Source: Apostichopus japonicus (taxonomy: Eukaryota; Echinodermata; Holothuroidea; Aspidochirotida; Stichopodidae). Taken from it: a DNA stretch of 64,000 bases. The notes under the pieces are model-generated. The model was not told the origin of the DNA and did no database searches. It worked only from the letters and a program-made list of their open reading frames with translations. Of the stretch, positions 1 to 64,000 are shown piece after piece. How positions within the stretch are numbered: position 1 is the stretch's first letter; each line of letters begins with the position of its first letter. The translations under genes and the position numbers were made by a program. The stretch covers positions 34,193,001 through 34,257,000 of the forward strand of contig NC_092580.1 in NCBI RefSeq assembly GCF_037975245.1. The letters are read 5' to 3'.

Positions 1-338
1 GCTTGATAAATGGAAATGGTCTCGATAGCACAATTGAATTGCTGGAAATAACCAGTAAAATTATTCAAATCTTCAGAGATAACCGGCCAATTAAGGATGT
101 ACATGATGACAGAATTGCCACTCTGGGTAAAGCCTGCAAATTTTTTCAAGATTGGAGAAACTTTGCTCTGACAAATGTCCATGTCCCTGACAAAGAGAAA
201 AGAAAATGCATCCCCTCAACAGAGTGCTGTGATGACATCGAATCTCTCCTGTTGTCATTTCCAGAGATTTGCCGGATTCATCTGGAGGAATATCCAAATG
301 GATATATTATACCATCACGTTTTAATTCTGATATTATT
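1..338 (+). CDS. P-like transposase, C-terminal part upstream of the LTR insertion, unit A
   Basis: The frame is already open at base 1 and reads NGNGLDSTIELLEITSKIIQ, ACKFFQDWRNF, LLLSFPEICRIHLEEYPNG and YIIPSRFNSDII up to the LTR junction at 338. It is equivalent to 32393-32730 but without the one-base deletion of unit B. Residues 1-113 are intact. The N-terminal parts are outside the window. Confidence 0.82.
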
Positions 339-590
339 TGTTATATATTAAGAGTTTAGTAACATGTGCAAGTAAAAGAAGTTCGTGTGCAATATGTAGA
401 TCGTGTGCACATCACCCTAAGTATTATGAAAGGCCATGCATACCAATGTATTGTATTCTAATAATGTAATGAAAATAAACTACTCAGACACACTCAGGCT
501 GTTGACCACGAAAGACCGTCTCCGGGTACTCTATAATATGTCTCTCTTGGAACCTTTCGGTTTTGTTTACACCTTTTCCAAGATATAAAA
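339..590 (+). repeat. Left LTR, unit A
   Basis: Starts TGTTATATATTAAGAG and ends ...CAAGATATAAAA, so the 3' end is not the usual CA. It differs from the right LTR (5167-5418) at about five of 252 positions. Confidence 0.92.
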
Positions 591-608
591 TTGGCGACGG
601 GGATGCTG
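591..608 (+). other. Presumed primer-binding site, unit A
   Basis: TTGGCGACGGGGATGCTG directly follows the left LTR, where the tRNA primer site belongs. Unit B has GACGAGG in place of GACGGGG. I did not match it to a particular tRNA. Confidence 0.6.
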
Positions 609-642
609 TTAAATAATATACGCTAAACAAGCCAACGAAATA

Positions 643-1299
643 ATGGCTGTTTTCGGCCATGTCGGAGTTTTCGACGAAAAGCTGGAACTGTTTGCAGATT
701 ACGCAGATAGATGTGACGCTTTCATCGCAGCGAATGATGTAGCAGAGGAAAAACGTGCTAAGTTTTTCCTTGCTGTGGTGGGTGTAATCTCCTACAGATT
801 ATTGAAAGATTTATGTAGTCCTAATCTACCGAACACTAAGAGTTACGGAGATTTAAAGAAACTACTACAGGATCACTATTCACCACGTTCAATCGTCATC
901 GCAGAAAGACATAGATTCTGGACAGCTACCCAAGGGGAGAACGAATCTATATCATGCTTCATAGTCAGACTCAAAAATGTAAGTGCCCATTGCAATTTCG
1001 GGACCTTTTTGGAAGAAGCTTTACGTGACCGTTTGGTTTCTGGATTACATGCCAAAATGTCCAAAACTCAAACGCATCTACTATCCGTGGCTGATCTAAC
1101 TTTTGACAAGGCTAAAAATAAATGCTTAGCTGATGAAATGGCTTATATCGCTACCAAAGATTACCTGCATACAACTAATATAGACGCAACTAATGCCGTG
1201 TATAGTGGACAACCAACCCATCGCTTCAAAGGCAAAGCTCATGGCAGCCGAGGCTCATTTCGTTACAAATGTAAAGGCTGTGGAGGTAAGCACAAGTGA
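643..1299 (+). pseudogene. gag: Gag of the LTR element, unit A
   Basis: ATG 52 bp after the LTR. FGHVGVFDEKLELFADYADR, FIAANDV, KRAKFFLAVVG and YGDLKKLLQDHYSP follow the standard Mag/K02A2.6 Gag pattern. The C-terminus starts a CCHC zinc knuckle (CKGC-GGKHK), then a TGA at 1297 falls before its last cysteine. In the same frame beyond the TGA are ADCPY and a second complete knuckle CHNCKRKGHLQRVC. Unit B has the TGA in the same place. Confidence 0.9.
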
Positions 1300-1855
1300 G
1301 CTGATTGCCCATACAAGGAAGTTACGTGCCATAACTGTAAACGGAAAGGTCACTTACAGCGGGTATGTCGCTCTGGAGGACAACATGGTTCCAGTGAAAG
1401 TACCAACACCAGGAACAGAGGAGGGTTAAGACCAAATAATTTCAAAGCGGGACATGCTAATACCAAGCACGTGGCCGATGGCAATCAAGGAGGTAGAGGA
1501 CAGCGTATATCTTGATGGCGTTCAGGATGAAAGGTACCAGTCTGAAGGTTTTGGACTATACAATGTCACTAGTAATTACAGTGTGTCACCTTACAGGATT
1601 CGTATGTCGGTAGGGAAAGGGAAAGCAGATAATATTTCTATGGAAATTGACACTGGTTACTAGGTCAACGATTTCAGAATCTGCTTACATGTCAGAGTTA
1701 GCCAATATGTAACCTTTAAAGAAGTGTGATTTTGCTTTACGCAGTTATACAGGTGAGCTAATTCCTACATTAGGCTGCGTTAGTGTACCTGTTAAGTTAA
1801 GTCTAGAACTTCCCACCTGGCTGATATCATTGATGTACAAGGTAAATGCCCATCT
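1300..1855 (+). pseudogene. Zinc-knuckle remainder and aspartic protease region, unit A
   Basis: After the gag stop the frame gives the second knuckle, then shifts. The protease active-site triad appears as MEIDTG at about 1640, followed after two bases by TAG. The next part of the protease (STISESAYMSEL) is in another frame and has further breaks, including TAA at about 1710. The D-T-G motif is intact but the enzyme cannot be made from this copy. Confidence 0.75.
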
Positions 1856-2851
1856 TTGTTTGGTCGAGATTTATTGCAAAAGATAAACTTAGATTGGAAC
1901 CAAATATTCACTGTGAAATCCGAACCGCAGTTAAGACAAAAAGGTCAAAATCATTTGGGTGACATTGGTGCTTTAAGAAAATCTGAAATTGTGCTTCCTA
2001 CTTGCCAACCTTGTGATCCCGAAGGCTTTCGTGAGCTTCTAGAGAAGCATCGTAAACTATTTTCTGATAAAGATACAGGGATTAAAGATTTTACAGCTTC
2101 TCTGAAATTAAAACCGAATGCAAAATCGACTTATCAAAAGTCTAGAGCCGTTCCTTATTCCATGGTTGACAAGGTAGAACAAGAATATAAAAGGCTAATT
2201 GAAGCAGATATCCTAACCCCAGTAACGTCTAGTAAGTGGGCGTCCCCCACTGTACATGTACCTAAAGCAAATGGATCTGTAAGGGTCTGTGGAGACTACA
2301 AACAGGTCAATAGTGTAATTGAAGATGATGGGTATAGGCTTCTTATTGTGCAAGATTTGTTTGCGAAATTGGCCCAGGAAGGCTCACAACCCAAAGTATA
2401 TTCTGTAGTCGATCTAACTGGTGCATTCAATCAATTGTTCTTAGATGCAGAATCGGCGCAGTTGCTAGTTTTGAATACGCATAAAGGTTTATTAGCTCCT
2501 AAGCGTCTCTGTTTAGGCGTAAAAACGGCTCCTGTGCTATTTCAATCCACTATGGACAAAATATTGACTGGTATTCCTCATGTATTTTGTTATGTAGATG
2601 ATATCCTTGTTGCGACAAACAATGTCGAAGAACATCTTAAGATTCTAAGACTTCTGTTCGATAGACTTGATAAGTATAATTTGCGCTTAAATGCAAGCAA
2701 ATGTCAATTCTTCAAACCACAAGTCCAATATTTAGGTCATGATCTAAGCGGTAAGGGCATTCAACCAGTTCAAGACAAAATTGAAGCAATAATGCGTGCG
2801 CCAAGACCTACCAATGTTTCAAGAGCTAAAGTCGTTTTTGGGAATAGTTAA
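1856..2851 (+). pseudogene. pol: Reverse transcriptase region of pol, unit A
   Basis: FGRDLLQKI (protease end), then the RT core: LTPVTSSKWASPTVHVPK, VCGDYKQVN, VVDLTGAFNQL, the catalytic YVDD box at about residue 246 and YLGHDLSGKG. RNA-dependent DNA polymerase of the retroelement. Unit A has private substitutions in conserved positions (LCLGVKTAP for LCFGVKTAP, IVQDLF for NVQDLF) and a frameshift at about 2815 (VSRAKVVF against VSELKSLL in unit B). Confidence 0.92.
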
Positions 2852-3179
2852 TTACTATGGCAAGTTTGTTGAAAATTTAGCTTCCAAACTTCACCCCTTG
2901 TATACATTGCTGCAACACAAGTCGGAATGGAGTTGGTCCAACGAGTGCGAGCAAGCTTTCATGTATGTTAAAACTGTCCTAACAGGCGATAAAGTACTAA
3001 TTCATTATGACCCTACGAAAACACTGGTATTGAGCGTAGACGCGAGTCCCTATGGGTTAGGTGCGATTATAAGCCACAAGTTAAGCGATGGTACTGAGCG
3101 TCCTATAGCCTATGCTTCCAGGACACTCAGTTCAGCAGATAAAACCATGCCCAAATTGATAAAGAGGGGCTTGCTATAA
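2796..3179 (+). pseudogene. pol: RT thumb / RNase H region of pol, unit A
   Basis: The frame after the unit A shift: SFLGIVNYYGKFVENLA and then RNase H LSVDASPYGLGAIISH with its first catalytic aspartate, ending in RPIAYASRTLS. The frame breaks after DKTMPKLIKRGLL, where the family has a K-Y-..-E-K-E-..-A block; the same break is in unit B. Confidence 0.9.
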
Positions 3180-3202
3180 TATTCGGGTTAAAGAAGTTCC
3201 AC

Positions 3203-3526
3203 TTGTATCTTTACGGTCGTAAATTTACCTTGGTGACAGACCACCAACCTTTGACCCGCATATTTGGTCCAAAGTCAGCGATACCGCCTTTAGCTGCAGC
3301 GCGGATGCAACGCTGGGCTCTAATTTTAGCGGGTTATCAATATGAGATAGTCTATCGCACTTCTACACAAAACGCCAATGCGGATCTTTTAAGTAAATTG
3401 CCATTACAAGACAAACTAACTCAAATTACAGATCCTGATGAATGTTATGTTTTTTCTACCGTAGTCGATCAGCTTCCTGTTACAGCTGAGACGATTGCGA
3501 AGGCCACTAACCAAGACATTGTTTAA
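3203..3526 (+). pseudogene. pol: RNase H C-terminal part / connection, unit A
   Basis: LYGRKFTLVTDHQPLTRIFG and ANADLLSKLPL are the end of the gypsy RNase H domain (TDH and the N-x-x-D-LSR-type motif). A TAA at 3524 in unit A (GACATTGTTTAAC) replaces a longer T run in unit B (GACATTGTTTTAAC), so a one-base loss closed this frame. Confidence 0.88.
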
Positions 3527-3546
3527 CAAAAGTATACGAATATACC

Positions 3547-4647
3547 TTGTCTGGATGGTCAAAACATTGTGAGGAGGAAGAATTGAAACCATATTGGACA
3601 AGACGGTTAGAACTTTCATTAGAAAATGGTTGCATATTATGGGGTAGACGTGTTATTATTCCGCAACAATGTCAGCAACACATTTTAAATGAATTGCATG
3701 ATTGTCACACCGGTATGTCTCGTATGAAATCTCTGGGTAGATCTTTTGTCTGGTGGCCAGGCATGGATTATGACATTGAGGACCTAGTTAGATATTGTTC
3801 TGTTTGTTCAAATGAACAGAACACCCCAAGGAAAACACCCCTAATCCTTTGGCCTTGGGCTACCGAACCATGGCAGAGAATTCACCTAGATTTTGCAGAA
3901 ATTAATGGCCAACAGTTTCTGTTACTGGTTGATAGTCATTCTAAGTGGCTTGAAGTTTTCCCAATGTCGAGTACAACAGCTTCAGCTACGGTTTCCAAGT
4001 TGCAAACAGTATTTGCTCAGTTTGGTCTTCCTGTACAAGTTGTGACTGATAATGGTCCACAGTTCATTGCAGAGGAATTCAAAGGTTTTCTTCAAACTAA
4101 CTCTGTTCAACATACTTTGACCCCTCCATACCACCCTTCTAGCAATGGCTTGGCAGAAAGACATGTTCAAACTTTCAAGAGAATGTTTAAGAAATCAGAA
4201 ACAAAGTTTGCTAGTTTACAGCATAAGGTTGCACACATTCTATTTCAGTATAGAAATATTCCCCACACAACTACTGAAAAGACCCCAGCAGAGCTCTTTT
4301 TGAAAAGAGCTCCCCAAACCAAGCTTACACTTGTTAAGCCATCTCTAAAACGTTCGGTCAAGTACCGTCAGGCTAAATCTAAATTCTATCAAGATGGTGT
4401 AAATCCGAAAATGATATCCTTCTACCTATATCAGTCGGTAAAAGTCCGACATTTGAGAGGAGGAAAGGTTAAGTGGATACCTGGGACAATAGTTGAGGTT
4501 AAAGGTCCACAAATCTATTTGGTTAGAACACCAGGGAACAACCGTCGGTATGTGCATGCTAATCACCTTAGGCATGATGATTCTAGACGTCAAAATGCTA
4601 ATCCTGAAATGGATATTGAAAATCCAAATCAGGATACCAGGTTTTAA
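3547..4647 (+). pseudogene. pol: Integrase region of pol, unit A
   Basis: HHCC zinc domain (HILNELHDCHTG ... CSVCSNEQ), then the catalytic core with the acidic triad in HLDFAE, VTDNGPQF and NGLAERH (D, D, E with about 35 residues between the last two). A GPY/F-like C-terminus follows (VKWIPGTIVEVKGPQIYLVR). Inserts the cDNA copy into the genome. It stops early at TAA 4645; unit B reads TCA there and continues 90 codons. Confidence 0.9.
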
Positions 4648-5156
4648 CCCAGTGCCATAAGGTTTCCTTCTGTACCACATACTTCTATGGTTCCAGAAAT
4701 CAAGCCAGATCCCTCACCATCTGTTAATACGTCTCCATCTAAAGCTTCATCTCATATTCCTATTGATTCTAAATTTCAAAACTTTGATGAGCAAACCCCT
4801 ATTTCTACGCCAGCAAAAAACCAAACCTAGTTCAAAACTTTCTAGTCCTGGAGATTCTTGTGTCGTAAAAACCAGGTCCGGTAGAGTTGTCCGACCACCT
4901 AAGTTTTTAAATTTGTAACTTTATCTTCGACAGACATCAATAGTGTATTTTTATATCATGTTTCATGATTCGGTATGTCAGTGATGTTATTGGTTTGTGT
5001 ATTGTGAAAGTTGTATATTTTGATATCTCCAATAGTTTAGTCGTGTAGTTTTTTTGTAGTAGATTACTTGTCAAAGTGAATTCGTATTTTCCGTGAATAT
5101 TTTGCTAATATTATATGTTCGTTGTTGCAATAATAAAATAGTGGTCTCATAGCTGC

Positions 5157-5166
5157 AAGGGAGGAT
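5157..5166 (+). other. Polypurine tract, unit A
   Basis: AAGGGAGGAT directly before the right LTR, the expected plus-strand primer. Confidence 0.75.
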
Positions 5167-5418
5167 TGTTATATATTAAGAGTTTAGTAACATGTGCAAA
5201 TAAAAGAAGTTCGTGTGCAATATGTAGATCGTGTGCACACCACCCTAAGTATTATGAAAGGCCATGCATACCAATGTATTGTATTCTAATAATGTAATGA
5301 GTATAAACTACTCAGACACACTCAGGCTGTTGACCACGAAAGACCATCTCCGGGTACTCTATAATATGTCTCTCTTGGAACCTTTCGGTTTTGTTTACAC
5401 CTTTTCCAAGATATAAAA
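5167..5418 (+). repeat. Right LTR, unit A
   Basis: 252 bp copy of the left LTR, followed by the TTATT duplication at 5419-5423. Confidence 0.92.
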
Positions 5419-5423
5419 TTATT

Positions 5424-5621
5424 GAGAACCATTTCTGTCAACAAAGAGATCTGCATAATGGCAATGCCACACACCCTACATACTCTTCTTATTGTTCCAC
5501 AATTAATTCTATTATTTTAGGTCAGTCACTAAAATCCAGAGGAAGGAAATCAAATGCTGGTGTAGCATCTGCAAAACCTTTCAGCTTTTATGTTCATCAA
5601 CCTCTAGTAAAGAAGATGTAG
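5424..5621 (+). CDS. P-like transposase, C-terminal end, unit A
   Basis: Resumes directly after the TTATT duplication: ENHFCQQRDLHNGNATHPTY, ILGQSLKSRGRKSN, ending FYVHQPLVKKM-TAG at 5619. Its frame is the one left off at 338 if the LTR element and one TTATT are ignored, so unit A keeps an uninterrupted C-terminal frame apart from the insertion. Confidence 0.78.
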   Translation, partial: ENHFCQQRDLHNGNATHPTYSSYCSTINSIILGQSLKSRGRKSNAGVASAKPFSFYVHQPLVKKM

Positions 5622-5683
5622 TATGTATAGTGTGTTTATCTTGAAGTTAAATTTTTACAGATATTTATAATTATTAGTATTAC

Positions 5684-5855
5684 CATTCATATTCAGTAAG
5701 CAGTCTGAGTTTACTTTCTCAACATCATAGTTAAGGGCAAATAGTTTCATAGGACGTTCCCCATGTGGTAGTGGTCTTGCCAAGGATTTCACCATTTGTT
5801 CCATTTGAGCAATCCAGGCCTTGGCTTAGCTCATGAACAGCAGTAATTAAATCCA
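5684..5855 (-). pseudogene. PIF1-family DNA helicase, exon 2, unit A (5 bp deletion)
   Basis: Same exon as 38404-38580, but five bases are missing next to the THxMVKS segment (CACCATTTGTTCC here against CACCATATGCTTTGTTCC on the plus strand), which shifts the frame. Splice sites are kept. The deletion is private to unit A. Confidence 0.72.
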
Positions 5856-6340
5856 CTGAAAAAGATGAGCAATTTAAAAACATGAGAAAGTGATTTCATC
5901 AGTTGCATTTGAATTCATATCAAGCTTATACACAATATGCTAATACTTAAGTTAACATAGGGTTTTTGGTTTTAATGAAACCTACAGGTATGCCAAAAAA
6001 AAAAAGCTCCTATTTCAACTTGATCAATAAGTTTGTTTCGTTAGAAACAGTGAGAAAGTCTCAGTTACTGTTTTATTTTTCAATTTTGATTAAAATGATC
6101 ATGCATGATTTACTGCACCAAGGTCATATTTAATTATTTTAAGTCTTGTAAGCAGATATGATACCTTCAAAGGCTCAAAATAGAGCTGGCAGGAAGGATA
6201 AACATTTATATATTTTTAATTCAAAATGTGTTAATGCTGATCAGTGAAAATTAAATGAGATACTGTATATAGTCTAAAATCCTATAGAAGTAAAAGTCAA
6301 TCAGTAATAATGTAATGCCAGTTAAAATTGTGCTTCTTAC
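5856..6340 (-). other. Helicase intron 1, unit A
   Basis: AT-rich, 485 bp, between the GTAAGA donor and the CTTTTTCAG acceptor. Nothing else recognised. The unit B equivalent is 38581-39063. Confidence 0.6.
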
Positions 6341-6895
6341 CTTCATTTTGTCTGTATACTTTGGTTAAGACAAACTGGTGAGGAACAAAACTCTTCAGTA
6401 AAGTTTCACTCAATATCATGTCACCAGGATCATTGAAGTGATGGTTGGGTACTGGTTTCAGCTGAAAAAATCACCTCCAAGGATCACTTGCATGCCACCA
6501 AAGGGCAGAGATTTTCACGATCACGAACTCTTCTGCTGATGACCTCGATTTGCAGGAACACTTTTCTTAATATCATAGATACCTCATCTATGATAAGGGT
6601 ATCAGTAGATATGATACCATCTCTAATTCTTTTGTAGTCGATGTTGTTTCGGATCTTATGTATGATTTCATCATCGGTATACCGTCGATCACTTATACCA
6701 AAAAAAAACATGCAGGGTTGTCCCTCCTACAGCAACTGCTGCTAGACCAGTTGAAGCAGTCATCTTAACATTTCGGTTCAATCCTGTAAGGGAATGCTCT
6801 ATGGATTTGATAAGATTTGTTTTACCAGTTCCAGCTTGGCCAAGAACGAAAAAATTATGGCCCTTCTTTGCTGCTGCAACAATCTCTGATTCCAT
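6341..6895 (-). pseudogene. PIF1-family DNA helicase, exon 1 (N-terminal motor half), unit A
   Basis: Same exon as 39064-39618, with Walker A GQAGTGKT, the TASTGLAAVAVGGTTLH stretch and Walker B LIIDEVSM. It ends at a GTAAGA donor (6340-6335). The three frame breaks of unit B are all present at the same places. One visible protein difference is SDRRYTDD here against SDGRYTDD in unit B. It is not a functional reading frame as it stands. Confidence 0.8.
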
Positions 6896-7226
6896 GTTGA
6901 ATAAAGTAAGTGAAGCTAGTGCAGTACCATGTTATACAGGGGACCATGTGGCAATCATGCTGAAAATGTGATTCTCTTAAAATTTGGTTGTCATTTAATA
7001 GCCAAATTGTTAATAACACTTTTCTTTTTCATTTACTTTGTGGGTCATTGTAGTTCATTTTACTGGATGTGTAACATGTATATTTAACCATAACTGCTTT
7101 CTATATATGAAACGCTATTAAAAACTAAAGGAATCTTAACCACTTTCACTATCATTACAGTGTTTTGTTTTTGTTTTGTTTTTGGTCACTCGTGCCTTGT
7201 GGTACGGTGTGCTAGCGCAAATGATT
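6896..7226. other. 5' flank of the helicase gene inside the transposon, unit A
   Basis: AT-rich non-coding sequence with a (GTTTT) run near 7160-7185. Counterpart 39619-39949. No further feature recognised. Confidence 0.5.
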
Positions 7227-7330
7227 AAACTTTTCATTATGTCATCTGTACCCGTCTTCCTCCAATGGGATCGTTCGTGACCAACCAGTGACGTCATTCA
7301 AAATGGCGAAAAGAATTGGATTGTCGTGAT
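7227..7330 (-). repeat. Right subterminal inverted repeat of the large transposon (unit A)
   Basis: Unit A copy of the repeat at 39950-40053, with the same CRE-like TGACGTCA and CCAAT box, about 330 bp upstream of helicase exon 1 at 6895. Confidence 0.82.
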
Positions 7331-7421
7331 CACAGGCACTCGTAACGTTACGTAGGTGTATAGTATATAAACACGCCGTGTTTATATACTATACACCTAC
7401 ATAACGTTACGAGTGCCTGTG
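7331..7421. repeat. Right terminus: 91 bp near-perfect palindrome (unit A)
   Basis: The arms and single mismatch are the same as at 40054-40144. The outer arm ends ...GAGTGCCTGTG, directly followed by the target-duplication sequence GTCGATAT. Confidence 0.88.
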
Positions 7422-7429
7422 GTCGATAT

Positions 7430-8110
7430 CTACAATAGTAGTTATTAGTGTGCAATTGTATAGAAATATAATGACACTGGAAAGATTCAATGCTCACAAA
7501 AGTAATAATCGTTTACAATATGACAATGCAATTCTAGAGGTTTATGACTGTGTTCTATCACGTTATTCTTTTAAGGCATGTAGGTTGATACTACTGATAT
7601 AATAGCATTGAACGTACAGAACGCACGTTGCTTGAAAAAAAAGGCTGTAATCGTCTACACGAATATCACTAGCTAATTGAACATGTTGGTATTGGGCATA
7701 TACAGGCAATATCGTTAGGCTCGTAATACCTAGGCTCCCTTGTGGTAATGGAGAGGCCATCTTTTCGAGATAATCATGGTGTATTTCGAGATAAATCCGT
7801 GCATACGTACGTAAGTACGTACGTTAGGTTTGACGTTATATATGATAACGGATTGTGTAGCCTATATCATGTCAATCATATGGTGTTGGTAAATCCAAAT
7901 GAACAAGGTGGCTGATCTCCTAATTGTGACCATCTTGGCAAAACTGGTCACGACTTACAAAGATATCCGGTTAATGTTCGCCCAGTGTCATAACATTGTG
8001 ATAAGTGAAAGACATACCAAAGGGAAATTAACACGTAGTAAACCTTGGGCGCAGACACTGATGACCGATTTTATTAGATTCATTTCAGAGCGGTCGATAA
8101 GTTCAGACCA
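7430..8110. other. Non-coding, unit A
   Basis: No gene seen. It contains a CGTACGTAAGTACGTACG palindrome near 7805-7822. Counterpart 40153-40834, nearly identical. Confidence 0.5.
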
Positions 8111-8164
8111 GTTACATGCATAGGCGTACGAGGCGGGGGGCAGGGGGCAGACTGCCCCCCCCCC

Positions 8165-8387
8165 CAAATTTCCAGAGGACAAGAAATTCGGGCAAAAGTC
8201 CTGAAAAATTCGGGCAGCCTAAGAGGAGAAAAAAATATATATATATTTTTTTTTTTCTCCTCTTAGGCTGCCCGAATTTTTCAGGACTTTTGCCCGAATT
8301 TCTTGAAAAAAAATATATATATATTTTTAATCTCCTCTTAGGCTGCCCGAATTTTTCAGGACTTTTGCCCGAATTTCTTGTCCTCTG

Positions 8388-8392
<5 letters not shown>
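8165..8392. repeat. Inverted and direct hairpin cassette, unit A
   Basis: A 60-odd bp block beginning with AGAGGACAAGAAATTCGGGC is followed by its inverted copy and then a second inverted copy. Spacers are A-run/TATATATATA/T-run. The block would fold into a long stem. Confidence 0.8.
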
Positions 8393-8466
<74 letters not shown>

Positions 8467-8470
8467 TATA
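8391..8470. repeat. (AT)n microsatellite, unit A
   Basis: About 80 bp of nearly pure AT repeat; the unit B counterpart (41112-41153) is about half as long. Confidence 0.95.
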
Positions 8471-8654
8471 TAAATATGCAGTAGCTTGCCCGAATCTTTT
8501 TCAAATTTTTGCCCGACAATTCTATGATTTTCTTTATTTAGCATCATGATGCCCGAATATTTCCGTGTAACACCACCGTAAGCGCAGTTCATCTGGGCTA
8601 CCACGCTTTTTGCACGATCAATTTTTTTCTAACTAGTCAATTGTTTACCTGGAC

Positions 8655-9303
8655 CAAGGGTGGCGGAACCGGGGGGGCACAGGGGGCACGTGCCCCCCAC
8701 TTTGCCTCAGGTTAAAAATGTGCCTTTTTTCTACATAAAAATTGAGGTGCCTCAAATTAGCAAGAGACCAGGGAACCAGAATGAACACTCGGGAAGGGCC
8801 GTTTCCGGCCATCTGAGGGGTTTTTAAAACCAAAAATTTTATAGTAGCTCCGCGCCAACCGATGGTGGCGCTCCGCTCAGATAGTCGTGCATACAACTTT
8901 GCAAATCCTGGCTTAGCCTGTGCCTTTTAATGAATTTCTGTGGGGCAAACTCAAATCTATTTCGAATGGAAAAAAATTGTTACGATATTAACAAGAAAAA
9001 AACTCTAATTCGGAAGATTCCTACATTAGCAACTAGTATGATTTCACCTCATTTTGTCTCAAAAGAAATCTTGTTCTTGGTTTCCCAATTTGCGCATTGG
9101 ATATTGCAGTGCTAGTATGCATATTTTCCTTTGGGGGGGGGGGGGCGTTGATGGAGTGATGTGTATACACAAATATGATAAAATGCAATAAGAGTTATAA
9201 AGGGTACTAAATATAAGGCTGCATCAGTCCAATCGAATTTCTGCAAAGTGCCCTTTGATGTCGGTGCCCCCCCCCCAGTTTAAAAGTGCTTCCGCCGCCC
9301 TTG
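8655..9303. mobile_element. Nested TIR element with 8 bp duplication, unit A
   Basis: Ends CAAGGGTGGCGGAA and TTCCGCCGCCCTTG. ACCTGGAC is duplicated at 8647-8654 and 9304-9311. G and C runs lie just inside both ends. It holds one copy of the CGCGCCAACCGATGGTGGCG core. Non-autonomous. Confidence 0.85.
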
Positions 9304-9859
9304 ACCTGGACATCCCCAACATGAGTGTTTATAAGAAAAAAATTCTTTTTCATGGATGGTGGGGGGGGAGTGCAGGTTTATCATATTCTTTGTTATATTT
9401 TATACTTTTTTGTGAGACAAATTGCAGTCTCACCCGACACAGCGACATTTTCCCGCCTACGTGTCGTTGAACAATGTATGTTTTCCTGGAGGTAGCTGAG
9501 TACTGTGTTAAAATAATAAATAAGGTAACTAAATAGGAGCTTAAAAAATATACTGTCTCATTTTTCCCCTTCAAAGTGATGTTACCTGTTTTTCTTCTTC
9601 TAATTTACCAAATTTTTGGGGAAGTGTAAATTTCTAAAACGTGAGATTATAAAATAAAGAATGTTTAGATGCAACTTGCAAGGCCTCAGAAGTGCCGTTT
9701 CCGGCAATCTGAGAGGCATTGTTTGCCCAAAATTTTCTTGTACGCTACGCGCCAACCGATGGTGGCGCTCCGCTTAGATAGTGTCACGGGAACTTTCGGG
9801 CACAAAAAGTTCTGCCCCCCCCCCAAACTGAAATGGTCCCGTACGCCTATGGTTACATG

Positions 9860-10623
9860 GATATAGGAAGATACATACAAAATGCTATGATGGTGGATTT
9901 CGTGTAAAGCAAGAAGATGTTCGTTTGATTCTTTAACAACTTGGCCCTGAAGAAGTATAATGCAGGAAAGGAAGACTCCTTAGGAGACGCATATTATGCA
10001 AGAGGGCCAAATTATATATGACATGTGGACGATGGATATTCAAGAAAACTTATATGGCTCAAAGTGTATCATACCAACAACGATCCACGGTTAATATTGG
10101 GGGGGGGGGGGGGGGTTGAAGTAGTTATTGAATGTGGAGGAAGCCCTTCTGTGGTTCGTGCTCACCGTGGTGCACGTAATATGCACTGAATATACAGTGC
10201 ATATTCGGTGCATATTCAGTATATTCAGTGCATATGCTGAATATCCACTGAATGCGCACGTATACGTGATTTCAAAGAATTTCTTAGACCTCAGATCTTC
10301 ACCTTGTCCAGCAGTGACAACTAACGTTACTGTTGCTGTCTTATTGCTACTTTTCTTGATCAGCCTTGGATTTCCTATAATGTGCACACGCCAGCACTAA
10401 AGTAGACAGTTACATTATCCTTTTCACTTTGGATTACTAAATTAATACATTATTCATATGAATTTGAAAAATCTCATTTAATTTGCTGAATGTACTCCAA
10501 ATAAACTGAAAGCAAGACCGTGCCTGACTAAAAACAACTGAAATGGTAGGCCCTGCATACATAATCCGTTAATTATCCCAGACCAAGGCCTATGCATGCC
10601 AAGCATACCGTATATATATTGCA
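9860..10623. other. Non-coding with G-run and imperfect palindrome, unit A
   Basis: A run of about 18 G at 10099-10117 and an imperfect palindromic block made of TGCATATTC/GAATATGCA and CACTGAATATAC pieces at about 10170-10255. No gene. Counterpart 42541-43301. Confidence 0.55.
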
Positions 10624-10631
10624 TGTTCATT

Positions 10632-10877
10632 CAGGCGCGTAGCGAGGAATTTGCCAAGGGAGAGGCGAAGCCTGTAGGCAAACCATCTAAGCGTAGCGCC
10701 ACCATAGGTTGGCGCGAAGCGTACAATAAAATTTTGGCCGAAAATGCCTCCCAGATCGCTGGAAATGGCACTTACCAGGCCTTTTAAGTTGCATCTGAGC
10801 ATTTTCTATATAGAAAGTACTAGCGAGATCATAAAAAAATACAAAAAATATGTTTGTATTTTTTGGCTACGCGCCTG
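10632..10877. mobile_element. 246 bp MITE, unit A
   Basis: Ends CAGGCGCGTAGC and GCTACGCGCCTG are perfect inverted repeats. Flanks TGTTCATT and TGCTCATT are an 8 bp duplication with one difference. It contains the GCGCCACCATAGGTTGGCGC core and the CCTCCCAGATCGCTGGAAATG motif. Confidence 0.88.
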
Positions 10878-11164
10878 TGCTCATTATTGATGATGGAGCC
10901 TTATGAGCAACGTTGCCTGCTATTATTAAACGTACTCTACGCAATGCAACGTACTTGGACGGACCAAAGCAGTTGATCACTAATTATGAACGAAGTCGAA
11001 ACAGGGGAATGTATCAATTTTCCCTACATCTAATCTTAATTCTTTATATTACTAGAAATAGAAACTATCGTATCCACAACAATTATACGTAACTCCCGGA
11101 AATGCTAATTTTCACGTGCTATACGAACCTACGACCACGTTCCGTTATCATAAATCTCAAGAAA

Positions 11165-11300
11165 ATAAATTAGCTCGAGATAAAATATTGTCTCAGATTA
11201 AATATGATCTCGAGATAAAATAGTATCTCAGATTAAATATGATCTCGAGTTAAATATGATCTCAGATTAAATATGATCTCGAGATAAAATATTATCATGG
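11165..11300. repeat. Short tandem repeat of CTCGAGATAAAATA-type units, unit A
   Basis: Alternating GATCTCGAGATAAAATA and ATCTCAGATTAAATAT units over about 130 bp, rich in CTCGAG palindromes. Counterpart 43845-43980. Confidence 0.8.
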
Positions 11301-12365
11301 GATAATTAAGCGCAGTAGTAGCCGGGAAGGTATAGCTGGGTCACGTATGAGATTGTGGGTCATGCGAGGTCAAAGGTGCTTTTGGGAATCTGCAATTATT
11401 TTATCTGTATTACGAAATACGCTTTTGACATTGTTTATCATTACTGTATGATAGCTCTTGAGATCTGTGAGTTTACTCGATTCGCTGTCGATCGCATTTC
11501 ACAAAGATTCAAAACGCCATCATTTTCGCCCAGTCTATTTCACCTTCACTGTTATAACAGAGAGATGGGACTTCATAACACATTAGGCCTATATTGCCGC
11601 TCCATTCATAAAAAACACCCTACAACAAACTAACATGACAAGATCGTAATAGTGCCTTCTATGGATGTTTTACCTTTCTTTAATTTGGGCGGAGAGGGGT
11701 AGGGGAAGGGGTGGGGGTGGATAGAGACAAAGAAATAGCACACAATGTCCACATAGGTACACATCACAAAAATCCGATTTACGTGTTTACTGTGCTGTTT
11801 ATGAAAGACCTACGCCTGAGGCTTGGATTTAGAACGTTTACGACTGACTTACTCAGTAATTCGAATTGTTTCCTTATTATTTAAGGAAATATATATTTAT
11901 TACGTATATATGTTTCATGTAGGCCTATTAGTTCATTGTTAGCCCATAGGCTTAGCCAATATCAGTCCCCAATTTTTTGAAGTGTTTATTTCTAAAAGAT
12001 AATATCTCAAAATAAAGAATGTTCAAAGATGAACGATAGTGATTTTCAGCATTGACGAAAAAATACGATTTTATTCAAGAGTATTTTAGTGGGTTTCCGT
12101 TTTACACATGTGAAAATTCAAGTCAATCCGATGTTGGAAATGGCTGAAAAAAACATTCCTAAACTCGTTGATTTTTTAAACAAAAATTGGGCTTTTCGCG
12201 AAAAGCGATATGATGATCACGTGATCTACAGTGACCTGTGGCGCCATTATGATGATAACAAAGTGAGCTCGGCGTAGTGTACTTCAGCTGTGTGCACTGA
12301 GTGTGTAAGTTTAGTTGCAACCTACTCTATATTGGATTCGACAAACAACCTAAACCACTAGCAAA
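11301..12365. other. Non-coding, unit A
   Basis: No recognisable gene. A GTG-started 62-codon frame at 12089-12277 is the same protein in unit B, but has no homology I know. Counterpart 43981-45041. Confidence 0.45.
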
Positions 12366-12440
12366 ATGTCAAGAAATTGCGTTGTAGGGGCATGCAACAG
12401 AACGAATGTGGACTCTGCAATAAGTTTTTTTTTTTCAATT
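12366..12440 (+). pseudogene. Truncated THAP-like first exon, unit A
   Basis: Starts like 45042 (MSRNCVVGACNRT) but about 250 bp, including the second half of the exon and the donor, are missing. The join is at TTTTCAAGCTCAATG, where TTTTCAA-like microhomology exists in unit B at both 45117 and 45370. Confidence 0.45.
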
Positions 12441-13150
12441 TTCAAGCTCAATGTAACCTTTCTGTTGGATTTAATAACGTACGGAACAAGGAACGTTTAT
12501 GTTTTACAGTGGGCCTAGTGCATACAAGCGATTCTACTTTGTTTAGAACTTTGGATTTTCTTTCGGATGTTATACTAATCTACGTTTCAGACTATCATCA
12601 CTATTATTATTGTGCCAGTTTGACAGGTAAGTGAGCACATTCATACAGCACTCTGTATAAAACCCGCCAACAACGTGATCTTGTGATTTACGTTACTTTG
12701 GGTCAGCTTGCGAGTTACCTCTTCAGATATTGCGAAATCGTTGCTAAATCGTAGCAAATTTCATAAAAAAAACTTGTAAACACGTGGTGAAGTAATCAAG
12801 AAACACCATGATATTCATTATCTATTTATGTCTTGAACATTACGCCGGAAAATTAAACAAAAATAACAGTTATGCTGACACGAAATGCACGCACGGCTCC
12901 GTACTGAACAGTGCACAACAGAAAAGATCATCCCAGTGACGTCATTCACTGACTTGAGGGCTGTTCAAGGTCGTTGCACCGTTTGCAAATTCCTAAATTC
13001 GTATCAATTACGAAAAAAACGAGACGAAAAAACGATGTTTTAATTCCCTTTTTTATAACATTCCGGTGTGCTATTTGGAAAATTAAAAAAAATATGTTGC
13101 TTGGTAACATATAACCTACATTACATATGAAAAGGAGAGATTTTTTCTGT
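12441..13150. other. Non-coding, unit A
   Basis: No gene recognised. Counterpart 45372-46080. Confidence 0.45.
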
Positions 13151-13400
13151 CACTATCGTTCTACTTTAAGTGCCATTTCCGGCAATCTGGGATGCATATT
13201 TGGCAACAATGGTCCTGCTACTCGGCTCGCAAACTGACGGTGGCGCCCACCCACTAAACATTTCTTAAAAGAGGCCCTAGTATATAAGCACATCAAAGCA
13301 TCACTATGTAACATTTGGACGATAATTAATGTTTTTCGATGTTCCTCAACTGCCCCCTGTCCCCCTAGGGATTCTACCAAGGCTACGCCCCGGTGTATCT
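13151..13400. mobile_element. Fragment of a dispersed non-autonomous element, unit A
   Basis: Shares GCCATTTCCGGCAATCTGGG and ACATTTGGACGATAATTAAT with 22337-22560 in the opposite orientation, and ends near a GGCTACGCCCCGG sequence. Counterpart 46081-46310. Boundaries approximate. Confidence 0.6.
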
Positions 13401-14120
13401 TTATTTCAAATGGTTTTATGTTTCACTTGTCACACGTGACCCCAACCGTTGATGGCTTTGCGCCAGGGCGCTCGCTGTCACTCCTTCAGTTATAAGTCCG
13501 TCCCACCACCCACTTTTCAATTGGGATTGATGCCGCTGATCAATAGATCAATTCGATTACTACCTAGATGCTCAACGACAGCACTTACACCTACACACGG
13601 TACGGATGTGTTCGACCACTAACATAATATACCTACTATCTCTACTTGGGGACAACAAACGAACTTCACCGATAAAACAATGCCCATTATAACTGAGCAT
13701 TGTTATCAATTTTGTGTATAGACAATGAACTCATCATGTTGAATTCCAACCAACCAAGCAGAGATCGCTTGTAAGTGATACATGTATCATATATGCACTT
13801 TTGTATATTTATCACTGTATCGTGTTACCTTTGTGAAGGAAAGCGAACGACAGAGTCATGAACCAGGAAACAAACAACGTGTTAGAAATTAATTCCATAT
13901 AGTATGTTTGACTTTGAGAACTAATCTTTACCTCGAAACAAAGGATAAAAAACTTGAGAAATTATCTGTATACTTAACTGGCATTTAGTAAAATAAGCTT
14001 CACAAGCAAGCAGTCGTGCCCTAACATAACCTGTTACTATATAAAAACCACCAAGCATTGCGGTTAAACTTAACCTCATACCACAAATAAAGGTTAGCCC
14101 AAACTAACAGTACTTGACTT
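13401..14120. other. Non-coding upstream of the HYR remnant, unit A
   Basis: AT-rich, no gene recognised. Counterpart 46311-47035. Confidence 0.45.
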
Positions 14121-14221
14121 CTCCGGAAGTGACTTTCCAGTTGAAGTAACGATATTGACTTGTTCTTGTCAAGATTTTTCACAGAACAATGACGAATGTT
14201 CTTTCAATGTCACAGTTAAAG
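14121..14221 (+). pseudogene. HYR-domain exon remnant, unit A
   Basis: C-terminal half of a HYR (hyalin repeat) exon: SGSDFPVEVTILTCSCQ and NNDECSFNVTVKG, with a GT donor after AAAG. HYR modules are immunoglobulin-like adhesion units, abundant in echinoderm extracellular proteins such as hyalin. The 5' half with the first cysteine is missing. Confidence 0.65.
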
Positions 14222-15079
14222 GTTGGTTTGAAATACTTTCTTGTATTTTGCAAAGAATTTAAATAAGGTTGTCTGATTGCTGGCAGTTAAATTGAGTCTT
14301 GTTTTGATAGTTTAATTCCATTATAAATAATGAAAATTAAAAGCCTAGTTTATTTGATGGGAAGTTACTGAACACTTTCAAGGACAAATGCTTTTATCAA
14401 TTAAGCACCAGAAATATTTTTGGTTCATTTCGCAAGAAGCTAAACGCTCTAGTTGATCTGTACAGATCTTACCTACACATGTGATGTTTTACCTCCTTGA
14501 CTAAAACAGTCTTCTGACGCTCCCATTCAAACATAAACATTATTCAAAGTTTTGGAATGGGTCTAATTGAAATTTCGGACTGACCAACGCTATCTTAATG
14601 TTTAACTTTATGTTATGATCCAACTTAGAAAACACGTAAATAGTTCGAATCGTTTTAACAGATGTTAAAAACAAAAAAACAAATGTAACTTATCCGCATG
14701 AAATATTTGTTAATGCGACTAATCAAAATTAGAATTAACCAGCATCTCTATCTCTTACCATCTCAATATTCTGATGAGGTTTGCCACAACTTCAAATTCC
14801 ATATTCTTTCAATAGTTTATTATATTTGAAATAGAACATCCAGGTATTGAATAGAACATCCAGGTTGGCTATGAATTACACTCTTCTAGATTGATAGACC
14901 AGATAGGTCGTATTCTTTTCTCTTTCTAGTTTATTCCTAACTTCCCTTTAACCCACATATATGACATAATAAAGTATAATTCGCCCTTCCACCTAGAGAT
15001 CAATGCAACAGGTAGTCATGCAATTTGAACTGTTTATACTAAATTGGTTATTACTGAAAATGTAAAACAAAGACAGAAA
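14222..15079. other. Non-coding between HYR remnant and Ser/Thr repeat, unit A
   Basis: AT-rich. Matches 47153-47345 at its start and 55010-55830 over its length, as expected after recombination between HYR repeats. Confidence 0.5.
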
Positions 15080-15850
15080 CCCTAACTGGTTATGACAGTT
15101 CCTCAACTGCTGATACTAAATCGATGACTATTGAAAGCCTTACTGCTAAAGTGGCAGCCCATCGAACTACTGGTAATGACAGTTCTTCAACTGCTGATAC
15201 TAATCAACTATTGATACTCGATTGATGATTACTGAACATTTTAATACAGAGGCAGCAACCCTAACTGGTAATGACAATTCTTCAACTGTTGATACTAAAT
15301 CGATGACTACTGCAAGCATAACTACAGTGGTGGCAGCCCAACAAACTACTGGTAATGACAATTCTTCAACTGCTGATACTAAATCAATTATTGATACTAA
15401 ATTGATGATTACTAAACATTTTAATACAGAGGCAGTAACCTCTTCTAGTAACGACAGATTTTCAACTGTTGATAATAAATTGACGACTACTGAAAGCCTT
15501 ACTTCAGAAGTGGCAGCTAATCAAACTGCTGCTAATGACATGCAGTTCTTCAACTGTTGATACTAAATCAACTATTGATACTCGATTGATGATTACTGAA
15601 CATTTTAATACAGAGGCAGTAACTCTACAATTGTTGATACTAAATCGATGAATACTGAAGACATTACTGCAGAGGTGGCAGTTCACCAAACTACAGGTAA
15701 TGACAGTTCTTCATCTGCTGATACTAATTCAACTGTAGCTACTAAATTGATGATTACTGATCACTTTAATAAAACGGGAGAAATCCCTGCTGGTAAGGAC
15801 AGTTCTTCAACTGTTGATACTATATCAATGATTACTGACAGCAATATTTA
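15080..15850 (+). repeat. Ser/Thr-rich tandem repeat, partly open, unit A
   Basis: Units of about 90-190 bp built on ACTGGTAATGACAGTTCTTC and GATACTAAATC. On the plus strand they read GNDSSSTADTKS, TIDTRLMITEHFNTEA, TTESITTVVAAQQT and similar, a Ser/Thr-rich, mucin-like composition. Frames are open over 15222-15560 and 15648-15899 but broken elsewhere. Position after HYR exons suggests a decayed stalk region of the same extracellular protein; a plain satellite is the alternative. Confidence 0.6.
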
Positions 15851-17260
15851 TAATCCATTTTTTTTAAAGTTACGATGTTTATTATCATTTCAACTTTAGA
15901 GATGTACAATAATGTTGCAATTCCATTGGTCGATTAAGGTTCTGAACATCTAAAATGTTTGTTTGATCTTGTTATCCTTTTTGTCATTTCAACTTGATAT
16001 TGCAACTCCGACGGATGATTACGTTAGTTACATCTTCGATTGATTTTTTTTCTTTTGGATTCATTTTTCATTGACGTCATTCTAGCTGTGCCATCGACCG
16101 CGTTATTGATGCTATTGTTTCTTTTCATCAAATTATCATTGTGACAATGCTTGTTTATATTTTTATTGATACCAAATCATTACTGCCAATTTTATTACAT
16201 AGGCAACAAACTTATCGATTGTAAAGATTGTCTACGGCTTAGAGTACAACTCCTTGTGTTTGAAACCTCGTAGTTTGTAACTAACTAACTAACTAACTGG
16301 CATACAAGCACGGCACATATAGGTCTAGATAAGCCTGTTACTTCACATATGAATAATTCATGTTAAAATGATTGATATGTTCATTATCAGTTTCATCTGA
16401 TTCAGACGTTTCACGATTAACTATTGTTTTCATACGAAATGGCACTTATCGGCTACTATTGAAAATGTCTAGCTATGAGTTTGCTCCCAAGTTCTAGTTT
16501 CTTAACTGAAATATGCACCCGAAACCTCTTCGCACAGTTTAGGTTATTGCGGACAAATATATCCACAAATCTTTGCTATTGTGATATCCTTGTACAGTTT
16601 ATCAACAAACTCCTAGATGGAAATCTAAACTAAGGAAGGAAGTAAATTTCTGTTTTGCTGTTGAGAAGTGGAAAAATGACTTGATCGATGCACCGCATAA
16701 ATCGTTACCAATTCATCGGGCTAAGGTCGGCAGCTCGCTATATCCGCAGACTCTCCCAACACATGCGACACAATATAAGGTATATACCGACCGACACTTT
16801 GATTTTAGATTTTAACGTTATTTTTTAAAGGGTAATATAGAAGTAGACATATCTCAAAATCTCTTAAGAAGAGTTATATTTCAATTTTTGTGTTAGAAAA
16901 GGTGTGTAGGTGAGATATAAGATAGGAAAATTAAAATTAAAGAATGATTTCCAAGGCACTTCTGATTATGATTAACTAGCAGAAACTACATGGCCTGAAT
17001 AGTGCCAAGTAATTAAAGCTACGTTTATCATCAAGATTAGTTTGAAATATTTCGTTGTAAGACGTAAAATAGTGAAAGATTTTCAAATTACCAATCTAGC
17101 CATATTATTGTTATCGTTTTTTATACTACTATAATATAACTATAATATTTAAAAAGTACAACTGCATGGGTATGATAGTAAAAGGCTCTAAGGGCGAGTA
17201 CGAATACTTAATTATGTACTAGAGTGTACACTAGAAATATACCATTACCATTAGTGCCAT
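15851..17260. other. Non-coding, unit A
   Basis: AT-rich; (AACT)n at about 16279-16298 (five units against fewer in unit B). No gene seen. Confidence 0.45.
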
Positions 17261-17595
17261 AACAAGTTCAAATCTATCAGTGTGAGTATAGGCAACGTTG
17301 TAAGAATAAGAGTTTGAATCCGTATTGAATAACTGTATACTCTGCTCCGTAGTAACTAGTATACATTGGCATTGGGAGTACAAATATATCAGTGTGAGTA
17401 TAGGCAACTTTATTAGAATATAAGGTTCGAATCCGTATTGAATCACTATATTTTCTGCTTCATAGTAACTAGTACGTTGGTATTACGAGTACAAATCTAG
17501 TATGAGTATAGGCAACTTTGATAGAATATAGAGTTCGAAACCGTATTGACACACTACATATTCTGCTCCATAGTAATTAGTTCGTTGGCTGTTTT
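17261..17595. repeat. Three copies of a roughly 115 bp tandem repeat, unit A
   Basis: Each unit carries GTGAGTATAGGCAACTTT, AGAGTTCGAATCCGTATTGA and CTGCTCCATAGTAATTAG. Unit B has two copies at 58061-58275. Confidence 0.85.
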
Positions 17596-18399
17596 TGCGT
17601 TTAGTCCTACCCGTTAGTATTTCTCCGCGACGAGCTTTAAAGCCTTTTTAAGGATGCTGGGTTTCCACGATTCCATTAATCACACATTCTCAACAAAACA
17701 CATCAAATGAGAATATATTAACTAGGAACTTGTTGTAGCAGTATATTTCAATACCTTTTGAAGCTCTGATGTGTATTTGGGGTGGGTGGGTTGTCGTGTA
17801 ACGATGAATGCTTTCTTCACCCTCACCCTCCCCAACTCCCCCCCCCCTCGTTCGTGGGGTCACCACTGCGTAAAATTACTCTTATACTATCAAAAATGAT
17901 AGCAATCTTGTACGGTATTTAAATTATTGTTTGGGTCTCAAATACGTAAAATATGGAACAACTTCCTCTTGATATTCCCTACGTGGACATGCATTTGATG
18001 AGACCGAAAGTCGTTCTTATAAGTTAAAAGTTCAACAGAAATAAAACATTCAATATACTGAAATGTAATCAAAATGTACACACTTGAATCTTTATAGCAA
18101 CGAAAGTTGGTTGCAACCCTTTCCTCAATTGGCCCGGGGATTCGATATTGTATTTCAACATAACATTACATAAGGCTTTAATGTGGTAATGCAGTTCTGT
18201 AGTAAATGTTGGTTTGTACAATGTGTCCCTAAATAAACTTATACAAACTGACTTTGGTAAAACTTTCATTAGAAAATTCTAAAATTCTTTGTTGTTTACA
18301 CGTTTTCACTTTCACGTCACTGAATAAGTAAAATTAACAAAGAAATATTTTTTAGATCTATTTTCATGATGTTTTCGTTATATTCATATACTTTGGTGA
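17596..18399. other. Non-coding, unit A
   Basis: No gene; a C-run near 17838. Counterpart 59581-60359. Confidence 0.45.
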
Positions 18400-18810
18400 A
18401 AAAGTAAGTTGGCCTGACGTTTTGATCCTAGCAGGATCTTCTCCAAAGGCCAAATGACAAGTAACAGTAACAGAAGGGACAAAAACACGTACAGAATACA
18501 GACAGGTTAATGAGCATGGTGAACACAAAGAGATAGATGTATGGGGATTAGTAGATAAGGGATGGAGAGAAGAAAGAAAGAAACCAACAGGGGAAGAGGT
18601 GAGGTAGGAGATACACAGTGGAGGGACAAAGAGAGGATTAAGGGAAGGGGGTAGGGAATAAACTGGAGAAGGACAAAGACAGAAAGGTGTGGAGAAAAAA
18701 GGGTGGAAGAGAGCTGGAGAAGAGGAGTGATGGGGGGGGGGGGAACAAGGGGAGAAGGAGGGGGAACAGAAGAAAAGTTAGTCATGTCCTTCCTGAATGT
18801 TGAGCCCATG
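18400..18810. repeat. Purine-rich block, probably retroelement-derived, unit A
   Basis: Begins with GTTGGCCTGACGTTTTGATC and CTAGCAGGATCTTCTCC, then a GGAGAGAAGAAAGAAAG purine-rich stretch with a G-run. The opening resembles sequences found with LINE copies in marine invertebrates (my recollection). Counterpart 60360-60745, which has a 35 bp deletion near its start. Confidence 0.5.
18690..18810 (+). repeat. 121 bp direct repeat flanking the LINE fragment, left copy
   Basis: From TGGAGAAAAAAGGGTGG to CTTCCTGAATGTTGAGCCCATG-type end; repeated at 19880-19999 and single in unit B (about 60630-60745). Confidence 0.9.
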
Positions 18811-19879
18811 AGTTTGAATGGTGCGAAGGCGTTGCATCCACAGCCTCTCAGGCATGTGATGGCGCTTTCCCTAACTGCTGCATCGTTTGATCGCTCTGAC
18901 TTTTAAGCATTTTAACGCCGTTTTAGCAATTCATTATTATTTTTACAACTCATCATGAACTTTTATGTACGTTGTGTCCATTTTGGGCCAAATCGCGATG
19001 TTTTCCATTCTTGTATTGTCGAGTTTCGTTGCTTTTGATGTTCGTCTGCTGTCATTGATTCTGTACGTATTACTCAGTTCGTCTTATCCACGCTCATTTA
19101 CAACTGGTACCTGTTCCGCGATGTGTCAAATATAAACAAGAGACATTCTTGTTTCCACGCAGAGGGGTGCAATTAGTTCTATTGTTCCTCCGCCTTTCAC
19201 GGCCGATAAATGGCATGAAGTCGTTGAATATAGCGACAAATATAGCGACAATAGTCGGTGAATATAGTAACAAACCGATTACATTGCGGACCGATTTCTG
19301 AAATCGGAAGTGTTATCAATCGACCGAATACCGCTAACCTGATTCATGTTAAGAGAACAAACCTGAATGCCCTATCAGTGAAGTTTGCTGTTTGGATTGC
19401 CCAGTCAATTAGGGGACATGGTAAATCCTCAGCAATGAGCGACTTTGTGATCTCACGTCAGTTGGATATTTTAGCGATAACGGAGACCTGGCCAACTGGT
19501 GGTGACAGGGATGATCGTATCCTATTTGAAAACGGCGCCCCAGATTATGTCATCCATCATATCCCACGTGAAAAATCTGGTGGCGGTGTTGCAATACTCT
19601 TAAAGAATGGTTTTGACACTGTAGTGAACCCGGTTTTTCCCGCGAAATCTTTCGAGATTGTGGACATTACCATTTCATCAAAGTCATCATCGATGAGGCT
19701 TTGTATCATATATAGACCACCTCCATCTAAGGTCAACAAACCATCTACCATGATGTTTCTGGAGGAATTTTCCACTTTTGTCGAAACGGTCACTGGATTT
19801 TCCATCCCGGTGATTATTGCTGGTGACTTCAATTTTCATATTGATGTTGAGGAAGATCGAGATGCACGGGATGCACGGG
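18811..19879 (+). mobile_element. LINE fragment between 120 bp direct repeats, unit A only
   Basis: About 1.07 kb absent from unit B. It carries the endonuclease reading frame of a LINE and is flanked by the 121/120 bp duplications. The reverse transcriptase is missing, so the fragment is 3'-truncated or rearranged. Confidence 0.75.
19258..19879 (+). pseudogene. LINE apurinic-type endonuclease domain (CR1/L2-like), truncated
   Basis: QLDILAITETWPTGGD (catalytic E/T block), VIHHIPREKSGGGVAILLKNG, MRLCIIYRPPPSK and VIIAGDFNFHID (GDFN active-site block) are in the order of the LINE endonuclease that nicks target DNA for target-primed reverse transcription. No ATG opens the frame (it begins at GTG). 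After DEEDRDARDA it runs straight into the purine-rich flank, so the reverse transcriptase is gone. A GATGCACGG/GATGCACGG doublet marks the break. Confidence 0.85.
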
Positions 19880-19999
19880 TGGAGAAAAAAAGGGTGGAAG
19901 GGAGCTGCGAGAAGAGGAGTGATGGGGGAACAAGGGGAGAAGCAGGGGACGGGGACAGAAGAAAAGTTAGTCATGTCCTTCCTGAATGTTGAGCCCATG
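19880..19999 (+). repeat. 120 bp direct repeat flanking the LINE fragment, right copy
   Basis: Right copy of 18690-18810, with a few substitutions and a shorter G-run. Confidence 0.9.
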
Positions 20000-20384
20000 T
20001 ACTCTTATACTTCAGTCCGATAAGTCTCATATATAATTCTATACAAATTTTATCGCCATCATTCGTAGAATTTTAATTACAAAAGTTAATGAGATATTTC
20101 ATCGTTCGTTTGTAAGTAAGATATCTGACACATATTCTTTCAATATTTTTTCGTAAAATGTATCAACTGAGGAAACTATACACGTGACTTTTAATGTAGA
20201 AAAATTGTGTCTGTGATGATTTCTAACGTCTAATTTGGCATTGTTCTTTCTTTTTGTCTTTGATATTTTTCTTTCCTGTATCTTGTTTCAATTCCTTATA
20301 AATAAATGTAAGATAAAGGTACCTATAATGCTGACTACGTAATTAGTTGTGACCTATCAACAGGCTGCGATATTGCTTTTGTAC
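20000..20384. other. Non-coding, unit A
   Basis: Counterpart 60746-61131. Nothing recognised. Confidence 0.45.
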
Positions 20385-21030
20385 GTTAGCATATTCATAA
20401 AAAGGCAATGAGGTCTTAAATTGAGTTAGTATAATATTGTCAATGAGGACAATTTTGCGTATACTTGTTATTGAGAACAAGCCGCTACAATACCGTATAT
20501 TCTCGACGCACGTGCTTTATTCGTTTGTGACAAGCGGAGTTTGCTGTATAGTAAACCAGATTACGGGCAGGCGACCCCCAATAATCTGGTTTTATTTTTG
20601 GTGACTCCAAAACTAACTGCCTGGGGTCACAGGGGTATTCTTCCGTGCCAATAGATGTGGTCTGGCCCACAATTTTAAGACGCCGGATACAGGTATCCTA
20701 CCTTTGACACGTGCCAAAAGCTGAATGGTTTGACTCCGCCTATAGCGACTACCTTGTGGGCGGTGATCTTCTGAAGTCTGTCATAAAGCGTACTATAGCA
20801 GTGTCAGTTAGCAAAAAGGGGGTAGGATTCACTGGATAAGTATCCAAGGGGGTGTAGTTATTTTCATATATGCATTTCTTTTATATTTTTTTTTTACCAA
20901 TGATCATTGAAATACCTCGTGTTAATAAATCCATGAGAATTAAAAGCAGAGTGTTTGCGTGGTTTCTTGATTATCAATTGAGCGTTGCTTTCTAGAAAGG
21001 GTCACTATGTGTCACTTGTGACATACGAAG
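20385..21030. other. Segment present only in unit A
   Basis: Unit B runs directly from CTTTTGTAC to GAAGTGGCACTT at about 61131. The join has TACG microhomology, so a deletion in B is as likely as an insertion in A. No terminal repeats or coding found. Confidence 0.6.
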
Positions 21031-22336
21031 TGGCACTTATCGAATACTATTGCGAATGTATAGTTTGTAAGTTCTAATGTCTTAACTTAGGACGTTCCCG
21101 AACCGCTTCACGCAGTTTACGTGACTGCGTGGAAATCAATCAACAAACATTGCTATTGCGATAGCTATGTTGGGTCGGGTTCCCAAGTCAAACACGGAAC
21201 TGAGGATGAAGACACTGGACGAACTGATCCAGTTAAAAAGATATATTGGTAACTGCTAACTACGATACAATAATGAAAGGTTCACGGCTACATGGCGAAC
21301 AACTTTTATATTATACTCAACCTTTCTAGACTCCATCCCACGTCCTGGGACCAGCAAAAGTTAGTCCTGAACTGCAACTCTTAACTTCAATCCAATTCAA
21401 ACTCTAAATCTTACTGAGACTGAAGCAATTCTCTCTTCCATACACAGGAAACATCCCCATATATAGGGAATGCTCTCTACCCGCAAGTTCTTATTTTATC
21501 AGCCTGTAAATAACATATGTCCAAATAATGAAAATCATAGACAATTCCTAACGAATATCAAAATACAAGGTTAAACAAGTTAATCTTCTGCCAGCTTTAA
21601 ACTAGTATATGCCAATAAGAGCTATACCTTGTTCCTGATATAATAAAATTACATAGGTTCACATGCCGACTTATTGACGCCTGTCGTCTACTCTGCTTAT
21701 GTTGTTATCATGAGATATTTAACGTAACCATGGTAACACGTATAGTTCCATGTAATTAAGATATTCCTAATTCTTTCATTACCTGTAATTCCATTTCAAA
21801 ATTAATTCGATTTTGTACAATACTTGTTAAAATCTCGAATCTGAATTGATCGTTTTCGTTAGCTGACCGTGCATCAACCTATGGATAATGCTCGATAAAC
21901 TCACCGGCGGATGAATATAAGTTGCAAAAAAATGGGGGTAAAAAAAGCATTTCGGTGAGCTCATTCCCGATCCTGGCTAGTAATGCAATCAGATCAAGTA
22001 TGACAACTAGCCACCCCCCCCCCCACCCCGGTGTAAACCTTGACCAAATGATGACCAGAATTTCCGTGAAAGCTAGCTTTCAGCTTGAAGTACACTAACT
22101 GTAGTGTGCAAACGACAACGATAACCACATTTAGCAATGTTGACATTAATGTTATTAACATTATGGTGTTAGGCAGCCAGCGGAACAAAAATAGGTGTAT
22201 GGTAGGTAATAGTATCAAAAGTTATTTGAGGCTCAGAATAAAAGAAAGGCAATGTTCAAATGTCCTGAGAGCAGCAATACCAGGAATCGAACCAACGAAA
22301 GACAGTCATACAAAACATTTGACTAACCAGGTTCGT
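21031..22336. other. Non-coding, unit A
   Basis: No gene; a C-run at about 22014-22025. Counterpart 61132-62427. Confidence 0.45.
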
Positions 22337-22640
22337 AGCCCGGGTGGGGGGGGGGGCATTTGAGAAGCTTCGAGAACATTAATTATCGTCCAAATGTTAC
22401 ATAGTGATGATTTGATGTGCGTTTATACTAGGGTCATTTTGTTTTGTAAACATTAGTTGGGTTGCCATCGTGACACTATACCAGAACCGTATGTACGATG
22501 TTAATTTTGCCAAACATGCCTCCCAGATTGCTGGAAATGGCAACATTTATTTTGAGATATGATGGTTTCGATATTTACATTTCGAAAATGATAATTTAGA
22601 AAAATTGTTTTCGGCAAAATCCCTTTAGCGGGTGGGGGGG
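22337..22640. mobile_element. Fragment of a dispersed non-autonomous element, unit A
   Basis: CGTAGCCCGGGTGGGGGG start, then ATTATCGTCCAAATGTTACA and CCAAACATGCCTCCCAGATT, the reverse orientation of 13151-13400. End not defined. Counterpart 62428-62720. Confidence 0.6.
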
Positions 22641-23160
22641 GGTAGGGAAATAATACTTTACTTTATTAGCTCTGCTTTATTCATTGATTAACACGCAGGT
22701 AATTGAAGAAATAAAAGCACGCTAGGGCATTCTGATGGTAGTCGTAGCCCATAATTGCTGAGGGGAAGCCATATGGGGATGCTTAGGTGTAAATGAGTTG
22801 TTAGATTTGTGGTGTCATTATTTGCTTTACATGCCCAAAAGGGACTTACTTATGGGGGGGTAGCAGATCGGGTGGGCCGTGTAAGGGACTGAAGGTCGCT
22901 GTCCCGGGTTAGTATGTTAAGAAAAGGCCCTGGCATATGTGTATATATTCGCAGTGAATAAATATTTATAGTGAAAACATTTGGAAATTGATATTGGGAC
23001 TAACAATGGAACTGGTAGGCGTTATAAATATATTTACGAGTCGTACTTTCACATTAGACTGCTTCACTGTTCACGCAGGTTCAGGCTCAGAATCTCTCTA
23101 CATTTATTGTTATTCTAACAAAACTCGTGAATACCAAACATATACACGGTCATCACATCT
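22641..23160. other. Non-coding, unit A
   Basis: No gene recognised. Counterpart 62721-63257. Confidence 0.45.
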
Positions 23161-23225
23161 TCATACGTAATACTTATATAGCGCCTCCCAAAACTCTCGA
23201 AGCGCTCTACAATAAAAAAAAATAT
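23161..23225. repeat. Short TATATAGCGC...AGCGCTCTACA repeat, unit A
   Basis: ACTTATATAGCGCCTCCC and CTCGAAGCGCTCTACAAT followed by an A-run. This short sequence is, to my recollection, a high-copy motif of marine invertebrate genomes. Confidence 0.5.
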
Positions 23226-24111
23226 ATACGTGAAGAGCAGTTAAAATAAACATTATGATCTGTTCGAACACCATTTCTAAAATACTTGCCTAGAATCTTG
23301 AGGTTTCACACTACAAACTAATGAAAGTCAGATGAAATGATAATGAACATTACGCTAAAATTAAGAGAAAGTGCACATATATACTGTCCAGGTTTTCACA
23401 TTTATCGTGAGCCTACGTTCAAGAAGTAGGTTGTGATTTCAGGGGGCAGCTGCCCCCTGGCCACCCCACACCTGCAGGCGATACAGCACTGTTAGACAAT
23501 GTCAGAACTCCGTCGATATTAACACAACCTGCATTTATCGAATTTTCATATCTGGTGTAAATCTGAATTTGCACCAAATAACGCCAGTCTTCTAGAAGCA
23601 AAAACACCGTACAAGTTATATCGCAGTATCGTAAAAAATTACAGAGCAGGGTCTACATAGTACGTGGTGTTCACACTGATTGGTTGTTACTGTTATATCC
23701 TCGTATCGAAATATTCCGCTGGGATTATTTTCCTGTGTAGTAGCGCTAAGAAATTTCGCAGTGTTTCACGTCAAAATGGAATTATTTTGTTTGAATCTAC
23801 CATTAGACAAAACTGGTAAAGAGTTCTCATGTTTGTAATCAAAGACACGGAAATAATGGAATTTGATTGAAAGGTTCACAAATAATTTATCTTTATAAAT
23901 TAAACCACCTTTATGTTCCATTAAAGTTTAGGTACTTCGGTTCCAATGTAACATTTGATGGATCTTCTCGGTGAGGCCTCCAGGCCGGAATTGTAAATGT
24001 GAGTTTCAATATTTAATATTATGATCTTTGTACAAACACGAGACAAACAACTTCGTAGCATGGTCAGTCACGTGGTTGGGTTTACTTTCTTCAATCACAT
24101 ATGGCCATCCT
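23226..24111. other. Downstream region of the fucosyltransferase gene, unit A
   Basis: Holds a GGGGGCAGCTGCCCCC palindrome at 23443-23458; otherwise nothing recognised. Positions up to 23905 match 63326-64000, so a second fucosyltransferase copy is expected just beyond the window. Confidence 0.5.
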
Positions 24112-25368
24112 TCAGTTAGCGGTAAAATGCTTTCCTGGTGTATAGCCATACTTTGCTATCCATGCTTTACTGCTGCAACCTTTACAACCTCCCAGCCAAG
24201 AAGACCCGTACAAGTCGAGCGTTTCCTTCTTCTCTGGGACGCCATTTTTTAGAAAATCCATCAACAAACAAGCCGACTTGTTATATACAATTCTCCTATC
24301 AAGAAATTCGGTTTGACTGACCGTTCCAAACTTTTTCCATTTAAAGAAGGAGTTATACAAAACAGAGTTATTTGCTACTCTTTGTAAGTAGGTAGCAAGG
24401 TCTTCCATCGAATTAAAGTCATCCACATGGATAAATGAATTTGGCGGTCCTAACCTTTTGTAGTCCTCTTTCTTTGCCCCAATAACCACAGGGATGCTCA
24501 CACCTGTGCTAAGCACTTTCCAAAACTTTTCAGAAATATATTCCTCACAGCAACTATTTTCGAAGGCTAAAATAAACATGTAGTCTCGTTGTAGCCATCC
24601 ACAGTCTGAGGAACGTCGTTCACATTTAGGTGTCATGTTACCACATTTTCCAAACCTGTCAATGGGCATGTATTCTGCCAGATCCTTCACGAACTTAGTG
24701 CGATCCCAAGAAATAGTATCACAGTGACTGGACATCCACATGGCAAACTTGTGGTGCAATTTATGATAATCCACGTCGATTTCGTCATCGTTAAAGGTAA
24801 CGTAGGGTTTGTAACGGCCATAAGGTACTGAAATATCCGATTTGGAATGGTAAGTGTATGTAACGTTAAATATGTTCCTTCCAATGTTGTACTGTTTGGG
24901 CGGAATGTAGTCCATTGTTGTTAATGGGCTTTCGTCGGTAGTAAATACCCATATTTGTCGTGGTGTTCGCTTCGCTAGCAATCTCTTCCACAAGCTTTTG
25001 TCTTTAAAACCACCGGCGAATATAACCACTTTCGATCTCCTAAATTTAGAGGAATTTATATCTGCTCTCTGAAAATTAACAATTCCATTCTGACAGTCGT
25101 ATCTTTCTGGTACCATATTTTGGTTAAGCCAAAATGCTCGCAAACTGAACCACGTCCACAGATGTGTCCGATTCTTATGTTGGGTCCGATTTGAAACATT
25201 TATTGATCGATCACCAGTTGATAAATCAGTTTCAGAATTCCGAACGTCAAAGCTTGCAAACGTTCTCGAATTATAACCTCCCATTTTATTGAAAAATGTA
25301 AGAATAACACAGGCTAAAACTGATATGATAACAAAGAACAGTGATTGCATTACTTTGTAGGGCACCAT
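24112..25368 (-). CDS. Alpha-1,3-fucosyltransferase (GT10), single exon, 418 aa
   Basis: Transfers fucose from GDP-fucose to N-acetylglucosamine-type acceptors in the Golgi lumen. Short cytosolic N-terminus, one membrane segment at about residues 8-26 (SLFFVIISVLACVILTFF), then a stalk with several N-glycosylation sequons: a type II Golgi protein. The N-terminal acceptor domain has TTDESPLT and FNVTYTYHSKSDISVPYG. The donor-binding motif YMFILAFENSCCEEYISEKF is at about 263-282, then SIPVVIGA and SFIHVDDF. Length and motif order are normal and the frame is intact. ATG 25368 is chosen; the frame is open upstream to a TTG at 25401 and beyond, where CTCTATCAGCGCAG could be an acceptor for a 5' exon. 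The start is 117 bp from the large transposon. Confidence 0.92.
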   Translation of the reverse strand: MVPYKVMQSLFFVIISVLACVILTFFNKMGGYNSRTFASFDVRNSETDLSTGDRSINVSNRTQHKNRTHLWTWFSLRAFWLNQNMVPERYDCQNGIVNFQRADINSSKFRRSKVVIFAGGFKDKSLWKRLLAKRTPRQIWVFTTDESPLTTMDYIPPKQYNIGRNIFNVTYTYHSKSDISVPYGRYKPYVTFNDDEIDVDYHKLHHKFAMWMSSHCDTISWDRTKFVKDLAEYMPIDRFGKCGNMTPKCERRSSDCGWLQRDYMFILAFENSCCEEYISEKFWKVLSTGVSIPVVIGAKKEDYKRLGPPNSFIHVDDFNSMEDLATYLQRVANNSVLYNSFFKWKKFGTVSQTEFLDRRIVYNKSACLLMDFLKNGVPEKKETLDLYGSSWLGGCKGCSSKAWIAKYGYTPGKHFTAN

Positions 25369-25485
25369 GATTCCGTTTGTCACCTTGAAGATTACATACA
25401 AGGCTAGAATTAGGCAGACAACCTGCGCTGATAGAGGTGAACGCCTAATTGTATGGAATCAATGACTCGTAACGGTGGTCGATGT

Positions 25486-25599
25486 CACAGGCACTCGTAA
25501 CGTTATGTAGGTGCATAGTATATAAACACAGAGCGTTATGTAGGTGTATAGTATATAACCACGGAGCGTTATGTAGTTGTATTTTATATAAACACGGAG
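25486..25599 (+). repeat. Left terminus: inverted repeat followed by three 33 bp tandem repeats
   Basis: The terminal inverted repeat starts at 25486. From 25501 the sequence is three direct copies of a 33 bp unit (25501-25533, 25534-25566, 25567-25599), each starting CGTTATGTAG and containing TATATAA followed by CACAGAG or CACGGAG. The first copy belongs to the terminal repeat. In the Drosophila P element, transposase binds internal sites overlapping a TATA box; by analogy these repeats could be transposase sites or TATA-like elements, which is inference. Confidence 0.8.
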
Positions 25600-25799
25600 A
25601 AGGTAGGACACTCAATTCAAAACAAACGTTGCAAAGTCACCATTTTCAGAAAAAGTTACGTTCCAATTTGACCAAAACCAGCGTACTGTAAGCATTACTA
25701 GAGTACAAGATGATAACCTGCGGTAAATCTGACTACAATTTGACCTCTGTAGCACAGATGATTCGTTAATTTGCGGTCAAAATGATGAGTTGTACCGTT
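25600..25799. other. Unique sequence between the left 33 bp repeats and the subterminal repeat
   Basis: 200 bp inside the left end of the transposon with no counterpart at the right end. No feature recognised. Confidence 0.5.
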
Positions 25800-25904
25800 A
25801 TCACGACAATCTAATTCTTCTCGCCATTTTGAATGACGTCACTGGTTGGTCACGAACAATCCCATTGGAGGAAAGACGGGTACAGATGACGTAATGAAAA
25901 GTTT
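25800..25904 (+). repeat. Left subterminal inverted repeat of the large transposon
   Basis: About 105 bp that match the reverse complement of 39950-40053 with a few differences. It contains TGACGTCA (the CRE palindrome), ATTGG/CCAAT boxes and AAATGGC, so it looks like promoter sequence as well as a structural repeat. It does not extend to the terminus; about 200 bp of unique sequence separates it from the 33 bp repeats. Confidence 0.82.
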
Positions 25905-26009
25905 GAAGTGAGGTAAATAAGAGACAAGAAACCGAAAGTGAAGCCTGTTGTAATTTATATTTTCTGTACACAGCGTAAAAGCCCATAGCTGGTGAAAGTT
26001 TGGTTTAAC

Positions 26010-26243
26010 TTAAGAGCTCGAGGGAATATGTGGCGTCTGAATGCAATGCTTCAGAATTCCCATCTGACATTTAGATTCAAAAGCTGCTTCTTCATCATTC
26101 CCTTCCAAAAATGAATTGTAATATGAATAAGCCTTAATCCCAAAGGTGGAAAAACCTGCGACTTTGCAGTACGTATTGATACAATGAAGTTTCTCTATAG
26201 CATGTGATAAATTTCTCTCGTCGAAAACTTCCTTTGTACTCAA
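26010..26243 (-). other. Open frame downstream of the PHD exon, unknown
   Basis: A 77-codon frame with no ATG start (it opens at TTG), ending in TPHIPSSS. It includes CINTYCKVAGFSTFGIKAYSYYNSFLEG. The composition looks protein-like and it lies inside the transposon on the helicase strand, so it could be a last exon or the 5' piece of something lost. I recognise no domain. Confidence 0.3.
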
Positions 26244-26262
26244 TAGTCAAGGTATAGAAGAT

Positions 26263-26881
26263 CTATTGTTTGCATGTTGTGCAGTACCAATGGGTGTCTT
26301 TAAGTTCCTGCTCCTCCCCATTAAGGCCCATGCATTGATAGTGAAACCACATTGCACATCCATCACAGCAAACACAATCTGTAATACATTCCAAGAAGCA
26401 GAATCCACATGGCCATTTCAGGGTCTTTGGGTTTTTTTCCTTGCCTTTGGATTTTTCCTTCTTAGTAGGCTTCCTCTTATTGGATATTTGGTTGGAAGAA
26501 CTGCTACAGGATGCTGTCATGTCTGGGTTGGTTGATGAATGTAAGCTGGAAAGTGGGTGGTAGCTTGGAGAGCTTCTTCATATTGTTTCCTTTTCTGGGC
26601 TCTGACATTTTGATCTGCTTGCGGTGGGCTTCTTTCTTCTGAACCTTTGTAGATCTTTTGTATTCCCTCCTGAATTGTGCAGACGACATATTGATATGCT
26701 TCTGAAAAAACTGTCTAAGCTCTCTTGCACAATTATCAAACTCACCGTGTGGAAACAGTTTGTGTAACATGCTTGTCAAAGGTGGATCCGACATGATTGT
26801 CTTAAAAATAAAATCGTACATTTCATCTCCATGGGCTTTGACGGTTTGCTCTGTTTCAAGTTTCCTGACAGTGGCATCTAG
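26263..26881 (-). pseudogene. PHD-finger exon at the C-terminus of the helicase gene
   Basis: From the acceptor at 26883-26882 the exon reads LDATVRKLETEQTVKAHGDE, then a basic stretch (KVQKKEAHRKQIKMSEPRKG). A one-base shift between 26521 and 26504 is needed to continue into KRKPTKKEKSKGKEKNP and a PHD finger. The finger has the C4HC3 order: CGFC, CVCCDGC, WFHYQC and WYCTTC. PHD fingers commonly read histone H3 tails; in a transposon protein it could direct targeting to chromatin (inference). The frame ends with CKQ-TAG at 26263. A TIR element sits exactly at the acceptor. Confidence 0.7.
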
Positions 26882-26883
26882 CT

Positions 26884-27986
26884 CAGGCGCGTATCCAGGG
26901 GGGGGGGGGCGTTGGGGGCGCGCGCCCTCGGGTTAGAAAAAGAGGAGAGAAAAAAAAGGGAAGAAAAGAGGGAAAAAAGAGGGGGGGAAAAGAGGAGGAA
27001 GGAGAGGAAGGAAGGGAAAAGAAAAAAGAAGAAAGAGAGAAAAAGGAGAAAAGGAGGGAGTAAAAGAAAAACGCCAAGACACCGGGAAGAGAACGAGGAA
27101 CAGTGACATCATCACAGCACTGATCCCTATTATATACACATGGCCGGGTAGCCAGTGAGGGGTCGAGGATTTTGGAAGGGCGTGCGCCTCACCCTACCCT
27201 TATACCGACAACTCCATTTTTGACGTTTCCATTTTTCCTCTCTCACTAATGTATCTATATATATATACTATATATGGTCTATCATAACGCGTGTGTGTGT
27301 ATGGACGCCTTAAACAATTGTGCTATGAAAACAACTGTGGCAGGTCTCGACCGAGTCGTCGGCCGGGGAACATGACGCATTTCGGGAAGGGCGACTGCCT
27401 CCCCCCCCGCCCCTGAGCATATTTGTTTATGATATCGCTAGTAATTTCAAAATAGAAAATGCTTTGATGAAACTTACAAGGCATGAGAAATGTCATTTCC
27501 AGCGATGTGGGAGGCATTTTTGGGCAAAATTTTCTTGTACGCTTCGCTCCAACCCATGGTTCTGGGTAGTGCCATTTCCAGCGACCTGGGAGGCATTTTC
27601 GGCCAAAATTTTCTTGTAAGCTTCGCGCCAACTCGTGGTGGCGCTACGCTTAGATAGTTTGCCTACAGGCTTCGCCCCTCCATTGGATCGCCTGTTCGAA
27701 TTTGTAAAGCAAACAGCAGATATCACATCATATGAGTGATCATGAAAATGGCGGTTCCAGGATGAACAGCCTCAAAACGATGTGTGTAGTCATAGGAATC
27801 CAATTTGATTTTGGGGGATGTAACGACTTGCCCGGAAAATATCACCTAAATTTTTCGCGCGCTCCGCGCGCATTCAACATGTTAATTGTTCTTGTACGCT
27901 GCGCGCCAACTCATGGTGGCGCTTCGCTTAGATAGTAATTCGCCCCACCCCCCCCCCCGGGTTAAAAAATCCTAGATACGCCCCTG
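26884..27986. mobile_element. Non-autonomous TIR element at a splice acceptor
   Basis: Termini CAGGCGCGTATCCAGG and CCTAGATACGCCCCTG form an imperfect inverted repeat. TAGCT flanks both sides (26879-26883 and 27987-27991), a 5 bp duplication. The inside is a mosaic: a 130 bp purine-rich block (26937-27070), TA/TG microsatellites, and three copies of the CTTGTACGCTTCGCGCCAAC-type core shared with other elements here. Taking it out would rebuild a GTAAGT...TTCTTCTGTCAG intron of about 35 bp between the linker and PHD exons. Confidence 0.8.
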
Positions 27987-28022
27987 TAGCTGACAGAAGA
28001 ATTGAAATGTATCATTACTTAC

Positions 28023-28627
28023 ATGGCAAAGGCTATCTCTTAAATTATTTTTCCTTTGGATTCTGCAAGTGATGGTTTGTCACATGAAGTTTCATTTATA
28101 CTTGCAGCAGTTACTACAAGCATGTCCAGCAGCTCCACTTGTCTGTGTGTGGTGTTTACAAACTCCTTGGCTTTTGGACTGTACATATGCCTTCTCACTG
28201 CCTCTCTCTTCCTGTGCCTCACTGTGGCCACACACCACCCAGCAATATACCGCAACTTAGATCTGCCACCATCAAAGGTGTCAAACACCTTCTGTGCCTC
28301 TCTATCTGCAGCATCCTTTATCTGTTTAGTTGCATTTGTAGTAACAACTTCCCGAACTTTGCAAGCAAGGCCAAATGCCAGCCTAGATTGTGTCTTCTCG
28401 AAGGTGGTGGTCAGAAAAAGTTGCTCCACATGGCCACGGTAGGCTTCAGATCCCAAGTAGTTGTTGAAGGAGGCATAGAAAGTGGAGCAGTTGTGATTTT
28501 TGGAGTTGCCTAGTGGTACAAGTGTTTCAAAGAGGCTTTTAACTGTGTTGTAGATTTTACTCATAAAAGAGTCGGCGATGCTGATGCGGGATCTCAGTAA
28601 AGTGATTTGGTTGTTAAGGTTTTCCTG
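28023..28627 (-). pseudogene. Continuation of the helicase frame: linker region of unknown function
   Basis: In the same frame as the helicase and directly after its TAG, the sequence reads QENLNNQITLLRSRISIADSF and onward through GLACKVREVV, FDGGRSKLRYIAGWC and HRKREAVRRH. I do not recognise a named domain. It stops at TAA 28042-28040, but 17 nt later there is a GTAAGT donor (28022-28017). Shifting by one base in the GGAAAAATAATTT run would remove the stop and leave the exon ending in phase 0, which is what the PHD exon at 26881 needs. I infer one protein, helicase-linker-PHD, with a nonsense codon and a one-base indel. Two separate genes remain possible. Confidence 0.55.
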
Positions 28628-29379
28628 CTACTTTGTTAGGACAATCTTACAGGTCATGGCATCTAGTAAGTCTGTTGTTTGAAAAGGCAATGTGTCACCT
28701 GCATCCCCTGTTAGTACCTTCTTGTACATATCCATGAAGTTTAGTAATTCTTCATCACTGTCAGGTTCTTTCTCTTCATGACAACTTGACTGAGGGGTGA
28801 AATCTGCTGCCTTTTGTTCAACTTGATGCAAGCTGTCCACATTAACTTGGCAGCAGTGAAGCGTATCCTTCATAGGGGTTGATTCAGAGTCATAGAATTC
28901 TCTGATTTCTCTTGGTTGTGGCTTAAGTAGGTTCAGCTTAAAATGTGTGACATGTAGACCATCTTTGGATTGTGCTCTTTCAATTGCAACTCCGATCTGT
29001 CCTGGAAATGTCATATGTCGACAGTCTACTTCTAGTCTCTTAATAGACATTCCCTGGGCCTTGTGGACTGTCATAGCAAAAGCGAGTGCCAGTGGTAGCT
29101 GCTTTCTGCTTGCAACATCCTTTCCTTTGTCTGCAGAAAAGACTGTAAATCTAAAGGGATGAACATTAGTTGTACCATCCAATCCGTTAAATTGCACTGT
29201 TACATGGCTGGTGTGCATATCCTGCACAATCCCTCTTAGTCCATTCACTAGTGTTCGTGTTACGTTTGCTGTCAGGATAACAGGAGCACCCACCTTCAGA
29301 TGTAACACCGGTAGTGCCACACTTCTTGACAGCGCTCTTATGTCGCCATCGCCAATTCCTTTGTAACTCTTCATAGTGC
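28628..29379 (-). CDS. PIF1-family DNA helicase, exon 3 (C-terminal motor half)
   Basis: The exon starts after a TTTGTATCATTGCAG acceptor and reads TMKSYKGIGDGD, then LHLKVGAPVILTANV, LVNGLRGIV, a central insert, LALAFAMTVHKAQGMS (helicase motif V) and GQIGVAIERAQS (motif VI with the arginine finger). That order and spacing match the C-terminal half of PIF1/RecD-like helicases. After the motor an acidic tail (DSDEELLNFM) runs to a TAG at 28630-28628. The same frame continues open beyond this TAG into the next entry. The unit A counterpart would lie left of the window. Confidence 0.82.
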
Positions 29380-29471
29380 CTGCAATGATACAAATATGAG
29401 TATTTAAAAATGTGCATAATATTTATACCAGCACAAGAGATTAATGGCTTGCAATGTTTACCCTCTGTCAG

Positions 29472-30468
29472 GTTGACAGAGAGAATCACAATTGAACCGA
29501 GCGGTTATGTGGCATTCAGGGAGCTTATGAAGGAGAGTAGCCCAAAGTCAAAGAAACAACTGGCCACTGCCTTACAGAAACTATTCCAATTTGCCAAGAA
29601 AGGAAGAAAGCAGATTGGTGGGATATCTGTTTTGGTTTACCATGGCATCTCAATGATTCAGAAGGAAAACGTTATCCCCAATGAAGAACTTACATTGCAA
29701 CTACAGGAACTGACAAAATTTATTCAAGCTGATGTCATCTTGGTATCCTGTTCACCAGAGAAACTTGAAGTAAGTGTTAGCTCCTCAATGTTTGTTGATG
29801 GTAACATGGTGATGAAAGACATACAAATATGCGATGGCACTTGGACGCTGAAGGTGAGAGGTCGTTCCATAGACATCGATAAACTTGATCTTGACAGCAG
29901 ATTTGTTTGCACTGAAAGAGGCTTCTTGAAAACAATTGACATTGTTCGGAAACTATCGCGTTGCAGAGGATTTCATCTGATTGAGCCTAGGGAAGAATTA
30001 CGTTACTTTAGGGTAGAAAAAATTAGATCAGAGATCTCCAGCACAGACGTAACGGTCATACGATCAAGTTACTGCAAACAGGTCCTTTCATGGGCAGCTA
30101 CTTCAGGTATTTGTACCTGCTGTAAGAAACTACCTTCGCTGAACCTAGGGAAAGATGTGATATTAGATGAAGATGATGACAGCGACATATCCAAGATTTT
30201 GGAGAGCTATTTCCCAAATGCATCACCTGAGATGAAAGTACTTCTGAAGTCACAACATGGTGCCCTTAAAACGAAAAGTCCAAATGGCAGAAAGTGGGAC
30301 AAGGAAATCATCAGTCTCTGCCTATCACTTTGGTTGAGGAACCCACAAGCGTACCAGGACTTAAAAGATAGTAATTACTTGGTTCTACCATCTGGACGTC
30401 ATCTTCGAAGATACAAGAACATAGTGAAGCAGCGGAATACAAGAAGCAGTATTTCATTGGATGTATGA
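29472..30468 (+). CDS. THAP9/P-element-like transposase, N-proximal exon
   Basis: After a TACCCTCTGTCAG acceptor the frame reads LTERITIEPSGYVAF and continues 330 residues. A CTCC/CCKK pair near residue 235, an acidic patch (DEDDDSD), then KWDKEIISLCLSLWLRNPQAY and LVLPSGRHLRRYKNIVKQ match the conserved block ahead of the RNase H-like core in P-element and THAP9 transposases (aromatic, ...AY..L, LPS...L.R). No THAP DNA-binding domain is seen, so 5' exons are missing or lie elsewhere. The frame slips by one base at about 30460 into the next piece. Confidence 0.72.
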
Positions 30469-30727
30469 GGCAGCTAATGATGCTCACATAGCTCCTGATG
30501 GCAGAGCTGGCTTACTGAACCATGATGAGACCAAAATTCAGGAAGATCTTGTTATAGAAATGGATAATGGCAAACCAAACTTGATTGGTTGGGTAGATAG
30601 TGGTGTTGAGTGCAATAACCTCAGAACATTAAAAAGCATGGCTGTATCTCAGGAACTAGCTACAGAGGTGTTTTTGGATGCAAATTGTCACGAAACTGAT
30701 GAAAAACTTGAAAATGACAAGTTATAG
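30461..30727 (+). CDS. P-like transposase, start of the RNase H-like core
   Basis: This continues the preceding piece after a one-base shift: HWMYEAANDAHI, then LLNHDETKIQEDLVIEM, a PNLIGWVDSG turn and LKSMAVSQELATEV. The DE.....DL segment followed by LIGWVD is the first catalytic-aspartate block of P/THAP9 transposases. The family pattern then runs directly into a strand ending FLGFTGF, which is found only at about 31840, so homology stops around 30670 and resumes 1.1 kb later. Confidence 0.7.
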   Translation: MYEAANDAHIAPDGRAGLLNHDETKIQEDLVIEMDNGKPNLIGWVDSGVECNNLRTLKSMAVSQELATEVFLDANCHETDEKLENDKL

Positions 30728-31786
30728 TAGCTACATTAGGATGAAATGTTATAGATTGAAAAGATATTTTATCTTTCTTACAATCTTTTAAAAGTTGAAC
30801 TTTTTTTTGAAATATTTAACGTGTACAATACGGTACAAGTGCTGCGTGTTTTAGTTTATACGAAAATCTTGGCAAGTTTCCAAAAAAATGTTTCTCATTA
30901 GAAAATCTTGGCAAGTTTCCAGAAAAATTTCTCGTGACACTAGATCAACACCCACTATGAATTGGTTGCGTTCTTATAACCCTATAGTTATATGTAGCAC
31001 AGGTGCATCTTCGACTATACCACTACTGTCATGTGTACAAGTAACAATCAGTACAAAGGTCAACTTGTGTAAGTTTGCTATGCGCAGGCTTTCGTCGAGA
31101 ACGGCGATTCTTAAAACTTTGCACAGAGAAGTTGTATAGAATATGTGTGATAGCAGAAACGAAGTCGTTCGAACTGAAGTCAAACTCATACGATAGAAGA
31201 CACTTAAACAGTATGCGTTTACGAACGTTACATACAAGAAAAAAATGTGGACGACAATAAATGGTTATAAACATTTCCCGTGATGCTGATAATAAAATTC
31301 GGTACAACAGCGATCTTCCCGCGCCGGGCCGTGTGACACACACCTGGTAGTGTGAGAAAGAAGTCGTTGACGTTACCATTGTGAGTAGGTTGGGATTTGG
31401 GAACGCTCATCATTTACCGCGAATGGCACTTTTACATTCACGAAGCATGTTCACGTGCCCTATAGTTAAGCTAGATTTTTTCCATTGACTTCAGTGTGGT
31501 ATTAGGCTACACACAATCATGGGATGTCAGTATTGTGGAAGGGGAATGATATCGAGACCAATTGTACGGCAATACACCAAGTTACAATGAATGCGAACAA
31601 TAGACCATTGATAAGTTGCGACGGACTGTGCAAGTAAGCTCCTATTAATAAATTTCTGTCACTCTTTCTTGCTGCTAAGAAAGCCTATTGTTACGTGTTC
31701 GTAGACCCAACCCACGGCTGTCTCATTAACTTGCCAAGTGAAGCACTGTGGTCACTGGGCCGTGAAGAATATTCAGTAGCAGCACA
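30728..31786. other. Unassigned sequence splitting the transposase core
   Basis: About 1 kb between the two halves of the transposase core. There is a short direct repeat (GAAAATCTTGGCAAGTTTCC at about 30863 and 30901) and an open frame at 31695-31910 (PTHGCLINLPSEALWSLG) that I do not recognise. It could be an intron with weak splice sites or an old insertion; no inverted repeats or target duplication were found. Confidence 0.4.
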
Positions 31787-32730
31787 GTGGGCAGCAGATT
31801 TGCGTGGCACCAGGCGCGGACTAGATTTGGCTATGCTCCCTTACAAGTTTACTTTCTGGGGTGTACAGGATTTCGGTGGCCAATCTGTCACTTTCCAACT
31901 TGTGGCGTGAAAGCATCTGAGTTGTATGTGATGCTGTGGGATGTCATTGCAAAGCTACAAGATTGGGGATTTACAATTGACTGTATTTTGCAGGATGGTG
32001 GAGCAGCAAACAGACAATTTATTAATTTACATTTTAGTAAGGTACCAACAGATAGTAAGTATCTTGCGGCAAACATTGTAAATCCATCAAGAGTAGTGGC
32101 CATGTGCCAGGATTTCTCACATATTGTTAAGAAGATTAGAAATGGCATGATGAAGAGCGGTGATCACCCATCACCCATCAAAACACGTAAACTTCAACTC
32201 AATGGAAATTATATTGTATGGCAGCAATGGATAGACGCTGTTAAGTGGGATCGGAAAGTTAACAGCAGACCTATTCATCAGAAGATTTCCGATTCACACT
32301 TATTTCCTGATTCGTCTGAGAAGATGAGGAATCACCTGGCCGAGGAAATGCTTGATGCAGATGCTTTAAACCTCCTTAAATATTACAGAGCAAGCTTGAT
32401 GAACGGAAATGGTCTCGATAGCACAATTGAATTGCTGGAAACAACCAGTAAAATTATTCAAATCTTCAGAGATAACCGGCCAATTAAGGATGTACATGAT
32501 GACAGAATTGCCACTCTGGGTAAAGCCTGCAAATTTTTTCAAGATTGGAGAAACTGTGCTCTGACAAATGTCCATGTCCCTGACAAAGAGAAAAGAAAAT
32601 GCATCCCCTCAACAGAATGCTGTGATGACATCGAATCTCTCCTGTTGTCATTCCAGAGATTTGCCGGATTCATCTGGAGGAATATCCAAATGGATACATT
32701 ATACCATCTCGTTTTAATTCTGATATTATT
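31787..32730 (+). pseudogene. P-like transposase, core to C-terminal part, unit B
   Basis: Recognisable from about 31838: FLGCTGFRWPICHF, LYVMLWDVIAKLQDWGF, DCILQDGGAANRQF (second acidic block), CQDFSHIVKKIRNGM (the D..H..K.IRN block), WQQWIDAVKWDR, MRNHLAEEML and LDSTIELLETTSKI. This is the order in P/THAP9 transposases. The frame loses one base at about 32652 (GTCATTCC against GTCATTTCC in unit A) and is cut at 32730 by the LTR retrotransposon. The last segment continues at 38145. Confidence 0.8.
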
Positions 32731-32979
32731 TGTTATATATTAAGAGTTTAGTAACATGTGCAAATAAAAGAAGTTTGTGTGCAATATGTAGATCGTGTGC
32801 ACACCACCCTAAGTATTATGAAAGGCCATGCATACCAATGTATTGTATTCTAATAATGTAATGAAAATAAACTACTCAGACACACTCAGGCTGTTGACCA
32901 CGAAAGACCGTCTCCGGGTACTCTATATGTCTCTCTTGGAACCTTTCGGTTTTGTTTACACCTTTTCCAAGATATAAAA
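32731..32979 (+). repeat. Left LTR, unit B
   Basis: 249 bp; lacks three bases (CTCTATATG against CTCTATAATATG). It is followed by the presumed primer site TTGGCGACGAGG. Confidence 0.92.
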
Positions 32980-33031
32980 TTGGCGACGAGGATGCTGTTA
33001 AATAATATACGCTAAACAAGCCAACGAAATA

Positions 33032-33688
33032 ATGGCTGTTTTTGGCCATGTCGGAGTTTTCGACGAAAAGCTGGAATTGTTTGCAGATTACGCAGATAGA
33101 TGTGACGCTTTCATCGCAGCGAATGATGTAGCAGAGGAAAAACGTGCTAAGTTTTTCCTTGCTGTGGTGGGTGTAATCGCCTACAGATTATTGAAAGATT
33201 TATGTAGTCCTAATCTACCGAACACTAAGAGTTACGGAGATTTAAAGAAACTACTACAGGATCACTATTCACCACGTTCAATCGTCATCGCAGAAAGACA
33301 TAGATTCTGGACAGCTACCCAAGGGGAGAACGAATCTATATCATGCTTCATAGTCAGACTCAAAAATGTAAGTGCCCATTGCAATTTCGGGACCTTTTTG
33401 GAAGAAGCCCTACGTGACCGTTTGGTTTCTGGATTACATGCCAAAATGTCCAAAACTCAAACGCATCTACTATTTGTGGCTGATCTAACTTTTGACAAGG
33501 CTAAAAATAAATGCTTAGCTGATGAAATGGCTTATATTGCTACCAAAGATTACCTGCATACAACTAATATAGACGCAACTAATGCCGTGTATAGTGGACA
33601 ACCAACCCATCGCTTCAAAGGCAAAGCTCATGGCAGTCGAGGCTCATTTCGTTACAAATGTAAGGGCTGTGGAGGTGAGTACAAGTGA
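33032..33688 (+). pseudogene. gag: Gag of the LTR element, unit B
   Basis: 98% identical to 643-1299, with the same Gag blocks and the same TGA inside the first zinc knuckle (CKGC-GGEYK-stop). Here the knuckle histidine is changed to tyrosine. The second knuckle is damaged downstream, because HLQRVC is replaced by a deletion (CATACATGGTCACC). Confidence 0.9.
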
Positions 33689-34019
33689 GCTGATTGTCCA
33701 TACAAGGAAGTTACGTGCCATAACTGTAAACGGAAAGGTCACATACATGGTCACCACATGGTTCCAGTGAAAGTACCAACACCAGGAACAGAGGAGGGTT
33801 AAGACCAAATAATTTAAAAGCGGGACATGCTAATACCTAGCACGTGGCCGATGGCAATCAAGGAGGCAGAGGACAGCGTGTATGTTGATGGCGTTCAGGA
33901 TGAAAGGTACCAGTCTGAAGGTTTTGGACTATACAATGTCACTAGTAATTACAGTGTGTCACCTTACAGGATTCGTATGTCGGTAGGGAAAGGGAAAGCA
34001 GATAATATTTCTATGGAAA
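33689..34019 (+). pseudogene. Zinc-knuckle remainder and protease start, unit B
   Basis: Corresponds to about 1300-1650. The MEIDTG active site at about 34012-34029 is followed by the same TAG as in unit A; protease continues in a different frame from 34020. Confidence 0.72.
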
Positions 34020-35552
34020 TTGACACTGGTTACTAGGTCAACGATTTCAGAATCTGCTTACATGTCAGAGTTAGCCAATATGTACCCTTTAAAGAAGTGT
34101 GATTTTGCTTTACGCAGTTATACAGGTGAGCTAATTCCTACATTAGGCTACGTTATTGTACCTGTTAAGTTTAAGTCTAGAACTTCCCACCTGGCTGATA
34201 TCATTGTTGTACAAGGTAAATGCCCATCTTTGTTTGGTCGAGATTTATTGCAAAAGATAAACTTAGATTGGAACCAAATATTCAATGTGAAATCCGAACC
34301 GCAGTTAAGACAAAAAGGTCAAAATCATTTGGGTGACATTGGTGCTTTAAGAAAATCTGAAATTGTGCTTCCTACTTGCCAACCTTGTGATCCTGAAGGT
34401 TTTCGTGAGCTTCTAGAGAAGCATCGTAAACTATTTTCTGATAAAGATACAGTGATTAAAGATTTTACAGCTTCTCTGAAATTAAAACCGAATGCAAAAT
34501 CGACTTATCAAAAGTCTAGAGCCGTTCCTTATTCCATGGTTGACAAGGTGGAACAAGAATATAAAAGGCTAATTGAAGCAGATATCCTAACCCCAGTAAC
34601 GTCTAGTAAGTGGGCGTCCCCCACTGTACATGTACCTAAAGCAAATGGATCTGTAAGGGTCTGTGGAGACTACAAACAGGTCAATGGTGTTATTGAAGAT
34701 GATGGGTATAGGCTTCCTAATGTGCAAGATTTGTTTGCGAAATTGGCCCAGGAAGGCTCACAACCCAAAGTATATTCTGTAATCGATCAAACTGGTGCAT
34801 TCAATCAATTGTTCTTAGATGCAGAATCGGCGCAGTTGCTAGTTTTGAATACGCATAAAGGTTTATTAGCTCCTAAGCGTCTCTGTTTCGGCGTAAAAAC
34901 GGCTCCTGTGCTATTTCAATCCACTATGGACAAAATATTGACGGGTATTCCTCATGTATTTTGTTATGTAGATGATATCCTTGTTGCGACAAACAATGTC
35001 GAAGAACATCTTAAGATTCTAAGACTTCTGTTCGATAGACTTGATAAGTATAATGAGCGCTTAAATGCAAGCAAATGTCAATTCTTCAAACCACAAGTCC
35101 AATATTTAGGTCATGATCTAAGCGGTAAGGGCATTCAACCAGTTCAAGACCAAATTGAAGCAATAATGCGTGCGCCAAGACCTACCAATGTTTCAGAGCT
35201 AAAGTCGCTTTTGGGAATAGTTAATTACTATGGCAAGTTTGTTGAAAATTTAGCTTCCAAACTTCACCCCTTGTATACATTGCTGCAACACAAGTCGGAA
35301 TGGAGTTGGTCCAACGAGTGTGAGCAAGCTTTCATGTATGTAAAAACTGTCCTAACAGGCGATAAAGTACTAATTCATTATAACCCTACGAAAACACTGG
35401 CATTGAGCGTAGACGCGAGTCCCTATGGGTTAGGTGCGATTATAAGCCACAAGTTAAGCGATGGTACTGAGCGTCCTATAGCCTATGCTTCCAGGACACT
35501 CAGTTCAGCAGAAAAAACCATGCCCAAATTGATAAAGAGGGGCTTGCTATAA
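34020..35552 (+). pseudogene. pol: Protease end, reverse transcriptase and RNase H start, unit B
   Basis: A 510-residue open frame: STISESAYMSELANMY and FGRDLLQKI (protease), RT core with WASPTVHVPK, VCGDYKQVNG, LCFGVKTAPVLFQ, YVDD at about residue 316, YLGHDLSG, SLLGIVNYYGKF, then RNase H LSVDASPYGLGA at about residue 461. The apparent start is inside the protease and is not a real initiation site. The frame ends at TMPKLIKRGLL-stop because of a one-base loss shared with unit A. Confidence 0.93.
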
Positions 35553-35575
35553 TATTCGGGTTAAAGAAGTTCCAC

Positions 35576-37291
35576 TTGTATCTTTACGGTCGTAAATTTA
35601 CCTTGGTGACAGACCACCAACCTTTGACCCGCATATTTGGTCCAAAGTCAGCGATACCGCCTTTAGCTGCAGCGCGGATGCAACGCTGGGCTCTCATTTT
35701 AGCGGGTTATCAATATGAGATAGTCTATCGCACTTCTACACAAAACGCCAATGCGGATCTTTTAAGTAGATTGCCGTTACAAGACAAACTAACTCAAATT
35801 ACAGATCCTGATGAATGTTATGTTTTCTCTACCGTAGTCGATCAGCTTCCTGTTACAGCTGAGACGATTGCGAAGGCCACTAACCAAGACATTGTTTTAA
35901 CAAAAGTATACGAATATACCTTGTCTGGATGGCCAAAACATTGTGAGAAGGAAGAATTGAAACCATATTGGACAAGACGGTTAGAACTTTCATTAGAAAA
36001 TGGTTGCATATTATGGGGTAGACGTGTTATTATTCCGCAACAATGTCAGCAACACATTTTAAATGAATTGCATGATTGTCACACCGGTATGTCTCGTATG
36101 AAATCTCTGGGTAGATCTTTTGTCTGGTGGCCAGGCATGGATTATGACATCGAGGACCTAGTTAGATATTGTTCTGTTTGTTCAAATGAACAGAACACCC
36201 CAAGGAAAACACCTCTAATTCTTTGGCCTTGGGCTACCGAACCATGGCAGAGAATTCACCTAGATTTTGCAGAAATTAATGGCCAACAGTTTCTGTTACT
36301 GGTTGATAGTCATTCTAAGTGGCTTGAAGTTTTCCCCATGTCGAGTACAACAGCTTCAGCTACGGTTTCCAAGTTGCGAACAGTATTTGCTCAGTTTGGT
36401 CTTCCTGTACAAGTTGTGACTGATAATGGTCCACAGTTCATTGCAGAGGAATTCAAAGGTTTTCTTCAAACTAACTCTGTTCAACATACTTTGACCCCTC
36501 CATACCACCCTTCTAGCAATGGCTTGGCAGAAAGATATGTTCAAACTTTCAAGAGAATGTTTAAGAAATCAGAAACAAAGTTTGCTTGTTTACAGCATAA
36601 GGTTGCACACATTCTATTTCAGTATAGAAATATTCCCCACACAACTACTGAAAAGACCCCAGCAGAGCTCTTTTTGAAAAGAACCCCCCGAACCAAGCTT
36701 ACACTTGTTAAGCCATCTCTAAAACGTTCGGTCGAGTACCGTCAGGCTAAATCTAAATTCTATCAAGATGGTGTAAATCCGAAAATGATATCCTTCGACC
36801 TATATCAGTCGGTAAAAGTCCGACATTTGAGAGGAGGAAAGGTTAAGTGGATACCTGGGACAATAGTTGAGGTTAAAGGTCCACAAACCTATTTGGTTAG
36901 AACACCAGGGAACAACCGTCGGTATGTGCATGCTAATCACCTTAGGCATGATGATTCTAGACGTCAAAATGCTAATCCTGAAATGGATATTGAAAATCCA
37001 AATCAGGATACCAGGTTTTCACCCAGTGCCATAAGGTTTCCTTCTGTACCACATACTTCTATGGTTCCAGAAATCAAGCCAGATCCCTCACCATCTGTTA
37101 ATACGTCTCCATCTAAAGCTTCATCTCATATTCCTATTGATTCTAAATTTCAAAACTTTGATGAGCAAACCCCTATTTCTACGCCAGCAAAAACCAAACC
37201 TAGTTCAAAACTTTCTAGTCCTGGAGATTCTTGTGTCGTAAAAACCAGGTCCGGTAGAGTTGTCCGACCACCTAAGTTTTTAAATTTGTAA
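35576..37291 (+). pseudogene. pol: RNase H end and integrase, unit B
   Basis: A 571-residue open frame in the register lost at 35552: RNase H TDHQPL and ANADLLSRLPL, then integrase with HHCC zinc residues, WWPGMD, the D-D-35-E triad (LDFAE at about 229, VTDNGPQF at about 283, NGLAERY at about 319), a GPY/F-like end and a Ser/Pro-rich tail closing with SGRVVRPPKFLNL. This is the full 3' end of pol, with none of the stops seen in unit A. Confidence 0.93.
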
Positions 37292-37539
37292 CTTTATGTT
37301 CGACAGACATCAATAGTGTATTTTTATATCATGTTTCATGATTCGGTATGTCAGTGATGTTATTGGTTTGTGTATTGTGAAAGTTGTATATTTTGATATC
37401 TCCAATAGTTTAGTCGTGTAGTATTTTTGTAGTAGATTACTTGTCAAAGTGAATTCGTATTTTCCGTTATTATTTTGCTAATATTATATGTTCGTTGTTG
37501 CAATAATAAAATAGTGGTCTCATAGCTACAAGGGAGGAT

Positions 37540-38139
37540 TGTTATATATTAAGAGTTTAGTAACATGTGCAAATAAAAGAAGTTCGTGTGCAATATGTAG
37601 ATTGTGTGCACACCACCCTAAGTATTATGAAAGGCCATGCATACCAATGTATTGTATTCAGTGGCGTAGGAAGGTACTTTTGAGTGGGGGGGGCTGAAGA
37701 CTGATGGCCGGCCTGGGGGAGGGGTCTAAGGGGAGAGGGTGTCCCCCTCCCCCTTTGGATTTTTTTTTTTGCATTTCCAGGTGGCCTCAGATGCAATTTG
37801 GTGAAATATAGCACACTCCATTTTGTAAAGAATTTTGCATTTTCACCTGGCCTTAAATGCAATTTGGTGCTCCAAATGAGATTTTTTTCTCATTTGGAAA
37901 TGAAAAAGGGGTTTTCTGACTTGCGGAGCGGGGGGGCGGAATGATACTTCCGCCCCCCCCCCATATTTTTCACTGGTGGGCTGGCGCCCCCCGGTTCCTA
38001 CGCCCTTGATTGTATTCTAATAATGTAATGAGTATAAACTACTCAGGCTGTTGACCACGAAAGACTGTCTCCGGGTACTCTATAATATGTCTCTCTTGGA
38101 ACCTTTCGGTTTTGTTTACACCTTTTCCAAGATATAAAA
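37540..38139 (+). repeat. Right LTR, unit B (interrupted)
   Basis: Right LTR split by the 350 bp element at 37660-38009 and missing ACACACTCAG-type sequence near 38045. It is preceded by the polypurine tract AAGGGAGGAT at 37530-37539. Confidence 0.9.
37660..38009. mobile_element. hAT-like MITE in the unit B right LTR
   Basis: 350 bp, absent from the other three LTRs. Ends AGTGGCGTAGGAAGG and GGTTCCTACGCCCTTGA form inverted repeats. TTGTATTC is duplicated at 37652-37659 and 38010-38017. An 8 bp duplication with CAGTGGCGTAG-type ends suggests hAT. Inside, a GCATTT...CCTCAGATGCAATTTGG block is repeated twice. No coding potential. Confidence 0.88.
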
Positions 38140-38144
38140 TTATT

Positions 38145-38341
38145 GAGAACCATTTCTGTCAACAAAGAGATCTGCATAATGGCAATGCCACACACCCTAC
38201 ATACTCTTCTTATTGTTCCACAATTAATTCTATTATTTTAGGTCAGTCACTAAAATCCAGAGGAAGAAATCAAATGCTGGTGTAGCATCTGCAAAACCTT
38301 TCAGCTTTTATGTTCATCAATCTCTAGTAAAGAAGATGTAG
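38145..38341 (+). pseudogene. P-like transposase, C-terminal end, unit B
   Basis: The 3' part of the transposase after the LTR element: ENHFCQQRDLHNGNATHPTY..., the conserved C-terminal NxFxxxR...NPT segment of this family, then ILGQSLKSRG. A one-base deletion (GGAAGAAAT against GGAAGGAAAT in unit A) breaks the tail before the TAG at 38339-38341. Exon 2 of the opposing helicase begins 62 bp further on. Confidence 0.75.
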
Positions 38342-38403
38342 TATGTATAGTGTGTTTATCTTGAAGTTAGATTTTTACAGATATTTATAATTATTAGTAT
38401 TAC

Positions 38404-38580
38404 CATTCATATTCAGTAAGCAGTCTGAGTTGACTTTCTCAACATCATAGTTAAGGGCAAATAGTTTCATAGGACGTTCCCCATGTGGTAGTGGTGTTGC
38501 CAAGGATTTCACCATATGCTTTGTTCCATTTGAGCAATCCAGGCCTTGGCTTAGCTCATGAACAGCAGTAATTAAATCCA
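38404..38580 (-). CDS. PIF1-family DNA helicase, exon 2, unit B
   Basis: A 177 nt exon between a polypyrimidine/CAG acceptor (CTTTTTCAG) and a GTAATA donor. It encodes the segment joining the two motor halves: ITAVHELSQGLDC, LATPLPHGE and MKLFALNYDVEKVNSD, matching the PIF1 pattern of a PL...LF..N..V...N block. It ends in phase 1 (AATG|), which joins in frame to exon 3 (GC|ACTATG) at 29379. This phase match across about 9 kb is the main evidence that exons 1-2 and exon 3 are one gene with the transposase in intron 2. Confidence 0.75.
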
Positions 38581-39063
38581 CTGAAAAAGATGAGCAAATT
38601 AAAAAACATGAGAAAGTGATTTCATCAGTTGCATTTGAATTCATATCAAGCTTATACACAATATGCTAATACTTAAGTTAACATAGGGTTTTTGGTTTTA
38701 ATGAAACCTACAGGTATGCCCAAAAAAAAAGCTCCTATTTCAACTTGATCAATAAGTTTGTTTCGTTAGAAACAGTGAGAAAGTCTCAGTTACTGTTTTA
38801 CTTTTCAATTTTGATTAAAATGATCATGCATGATTTACTGCACCAAGGTCATATTTAATTATTTTAAGTCTTGTAAGCAGATATGATACCTTCAAAGGCT
38901 CAAAATAGAGCTGGCAGGAAGGATAAACATTTATATATTTTTAATTCAAAATGTGTTAATGCTGATCAGTGAAAATTAAATGAGATACTGTATATAGTCT
39001 AAAATCCTATAGAAGTAAAAGTCTATCAGTAATAATGTAATGCTGTAAAATTGTGCTTCTTAC
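38581..39063 (-). other. Helicase intron 1, unit B
   Basis: 483 bp, same as 5856-6340 with small indels. No other feature seen. Confidence 0.6.
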
Positions 39064-39618
39064 CTTCATTTTGTCTGTATACTTTGGTTAAGACAAACTG
39101 GTGAGGAACAAAACTCTTCAGTAAAGTTTCACTCAATATCATGTCACCAGGATCATTGAAGTGATGGTTGGGTACTGGTTTCAGCTGAAAAAATCACCTG
39201 CAAGGATCACTTGCATGCCACCAAAGGGCAGAGATTTTCACGATCACGAACTCTTCTGCTGATGACCTCGATTTGCAGGAACACTTTTCTTAATATCATA
39301 GATACCTCATCTATGATAAGGGTATCAGTAGATATGATACCATCTCTAATTCTTTTGTAGTCGATGTTGTTTCGGATCTTATGTATGATTTCATCATCGG
39401 TATACCGTCCATCACTTATACCAAAAAAAAACATGCAGGGTTGTCCCTCCTACAGCAACTGCTGCTAGACCAGTTGAAGCAGTCATCTTAACATTTCGGT
39501 TCAATCCTGTAAGGGAATGCTCTATGGATTTGATAAGATTTGTTTTACCAGTTCCAGCTTGGCCAAGAACGAAAAAATTATGGCCCTTCTTTGCTGCTGC
39601 AACAATCTCTGATTCCAT
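39064..39618 (-). pseudogene. PIF1-family DNA helicase, exon 1 (N-terminal motor half), unit B
   Basis: PIF1 helicases are 5'-3' SF1B DNA helicases. This exon encodes the ATP-binding half: Walker A GQAGTGKT at about residues 19-26, TASTGLAA, TTLHVFF, Walker B LIIDEVSM, then (in other frames) a PFGG..VILGGDFFQL segment and FVLTKVYRQNE before a GTAAGA donor at 39063. ATG at 39618 is chosen because it precedes Walker A by the usual distance; a Q-motif-like SLTLFN just upstream is open, so the true start may be further out. Reading needs three frame corrections, at a nine-T run (minus strand), near AATCTCTGCCC and at a six-T run before CAGCTG. All three recur in unit A, so either decay predates the duplication or the same errors recur. 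Confidence 0.8.
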
Positions 39619-39949
39619 GTTGAATAAAGTAAGTGAAGCTAGTGCAGTACCATGTTATACAGGGGACCATGTGGCAATCATGCTGAAAATGTGATTCTCT
39701 TAAAATTTGGTTGTCATTTAATAACCAAATTGTTAATAACACTTTTCTTTTTCATTTACTTTGTGGGTCATTGTAGTTCATTTTACTGGATGTGTAACAT
39801 GTATATTTAACCATAACTGCTTTCTATATATGAAACGCTATTAAAAACTAAAGGAATCTTAACCACTTTCACTATCATTACAGTGTTTTGTTTTTGTTTT
39901 GTTTTTGGTCACTCGTGCCTTGTGGTACGGTGTGCTAGCGCAAATGATT
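39619..39949. other. 5' flank of the helicase gene inside the transposon, unit B
   Basis: Same as 6896-7226. It lies between the helicase start and the promoter-like subterminal repeat. Confidence 0.5.
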
Positions 39950-40053
39950 AAACTTTTCATTATGTCATCTGTACCCGTCTTCCTCCAATGGGATCGTTCG
40001 TGACCAACCAGTGACGTCATTCAAAATGGCGAAAAGAATTGGATTGTCGTGAT
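39950..40053 (-). repeat. Right subterminal inverted repeat of the large transposon (unit B)
   Basis: Inverted match to 25800-25904, directly next to the terminal palindrome. It lies about 330 bp upstream of the helicase start at 39618 and carries TGACGTCA and CCAAT-type boxes, so it is a candidate promoter for the minus-strand helicase gene. Confidence 0.82.
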
Positions 40054-40144
40054 CACAGGCACTCGTAACGTTACGTAGGTGTATAGTATATAAACACGCC
40101 GTGTTTATATACTATACACCTACATAACGTTACGAGTGCCTGTG
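40054..40144. repeat. Right terminus: 91 bp near-perfect palindrome (unit B)
   Basis: Two 45 bp arms surround a single central base and have one mismatch (ACGTAGG against CCTACAT). The outer arm is the terminal inverted repeat, so the right end is effectively two termini head to head. The DNA could form a long hairpin. Unit A has the same structure at 7331-7421. Confidence 0.88.
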
Positions 40145-40152
40145 GTCGATAT

Positions 40153-40834
40153 CTACAATAGTAGTTATTAGTGTGCAATTGTATAGAAATATAATGACAC
40201 TGGAAAGATTCAATGCTCACAAAAGTAATAATCGTTTACAATATGACAATGCAATTCTAGAGGTTTATGACTGTGTTCTATCACGTTATTCTTTTAAGGC
40301 ATGTAGGTTGATACTACTGATATAATAGCATTGAACGTACAGAACGCACGTTGCGTGAAAAAAAAAGGCTGTAATCGTCTACACGAATATCACTAGCTAA
40401 TTGAACATGTTGGTATTGGGCATATACAGGCAATATCGTTAGGCTCGTAATACCTAGGCTCCCTTGTGGTAATGGAGAGGCCATCTTTTCGAGATAATCA
40501 TGGTGTATTTCGAGATAAATCCGTGCATACGTACGTAAGTACGTACGTTAGGTTTGACGTTATATATGATAACGGATTGTGTAGCCTATATCATGTCAAT
40601 CATATGGTGTTGGTAAATCCCAATGAACAAGGTGGCTGATCTCCTAATTGTGACCATCTTGGCAAAACTGGTCACGACTTACAAAGATATCCGGTTAATG
40701 TTCGCCCAGTGTCATAACATTGTGATAAGTGAAAGACATACCAAAGGGAAATTAACACGTAGTAAACCTTGGGCGCAGACACTGATGACCGATTTTATTA
40801 GATTCATTTCAGAGCGGTCGATAAGTTCAGACCA
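40153..40834. other. Non-coding, unit B
   Basis: Counterpart of 7430-8110, no gene recognised. Confidence 0.5.
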
Positions 40835-40888
40835 GTTACATGCATAGGCGTACGAGGCGGGGGGCAGGGGGCAGACTGCCCCCCCCCC

Positions 40889-41113
40889 AAATTTCCAGAG
40901 GACAAGAAATTCGGGCAAAAGTCCTGAAAAATTCGGGCAGCCTAAGAGGAGAAAAAAATATATATATATATTTTTTTTTTCTCCTCTTAGGCTGCCCGAA
41001 TTTTTCAGGACTTTTGCCCGAATTTCTTGAAAAAAAATATATATATATTTTTAATCTCCTCTTAGGCTGCCCGAATTTTTCAGGACTTTTGCCCGAATTT
41101 CTTGTCCTCTGGA
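40889..41113. repeat. Inverted and direct hairpin cassette, unit B
   Basis: Same arrangement of TTCGGGC/GCCCGAA blocks around A/TA/T spacers as at 8165-8392. Confidence 0.8.
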
Positions 41114-41114
41114 A

Positions 41115-41148
<34 letters not shown>

Positions 41149-41153
41149 AATAT
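41112..41153. repeat. (AT)n microsatellite, unit B
   Basis: About 40 bp of AT repeat with one AC interruption. Confidence 0.92.
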
Positions 41154-41330
41154 GCAGTAGCTTGCCCGAATCTTTTTCAAATTTTTGCCCGACAATTCTA
41201 TGATTTTCTTTATTTAGCATCATGATGCCCGAATATTTCCGTGTAACACCACCGTAAGCGCAGTTCATCTGGGCTACCACGCTTTTTGCACGATCAATTT
41301 TTTTCTAACTAGTCAATTGTTTACCTGGAC

Positions 41331-41982
41331 CAAGGGTGGCGGAACCGGGGGGGCACAGGGGGCACGTGCCCACCACTTTGCCTCAGGTTAAAAATGTGCC
41401 TTTTTTCTACATAAAAATTGAGGTGCCTCAAATTAGCAAGAGACCAGGGAACCAGAATGAACACTCGGGAAGGGCCGTTTCCGGCCATCTGAGGGGTTTG
41501 TAAAACCAAAAATTTTATAGTAGCTCCGCGCCAACCGATGGTGGCGCTCCGCTCAGATAGTCGTGCATACAACTTTGCAAATCCTGGCTAAGCCTGTGCC
41601 TTTTAATGAATTTCTGTGGGGCAAACTCAAATCTATTTCGAATGGAAAAAAATTGTTACGATATTAACAAGAAAAAAACTCTAATTCGGAAGATTCCTAC
41701 ATTAGCAACTAGTATGATTTCACCTCATTTTGTCTCAAAAGAAATCTTGTTCTTGGTTTCCCAATTTGCGCATTGGATATTGCAGTGCTAGTATGCATAT
41801 TTTCCTTTGGGGGGGGGGGGCGTTGATGGAGTGATGTGTATACACAAATATGATAAAATGCAATAAGAGTTATAAAGGGTACTAAATATAAGGCTGCATC
41901 AGTCCAATCGAATTTCTGCAAAGTGCCCTTTGATGTCGGTGCCCCCCCCCCCCCCAGTTTAAAAGTGCTTCCGCCGCCCTTG
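41331..41982. mobile_element. Nested TIR element with 8 bp duplication, unit B
   Basis: Counterpart of 8655-9303, with ACCTGGAC at 41323-41330 and 41983-41990. Confidence 0.85.
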
Positions 41983-42540
41983 ACCTGGACATCCCCAACA
42001 TGAGTGTTTATAAGAAAAAAATTCTTTTTCATGGATGGTGGGGGGGGGGGGAGTGCAGGTTTATCATATTCTTTGTTATATTTTATACTTTTTTGTGAGA
42101 CAAATTGCAGTCTCACCCGACACAGCGACATTTTCCCGCCTACGTGTCGTTGAACAATGTATGTTTTCCTGGCGGTAGCTGAGTACTGTGTTAAAATAAT
42201 AAATAAGGTAACTAAATAGGAGCTTAAAAAATATACTGTCTCATTTTTCCCCTTCAAAGTGATGTTACCTGTTTTTCTTCTTCTAATTTACCAAATTTTT
42301 GGGGAAGTGTAAATTTCTAAAACGTGAGATTATAAAATAAAGAATGTTTAGATGCAACTTGCAAGGCCTCAGAAGTGCCGTTTCCGGCAATCTGAGAGGC
42401 ATTGTTTGCCCAAAATTTTCTTGTACGCTACGCGCCAACCGATGGTGGCGCTCCGCTTAGATAGTGTCACGGGAACTTTCGGGCACAAAAAGTTCTGCCC
42501 CCCCAAAACTGAAATGGTCCCGTACGCCTATGGTTACATG

Positions 42541-43301
42541 GATATAGGAAGATACATACAAAATGCTATGATGGTGGATTTCGTGTAAAGCAAGAAGATG
42601 TTCGTTTGATTCTTTAACAACTTGGCCCTGAAGAAGTATAATGCAGGAAAGGAAGACTCCTTAGGAGACGCATATTATGCAAGAGGGCCAAATTATATAT
42701 GACATGTGGACGATGGATATTCAAGAAAACTTATATGGCTCAAAGTGTATCATACCAACAACGATCCACGGTTAATATTGGGGGGGGGGGGGGTTGAAGT
42801 AGTTATTGAATGTGGAGGAAGCCCTTCTGTGGTTCGTGCTCACCGTAGTGCACGTAATATGCACTGAATATACAGTGCATATTCGGTGCATATTCAGTAT
42901 ATTCAGTGCATATGCTGAATATCCACTGAATGCGCACGTATACGTGATTTCAAAGAATTTCTTAGACCTCAGATCTTCACCTTGTCCAGCAGTGACAACT
43001 AACGTTACTGTTGCTGTCTTATTGCTACTTTTCTTGATCAGCCTTGGATTTCCTATAATGTGCACACGCCAGCACTAAAGTAGACAGTTACATTATCCAT
43101 TTCACTTTGGATTACTAAATTAATACATTATTCATATGAATTTGAAAAATCTCATTTAATTTGCTGAATGTACTCCAAATAAACTGAAAGCAAGACCGTG
43201 CCTGACTAAAAACAACTGAAATGGTAGGCCCTGCATACATAATCCGTTAATTATCCCAGACCAAGGCCTATGCATGCCAAGCATACCGTATATATATTGC
43301 A
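42541..43301. other. Non-coding with G-run and imperfect palindrome, unit B
   Basis: Counterpart of 9860-10623, with a shorter G-run near 42780-42794. Confidence 0.55.
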
Positions 43302-43309
43302 TGTTCATT

Positions 43310-43555
43310 CAGGCGCGTAGCGAGGAATTTGCCAAGGGAGAGGCGAAGCCTGTAGGCAAACCATCTAAGCGTAGCGCCACCATAGGTTGGCGCGAAGCGT
43401 ACAATAAAATTTTGGCCGAAAATGCCTCCCAGATCGCTGGAAATGGCACTTACCAGGCCTTTTAAGTTGCATCTGAGCATTTTCTATATAGAAATTACTA
43501 GCGAGATCATAAAAAAATACAAAAAATATGTTTGTATTTTTTGGCTACGCGCCTG
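43310..43555. mobile_element. 246 bp MITE, unit B
   Basis: Counterpart of 10632-10877, same length and same flanks (TGTTCATT 43302-43309, TGCTCATT 43556-43563). Confidence 0.88.
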
Positions 43556-43844
43556 TGCTCATTGTTGATGATGGAGCCTTATGAGCAACGTTGCCTGCTA
43601 TTATTAAACGTACTCTACGCAATGCAACGTACTTGGACGGACCAAAGCAGTTGATCACTAATTATGAACGAAGTCGAAACAGGGGAATGTATCAATTTTC
43701 CCTACATCTAATCTTAATTCTTTATATTACTAGAAATAGAAACTATCGTATCCACAACAATTATACGTAACTCCCGGAAATGCTAATTTTCACGTGCTAT
43801 ACGAACCTACGACCACGTTCCGTTATCATAAATCTCAAGAAAAT

Positions 43845-43980
43845 AAATTAGCTCGAGATAAAATATTGTCTCAGATTAAATATGATCTCGAGATAAAATA
43901 GTATCTCAGATTAAATATGATCTCGAGTTAAATATGATCTCAGATTAAATATGATCTCGAGATAAAATATTATCATGGGA
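43845..43980. repeat. Short tandem repeat of CTCGAGATAAAATA-type units, unit B
   Basis: Same array and copy number as 11165-11300. Confidence 0.8.
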
Positions 43981-45041
43981 TAATTAAGCGCAGTAGTAGC
44001 CGGGAAGGTATAGCTGGGTCACGTATGAGATTGTGGGTCATGCGAGGTCAAAGGTGCTTTTGGGAATCTGCAATTATTTTATCTGTATTACGAAATACGC
44101 TTTTGACATTGTTTATCATTACTGTATGATAGCTCTTGAGATCTGTGAGTTTACTTGATTCGCTGTCGATCGCATTTCACAAAGATTCAAAACGCCATCA
44201 TTTTCGCCCAGTCTATTTCACCTTCACTGTTATAACAGAGAGATGGGACTTCATAACACATTAGGCCTATATTGCCGCTCCATTCATGAAAACACCCTAC
44301 AAAAACTAACATGACAAGATCGTAATAGTGCCTTCTATGGATGTTTTACCTTTCTTTAATTTGGGCGGAGAGGGGTAGGGGAAGGGGTGGGGGTGGATAG
44401 AGACAAAGAAATAGCACACAATGTCCACATAGGTACACATCACAAAAATCCGATTTACGTGTTTACTGTGCTGTTTATGAAAGACCTACGCCTGAGGCTT
44501 GGATTTAGAACGTTTACGACTGACTTACTCAGTAATTCGAATTGTTTCCTTATTATTTAAGGAAATATATATTTATTACGTATATATGTTTCATGTAGGC
44601 CTATTAGTTCACTGTTAGCCCATAGGCTTAGCCAATATCAGTCCCCAATTTTTTGAAGTGTTAATTTCTAAAAGATAATATCTCAAAATAAAGAATGTTC
44701 AAAGATGAACGATAGTGATTTTCAGCATTGACGAAAAAATACGATTTTATTCAAGAGTATTTTAGTGGGTTTCCGTTTTACACATGTGAAAATTCAAGTC
44801 AATCCGATGTTGGAAATGGCTGAAAAAAACATTCCTAAACTCGTTGATTTTTTAAACAAAAATTGGGCTTTTCGCGAAAAGCGATATGATGATCACGTGA
44901 TCTACAGTGACCTGTGGCGTCATTATGATGATAACAAAGTGAGCTCGGCGTAGTGTACTTCAGCTGTGTGCACTGAGTGTGTAAGTTTAGTTGCAACCTA
45001 CTCTATATTGGATTCGACAAACAACCTAAACCACTAGCAAA
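43981..45041. other. Non-coding, unit B
   Basis: Counterpart of 11301-12365. Nothing recognised. Confidence 0.45.
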
Positions 45042-45157
45042 ATGTCAAGAAATTGCGTTGTAGGGGCATGCAACAGAACGAATGTGGACTCTGCAATAAG
45101 TTGTTTTTTTTTTCAATTTTCCAAGCGTATGTATGCTCGAGCGAAACAAAACATCGT
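45042..45157 (+). CDS. Possible first exon of a THAP-domain protein, unit B
   Basis: ATG then MSRNCVVGACNRTNVDS, AISCFFFQFSKR, ending at a GTAAGT donor (45158). N-terminal M-x-x-x-C-x4-C, then a hydrophobic FxxF stretch followed by basic residues, fits the start of a THAP zinc finger (C2CH), a DNA-binding domain found in P-type transposases and host regulators. The conserved P and W and the second Cys/His pair would be in a later exon that I could not find. It lies outside the large transposon. Confidence 0.4.
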
Positions 45158-46080
45158 GTAAGTATTACTTACGGTAGCGCACACTGTCACTAATGTTTGC
45201 ACAGTGTGAAAGTACCGTTTGCGGACCTACGTGAAGTTGGGCTAGAATATGATTCCTCCTGAAGCCCAAACCACGAGGCATGCAAGTGAATAAACGCAAT
45301 AGGCATTACATGTAGTGAGAAAATTGTTAGAGCTAGACTAACCACTCGATTGAGTTCAAATGCGGTTGTATTTCAAGCTCAATGGAACCTTTCTGTTGAA
45401 TTTAATAACGTACGGAACAAGAAACGTTTATGTTTTACAGTGGGCCTAGTGCATACAAGCGATTCTACTTTGTTTAGAACTTTGGATTTTCTTTCGGATG
45501 TTATACTAATCTACGTTTGAGACTATCATCACTATTATTATTGTGCCAGTTTGACAGGTAAGTGAGCACATTCATACAGCACTCTGTATAAAACCCGCCA
45601 ACAACGTGATCTTGTGATTTACGTTACTTTGGGTCAGCTTGCGAGTTACCTCTTCAGATATTGCGAAATCGTTGCGAAATCGTCGTAAATTTCATAAAAA
45701 AAAACTTGTAAACACGTGGTGAGGTAATCAAGAAACACCATGATATTCATTATCTATTTATGTCTTGAACATTACGCCGGAAAATTAAACTAAAATAACA
45801 GTTATGCTGACACGAAATGCACGCACGGCTCCGTACTGAACAGTGCACAACAGAAAAGATCATCACAGTGACGTCATTCACTGACTTGAGGGCTGTTCAA
45901 GGTCGCTGCAGTGTTTGCAAATTCCTAAATTCGTATCAATTACGGCGACGAAAAAACGATGTTTTAATTCCCTTTTTTATAACTTTCCGGTGTGCTATTT
46001 GGAAAATAAAAAAAAATATGTTGCTTGGTAACATATAAACTACATTATATATGAAAAGGAGAGATTTTGTTTATGTAACT
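45158..46080. other. Non-coding, unit B
   Basis: The presumed intron after the THAP-like exon, then sequence matching 12441-13150. No second THAP exon found. Confidence 0.4.
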
Positions 46081-46310
46081 ATCGTTCTACTTTAAGTGCC
46101 ATTTCCGGCAATCTGGGATGCATATTTGGCAAAAATGTTCCTGCTACTGACGGTGGCGCCCACCCACTAAACATTTCTTAAAAGAGGCCCTAGTATATAA
46201 GCACATCAAAGCATCACTATGTAACATTTGGACGATAATTAATATTTTTCGATGTTCCTCAACTGCCCCTGTCCCCTAGGGATTCTACTAAGGCTACGCC
46301 CCTGGTGTAT
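46081..46310. mobile_element. Fragment of a dispersed non-autonomous element, unit B
   Basis: Counterpart of 13151-13400, with a small deletion around 46148. Confidence 0.6.
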
Positions 46311-47035
46311 CTTTATTTCAAATGGTTTTATGTTTCGCTTGTCACACGTGACCCCACCCGATGAAGGCTTTGCCAGGGCGCTCGCAGTCACTCCTTCAGT
46401 TATAAGTCCGTCCCACCACCCACGTTTCAATTGGGATTGATGCCGCTGATCAATAGATCAATTCGATTACTACCTAGATGCTCAACAACAGCACTTACAC
46501 CTACACACGGTACGGATGTGTTCGACCACTAACATAATATACCTACATATCTCTACTTGGGGACAACAAACGAACTTCACCGATAAAACAATGCCCATTA
46601 TAACTGAGCATTGTTATCAATTTTGTGTATAGACAATGAACTCATCATGTTGAATTCCAACCAACCAATCAGAGATCGCTTGTAAGTGATACGTGTATCA
46701 TATACGCACTATTGTATATTTATCACTGTATCGTGTTACCTTTGTGAAGGAAAGCGAACGACAGAGTCATGAACCAGGAAACAAACAACGTGTTAGAAAT
46801 TAATTCCATATAGTATGTTTGACTTTGAGAACTAATCTTTACCTCGAAACAAAGGATAAAAAACTTGAGAAATTATCTGTATACTTAACTCGCATTTAGT
46901 AAAATAAGCTTCACAAGCAAGCAGTCGTGCCCTAACATAACCTGTTACTATATAAACACCACCAAGCATTGCGGTTAAACTTAACCTCATACCACAAATA
47001 AAGGTTAGCCCAAACTAACAGTAACTTGCCTTCTC
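46311..47035. other. Non-coding upstream of the HYR remnant, unit B
   Basis: Counterpart of 13401-14120. Confidence 0.45.
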
Positions 47036-47152
47036 CGACCAGCGGAAGTGACCAGCGGAAGTGATTTCCAGTTGGAGTAACGATATTGACTTGTTCGTGT
47101 CAAGATTTTTCACAGAACACTGACGAATGTTCTTTCAATGTCACAGTTAAAG
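47036..47152 (+). pseudogene. HYR-domain exon remnant 1, unit B
   Basis: The same C-terminal half as in unit A (SGSDFPVGVTILTC-like, NTDECSFNVTVKG), preceded by a short duplicated ACCAGCGGAAGTGA block. Confidence 0.65.
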
Positions 47153-47874
47153 GTTGGTTTGAAATACTTGTATTTTGCAAAGAATTTAAATAAGGTTGTC
47201 TGAATGCTGGCAGTTAAATTGAGTCTTGTTTTGATAGTTTAATTCCATTATAAATAATGAAAATTAAAGCCTAGTTTATTTGATGGGAAGTTACTGAACA
47301 CTTTCAAGGACAAATGCTTTTATCAATTAAGCACCAGAAATATTTTTGGCTAGTTTGGCACGATTCTAAACGCTCTGGCTGATCTGTTACAGATCATCTA
47401 CACATGTGATGTTCTACTTCCTTGACCAAAGATAACTTCTTATGCTCCCATTCAAACACAAAAATGATTCAAAGTATTAAAATGGGTCTATATGACATTT
47501 CAGACTGACCAAAGCTATATTAATGTTTCACTTCATTCAGCAAAGCTGTTACCTATATCCAACGTGTTGTACGTTCTTGACTGAAAGTTTTAGTGGATAT
47601 GTGAGAAACAGTTTTGAAGAATCTTCAGGGTTAAATGAAAACAACATTATTAGCAGATTTTGTGATTTGTGGCTGACACCTGCATATTGAATTATTGCCA
47701 ACATGTTTTAGATGACTTTACTATAGCTTATGTGACCATCACTTTGTAGAATATTTAGCTTTGGACAATGAACAGTGTCCGTTCTTATGATCTTTCATAA
47801 GTTAAGTCTACAGTGGAAGCATATCTCAGCACATTTGCTAGAGAATCTTTCTTATCTGCTTTCATAATTTGAAG
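47153..47874. other. Spacer between HYR exons 1 and 2, unit B
   Basis: Its start resembles the sequence after each HYR exon (GCCTAGTTTATTTGATG, AAGCACCAGAAATATTTTTGG), so exon and intron were duplicated together. Confidence 0.6.
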
Positions 47875-48116
47875 ATGTCACTCCTCCTATGGCTAGTTGC
47901 CAAGAAAATATAATAACTGATGCAAGTTTGCCAGGAGGAACCACTGCAAGGGTTGATTTTGTGGCATCATGTTCTGACAATATTGACACAGTCCTCAAGC
48001 TGATTGTAATGCAACCAGCGGAAGTGACTTTCAAGTTGGAGTGACGATACAGACTTATTCTTGTCAAGATTTTTCTCATAACACTGACGAATGTTCTTGC
48101 AATGTCACAGTTAAAG
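47875..48116 (+). pseudogene. HYR-domain exon 2, unit B (frameshifted)
   Basis: A complete-length exon after an AATTTGAAG acceptor: DVTPPMASCQENIITDASLP, GGTTARVDFVASCSDNID, then a one-base loss (GACACAGTCCTCAAG against GACACCGGCCTTCAAG in exon 3) shifts the frame before SGSDFQVGVTI. It ends AAAG|GTTGG. 242 nt against 243 for exon 3. Confidence 0.75.
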
Positions 48117-48699
48117 GTTGGTTTAATAGACTTTCTGATAGTTTGCAAAGAATTTAAATGAGGTTGTATGAATGCTGGCAGTTAAATTGAGTCTTGTTTT
48201 GATAGTTTGATTCCATTATAAGTAATGAAAATTAAAATCCTAGTTTATTTGATGCGAGGTTACTGAACACTTTCAAGGAACAAGAGCCCAAGGGCACTGT
48301 GGTTCCTTGCTTGGGGTATATGACAATACACATCATATTATCAAGCAAGATTGGGCTGAAATAGTCCAAGTAATTGTGGTCCTACATGTTCCCATAAAGA
48401 AACCAACACTATAGCCAACACTTTTGTGATCACAAAATGTGATCGGATTTTTTATCAAAAGGCACTTTTGAGATCTAAATATGGCGTCGAAAATGTAAGA
48501 AATATAAGAGACCTACAAGCGTGTCAACAGATATGATAACAATGGTGACCTCAGATGACATGACCTTTAAGTTTCAAAATGTTCCACCACCCCATTCACA
48601 ACTTGTCCCAAAATATCAACCATGTCACACCTTGGCATTGAGAGTTAATTGCATTAAATGTCAAAAAATTAACTTTTGAACTTGTATGTAACTTCACAC

Positions 48700-50400
48700 A
48701 CAAAGGTCACCCGGAGGTCAACCAATTGACATTTTTGATCGGTGAGACCTAAATAGAGCATGACTGTAAAAATTCAAACATTTTTTCTTTGCCCATTTTC
48801 TCCCCCCATAATACTACTTTTTTAACATTAGCTGACCTTTGGTGACCTTGGATCACATGACCGTTAAGTTTGAAAATATTCCCCTATACCATTTGCAACT
48901 TGTCTCAAAATATCAACTTTTGTCACACCTTGGAACTGGGAGTTATTGCATTAAATGTCTGAAAATTAACTTTGACCTCATATAACTTCGCACACGAAGG
49001 TCACACAGGGGTCAACCTATTGACATTTATGATCAGAAGGTACCTTTAACATCTGAAAATAGCATCGAAACTGTAAAAAAATCCACAAAACACGAAAAGG
49101 TCACCAGAGGTCAAATTGAGGTCAAGGGTCACCCAGATGCGGGTCGACAATTGGATTTCATTGAAGCAACTCCCAACTCTAACGGACAATTTGTTTACAA
49201 GTTATCGCAAAAATACTAGTTTTTTATCATTAATTGACCTTTGGTGACCTTGTATCACATAACCGTAAAGTTTGAAAATATTCCCCTATACCATTTGCAA
49301 CTTGTCCAAAAATATAAACCTTGTCAAACCTTGGAACTGGGAGTTCTTGCATTAAATGTCTGAAAATTAACTTTGACCTCATATAACTTCGCACACGAAG
49401 GTCACACGGGGGTCAACCTATTGACATTTATGATCAGAAGTTACCTTTAACATCTGAAAATAGCATCGAAACTGTAAAAATCCACAAAACACTAAAAAGG
49501 TCACCAGAGGTCAAATTGAGGTCAAGGGTCACCCAGATGCGGGTCGACAATTGGATTACATTGAAGCAACTCCCAACCCTAACGGACAATTTGTTCTCAA
49601 GTTATCGCAAAAAATACTAGTTTTTTATCATTAATTGACCTTTGGTGACCTCGGATCACATGACCGTTAAGTTTGAAAATATTCCTCTATACCATTTGCA
49701 ACTTGTCTCAAAATATCAGCTGTGTAACACCTTGGCACTGGGAGTTATTACACTAAATGTCTGAAAATTAACTTTGACCTCATATAACTTAACATACAAA
49801 GGTCACCTTGGGTCAACTTATTGACATTTTTGATTGATGAGACCTAAATTAGAGCATCAAACTATAAAAATTCAAACATTTTTTCTTTGCCCATTTTCTA
49901 CCCCCAAAATACTAGTTTTTTGACATTAATTGACCTTTGGTGACCTCGGATCACATGACCGTTAAGTTTGAAAATATGCCCCTATACCATTTGCAACTTG
50001 TCCAAAAATATCAACCATGTCACACCTTGGAACTGGGAGTTGTTGCATTAAATGTCTGAAAATTAACTTTGACCTCGTATAACTTCGCACACGAAGGTCA
50101 CACGGGTGTCAACCAATTGACATTTTTGATCGGAAGGTACCTTTGATATCCAAATCTAGCATCAAAACCAAACATTTTCTTTTTTGCTCGTTTCCTCCCA
50201 AAATAAGCACATTTTTTCTAATGTGACCTTTGACCTTTTGACCTTGGTTTCAGATGAAGTTTAATCTCCTGATTCCAAAAAACAAAACGAAAAGTCTGTA
50301 CAACCATCCTAACTCCGACCCCAACTCTGACCCCATATAACTTCGCACATAAAGGTCACACGGGGTCAACCTATTGACATTTATGATCAGAAGGTACCTT
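48700..50400. repeat. Tandem array of about 400 bp units rich in nuclear-receptor half-sites
   Basis: TGACCT-TTGG-TGACCT (direct repeat, spacer 4) occurs at about 48833, 49235, 49636 and 49931, i.e. periods of 402, 401 and 295. AGGTCA-A-GGGTCA (spacer 1) occurs at 49119 and 49519. A TGACCT triple is at 50224-50244. The array resumes at 53650-54000 beyond the nested element. Confidence 0.85.
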
Positions 50401-50451
50401 TGACATCTGAAAATTACGAAGACCTAGAGAGGACATGGTTAAAAAAAAAAT

Positions 50452-50645
50452 TATTACGTACGTACGTAATAATACTACGTACGTACGTAATAATTATCAC
50501 GTACGTACGTGATAATACTACGTACGTACGTAATAATATCACGTACGTACGTGATAATTACTACGTACGTACGTAGTGTTATTACGTACGTACGTAATAA
50601 TTACTACGTACTTATGTAGTGATCATCACGTACGTATCTGATAAT
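50452..50645. repeat. Array of ACGTACGTACGT palindromes
   Basis: About nine copies of ACGTACGTACGT or close variants, each flanked by ATTATT/AATAAT or ATCAC/GTGAT so that every unit is itself a palindrome. Two more copies lie near the other end of the element (53573-53612). Confidence 0.9.
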
Positions 50646-50689
50646 TATAACGAATGAAGGCCTACGTATAGGCCTACACTCTAAAAACA

Positions 50690-51065
50690 ACCTGGTGAAA
50701 TTTTCACCAGGAGTTACGTTGATATGCTACCCTAAATATCCTGGTTGTTTTCACCAAGTTGCCTGGTTAATGAGATTTTAACAAAATCCTGGTAGACATA
50801 ACCAGGAAAGCCTGGTTAAATTTCGTGGTGAAATTTTGACACTGTCCTGGTTAATATCAATGGGTATTCACCTCATTCCTTGTGATATTAACCAACATTT
50901 CCTGGTTGATGCTAATACTATCCGGGTTAATATCACAGAATGTTCCACCCCTTTCTGGTTAAATTAAAGAACATTTCATGGTTGATGTCACCATTATCCT
51001 GGTTAATATTAAACTGATTTTCCTGGTTAAATCACCCCTTTCCTTGTTAATATGCCACCTTATTC
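50690..51065. repeat. Degenerate repeat of CCTGGTTAATAT
   Basis: More than ten diverged copies of TCCTGGTTAA with variable 25-45 bp spacing, including inverted TTAACCAGG-type pieces. Confidence 0.75.
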
Positions 51066-53565
51066 TCCATTTAAGTTGCAATGCATTCAAATTGAGAAAA
51101 AGCAGAACATAAATTATAAAACAAACTCATCAATGTTACTGATAGCTAACTTTATTTGCATCTCCATTTCTTTTGAATTTTGAGTAATAAGTGAACTTTT
51201 GCAATTTAGTTTAATTAATTCCTGAAATATTAATACAATGAATTAATATAAGAAATGCAATACTGAAATCAAAATTTTGAGGACATATTTACAGCATAAC
51301 CATCGTCACATTCTGAAGCTCTGATTGTTCGACATCAACTGTGAAATGTAACAGGGATACCAAGACCTTGATCAGCACTTTTGCACAAGGATTCAACTTG
51401 GAAATCACTTGAACAGTTTTCAGTACAGAACAAGAAATGGACCCTATACCTGTCTCTTGAAATACTTGATCAAAGCCTCTCTCCCAATAACCTTTGTTAC
51501 GACAAAATTCAGCCCTGTGTCAGTAGGTTCTTTTCTTTGAAGGTATGCTGTATTAGCCCCAAATATGCTAGATATTCAAATGTGGTCACCTTTGGTCAGA
51601 ATTCTACTGTTTTTATTACAACCTTTGAGGAAATTTTCCCATTCAGTCATCTTGTGTGTCCTTAAAAATGTCTGAGAACAATTGGAAGGTACTTTTTGAA
51701 AACTTCTTGCCATTATAGCGTGCTATAATTTGGGGCATATACTGACTACCATTAAACTAGATAGGAAGGTCTTAGAAGATCTTTGTTCACATTGTTAATG
51801 ATAGGGATGACCTAATACCAAATTGATTTGTTTAATTTAATTATTTACTTATTGGTAATTAATTCATATTTTTAATTTAATTACAATTATATTTTACCAC
51901 TTTGCACAGACAAACCGAACATCTGCAAGACAATAATTAGGCTTCCAACGATACCATAAATGTTTTAGTAATAAGCTCATCCTTGGACCTCACATACTTG
52001 TGTAAATTATTTTAACTCCAATAGAAAGTGGTAAGTTAAGCTTATTATAATCACAAGCAAGATTAATTTGAAAAGATTTTGAGCTAACAGTTAAGTAGTT
52101 AAAGTATAAACCAAAGTGTTCTTGAACATGAAATTTCTGATACTCCGAGCCCGAATGACCATAATTATGATCACGTTTTGCATACATCCACATGTCCGTC
52201 CATGGACTCAGGAAGAAGCGTTTCCAAACAATTAACTAAACCGACCCCTAAATGACCTTTGACATAAAATTCCTGAGCATTTCCACAAGTCTTTTCATCA
52301 CAGGCCACCTCTATGCAAGTTTCATTGAAGTTGTACCAACAGGTATTATCAATTGTGGACAGAGAGATGAATTGAAATGCAAAACATCAAATTGTTTCTC
52401 ATAAAAACAGCGACAATCACATTCTTGATGTGCATCATCCAAGCTACAGACATCCTTCTACTATTGCAAAGCTGTGTTACTTGGTAGCCTCTCTCAATTT
52501 CTCATTTTCACCTCTTCCAGTTTGTACCAATCTAGGAAAGGAATGAAACAAAGTATTAAATGGTGTGTTAACGAACTAGAATGAAAAGAAGATTAATCGC
52601 TTTCTTCAGTCTAATAGTTTGTGCCATGCTTTTTGAAAACCTAACCCTTACCCTAATTTAATCTTGGAATAATTCTCTGAGTTGGTCAGTCTTATTTCTG
52701 TTTGGGATTGTTTTCCACAGGGCATTTTATGTGGTTTTTAACCCTAGGCTCCTTTGACATTTAGTAACCTGTTAGGTTAGGTTTGTGTGTAAAGTAGGCT
52801 AACCTTATACTAATACTAGCTGATACAATGTAGTGATTTGAGATTAGCAACTACAGTAACCTTAATTGAATTGAATTTGACATGGTAGTTATTATAATAA
52901 ATGGGCTAGTTGTTGATGCAGGAGGGCTACACAATACGATTATCAACATACAATTCCACGTTTATACTTTTAAAATCAGTTTCAAGGCTAAAAATAAACC
53001 TCAAACAATTATCTGTAGTGTAGGGTAGTCCTGTCCTACCCTTACCTAGCCTATAAAATGCGAGTTCAATCAGGGAGTTGTTCTAACAAATACCTTCGCC
53101 CATCTATTAGTATTACCCTGGCTATATGTGCATAGGCTGGGGAGTTTAAGTGATCTACCAGGGAGTTGCCGTAACATCATCTTGGATCGACAGCGGCAAT
53201 AGACACTACACAGGCCTTATCACTGGCCTAGCCCATGACCTATCCACGTGAGATTCAATGACACAAGCTTAACGTGAGGCCTAGGTCTAACATACGCCAG
53301 ACCTATTTATGCATTAATTGAGCCTAGGACTAATGATCCGGGAATCAGTTCCAGCACAAAATTGTGGCGGCTTAAGTACAGGCATACCTGTGGTGTTACT
53401 GTTAGTCGAACGAACGTACCTTAATTGTCTGTCTCCGGCATTTTTGAGTTAACTAGTCTATAGGCTGCATAAGCTTGACTTCTGACTTCTTGCATGTAGA
53501 CAAATGTGTTACAGTATATACGTACCGCGTACCGCCACTTCTTACTACTTCGGTATAGAACGTAA
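51066..53565. other. Interior of the 3.2 kb element
   Basis: 2.5 kb, AT-rich. A 94-codon frame at 51381-51665 has no homology I recognise. No other feature found. Confidence 0.4.
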
Positions 53566-53648
53566 AATGATGACGTACGTACGTAATAAATATTACGTAC
53601 GTACGTAATAAATATATTTTTTTACCATGTCCTTTCTAGGTCTTCGTA

Positions 53649-54000
53649 GAAAATAGCATCGAAACTGTAAAAATCCCCAAAACACGAAAAGGTCACCAGA
53701 GGTCAAATTGAGGTCAAGGGTCACCCAGATGCGGGTCGACAATTGGATTACATTGAGGCAACTCCCAACCCTAACAGACATTTCGTTCTCAAGTTATTGC
53801 AAAAATACTAGTTTTTTATCATTAATTGACCTTTGGTGACCTCGGATCACATGACCGTTAAGTTTGAAAATGCTCCCCTAACCAGTTCACAACTTGTCCC
53901 AAAATATCAATCTTGTCGCACATTGGCACTGGGAGTTATTGCAGTTTTAATATTTTCGGATTTTGGACCATAACTGACCTTTGGTGACCTTTGTGGGCAC
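53649..54000. repeat. Continuation of the half-site array after the nested element
   Basis: Resumes exactly at the GAAAATAGCATCG point left off at 50414. It has DR1 at 53711-53723 and DR4 at 53827 and 53975. Confidence 0.82.
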
Positions 54001-54107
54001 CAAAAACAATAGGGCACACCTTCTCCATATGGCGGATCTATAGTCCAAGTTTGGCCTCAATCCAACATTCCCTTATTGAGATAGAGCGTACCCAAGCAAG
54101 TGTCACA

Positions 54108-54122
54108 GACACACACACACGC

Positions 54123-54154
<32 letters not shown>

Positions 54155-54165
54155 GCCAACCTGAC
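54108..54165. repeat. CA/TACA microsatellite
   Basis: Runs of CACACA and CATACATACATA near the right end of the 5.9 kb insertion. Confidence 0.9.
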
Positions 54166-54766
54166 TGCATAGGTTCCTTTTGCTAAAGCAAGGAACCAAA
54201 AATGGTTCGATCAATTAAGCACCAGAAATATTTTTGGCTAGTTATCACGATTCTAAATGCTTTGGCTGATCTGTTACAGATCTTACCTACACATGTGATG
54301 CTCTACTTCCTTGACCAAAAATGACTTCTTATGCTCCCATTCAAACACAAAAATTATTCAAAGTATTGGAATGGGTCTATATGACATTTCAGACTGACCA
54401 AGGCTTTATTAATGTTTAACTTTATTGGTGATTATCAAAGCTGTTACCTATACACGTCGTGTTGTACGTTCTTGACTGAAATTTTGAGATGACATGTGAA
54501 AACCAGTTTTGCAAATTCTTCCGGGTTAAATGAAAACATCATAATTAGCATCTTTGTGATATGTGGCTGACACCTGCAGATTAAATTATTACCAACATGT
54601 TTTAGATGACTTACTAAAGCTTTTGTGAACATCAATTGTATAATATTTAGCGTTGGACATAGAGCAGTGTCTCTTGTTATGATCTTTTATGAGTTAAGTC
54701 TACAATGGAAGCATATCTGAGTAAATTTGCTAGAGAATCTGTCTTCTCTGCTTTTATTATTTGAAG

Positions 54767-55009
54767 ATGTGACTCCTCTTATGGCTAGTTGCCAAGAAAA
54801 TATAATAACTGATGCAAGTCTGCAAGGAGGAACCACTGCAAGAGTTGATTTTGTGGCATCATGTTCTGACAATATTGACACCGGCCTTCAAGCTGATTGT
54901 AATGCAACCAGCGGAAGTGACTTTCAAGTTGGAGTAACGATAGTGACTTGTTCTTGTCAAGATATTTCTCAAAATACTGACGAATGTTTTTTCAATGTCA
55001 TAGTTAAAG
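54767..55009 (+). CDS. HYR-domain exon 3, unit B (open)
   Basis: 243 nt (81 codons), open throughout: DVTPLMASCQENIITD, GGTTARVDFVASCSDN, DCNATSGSDFQVGVTI, CSCQDISQNTDECFF and VIVKG. It follows the HYR pattern of P-x-x-x-C...DN.D...C...SGS.F.VG...V.C...D...N...C.F.V.V. Acceptor TTATTTGAAG, and the exon ends before GT. Extracellular by family. Whether neighbouring exons make a working gene is unclear, since the other HYR copies here are broken. Confidence 0.75.
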
Positions 55010-55829
55010 GTCATTTTTATAAAGAAGCTTATCTGAGTGCTGGCTGTTCAATTGAATCTTGGTTTGATAGTTGTTCCATTATAAATGATGAACACTAAAA
55101 GCCTAGTTTATTTGATGTGAAGTTACTGAACGCTATCACGGATAAATGCTTTTATCAATTAAGCACCAGAAATATTTTTGGTTAGTTTCGCAAGAAGCTA
55201 AACGCTCTAGTTGATCTGTACAGAGCTTACCTTCACATGTGATGTTTTACCTCCTTGACTAAAACAGTCTTCGGACGCTCCCATTCAAACATAAAAATTA
55301 TTCAAAGTTTTGGAATGGGTCTAATTGAAATTTCGGACTGACCTATCTTAATGTTTAACTTTATGTTATGATCCAACTTAGAAAACACGTAAATAGTTCG
55401 AATCGTTTTAACAGATGTTAAAAAAACAAAAAAACAAAACAAATGTAACTTATCCGCATGAAATATTTGTTAATGCGACTAATCAAAATTAGAATTAACC
55501 AGTATCTCTATCTCTTACCATCTCAATATTCTGATGAGGTTTGCCACAACTTCAAATTCCATATTCTTTCAATAGTTGATTATATTTGAAATAGAACATC
55601 CAGGTATTAAATAGAACATCCAGGTTGGCTATGAATTACACTCTTCTAGATTGATAGACCAGATAGGTCGTATTCTTTTCTCTTTCTAGTTTATTCCTAA
55701 CTTCCCTTTAACCCACATATATGACATGATAAAGTATAATTCGCCTTTAAACCTAGAGATCAATGCAACAGATAGTTATGCAATTTGAACTGTTTATACT
55801 AAATTGGTTATTATTGAAAATGTAAATAC
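55010..55829. other. Non-coding between HYR exon 3 and Ser/Thr repeat, unit B
   Basis: Counterpart of 14222-15079; no gene recognised. Confidence 0.45.
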
Positions 55830-56640
55830 AAAGGCAGAAACCCTAACTGGTTATGACAGTTCCTCAACTGCTGATACTAAATCGATGACTATTGACAGCC
55901 CTTACTGCTAAAGTGGCAGCCCATCGAATTACTGGTAATGACAGTTCTTCAACTGCTGATACTAAATCAACTATTGATACTCGATTGATGATTACTGAAC
56001 ATTTTAATACAGAGGCAGTAAACCTAACTGGTAATGACAATTCTTTAACTGTTGATACTAAATCGATGACTACTGAAAGCATAACTACAGTGGTAGCAGC
56101 CCAACAAACTACTGGTAATGACATTTCTTCAACTGCTGATACTAAATCAATTATTGATACTAAATTGATGATTACGAACATTTTAATACAGAGGCAGTAA
56201 ACTCTTCTAGTAACGACAGATTTTCAACTGTTGATAATAAATTGACGACTACTGAAAGCCTTACTTCAGAAGTGGCAGCTAATCAAACTGCTGCTAATGA
56301 AAGTTCTTCAACTGTTGATACTTAATCAACTATTGATACTCGATTGATGATTACTGAACATTTTAATACAGAGGCAGTAACCCTAACTGGTAATAACAGT
56401 TCATCAATTGTTGATACTAAATCGATGAATACTGAAGACATTATTACAGAGGTGGCAGTTCACCAAACTACGGGTAATGACAGTTCTTCATCTGCTGATA
56501 CTAATTCAACTGTAGCTACTAAATTGATGATTACTGATCACTTTAATAAAACGGCAGAAATCCCTACTGGTAAGGACAGTTCTTCAACTGTTGATACTAT
56601 ATCAATGATTACTGACAGCAATATTTATAATCCATTTTGT
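55830..56640 (+). repeat. Ser/Thr-rich tandem repeat, partly open, unit B
   Basis: Counterpart of 15080-15850. Open at 55892-56200 and 56344-56718, with breaks at different places from unit A. Confidence 0.6.
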
Positions 56641-58060
56641 TTTTTTAAAGTTACGATGTTTACTATCATTTCAACTTTAGAGATGTACAATAATGTTGCA
56701 ATTCCATTGGTCGATTAAGGTTCTGAACATCTAAAATGTTTGTTTGATCTTGTTATCCTTTTTGTCATTTCAACTTGATATTGCAACTCCGACGGATGAT
56801 TACGTTAGTTACATCTTCGATTGATTTTTTCTTTTGGATTCATTTTTCATTGACGTCGTTCTACTTGTACCATCGACCGCGTTATTGATGCTATTGTTTC
56901 TTTTCATCAAATTATCATTGTGACAATGCTTGTTTATGTTTTTATTGATACCAAATCATTACTGACAATTTTATTACATAGGCAACATACTTATCAATTG
57001 TAAAGATTGTCCACGGCTTAGAGTACAACTCCTTGTGTTTGAAACCTCGTAGTTTGTAACTAACTAACTAACTGGCATACAAGCACGGCACATATAGGTC
57101 TAGATAAGCCTGTTACTTCACATATGAATAATTCCTGTTAAAATGATTGATATGTTCATTATCAGTTTCATCTGATTCAGACGTTTCACGATTAACTATT
57201 GTTTACATACGAAATGGCACTTATCGGCTACTATTGAAAATGTCTAGCTATGAGTTTGCTCCCAAGTTCTAGTTTCTTAACTGAAATATGCTCCCGAAAC
57301 CTCTTCGCACAGGTTTGGTTATTGCGGACAAATATATCCACAAATCTTTGCTATTGTGATATCCATGTACAGTTTATCAACAAACTCCTAGATGGAAATC
57401 TAAACTAAAGAAGGAATTAAATTTCTGTTTGCTGTTGAGAACTGGAAAAATGACTTGATCGATGCACCGCTGACAGGAGAATGGTTTGTTACAAGTAGAT
57501 CGTTACCAATTCATCGGGCTAAGGTCGGCAGCTCGCTATATCCGCAGACTCTCCCAACACATGCGACACAATATAAGGTATATGACGACCGACACTTTGA
57601 TTTTAGATTTTAACGTTATTTTTTCAAGGGTAATATAGAAGTAGACATATCTCAAAATCTCGTAAGAAGAGTTATATTTCAATGTTTGTGTTAGAAAAGG
57701 TGTGTAGGTGAGATATAAGATAGGAAAATTCAAATTAAAGAATGATTTCCAAGGCACTTCTGATTATGATTAACTAGTAAAAACTACATGGCCTGAATAG
57801 TGCCAAGTAATTAGAGGTACGTTTATCACCAAGATTAGCTTGAACTATTTAGTTGTAAGACGTAAAATAGTGAAAGATTTTCAAATTACCAATCTAGCCA
57901 TATTATTGTTATCGTTTTTTAATACTACTATATATAACTATAATGTTTAACAAGTACAACCGCATGGGTATGATAGTAAAAGGCTCTAAGGGCGAGTACG
58001 AATACTTAATTATGTACTAGAGTGTACACTAGAAATATACCATTACCATTAGTGCCATAA
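56641..58060. other. Non-coding, unit B
   Basis: Counterpart of 15851-17260; a small extra stretch (CTGACAGGAGAATGG) at about 57470. Confidence 0.45.
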
Positions 58061-58275
58061 CAAGTACAAATCTATCAGTGTGAGTATAGGCAACGTTGTA
58101 AGAATAAGAGTTTGAATCCGTATTGAATAACTGTATACTCTGCTCCGTAGTAACTAGTATACAATGGCATTGGGAGTACAAATATATCAGTGTGAGTATA
58201 GGCAACTTTATTAGAATATAGAGTTCGAATCCGTATTGAATCACTATATATTCTGCTCCATAGTAATTAGTTCGT
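58061..58275. repeat. Two copies of a roughly 115 bp tandem repeat, unit B
   Basis: Same unit as 17261-17595, one copy fewer. Confidence 0.85.
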
Positions 58276-58596
58276 TGGCTGTTTTTGCGTTTAGTCCTAC
58301 CCGTTAGTGTTTCTCCGCGACGAGCTTAATTGTCTGGTGGCCCAAAGAAGTTACCTTAAAAAATAGTAAATAATTTTCCAAACATGTTGTCAAAGTATGA
58401 GAACGCTAATGTTGCGTTTGACAGAGAAACGATTTTTTAATCGTTATGGATAGACATTTCAAATATGATTTGAACAGTACAATACGTGACGTCAGCTCTG
58501 CCATAGCAGATTGCGTCATAACCCACCCTCCGCACAGTACCTATACGGTAATCACAACAAAAACAGCGTTTGTATACAGATAAATTTCTTCCTTCA

Positions 58597-58822
58597 TTTC
58601 CGGTGAAATTTCTTAAAAATTAGATATGTTTTCAAAAACTCCTTAAGCCGCCATGTACTTGAGCGGTGGTTCCGTGGTCTTTGTGTAACACAAGGTAAAT
58701 TTTAACAGCAGACTCTGAGTTGTTCAGGCTATACATCGCGCTATCCAGCTCCAACGCGAAAAATGTTCGCATGTAGGCTGTACTCAAACGTTGACAATCG
58801 GACAGTTCTGCGAAGCCTAAGC
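58597..58822. repeat. Internal direct repeat, first copy
   Basis: Begins TTTCCGGTGAAATTTCTTA and ends CAATCGGACAGTTCTGCGA; repeated at 58872-59097 with about 10-15% differences. Confidence 0.85.
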
Positions 58823-58871
58823 TTCTCAGCGCTTTATTCTGCTCTGACAAGATTCGATCAATTTCTTCAAT

Positions 58872-59097
58872 AATTTCCGGTGAAATTTCTTATAAATTAG
58901 ATATGATTTAAAAAACTCCTTAAGCCGCAATATATGTAGTATATCGGTGGTTTCGTGGTCTTTGTGTAACACATGATAAGTTTTAACAGCAGGCTCTTCG
59001 TTGTTTATACATCGCGGTATCCAGCTCCAGCGCGAAGAATGTTCGCGTGTATAGGCTACTCTAACGTTTACAATCGGACAGTTCTGCGATGACATCG
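58872..59097. repeat. Internal direct repeat, second copy
   Basis: Second copy of the block at 58597-58822. Confidence 0.85.
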
Positions 59098-59580
59098 ATC
59101 CCGCCAAGTTTCATCTTTCGGTTTAACGAATACTTTATAAGTTTCCTTTTACTGTTAATTTGATCCGTGAATTTTATTTCAGCGATTTCGAAGAACAGTT
59201 AATGAACTGTGGTTTAAGTGTGAGTGTACTATGTGTAACGCTATACAAGTACATCAACTGAGCATCGTAGTATATACGTTCGCGAGTATGTACGTTATAT
59301 ATATGAGGCAATTCAATGTGCTTACACGTGAGTTAATTTGCTGCGGAATTGGGAGTGCTAACTTCAAGTCGCCTGTTTTGCCTATCTGCAAGCACTACGT
59401 CAAACACCATATTGAAGCGTTCGAACAAACGGTACTTTTGGTGAGAAACTGGTGAATTTGAAAACCAGATTTCTACAAGAAGAAAACGTCGAATGGGGAC
59501 AATTTTTACATGGTTAGAAAGAAAAAAATAATAACTACAAGGACAATGTATCAAAATCTTCCACCAGACAATTCCTTTAA

Positions 59581-60359
59581 GGATGCTGGGTTTCCACAAT
59601 TCCATTAATCACACATTCTCAATAAAACACATCGAATGAGAATATATTAACTAGGAACTTGTTGTAGCAGTATATTTCACTACCTTTTGAAGCTCTGGTG
59701 TGTATGTGGGGTGGGTGGGTTGTCGTGTAACGATGAATGCTTTCTTCACCCTCATACTCCCCCAACTCCCCCCCCCCCTCCCCTGTTCTCCAGCATCTCA
59801 GTGTATTTTAAAACCCGTGGGGCCACACCTGCGTAAAATTACTCATATACTATCAAAAATGATAGCAAACTTGTACGGTATTTAAATTATTGTTTGGGTC
59901 TCAAATACGTAAAATATGGAACAACTTCCTCTTGATATTCCCTACGTGGACATGCATTTGATGAGACCGAAAGTCGTTCTTATAAGTTATAAGTTCAACA
60001 GAAATAAAACATTAAATATACTGAAATGTAATCAAAATGTACACACTTGAATCTTGATATAGCAACGAAAGTTGGTTGCAGCCCTTTCCTCAATTGGCCC
60101 GGGGATTCGATATTGTATTTCAACATAACATTACATAAAGCTTGAATGTGCTAATGCAGTTATGTAGTTAATGTTGGTTCGTACAATGTGTCCCTAAATA
60201 AACTTATACAAACTGATTTTGGTAAACCTTTCATTAGAAAATTCTAAAATTCGTTGTTGTTTACACGTTTTCACTTTCACGTCGCTGTATAAGTAAAATT
60301 AACAAAGAAATATTTTTTAGATCTATTTTCATGATGTTTTCGTTATATTCAAATACTTT
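59581..60359. other. Non-coding, unit B
   Basis: Counterpart of 17596-18399. Confidence 0.45.
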
Positions 60360-60745
60360 GGTGAAAAAGTAAGTTGGTCTGACGTTTCGATCCTAGCAGG
60401 TAACAGTAACAGAAGGGACAAAAACACGCACAGACTACAGACAGGTTAATGAGCATGGTGAACACAAAGAGATAGATGTATGGGGATTAGTAGATAAGGG
60501 ATGGAGAGAAGAAAGAAAGAAACCAACAGGGGAAGAGGCGAGGTAGGAGATAAACAGTGGAGGGACAAAGAGAGGATTAAGGGAAGGGGGTAGGGAATAA
60601 ACTGGAGAAGGACAAAGACAGAAAGGTGTGGAGAAAAAAGGGTGGAAGAGAGCTGTGAGAAGAGGAGTGATGGGGGAGGACAAGGGGAGAAGGAGGGGGA
60701 ACAGAAGAAAAGTTAGTCATGTCCTTCCTGAATGTTGAGCCCATG
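60360..60745. repeat. Purine-rich block, unit B
   Basis: Counterpart of 18400-18810, with the terminal 120 bp present once. Confidence 0.5.
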
Positions 60746-62427
60746 TACTCTTATACTTCTGTCCGATAAGTCTCATATATAATTCTATACAAATTTTATC
60801 GCCATCGTTCGTAGAATTTTAATTACAAAAGTTAAAGAGATATTTCATCGTTTGTTTGTAAGTAAGATATCTGACACTTATTCTTTCAATATTTTTTCGT
60901 AAAATGTATCAACTGAGGAAACTACACGTGCCATTTAATGTAGAAAAATTGTGTCTGTGATGATTTCTAACGTCTAATTTGGCATTGTTCTTTCTTTTTG
61001 TCTTTGATTTTTTTCTTTCCTGTATCTTGTTTCCATTCCTTATAAATAAATGTAAGATAAAAGAACATATACTGCTGACTACGTAATTAGTTGTGACCTA
61101 TCAACAGGCTGCGGTATTGCTTTTGTACGAAGTGGCACTTATCGAATACTATTGCGAATGTATAGTTTGTAAGTTCTAATGTCTTAACTTAGGACGTTCC
61201 CGAACCGCTTCACGCAGTTTACGTGACTGCGTGGAAATCAATCAACAAATATTGCTATTGTGATATCTATGTTGGGTCGGGTTCCCAAGTCAAACACTGA
61301 ACTGAGGATGAAGACACCAGACGAGCTGATCCAGTTAAAAAGATATATTGGTAACTGCTAACTACGATACAATAATGAAAGGTTCACGGCTACATGGCGA
61401 ACAACTTTTATATTATACTCAATTTTTCTGGACTCCATGCCACGTCCTGGGACCAGCAAAAGTTAGTCCTGAACTGCAACTCTTAACTTCAATCCAATTC
61501 AAACTCTAAACCTTACTGAGACTGAAGCAATTCTCTCTTCCATACACAGGAAACTTCCCCAAATATAGGGAATGCTCTCTACACGCAAGTTCTTATTTTA
61601 TCAGCCTGTAAATAACATATGTCCAAATAATGAACATCATAGACAATTCCTAACGATTATCAAACTATTAAACAAGTTAATCTTCTGCCAGCTTTAAACT
61701 AGTATATGCCAATAAGAGCTTTACTTTGTTCCTGATATAATAAAATTACATAGGTTCACATGCCGACTTATTGACGCCTGTCGTCTACTCTGCTTATGTT
61801 GTTATCATGAGATATTTACCGTAACCATGGTAACACGTATAGTTCCATGTAATTAAGATATTCCTAATTCTTTCATTACCTGTAATTCCATTTCAAAATT
61901 AATTCGATTTTGTACAATACTTGTTAAAATCTCGAATCTGAATGGATCGTTTTCGTTAGCTGACCGTCCATTAACCTATGGATAATGCTCGATAAACTCA
62001 CCGGCGGATGAATATAAGTTGCAAAAAGCGGGGGAAAGCATTTAGGTGAGCTCAATCCCGATCCTGGCTAGTAATGCAATCAGATCAAGTATGACAACTA
62101 GCCACCCCCCCCCCCCTCCAACCCCGGTGTAAACCTTGACCAAATGATGACCAGAATTTCCGTGAAAGCTAGCTTTCAGCCTGAAGTACACTAACTGTAG
62201 TGTGCAAACGACAACGATAACCACATTTAGCAATGCTGACATTAATGTTATTGACATTATGGTGTTAGGTAGCCAGCGGAATAAAAATAGGTGTATGGTA
62301 GGTAATTGTATCAAAAGTTATTTGAGGCTTCGAATAAAAGAAAGGCAATGTTCAGATGTCCTGAGAGCAGCAATACAAGGAATCGAACCAACGAAAGACA
62401 ATTACCCGAAACATTTGACTAACCAGG
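60746..62427. other. Non-coding, unit B
   Basis: Counterpart of 20000-20384 plus 21031-22336. Confidence 0.45.
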
Positions 62428-62720
62428 GCCGTAGCCCGGGTTGGGGGGGGGGCATTTGAGAAGCATCGAGAACATTAATGATCGTCCAAATGTTACATAG
62501 TGATGATTTGATGTGCGTATATACTAGGGCCATTTTGTTTTGTAAACATTAGTTGGTTTGCCATCATGACATAACCGTATAGACGATGTTCATTTTGCCA
62601 AACATGCCTCCCAGATTCTTGGAAATGGCAACATCTATTTTGGGATCTGATGGTTTCGATATTTACATTTCGAAAATGAAAATTTCGACAAATTGTTTTC
62701 GGTAAAATCACTTTAGCGGG
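62428..62720. mobile_element. Fragment of a dispersed non-autonomous element, unit B
   Basis: Counterpart of 22337-22640. Confidence 0.6.
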
Positions 62721-63257
62721 TGGGGGGAGGAGGGAAACAGGACTTTACTTTATTAGCTCTGCTTTATTCATTGATAAACACGCAGGTAATCGAAGAAATA
62801 AAAGCATGCAAGGGCATTCTGATGGTATTCGTAGCCTATAATTGCTGAGGGGAAGCCATATGGGGATGTTTAGGTGTAAATGAGTTGTTATATTTGTGGT
62901 GTCATTATTTGCTTTACATCCCAAAAGGGACCTACTTATGGTGGGGGGCAGCTGAGCGGGTGGGCCGTGTAAGGGACTGAAGGTCGCGGCCCCAGGTTAG
63001 TATGTTAAGAAAAGGCCCTGGCATATGCGTTTATTTGCAGTGCATAGTGAAAACATTGGGGCATTGATATTGGGGCTAAAATGGAACTGGTAGGCGTTAT
63101 TAATATATTTACGAGCCGTACTTTCACATTAGACTGCTTCACTGTTCACGCAGGTTCAGGCTAAGAATCTCTCTACATTTATTGTTATTCTAACAAAACT
63201 CGTGAAAACCAAACAAATACACGGTCATCACATCCCCGATCGTGCATAATAATAATA
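62721..63257. other. Non-coding, unit B
   Basis: Counterpart of 22641-23160; (AAT)n at 63247-63262 is longer than in unit A. Confidence 0.45.
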
Positions 63258-63325
63258 ATAATACGTAATACTTATATAGCGCCTCCCAAAACTCTCGAAG
63301 CGCTCTACAATAAAAAAAAATATGC
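63258..63325. repeat. Short TATATAGCGC...AGCGCTCTACA repeat, unit B
   Basis: Counterpart of 23161-23225. Confidence 0.5.
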
Positions 63326-64000
63326 GTGAAGAGCAGTTAAAATAAACAATATGATCTGTTGAACGCCATTCCTCTAATACTTGCCTAGAATCTTTAGGTT
63401 TCACAGTACAGACTAATGAAGTCAGATGAAATGATATGAACATTACGCTAAAATTAAGAGAAAGTGCACATATATACTGTCCAGGCTTTCACATTTATCG
63501 TGAGCCTACGTTCAAGTAGGAGGTGGTGATCTCAGGGGGCAGCTGCCCCCCTGCCCACCCCACACCTGCAGGCGATACGGCCCTGTTAGACAATGTCAGA
63601 ACTCCGTCGATAGCCTGCATTTATCGAGTTTTCATATCTGGTGTAAATCTGAATTTGCACCAAATAACGCCGGTCTTCTAGAAGCAAAAAGACCGTACAA
63701 GTTATATCGCAGTATCGTAAATATTACAGAGCAGGGTCTACATAGTACGTGGTGTTCACACTGATTGGTTGTTACTGTTATATCCTCGTATCGAAATATT
63801 CCGCTGGGATTATTTTCCTGTGTAGTAGCGCTAAGAAATTTCGAAGTGTTTCACGTCAAAATGAAATTATTTTGTTTGAATATATACCATTAGACGAAAC
63901 TGGTAAAGAGTTCTCATGTTTGTAATCAAAGACACGGATATAAGGGAATTTGATTAAAAAGGTCACAAGTTCACAAATAATTTATCTTTATAAATTAAAC
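63326..64000. other. Non-coding end of window, unit B
   Basis: Counterpart of 23226-23905. The window stops about 200 bp before the equivalent of the fucosyltransferase stop codon. Confidence 0.5.

Follow-up and report, generated by a model that had tools for sequence, protein, structure and literature searches.

A P-superfamily transposon of Apostichopus japonicus with a PIF1 helicase-PHD gene arranged around its transposase gene

The 64,000-nucleotide stretch of Apostichopus japonicus contig NC_092580.1 analysed here (the window) contains, at positions 25486-40144, a single mobile unit with inverted ends of the form CACAGG...CCTGTG. With little room for doubt, this unit is a P-superfamily transposon with two genes: one for a P-type transposase and a second, arranged around it in antisense orientation, for a PIF1 helicase joined to a PHD finger. 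Taken as a whole, the explanation that we consider probable is that of a P-type unit whose PIF1-PHD gene would act at the gap left at the donor site. Few animal transposons have been studied as closely as P elements, and one with its own PIF1-type helicase would render the link between copy number and repair directly testable.

The termini of the window copy (25486-25537 and 40093-40144) are 92% complementary across 52 bp, which upholds the preliminary description of this DNA as one unit between inverted CACAGG ends. Specifically, the left terminal inverted repeat (25486-25904, + strand) begins with the letters CACAGG and contains 33-bp tandem repeats at about 25501-25599. On the right, the inner part of the repeat (39950-40053, - strand) is followed by a palindrome of two terminal copies (40054-40144, - strand); this end is both shortened and palindromic. 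The termini are thus inverted as proposed, but the length of about 45 bp originally given for them is too low, as the repeats span ~355 bp in the best-kept copy (L001, 6781 bp), where they are identical at 347 of 355 positions without gaps. The sequences flanking the window copy, GTCGATGT (25478-25485) and GTCGATAT (40145-40152), form a target duplication that matches at 7/8 positions. The window locus (C20) lies in a region that is duplicated in tandem, the period being about 32 to 41 kb. Of the adjacent copy (L003), the 3′ part is seen at positions 1-7429, up to and including its right end and duplication, and it contains the nested retrotransposon as well. Because GTCGATAT is found on both the left flank of L003 and its right flank (7422-7429), the duplication is 8/8 in this copy, and the 8-bp target duplication of the preliminary description is borne out.

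Later insertions account for ~7.7 kb of the 14.66 kb of the window copy and consist of a nested retrotransposon and two smaller repeats. The retrotransposon (~32730-38138, + strand), named by eye from its ORFs as a gypsy-like LTR element, has a 5-bp duplication (TTATT), and its empty site is seen in L002. One of the smaller repeats (26884-27986) is missing from both L001 and L002, and the other (30673-31840), located inside the transposase gene, is missing from L002.

The transposase gene lies on the + strand, antisense within a helicase intron. Its N-terminal half was placed at 29472-30672, in a frame that is open from 29389 and with position 29472 coming after a possible splice acceptor; the catalytic part follows at 31841-32730, and the C-terminal end, past the retrotransposon, at 38139-38341. 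The Pfam domain TNP-like_RNaseH_N was detected at 31766-32743 on the + strand of the window copy (9.9e-6), at L002:4337-4873 (3.6e-9) and in the joined transposase protein (1.9e-11). The joined protein is also matched over residues 463-755 by the Drosophila P transposase 6p5a (E 3.1e-5), and BLASTP comparison of the element transposase with three other P-like transposases of the same genome gave values of 9e-31 to 3e-27. An RNase H transposase, an 8-bp duplication and terminal inverted repeats, all features of the P superfamily, are therefore present in the element. With respect to the THAP domain, no Pfam match was obtained in the element ORFs or the joined protein, a search that a domain split between exons could escape, and a six-frame scan for the C2CH pattern returned three matches, two of which cross a stop codon and one of which falls within the C-terminal part of the transposase. 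As no THAP domain was found, the initial assignment to a THAP9/P-like transposase stands for the P-type catalytic part, to which the term 'THAP9-like' has to be restricted. The HTH model PF12017 likewise gave no match in the element, and the GTP-binding model PF21788 matched neither the joined protein nor the loci of the element, although the 6p5a alignment does pass through the stretch between the catalytic parts. AlphaFold models of L001:3959-5263 and L001:5230-6654 had mean pLDDT values of 34 and 35, respectively, and were useless.

The helicase-PHD gene occupies the opposite strand, in agreement with the preliminary description of a PIF1 helicase followed by a PHD finger: PF05970 (PIF1) was matched at 39424-39600, Pif1_2B at 28628-29422 and PF00628 (1.6e-6) in the PHD finger, all on the - strand. 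The first exon (39064-39618), which we take to hold PIF1 motifs I to III, has a broken frame in the window copy. Comparison with L001 defined the borders of the second exon (38404-38580) and the start of the third (28040-29379), the latter covering the PIF1 2B region, the C-terminal motifs and a C-terminal region without assignment. A linker in which the ORF and Pfam scan revealed no known domain (26504-26880) leads from the helicase to the PHD finger at the C-terminus (26263-26577). In L001, positions 3367-5272 constitute a helicase intron that is filled by the antisense transposase gene.

In terms of helicase type, the element protein matched the structures 5o6b and 6hph, presumably yeast and human PIF1, at 3.4e-62 and 2e-54, compared with 8.1e-17 for Helraiser. 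It is 34-35% identical to 6hph, 5o6b and the host PIF1, versus 24-25% to 10 Helitron-like helicases of the same genome. By these sequence comparisons, the element helicase is of the cellular PIF1 type and nearer to it than to Helitron-like helicases, contrary to the earlier emphasis on PIF1 as typical of Helitrons. Capture from a Helitron was rejected because both the structure matches and the identities favour cellular PIF1. Recent capture from the host PIF1 gene was also rejected, as the tree groups the human and host proteins (100/99) without the element; the tree program warned that the element helicase is on a long branch. The second intron of the element has the same place and phase as one intron of the host PIF1 gene, and three host introns within the exon 1 region are absent. 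Given one shared intron, three missing ones and the long-branch warning, we draw no firm conclusion on an origin from host PIF1. Scans of viral contigs yielded no relative when the queries were the C-terminal part of the helicase, the N-terminal part of the transposase and the joined helicase.

The search for further copies covered the Apostichopus japonicus genome and was based on left-end matches, with 40 of 66 candidates scored. The terminus has 323 occurrences, and most of those that were read belong to very short palindromic copies. At least four independent insertions with the long repeat occur among the matches listed, counting the C20 tandem pair once; three are coding (C20, C17:13.47 Mb and C17:22.24 Mb) and the fourth is a 446-bp remnant without coding sequence. 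Parts of both genes are present in 3/3 independent coding insertions among the matches listed in this genome, and the joint occurrence of helicase and transposase, on which the preliminary description had made its proposal depend in advance, was thus found. No long copy with the transposase alone or the helicase alone at high identity appeared among these matches, the exception being single-gene matches of 27-32 residues that were traced to a nested repeat. Every coding copy is broken, and in L002 a single deletion takes out part of both genes. A partner was assigned to 34 of the 44 left termini scored and 10 had none; with the best match kept where several partners were possible, the duplications of the paired copies matched at 8/8 positions in 16 (13 different sequences), 7/8 in another 16, 6/8 in one and 1/8 in one. 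Duplications of 8/8 include those of the coding copies L001 (GTTGGAAC) and L002 (GTTCCGAC) and of the remnant L004 (GTTTGCAC). Flanking sequences of about 1.4 kb on each side show no similarity among the three coding loci at E 1e-3, and these unrelated flanks, along with the distinct 8-bp duplications, indicate separate transpositions.

Beyond this family, no close relative of the element helicase was found around the weaker transposase matches (L021 and L023-L027), no relative of the element transposase at the PIF1 loci L022, L028 and L029, and no such transposase at the best helicase and PHD matches outside the family (L074-L077). L022 and L023 are adjacent, which places a Helitron-like PIF1 ~11 kb away from a P-like transposase; this PIF1 is only 24% identical to the element helicase. 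One family only with a PIF1-PHD gene was found in the genome.

The helicase-PHD gene is under weak purifying selection: 36 of 58 changes were nonsynonymous in the window comparison against 43.6 expected (p 0.014), and 23 of 37 against 28.5 in the L002 comparison (p 0.026), while all out-of-frame controls for both genes (8/8) gave p 0.45 or above. Selection on the transposase was weaker (p 0.031 versus the window, 0.28 versus L002). This synonymous excess in the true frame, seen in both comparisons, argues against the PIF1-PHD gene being a passenger that was caught once between P-element ends and has no part in transposition, as do the match of the L001 helicase core to solved PIF1 structures along its length and the presence of the gene, though damaged, in each coding insertion. 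To our knowledge, a transposase suffices for the P elements described so far, and this, the breakage of all gene copies and the finding of the gene in one family only in this genome make a passenger quite conceivable, if at somewhat less than an even chance.

The filled helicase intron could also be the trace of nesting, in which a PIF1-bearing element received a P element in its intron and its own ends now move the whole unit. Such a nested fusion is improbable, as L001 contains a single long inverted-repeat pair, with nothing around the transposase gene beyond 18- and 12-bp palindromes, and no transposase-free PIF1-PHD copy appeared among the matches listed; moreover, passages of PMC7776569 give 8 bp as the target duplication of P elements, and the duplication seen here is of this type. 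The copies might, finally, be segmental duplications of one chance assembly rather than products of transposition, which the two C20 copies, truly tandem duplicates, would illustrate. For the three coding loci this source was rejected on their differing duplications and dissimilar flanks, and as a general account it is very improbable.

Under the explanation that we prefer, a P-type unit with a PIF1-PHD gene acting at the donor gap, the transposase would cut at the element termini, and the PIF1-PHD protein, kept on chromatin by its PHD finger, would act at the resulting gap and drive repair synthesis through it, by which the element would be copied back. This role in gap repair after excision, like the guidance of insertion by the PHD finger that the preliminary description suggested, is a tentative proposal. 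In the general view, the number of P-element copies depends on how the host mends the gap left by excision, and it is conceivable, though rather unlikely, that this P lineage took over that host step with a PHD-tethered, PIF1-type repair helicase of its own, turning cut-and-paste into net copying. The interlocked layout, with the transposase antisense in a helicase intron, would prevent separation of the two genes. An element with its own PIF1-type helicase would also show that accessory helicases emerged among P elements as well, out of a PIF1 lineage distinct from that of Helitrons. According to PMC7776569, 17-nt 3′ extensions remain after excision of a P element; homologous repair or end joining then closes the break at the donor site, and the factors involved include the Bloom helicase homologue.

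To judge from portions of published accounts (PMC7776569, PMC10983969, PMC4168063), the element resembles the P superfamily (Drosophila P element, zebrafish Pdre2/THAP9, Galileo) in its catalytic domain, 8-bp duplications, inverted repeats and internally deleted derivatives, and it shares long foldback-like repeats with Galileo, an element that makes 7- or 8-bp duplications. Unlike these, it adds a helicase-PHD gene on the other strand, its transposase sits in an intron of that gene, and no THAP domain was detected. Open-licence PubMed Central text searches found no P element with a helicase, and to that extent the initial remark that no described case was known stands; helicase-bearing transposons are known from Kolobok and Academ, however. 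Kolobok elements have TTAA as their target duplication, and the element has neither this nor a Kolobok transposase. KolobokH and Kolobok-1_CCri, in the available part of one account, carry a RecQ helicase, on the complementary strand in the rhodophyte element (PMC9587614), and are similar in being cut-and-paste transposons with an accessory helicase, once on the opposite strand; they differ in having a Kolobok transposase and RecQ in place of a P-type transposase, PIF1 and an 8-bp duplication. AcademH, as partial descriptions have it, is a DNA transposon of animals and fungi that likewise bears its own helicase, with duplications of 9 or 10 bp and an Academ transposase where the present element has 8 bp and a P-type enzyme; for AcademH and KolobokH these descriptions name DEAD and Helicase_C domains, by which PIF1 is not clearly meant. 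The PIF1-family helicase recalls the Rep-PIF1 helicase of Helitrons, in contrast to which the element has inverted repeats and duplications, and no Rep-type Pfam match was found in the element ORFs scanned, in keeping with its not being a Helitron. Accessory helicases in cut-and-paste transposons are thus already known from Kolobok and Academ, and it is the P-superfamily case that is new as far as these text searches reach.

The inverted termini of the preliminary description were confirmed at positions 25486-25537 and 40093-40144, which are 92% complementary across 52 bp. Much of the window is made up of a tandem segmental duplication (1-12447 versus 32394-45126, 98% match) that contains the transposon, its nested retrotransposon and flanking sequence. 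Further blocks align at 93-95%, offset by as much as ~41 kb (period ~32 to 41 kb), and a second element copy lies leftward of the window copy (C20:34184986-34200421). The mitochondrial COX1 gene (C35) has AAA where asparagine is conserved, ATA where isoleucine is and AGA where serine is, a code found in echinoderms and also in flatworms, so an echinoderm is the most probable host. The left end was used as a DNA query against the genome (671.6 Mb, 35 contigs; the window is G000:C20:34193001-34257000). Among the 40 of 66 candidates scored, inverted pairs of long repeats besides the C20 pair were found at C17:13468969-13475719 (L001) and C17:22238244-22244037 (L002), together with a short copy bearing the element end on C19 (L004). 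The best-kept copy, L001, is 6781 bp long, with a single inverted-repeat pair of ~355 bp (347/355 identical, ungapped) and the target duplication GTTGGAAC on both sides. L002 is 5824 bp (duplication GTTCCGAC), and L004, at 446 bp (duplication GTTTGCAC), is too short to hold genes. The three coding loci show no flank similarity (BLASTN, E 1e-3, ~1.4 kb per side) and, given these unrelated flanks and their own duplications, the C20, L001 and L002 copies are therefore separate transposition events.

The 6.8-kb unit occupies 14.66 kb in the window because of later insertions, read by comparison with L001 and L002. Specifically, the window copy gained nested repeats of ~1.1 kb (26884-27986) and ~1.17 kb (30673-31840, the last part of which recurs elsewhere in the genome), as well as a gypsy-like retrotransposon, named by eye from its ORFs (~32730-38138) and bordered by a TTATT duplication; the corresponding site is empty in L002. 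The right end of this copy has been reduced to two terminal copies forming a palindrome. A 448-aa GT10 fucosyltransferase open frame (24112-25458, minus strand; PF00852, 7.9e-47) adjoins the left end.

With respect to whether the two genes travel together, the whole genome was queried with the helicase first exon, the helicase C-part, the PHD region and both transposase parts. Among the best candidates, which were scored, every query recovered the same loci (the C20 pair and the two C17 copies) at high identity over long stretches. Three of the four independent long-repeat insertions hold coding sequence, and all three carry both genes; the joint occurrence of helicase and transposase between matching termini, which the preliminary description had left to be checked in other copies, was thus borne out in L001 and L002. 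Outside the element, one transposase part matched distant P-like transposases (25-29%) and gave five minor hits of 27-32 residues (70-85%) that stem from the nested repeat, and the other gave two distant transposases at 36%. The helicase queries gave PIF1 genes, including that of the host, at 26-44%, and the PHD query two stretches at 36 and 44%. No close relative of the element helicase was found within the stretches fetched at P-like loci L021 and L023-L027, no relative of the element transposase at PIF1 loci L022, L028 and L029, and no such transposase at L074-L077, the best helicase and PHD matches outside the family. L022 adjoins L023, so that a P-like transposase and a PIF1 24% identical to the element helicase lie ~11 kb apart there. 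The unit, with both genes between its ends, is mobile as one piece and makes P-like duplications.

The three exons of the helicase core lie on the window's minus strand and on the plus strand of L001, where splice signals were read at 2692/3190 and 3366/5273. The first exon matches PF05970 (1.1e-30), and the core, once joined, aligns with solved PIF1 helicases along almost its entire length (5o6b, 3.4e-62; 6hph, 2e-54), versus 8.1e-17 for the Helitron Helraiser. On its 3' side lie a region without a known domain and then a PHD finger (PF00628; 1.8e-7 in L001, 1.6e-6 in the window). Our 14-row tree included the host PIF1 (L039, five exon pieces) and 10 helicases of this genome, here labelled Helitron-like for their PIF1 in long open frames. 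The element helicase groups with 6hph, 5o6b and the host PIF1, apart from these 10 (100/100), although the program warned that the element has a long branch and might be joined falsely to the Helitron side; human and host PIF1 cluster to its exclusion (100/99). Taken together, match scores and tree placement led us to reject a Helitron origin for this helicase. PF05970 matches are unusually concentrated on C17 (34 of 50 in the genome search, mostly at 13-24 Mb), where pieces of one gene are counted separately and three of the 34 are this element.

The transposase lies on the opposite strand, within the second helicase intron (L001 3367-5272), and this intron coincides in codon position and in phase with one in the host PIF1. 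A joined 788-aa query assembled from L001 and L002 pieces matches TNP-like_RNaseH_N (1.9e-11) and the Drosophila P transposase 6p5a (3.1e-5) over residues 463 to 755, a span taken to include the second aspartate and the final glutamate. The "THAP9/P-like" assignment holds for the catalytic part; no THAP domain was detected in the element ORFs scanned, the joined transposase or a sequence-pattern scan; GTP-binding and HTH Pfam models found no match in the joined transposase. The protein is 28-29% identical to three further P-like transposases of the same genome. Among other P-like transposases, the N-termini of L024 (4.4e-10) and L025 (9.8e-11) score above the cut-off for PF12560, the RAG1 importin-binding model, and that of L021 below it (1.9e-3); these three are reminiscent of the N-RAG type elements known from molluscs.

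With at most two mismatches allowed, the outermost 20 bases of the terminus have 323 matches (reversed control, 8; 100 places among the matches listed), which, at two ends per copy, corresponds to up to ~160 copies. In the examined loci, 34 of 44 scored left termini had a partner and 10 had none, and the spacing was 57 to 122 bp in paired copies other than L001, L002 and L004. Duplications, scored with a script that retained the best-matching partner, agreed at 8/8 in 16 of the 34 (13 different sequences), 7/8 in 16, 6/8 in one and 1/8 in one; many 7/8 copies have common flanks and represent a single insertion duplicated within a larger repeat. One 57-bp copy with a perfect duplication (L043) suggests that ~28 bp of each end may suffice for mobility. 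Termini without a clear partner lie in larger repeats with common flanks (L044, L049, L052, L055, L059; L047, L048), so other repeats seem to have carried short copies along. No further coding element with these ends was seen at 30 singleton places, each read over 1.4-1.8 kb, a span that larger elements with diverged partners could escape.

Selection was assessed by placing the observed mutation kinds randomly in the same codons and comparing nonsynonymous counts with expectation. For helicase-PHD, 36 of 58 changes between L001 and the window were nonsynonymous (43.6 expected, p 0.014), as were 23 of 37 between L001 and L002 (28.5 expected, p 0.026), with 14 bases at the linker/PHD border counted twice. 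The transposase gave 22 of 38 (27.6 expected, p 0.031) and 20 of 28 (21.8 expected, p 0.28), respectively, and all eight out-of-frame controls gave p >= 0.45. A simpler count ignoring mutation kinds yielded ratios versus the window and L002 of 0.43 and 0.51 for helicase-PHD and 0.38 and 0.68 for the transposase. This weak signal lies in the true frame, is at least as strong for helicase-PHD as for the transposase, and indicates that the helicase-PHD gene experienced some constraint at the protein level. No coding copy is intact, and the family therefore looks inactive in the present assembly.

PIF1-type helicases drive long repair synthesis, and we infer that one encoded by the element might promote its full copy-back into the excision gap, with the PHD finger perhaps keeping the helicase on chromatin. 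The internal deletions of L001 and L002 could reflect interrupted gap repair, which would fit a need for helicase help without proving it. A competing reading, that the helicase-PHD gene is a passenger caught between P element ends with no part in transposition, we consider quite plausible if somewhat short of probable. For the P element, excision is described as leaving 17-nt 3' extensions, and the donor break as being mended through either homologous repair or end joining, the Bloom helicase homologue being one of the factors (PMC7776569).

Helicase-bearing cut-and-paste transposons are known, with KolobokH and Kolobok-1_CCri described in the relevant passages of PMC9587614 and AcademH named in passages citing it; text searches of the open-licence PubMed Central literature found no P element with a helicase. 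What we regard as new is therefore the superfamily, the class of helicase and the unusual way in which the two genes interlock. Both Kolobok elements carry a RecQ helicase, on the complementary strand in Kolobok-1_CCri (PMC9587614), whereas the element described here belongs to the P superfamily and encodes a PIF1 helicase.
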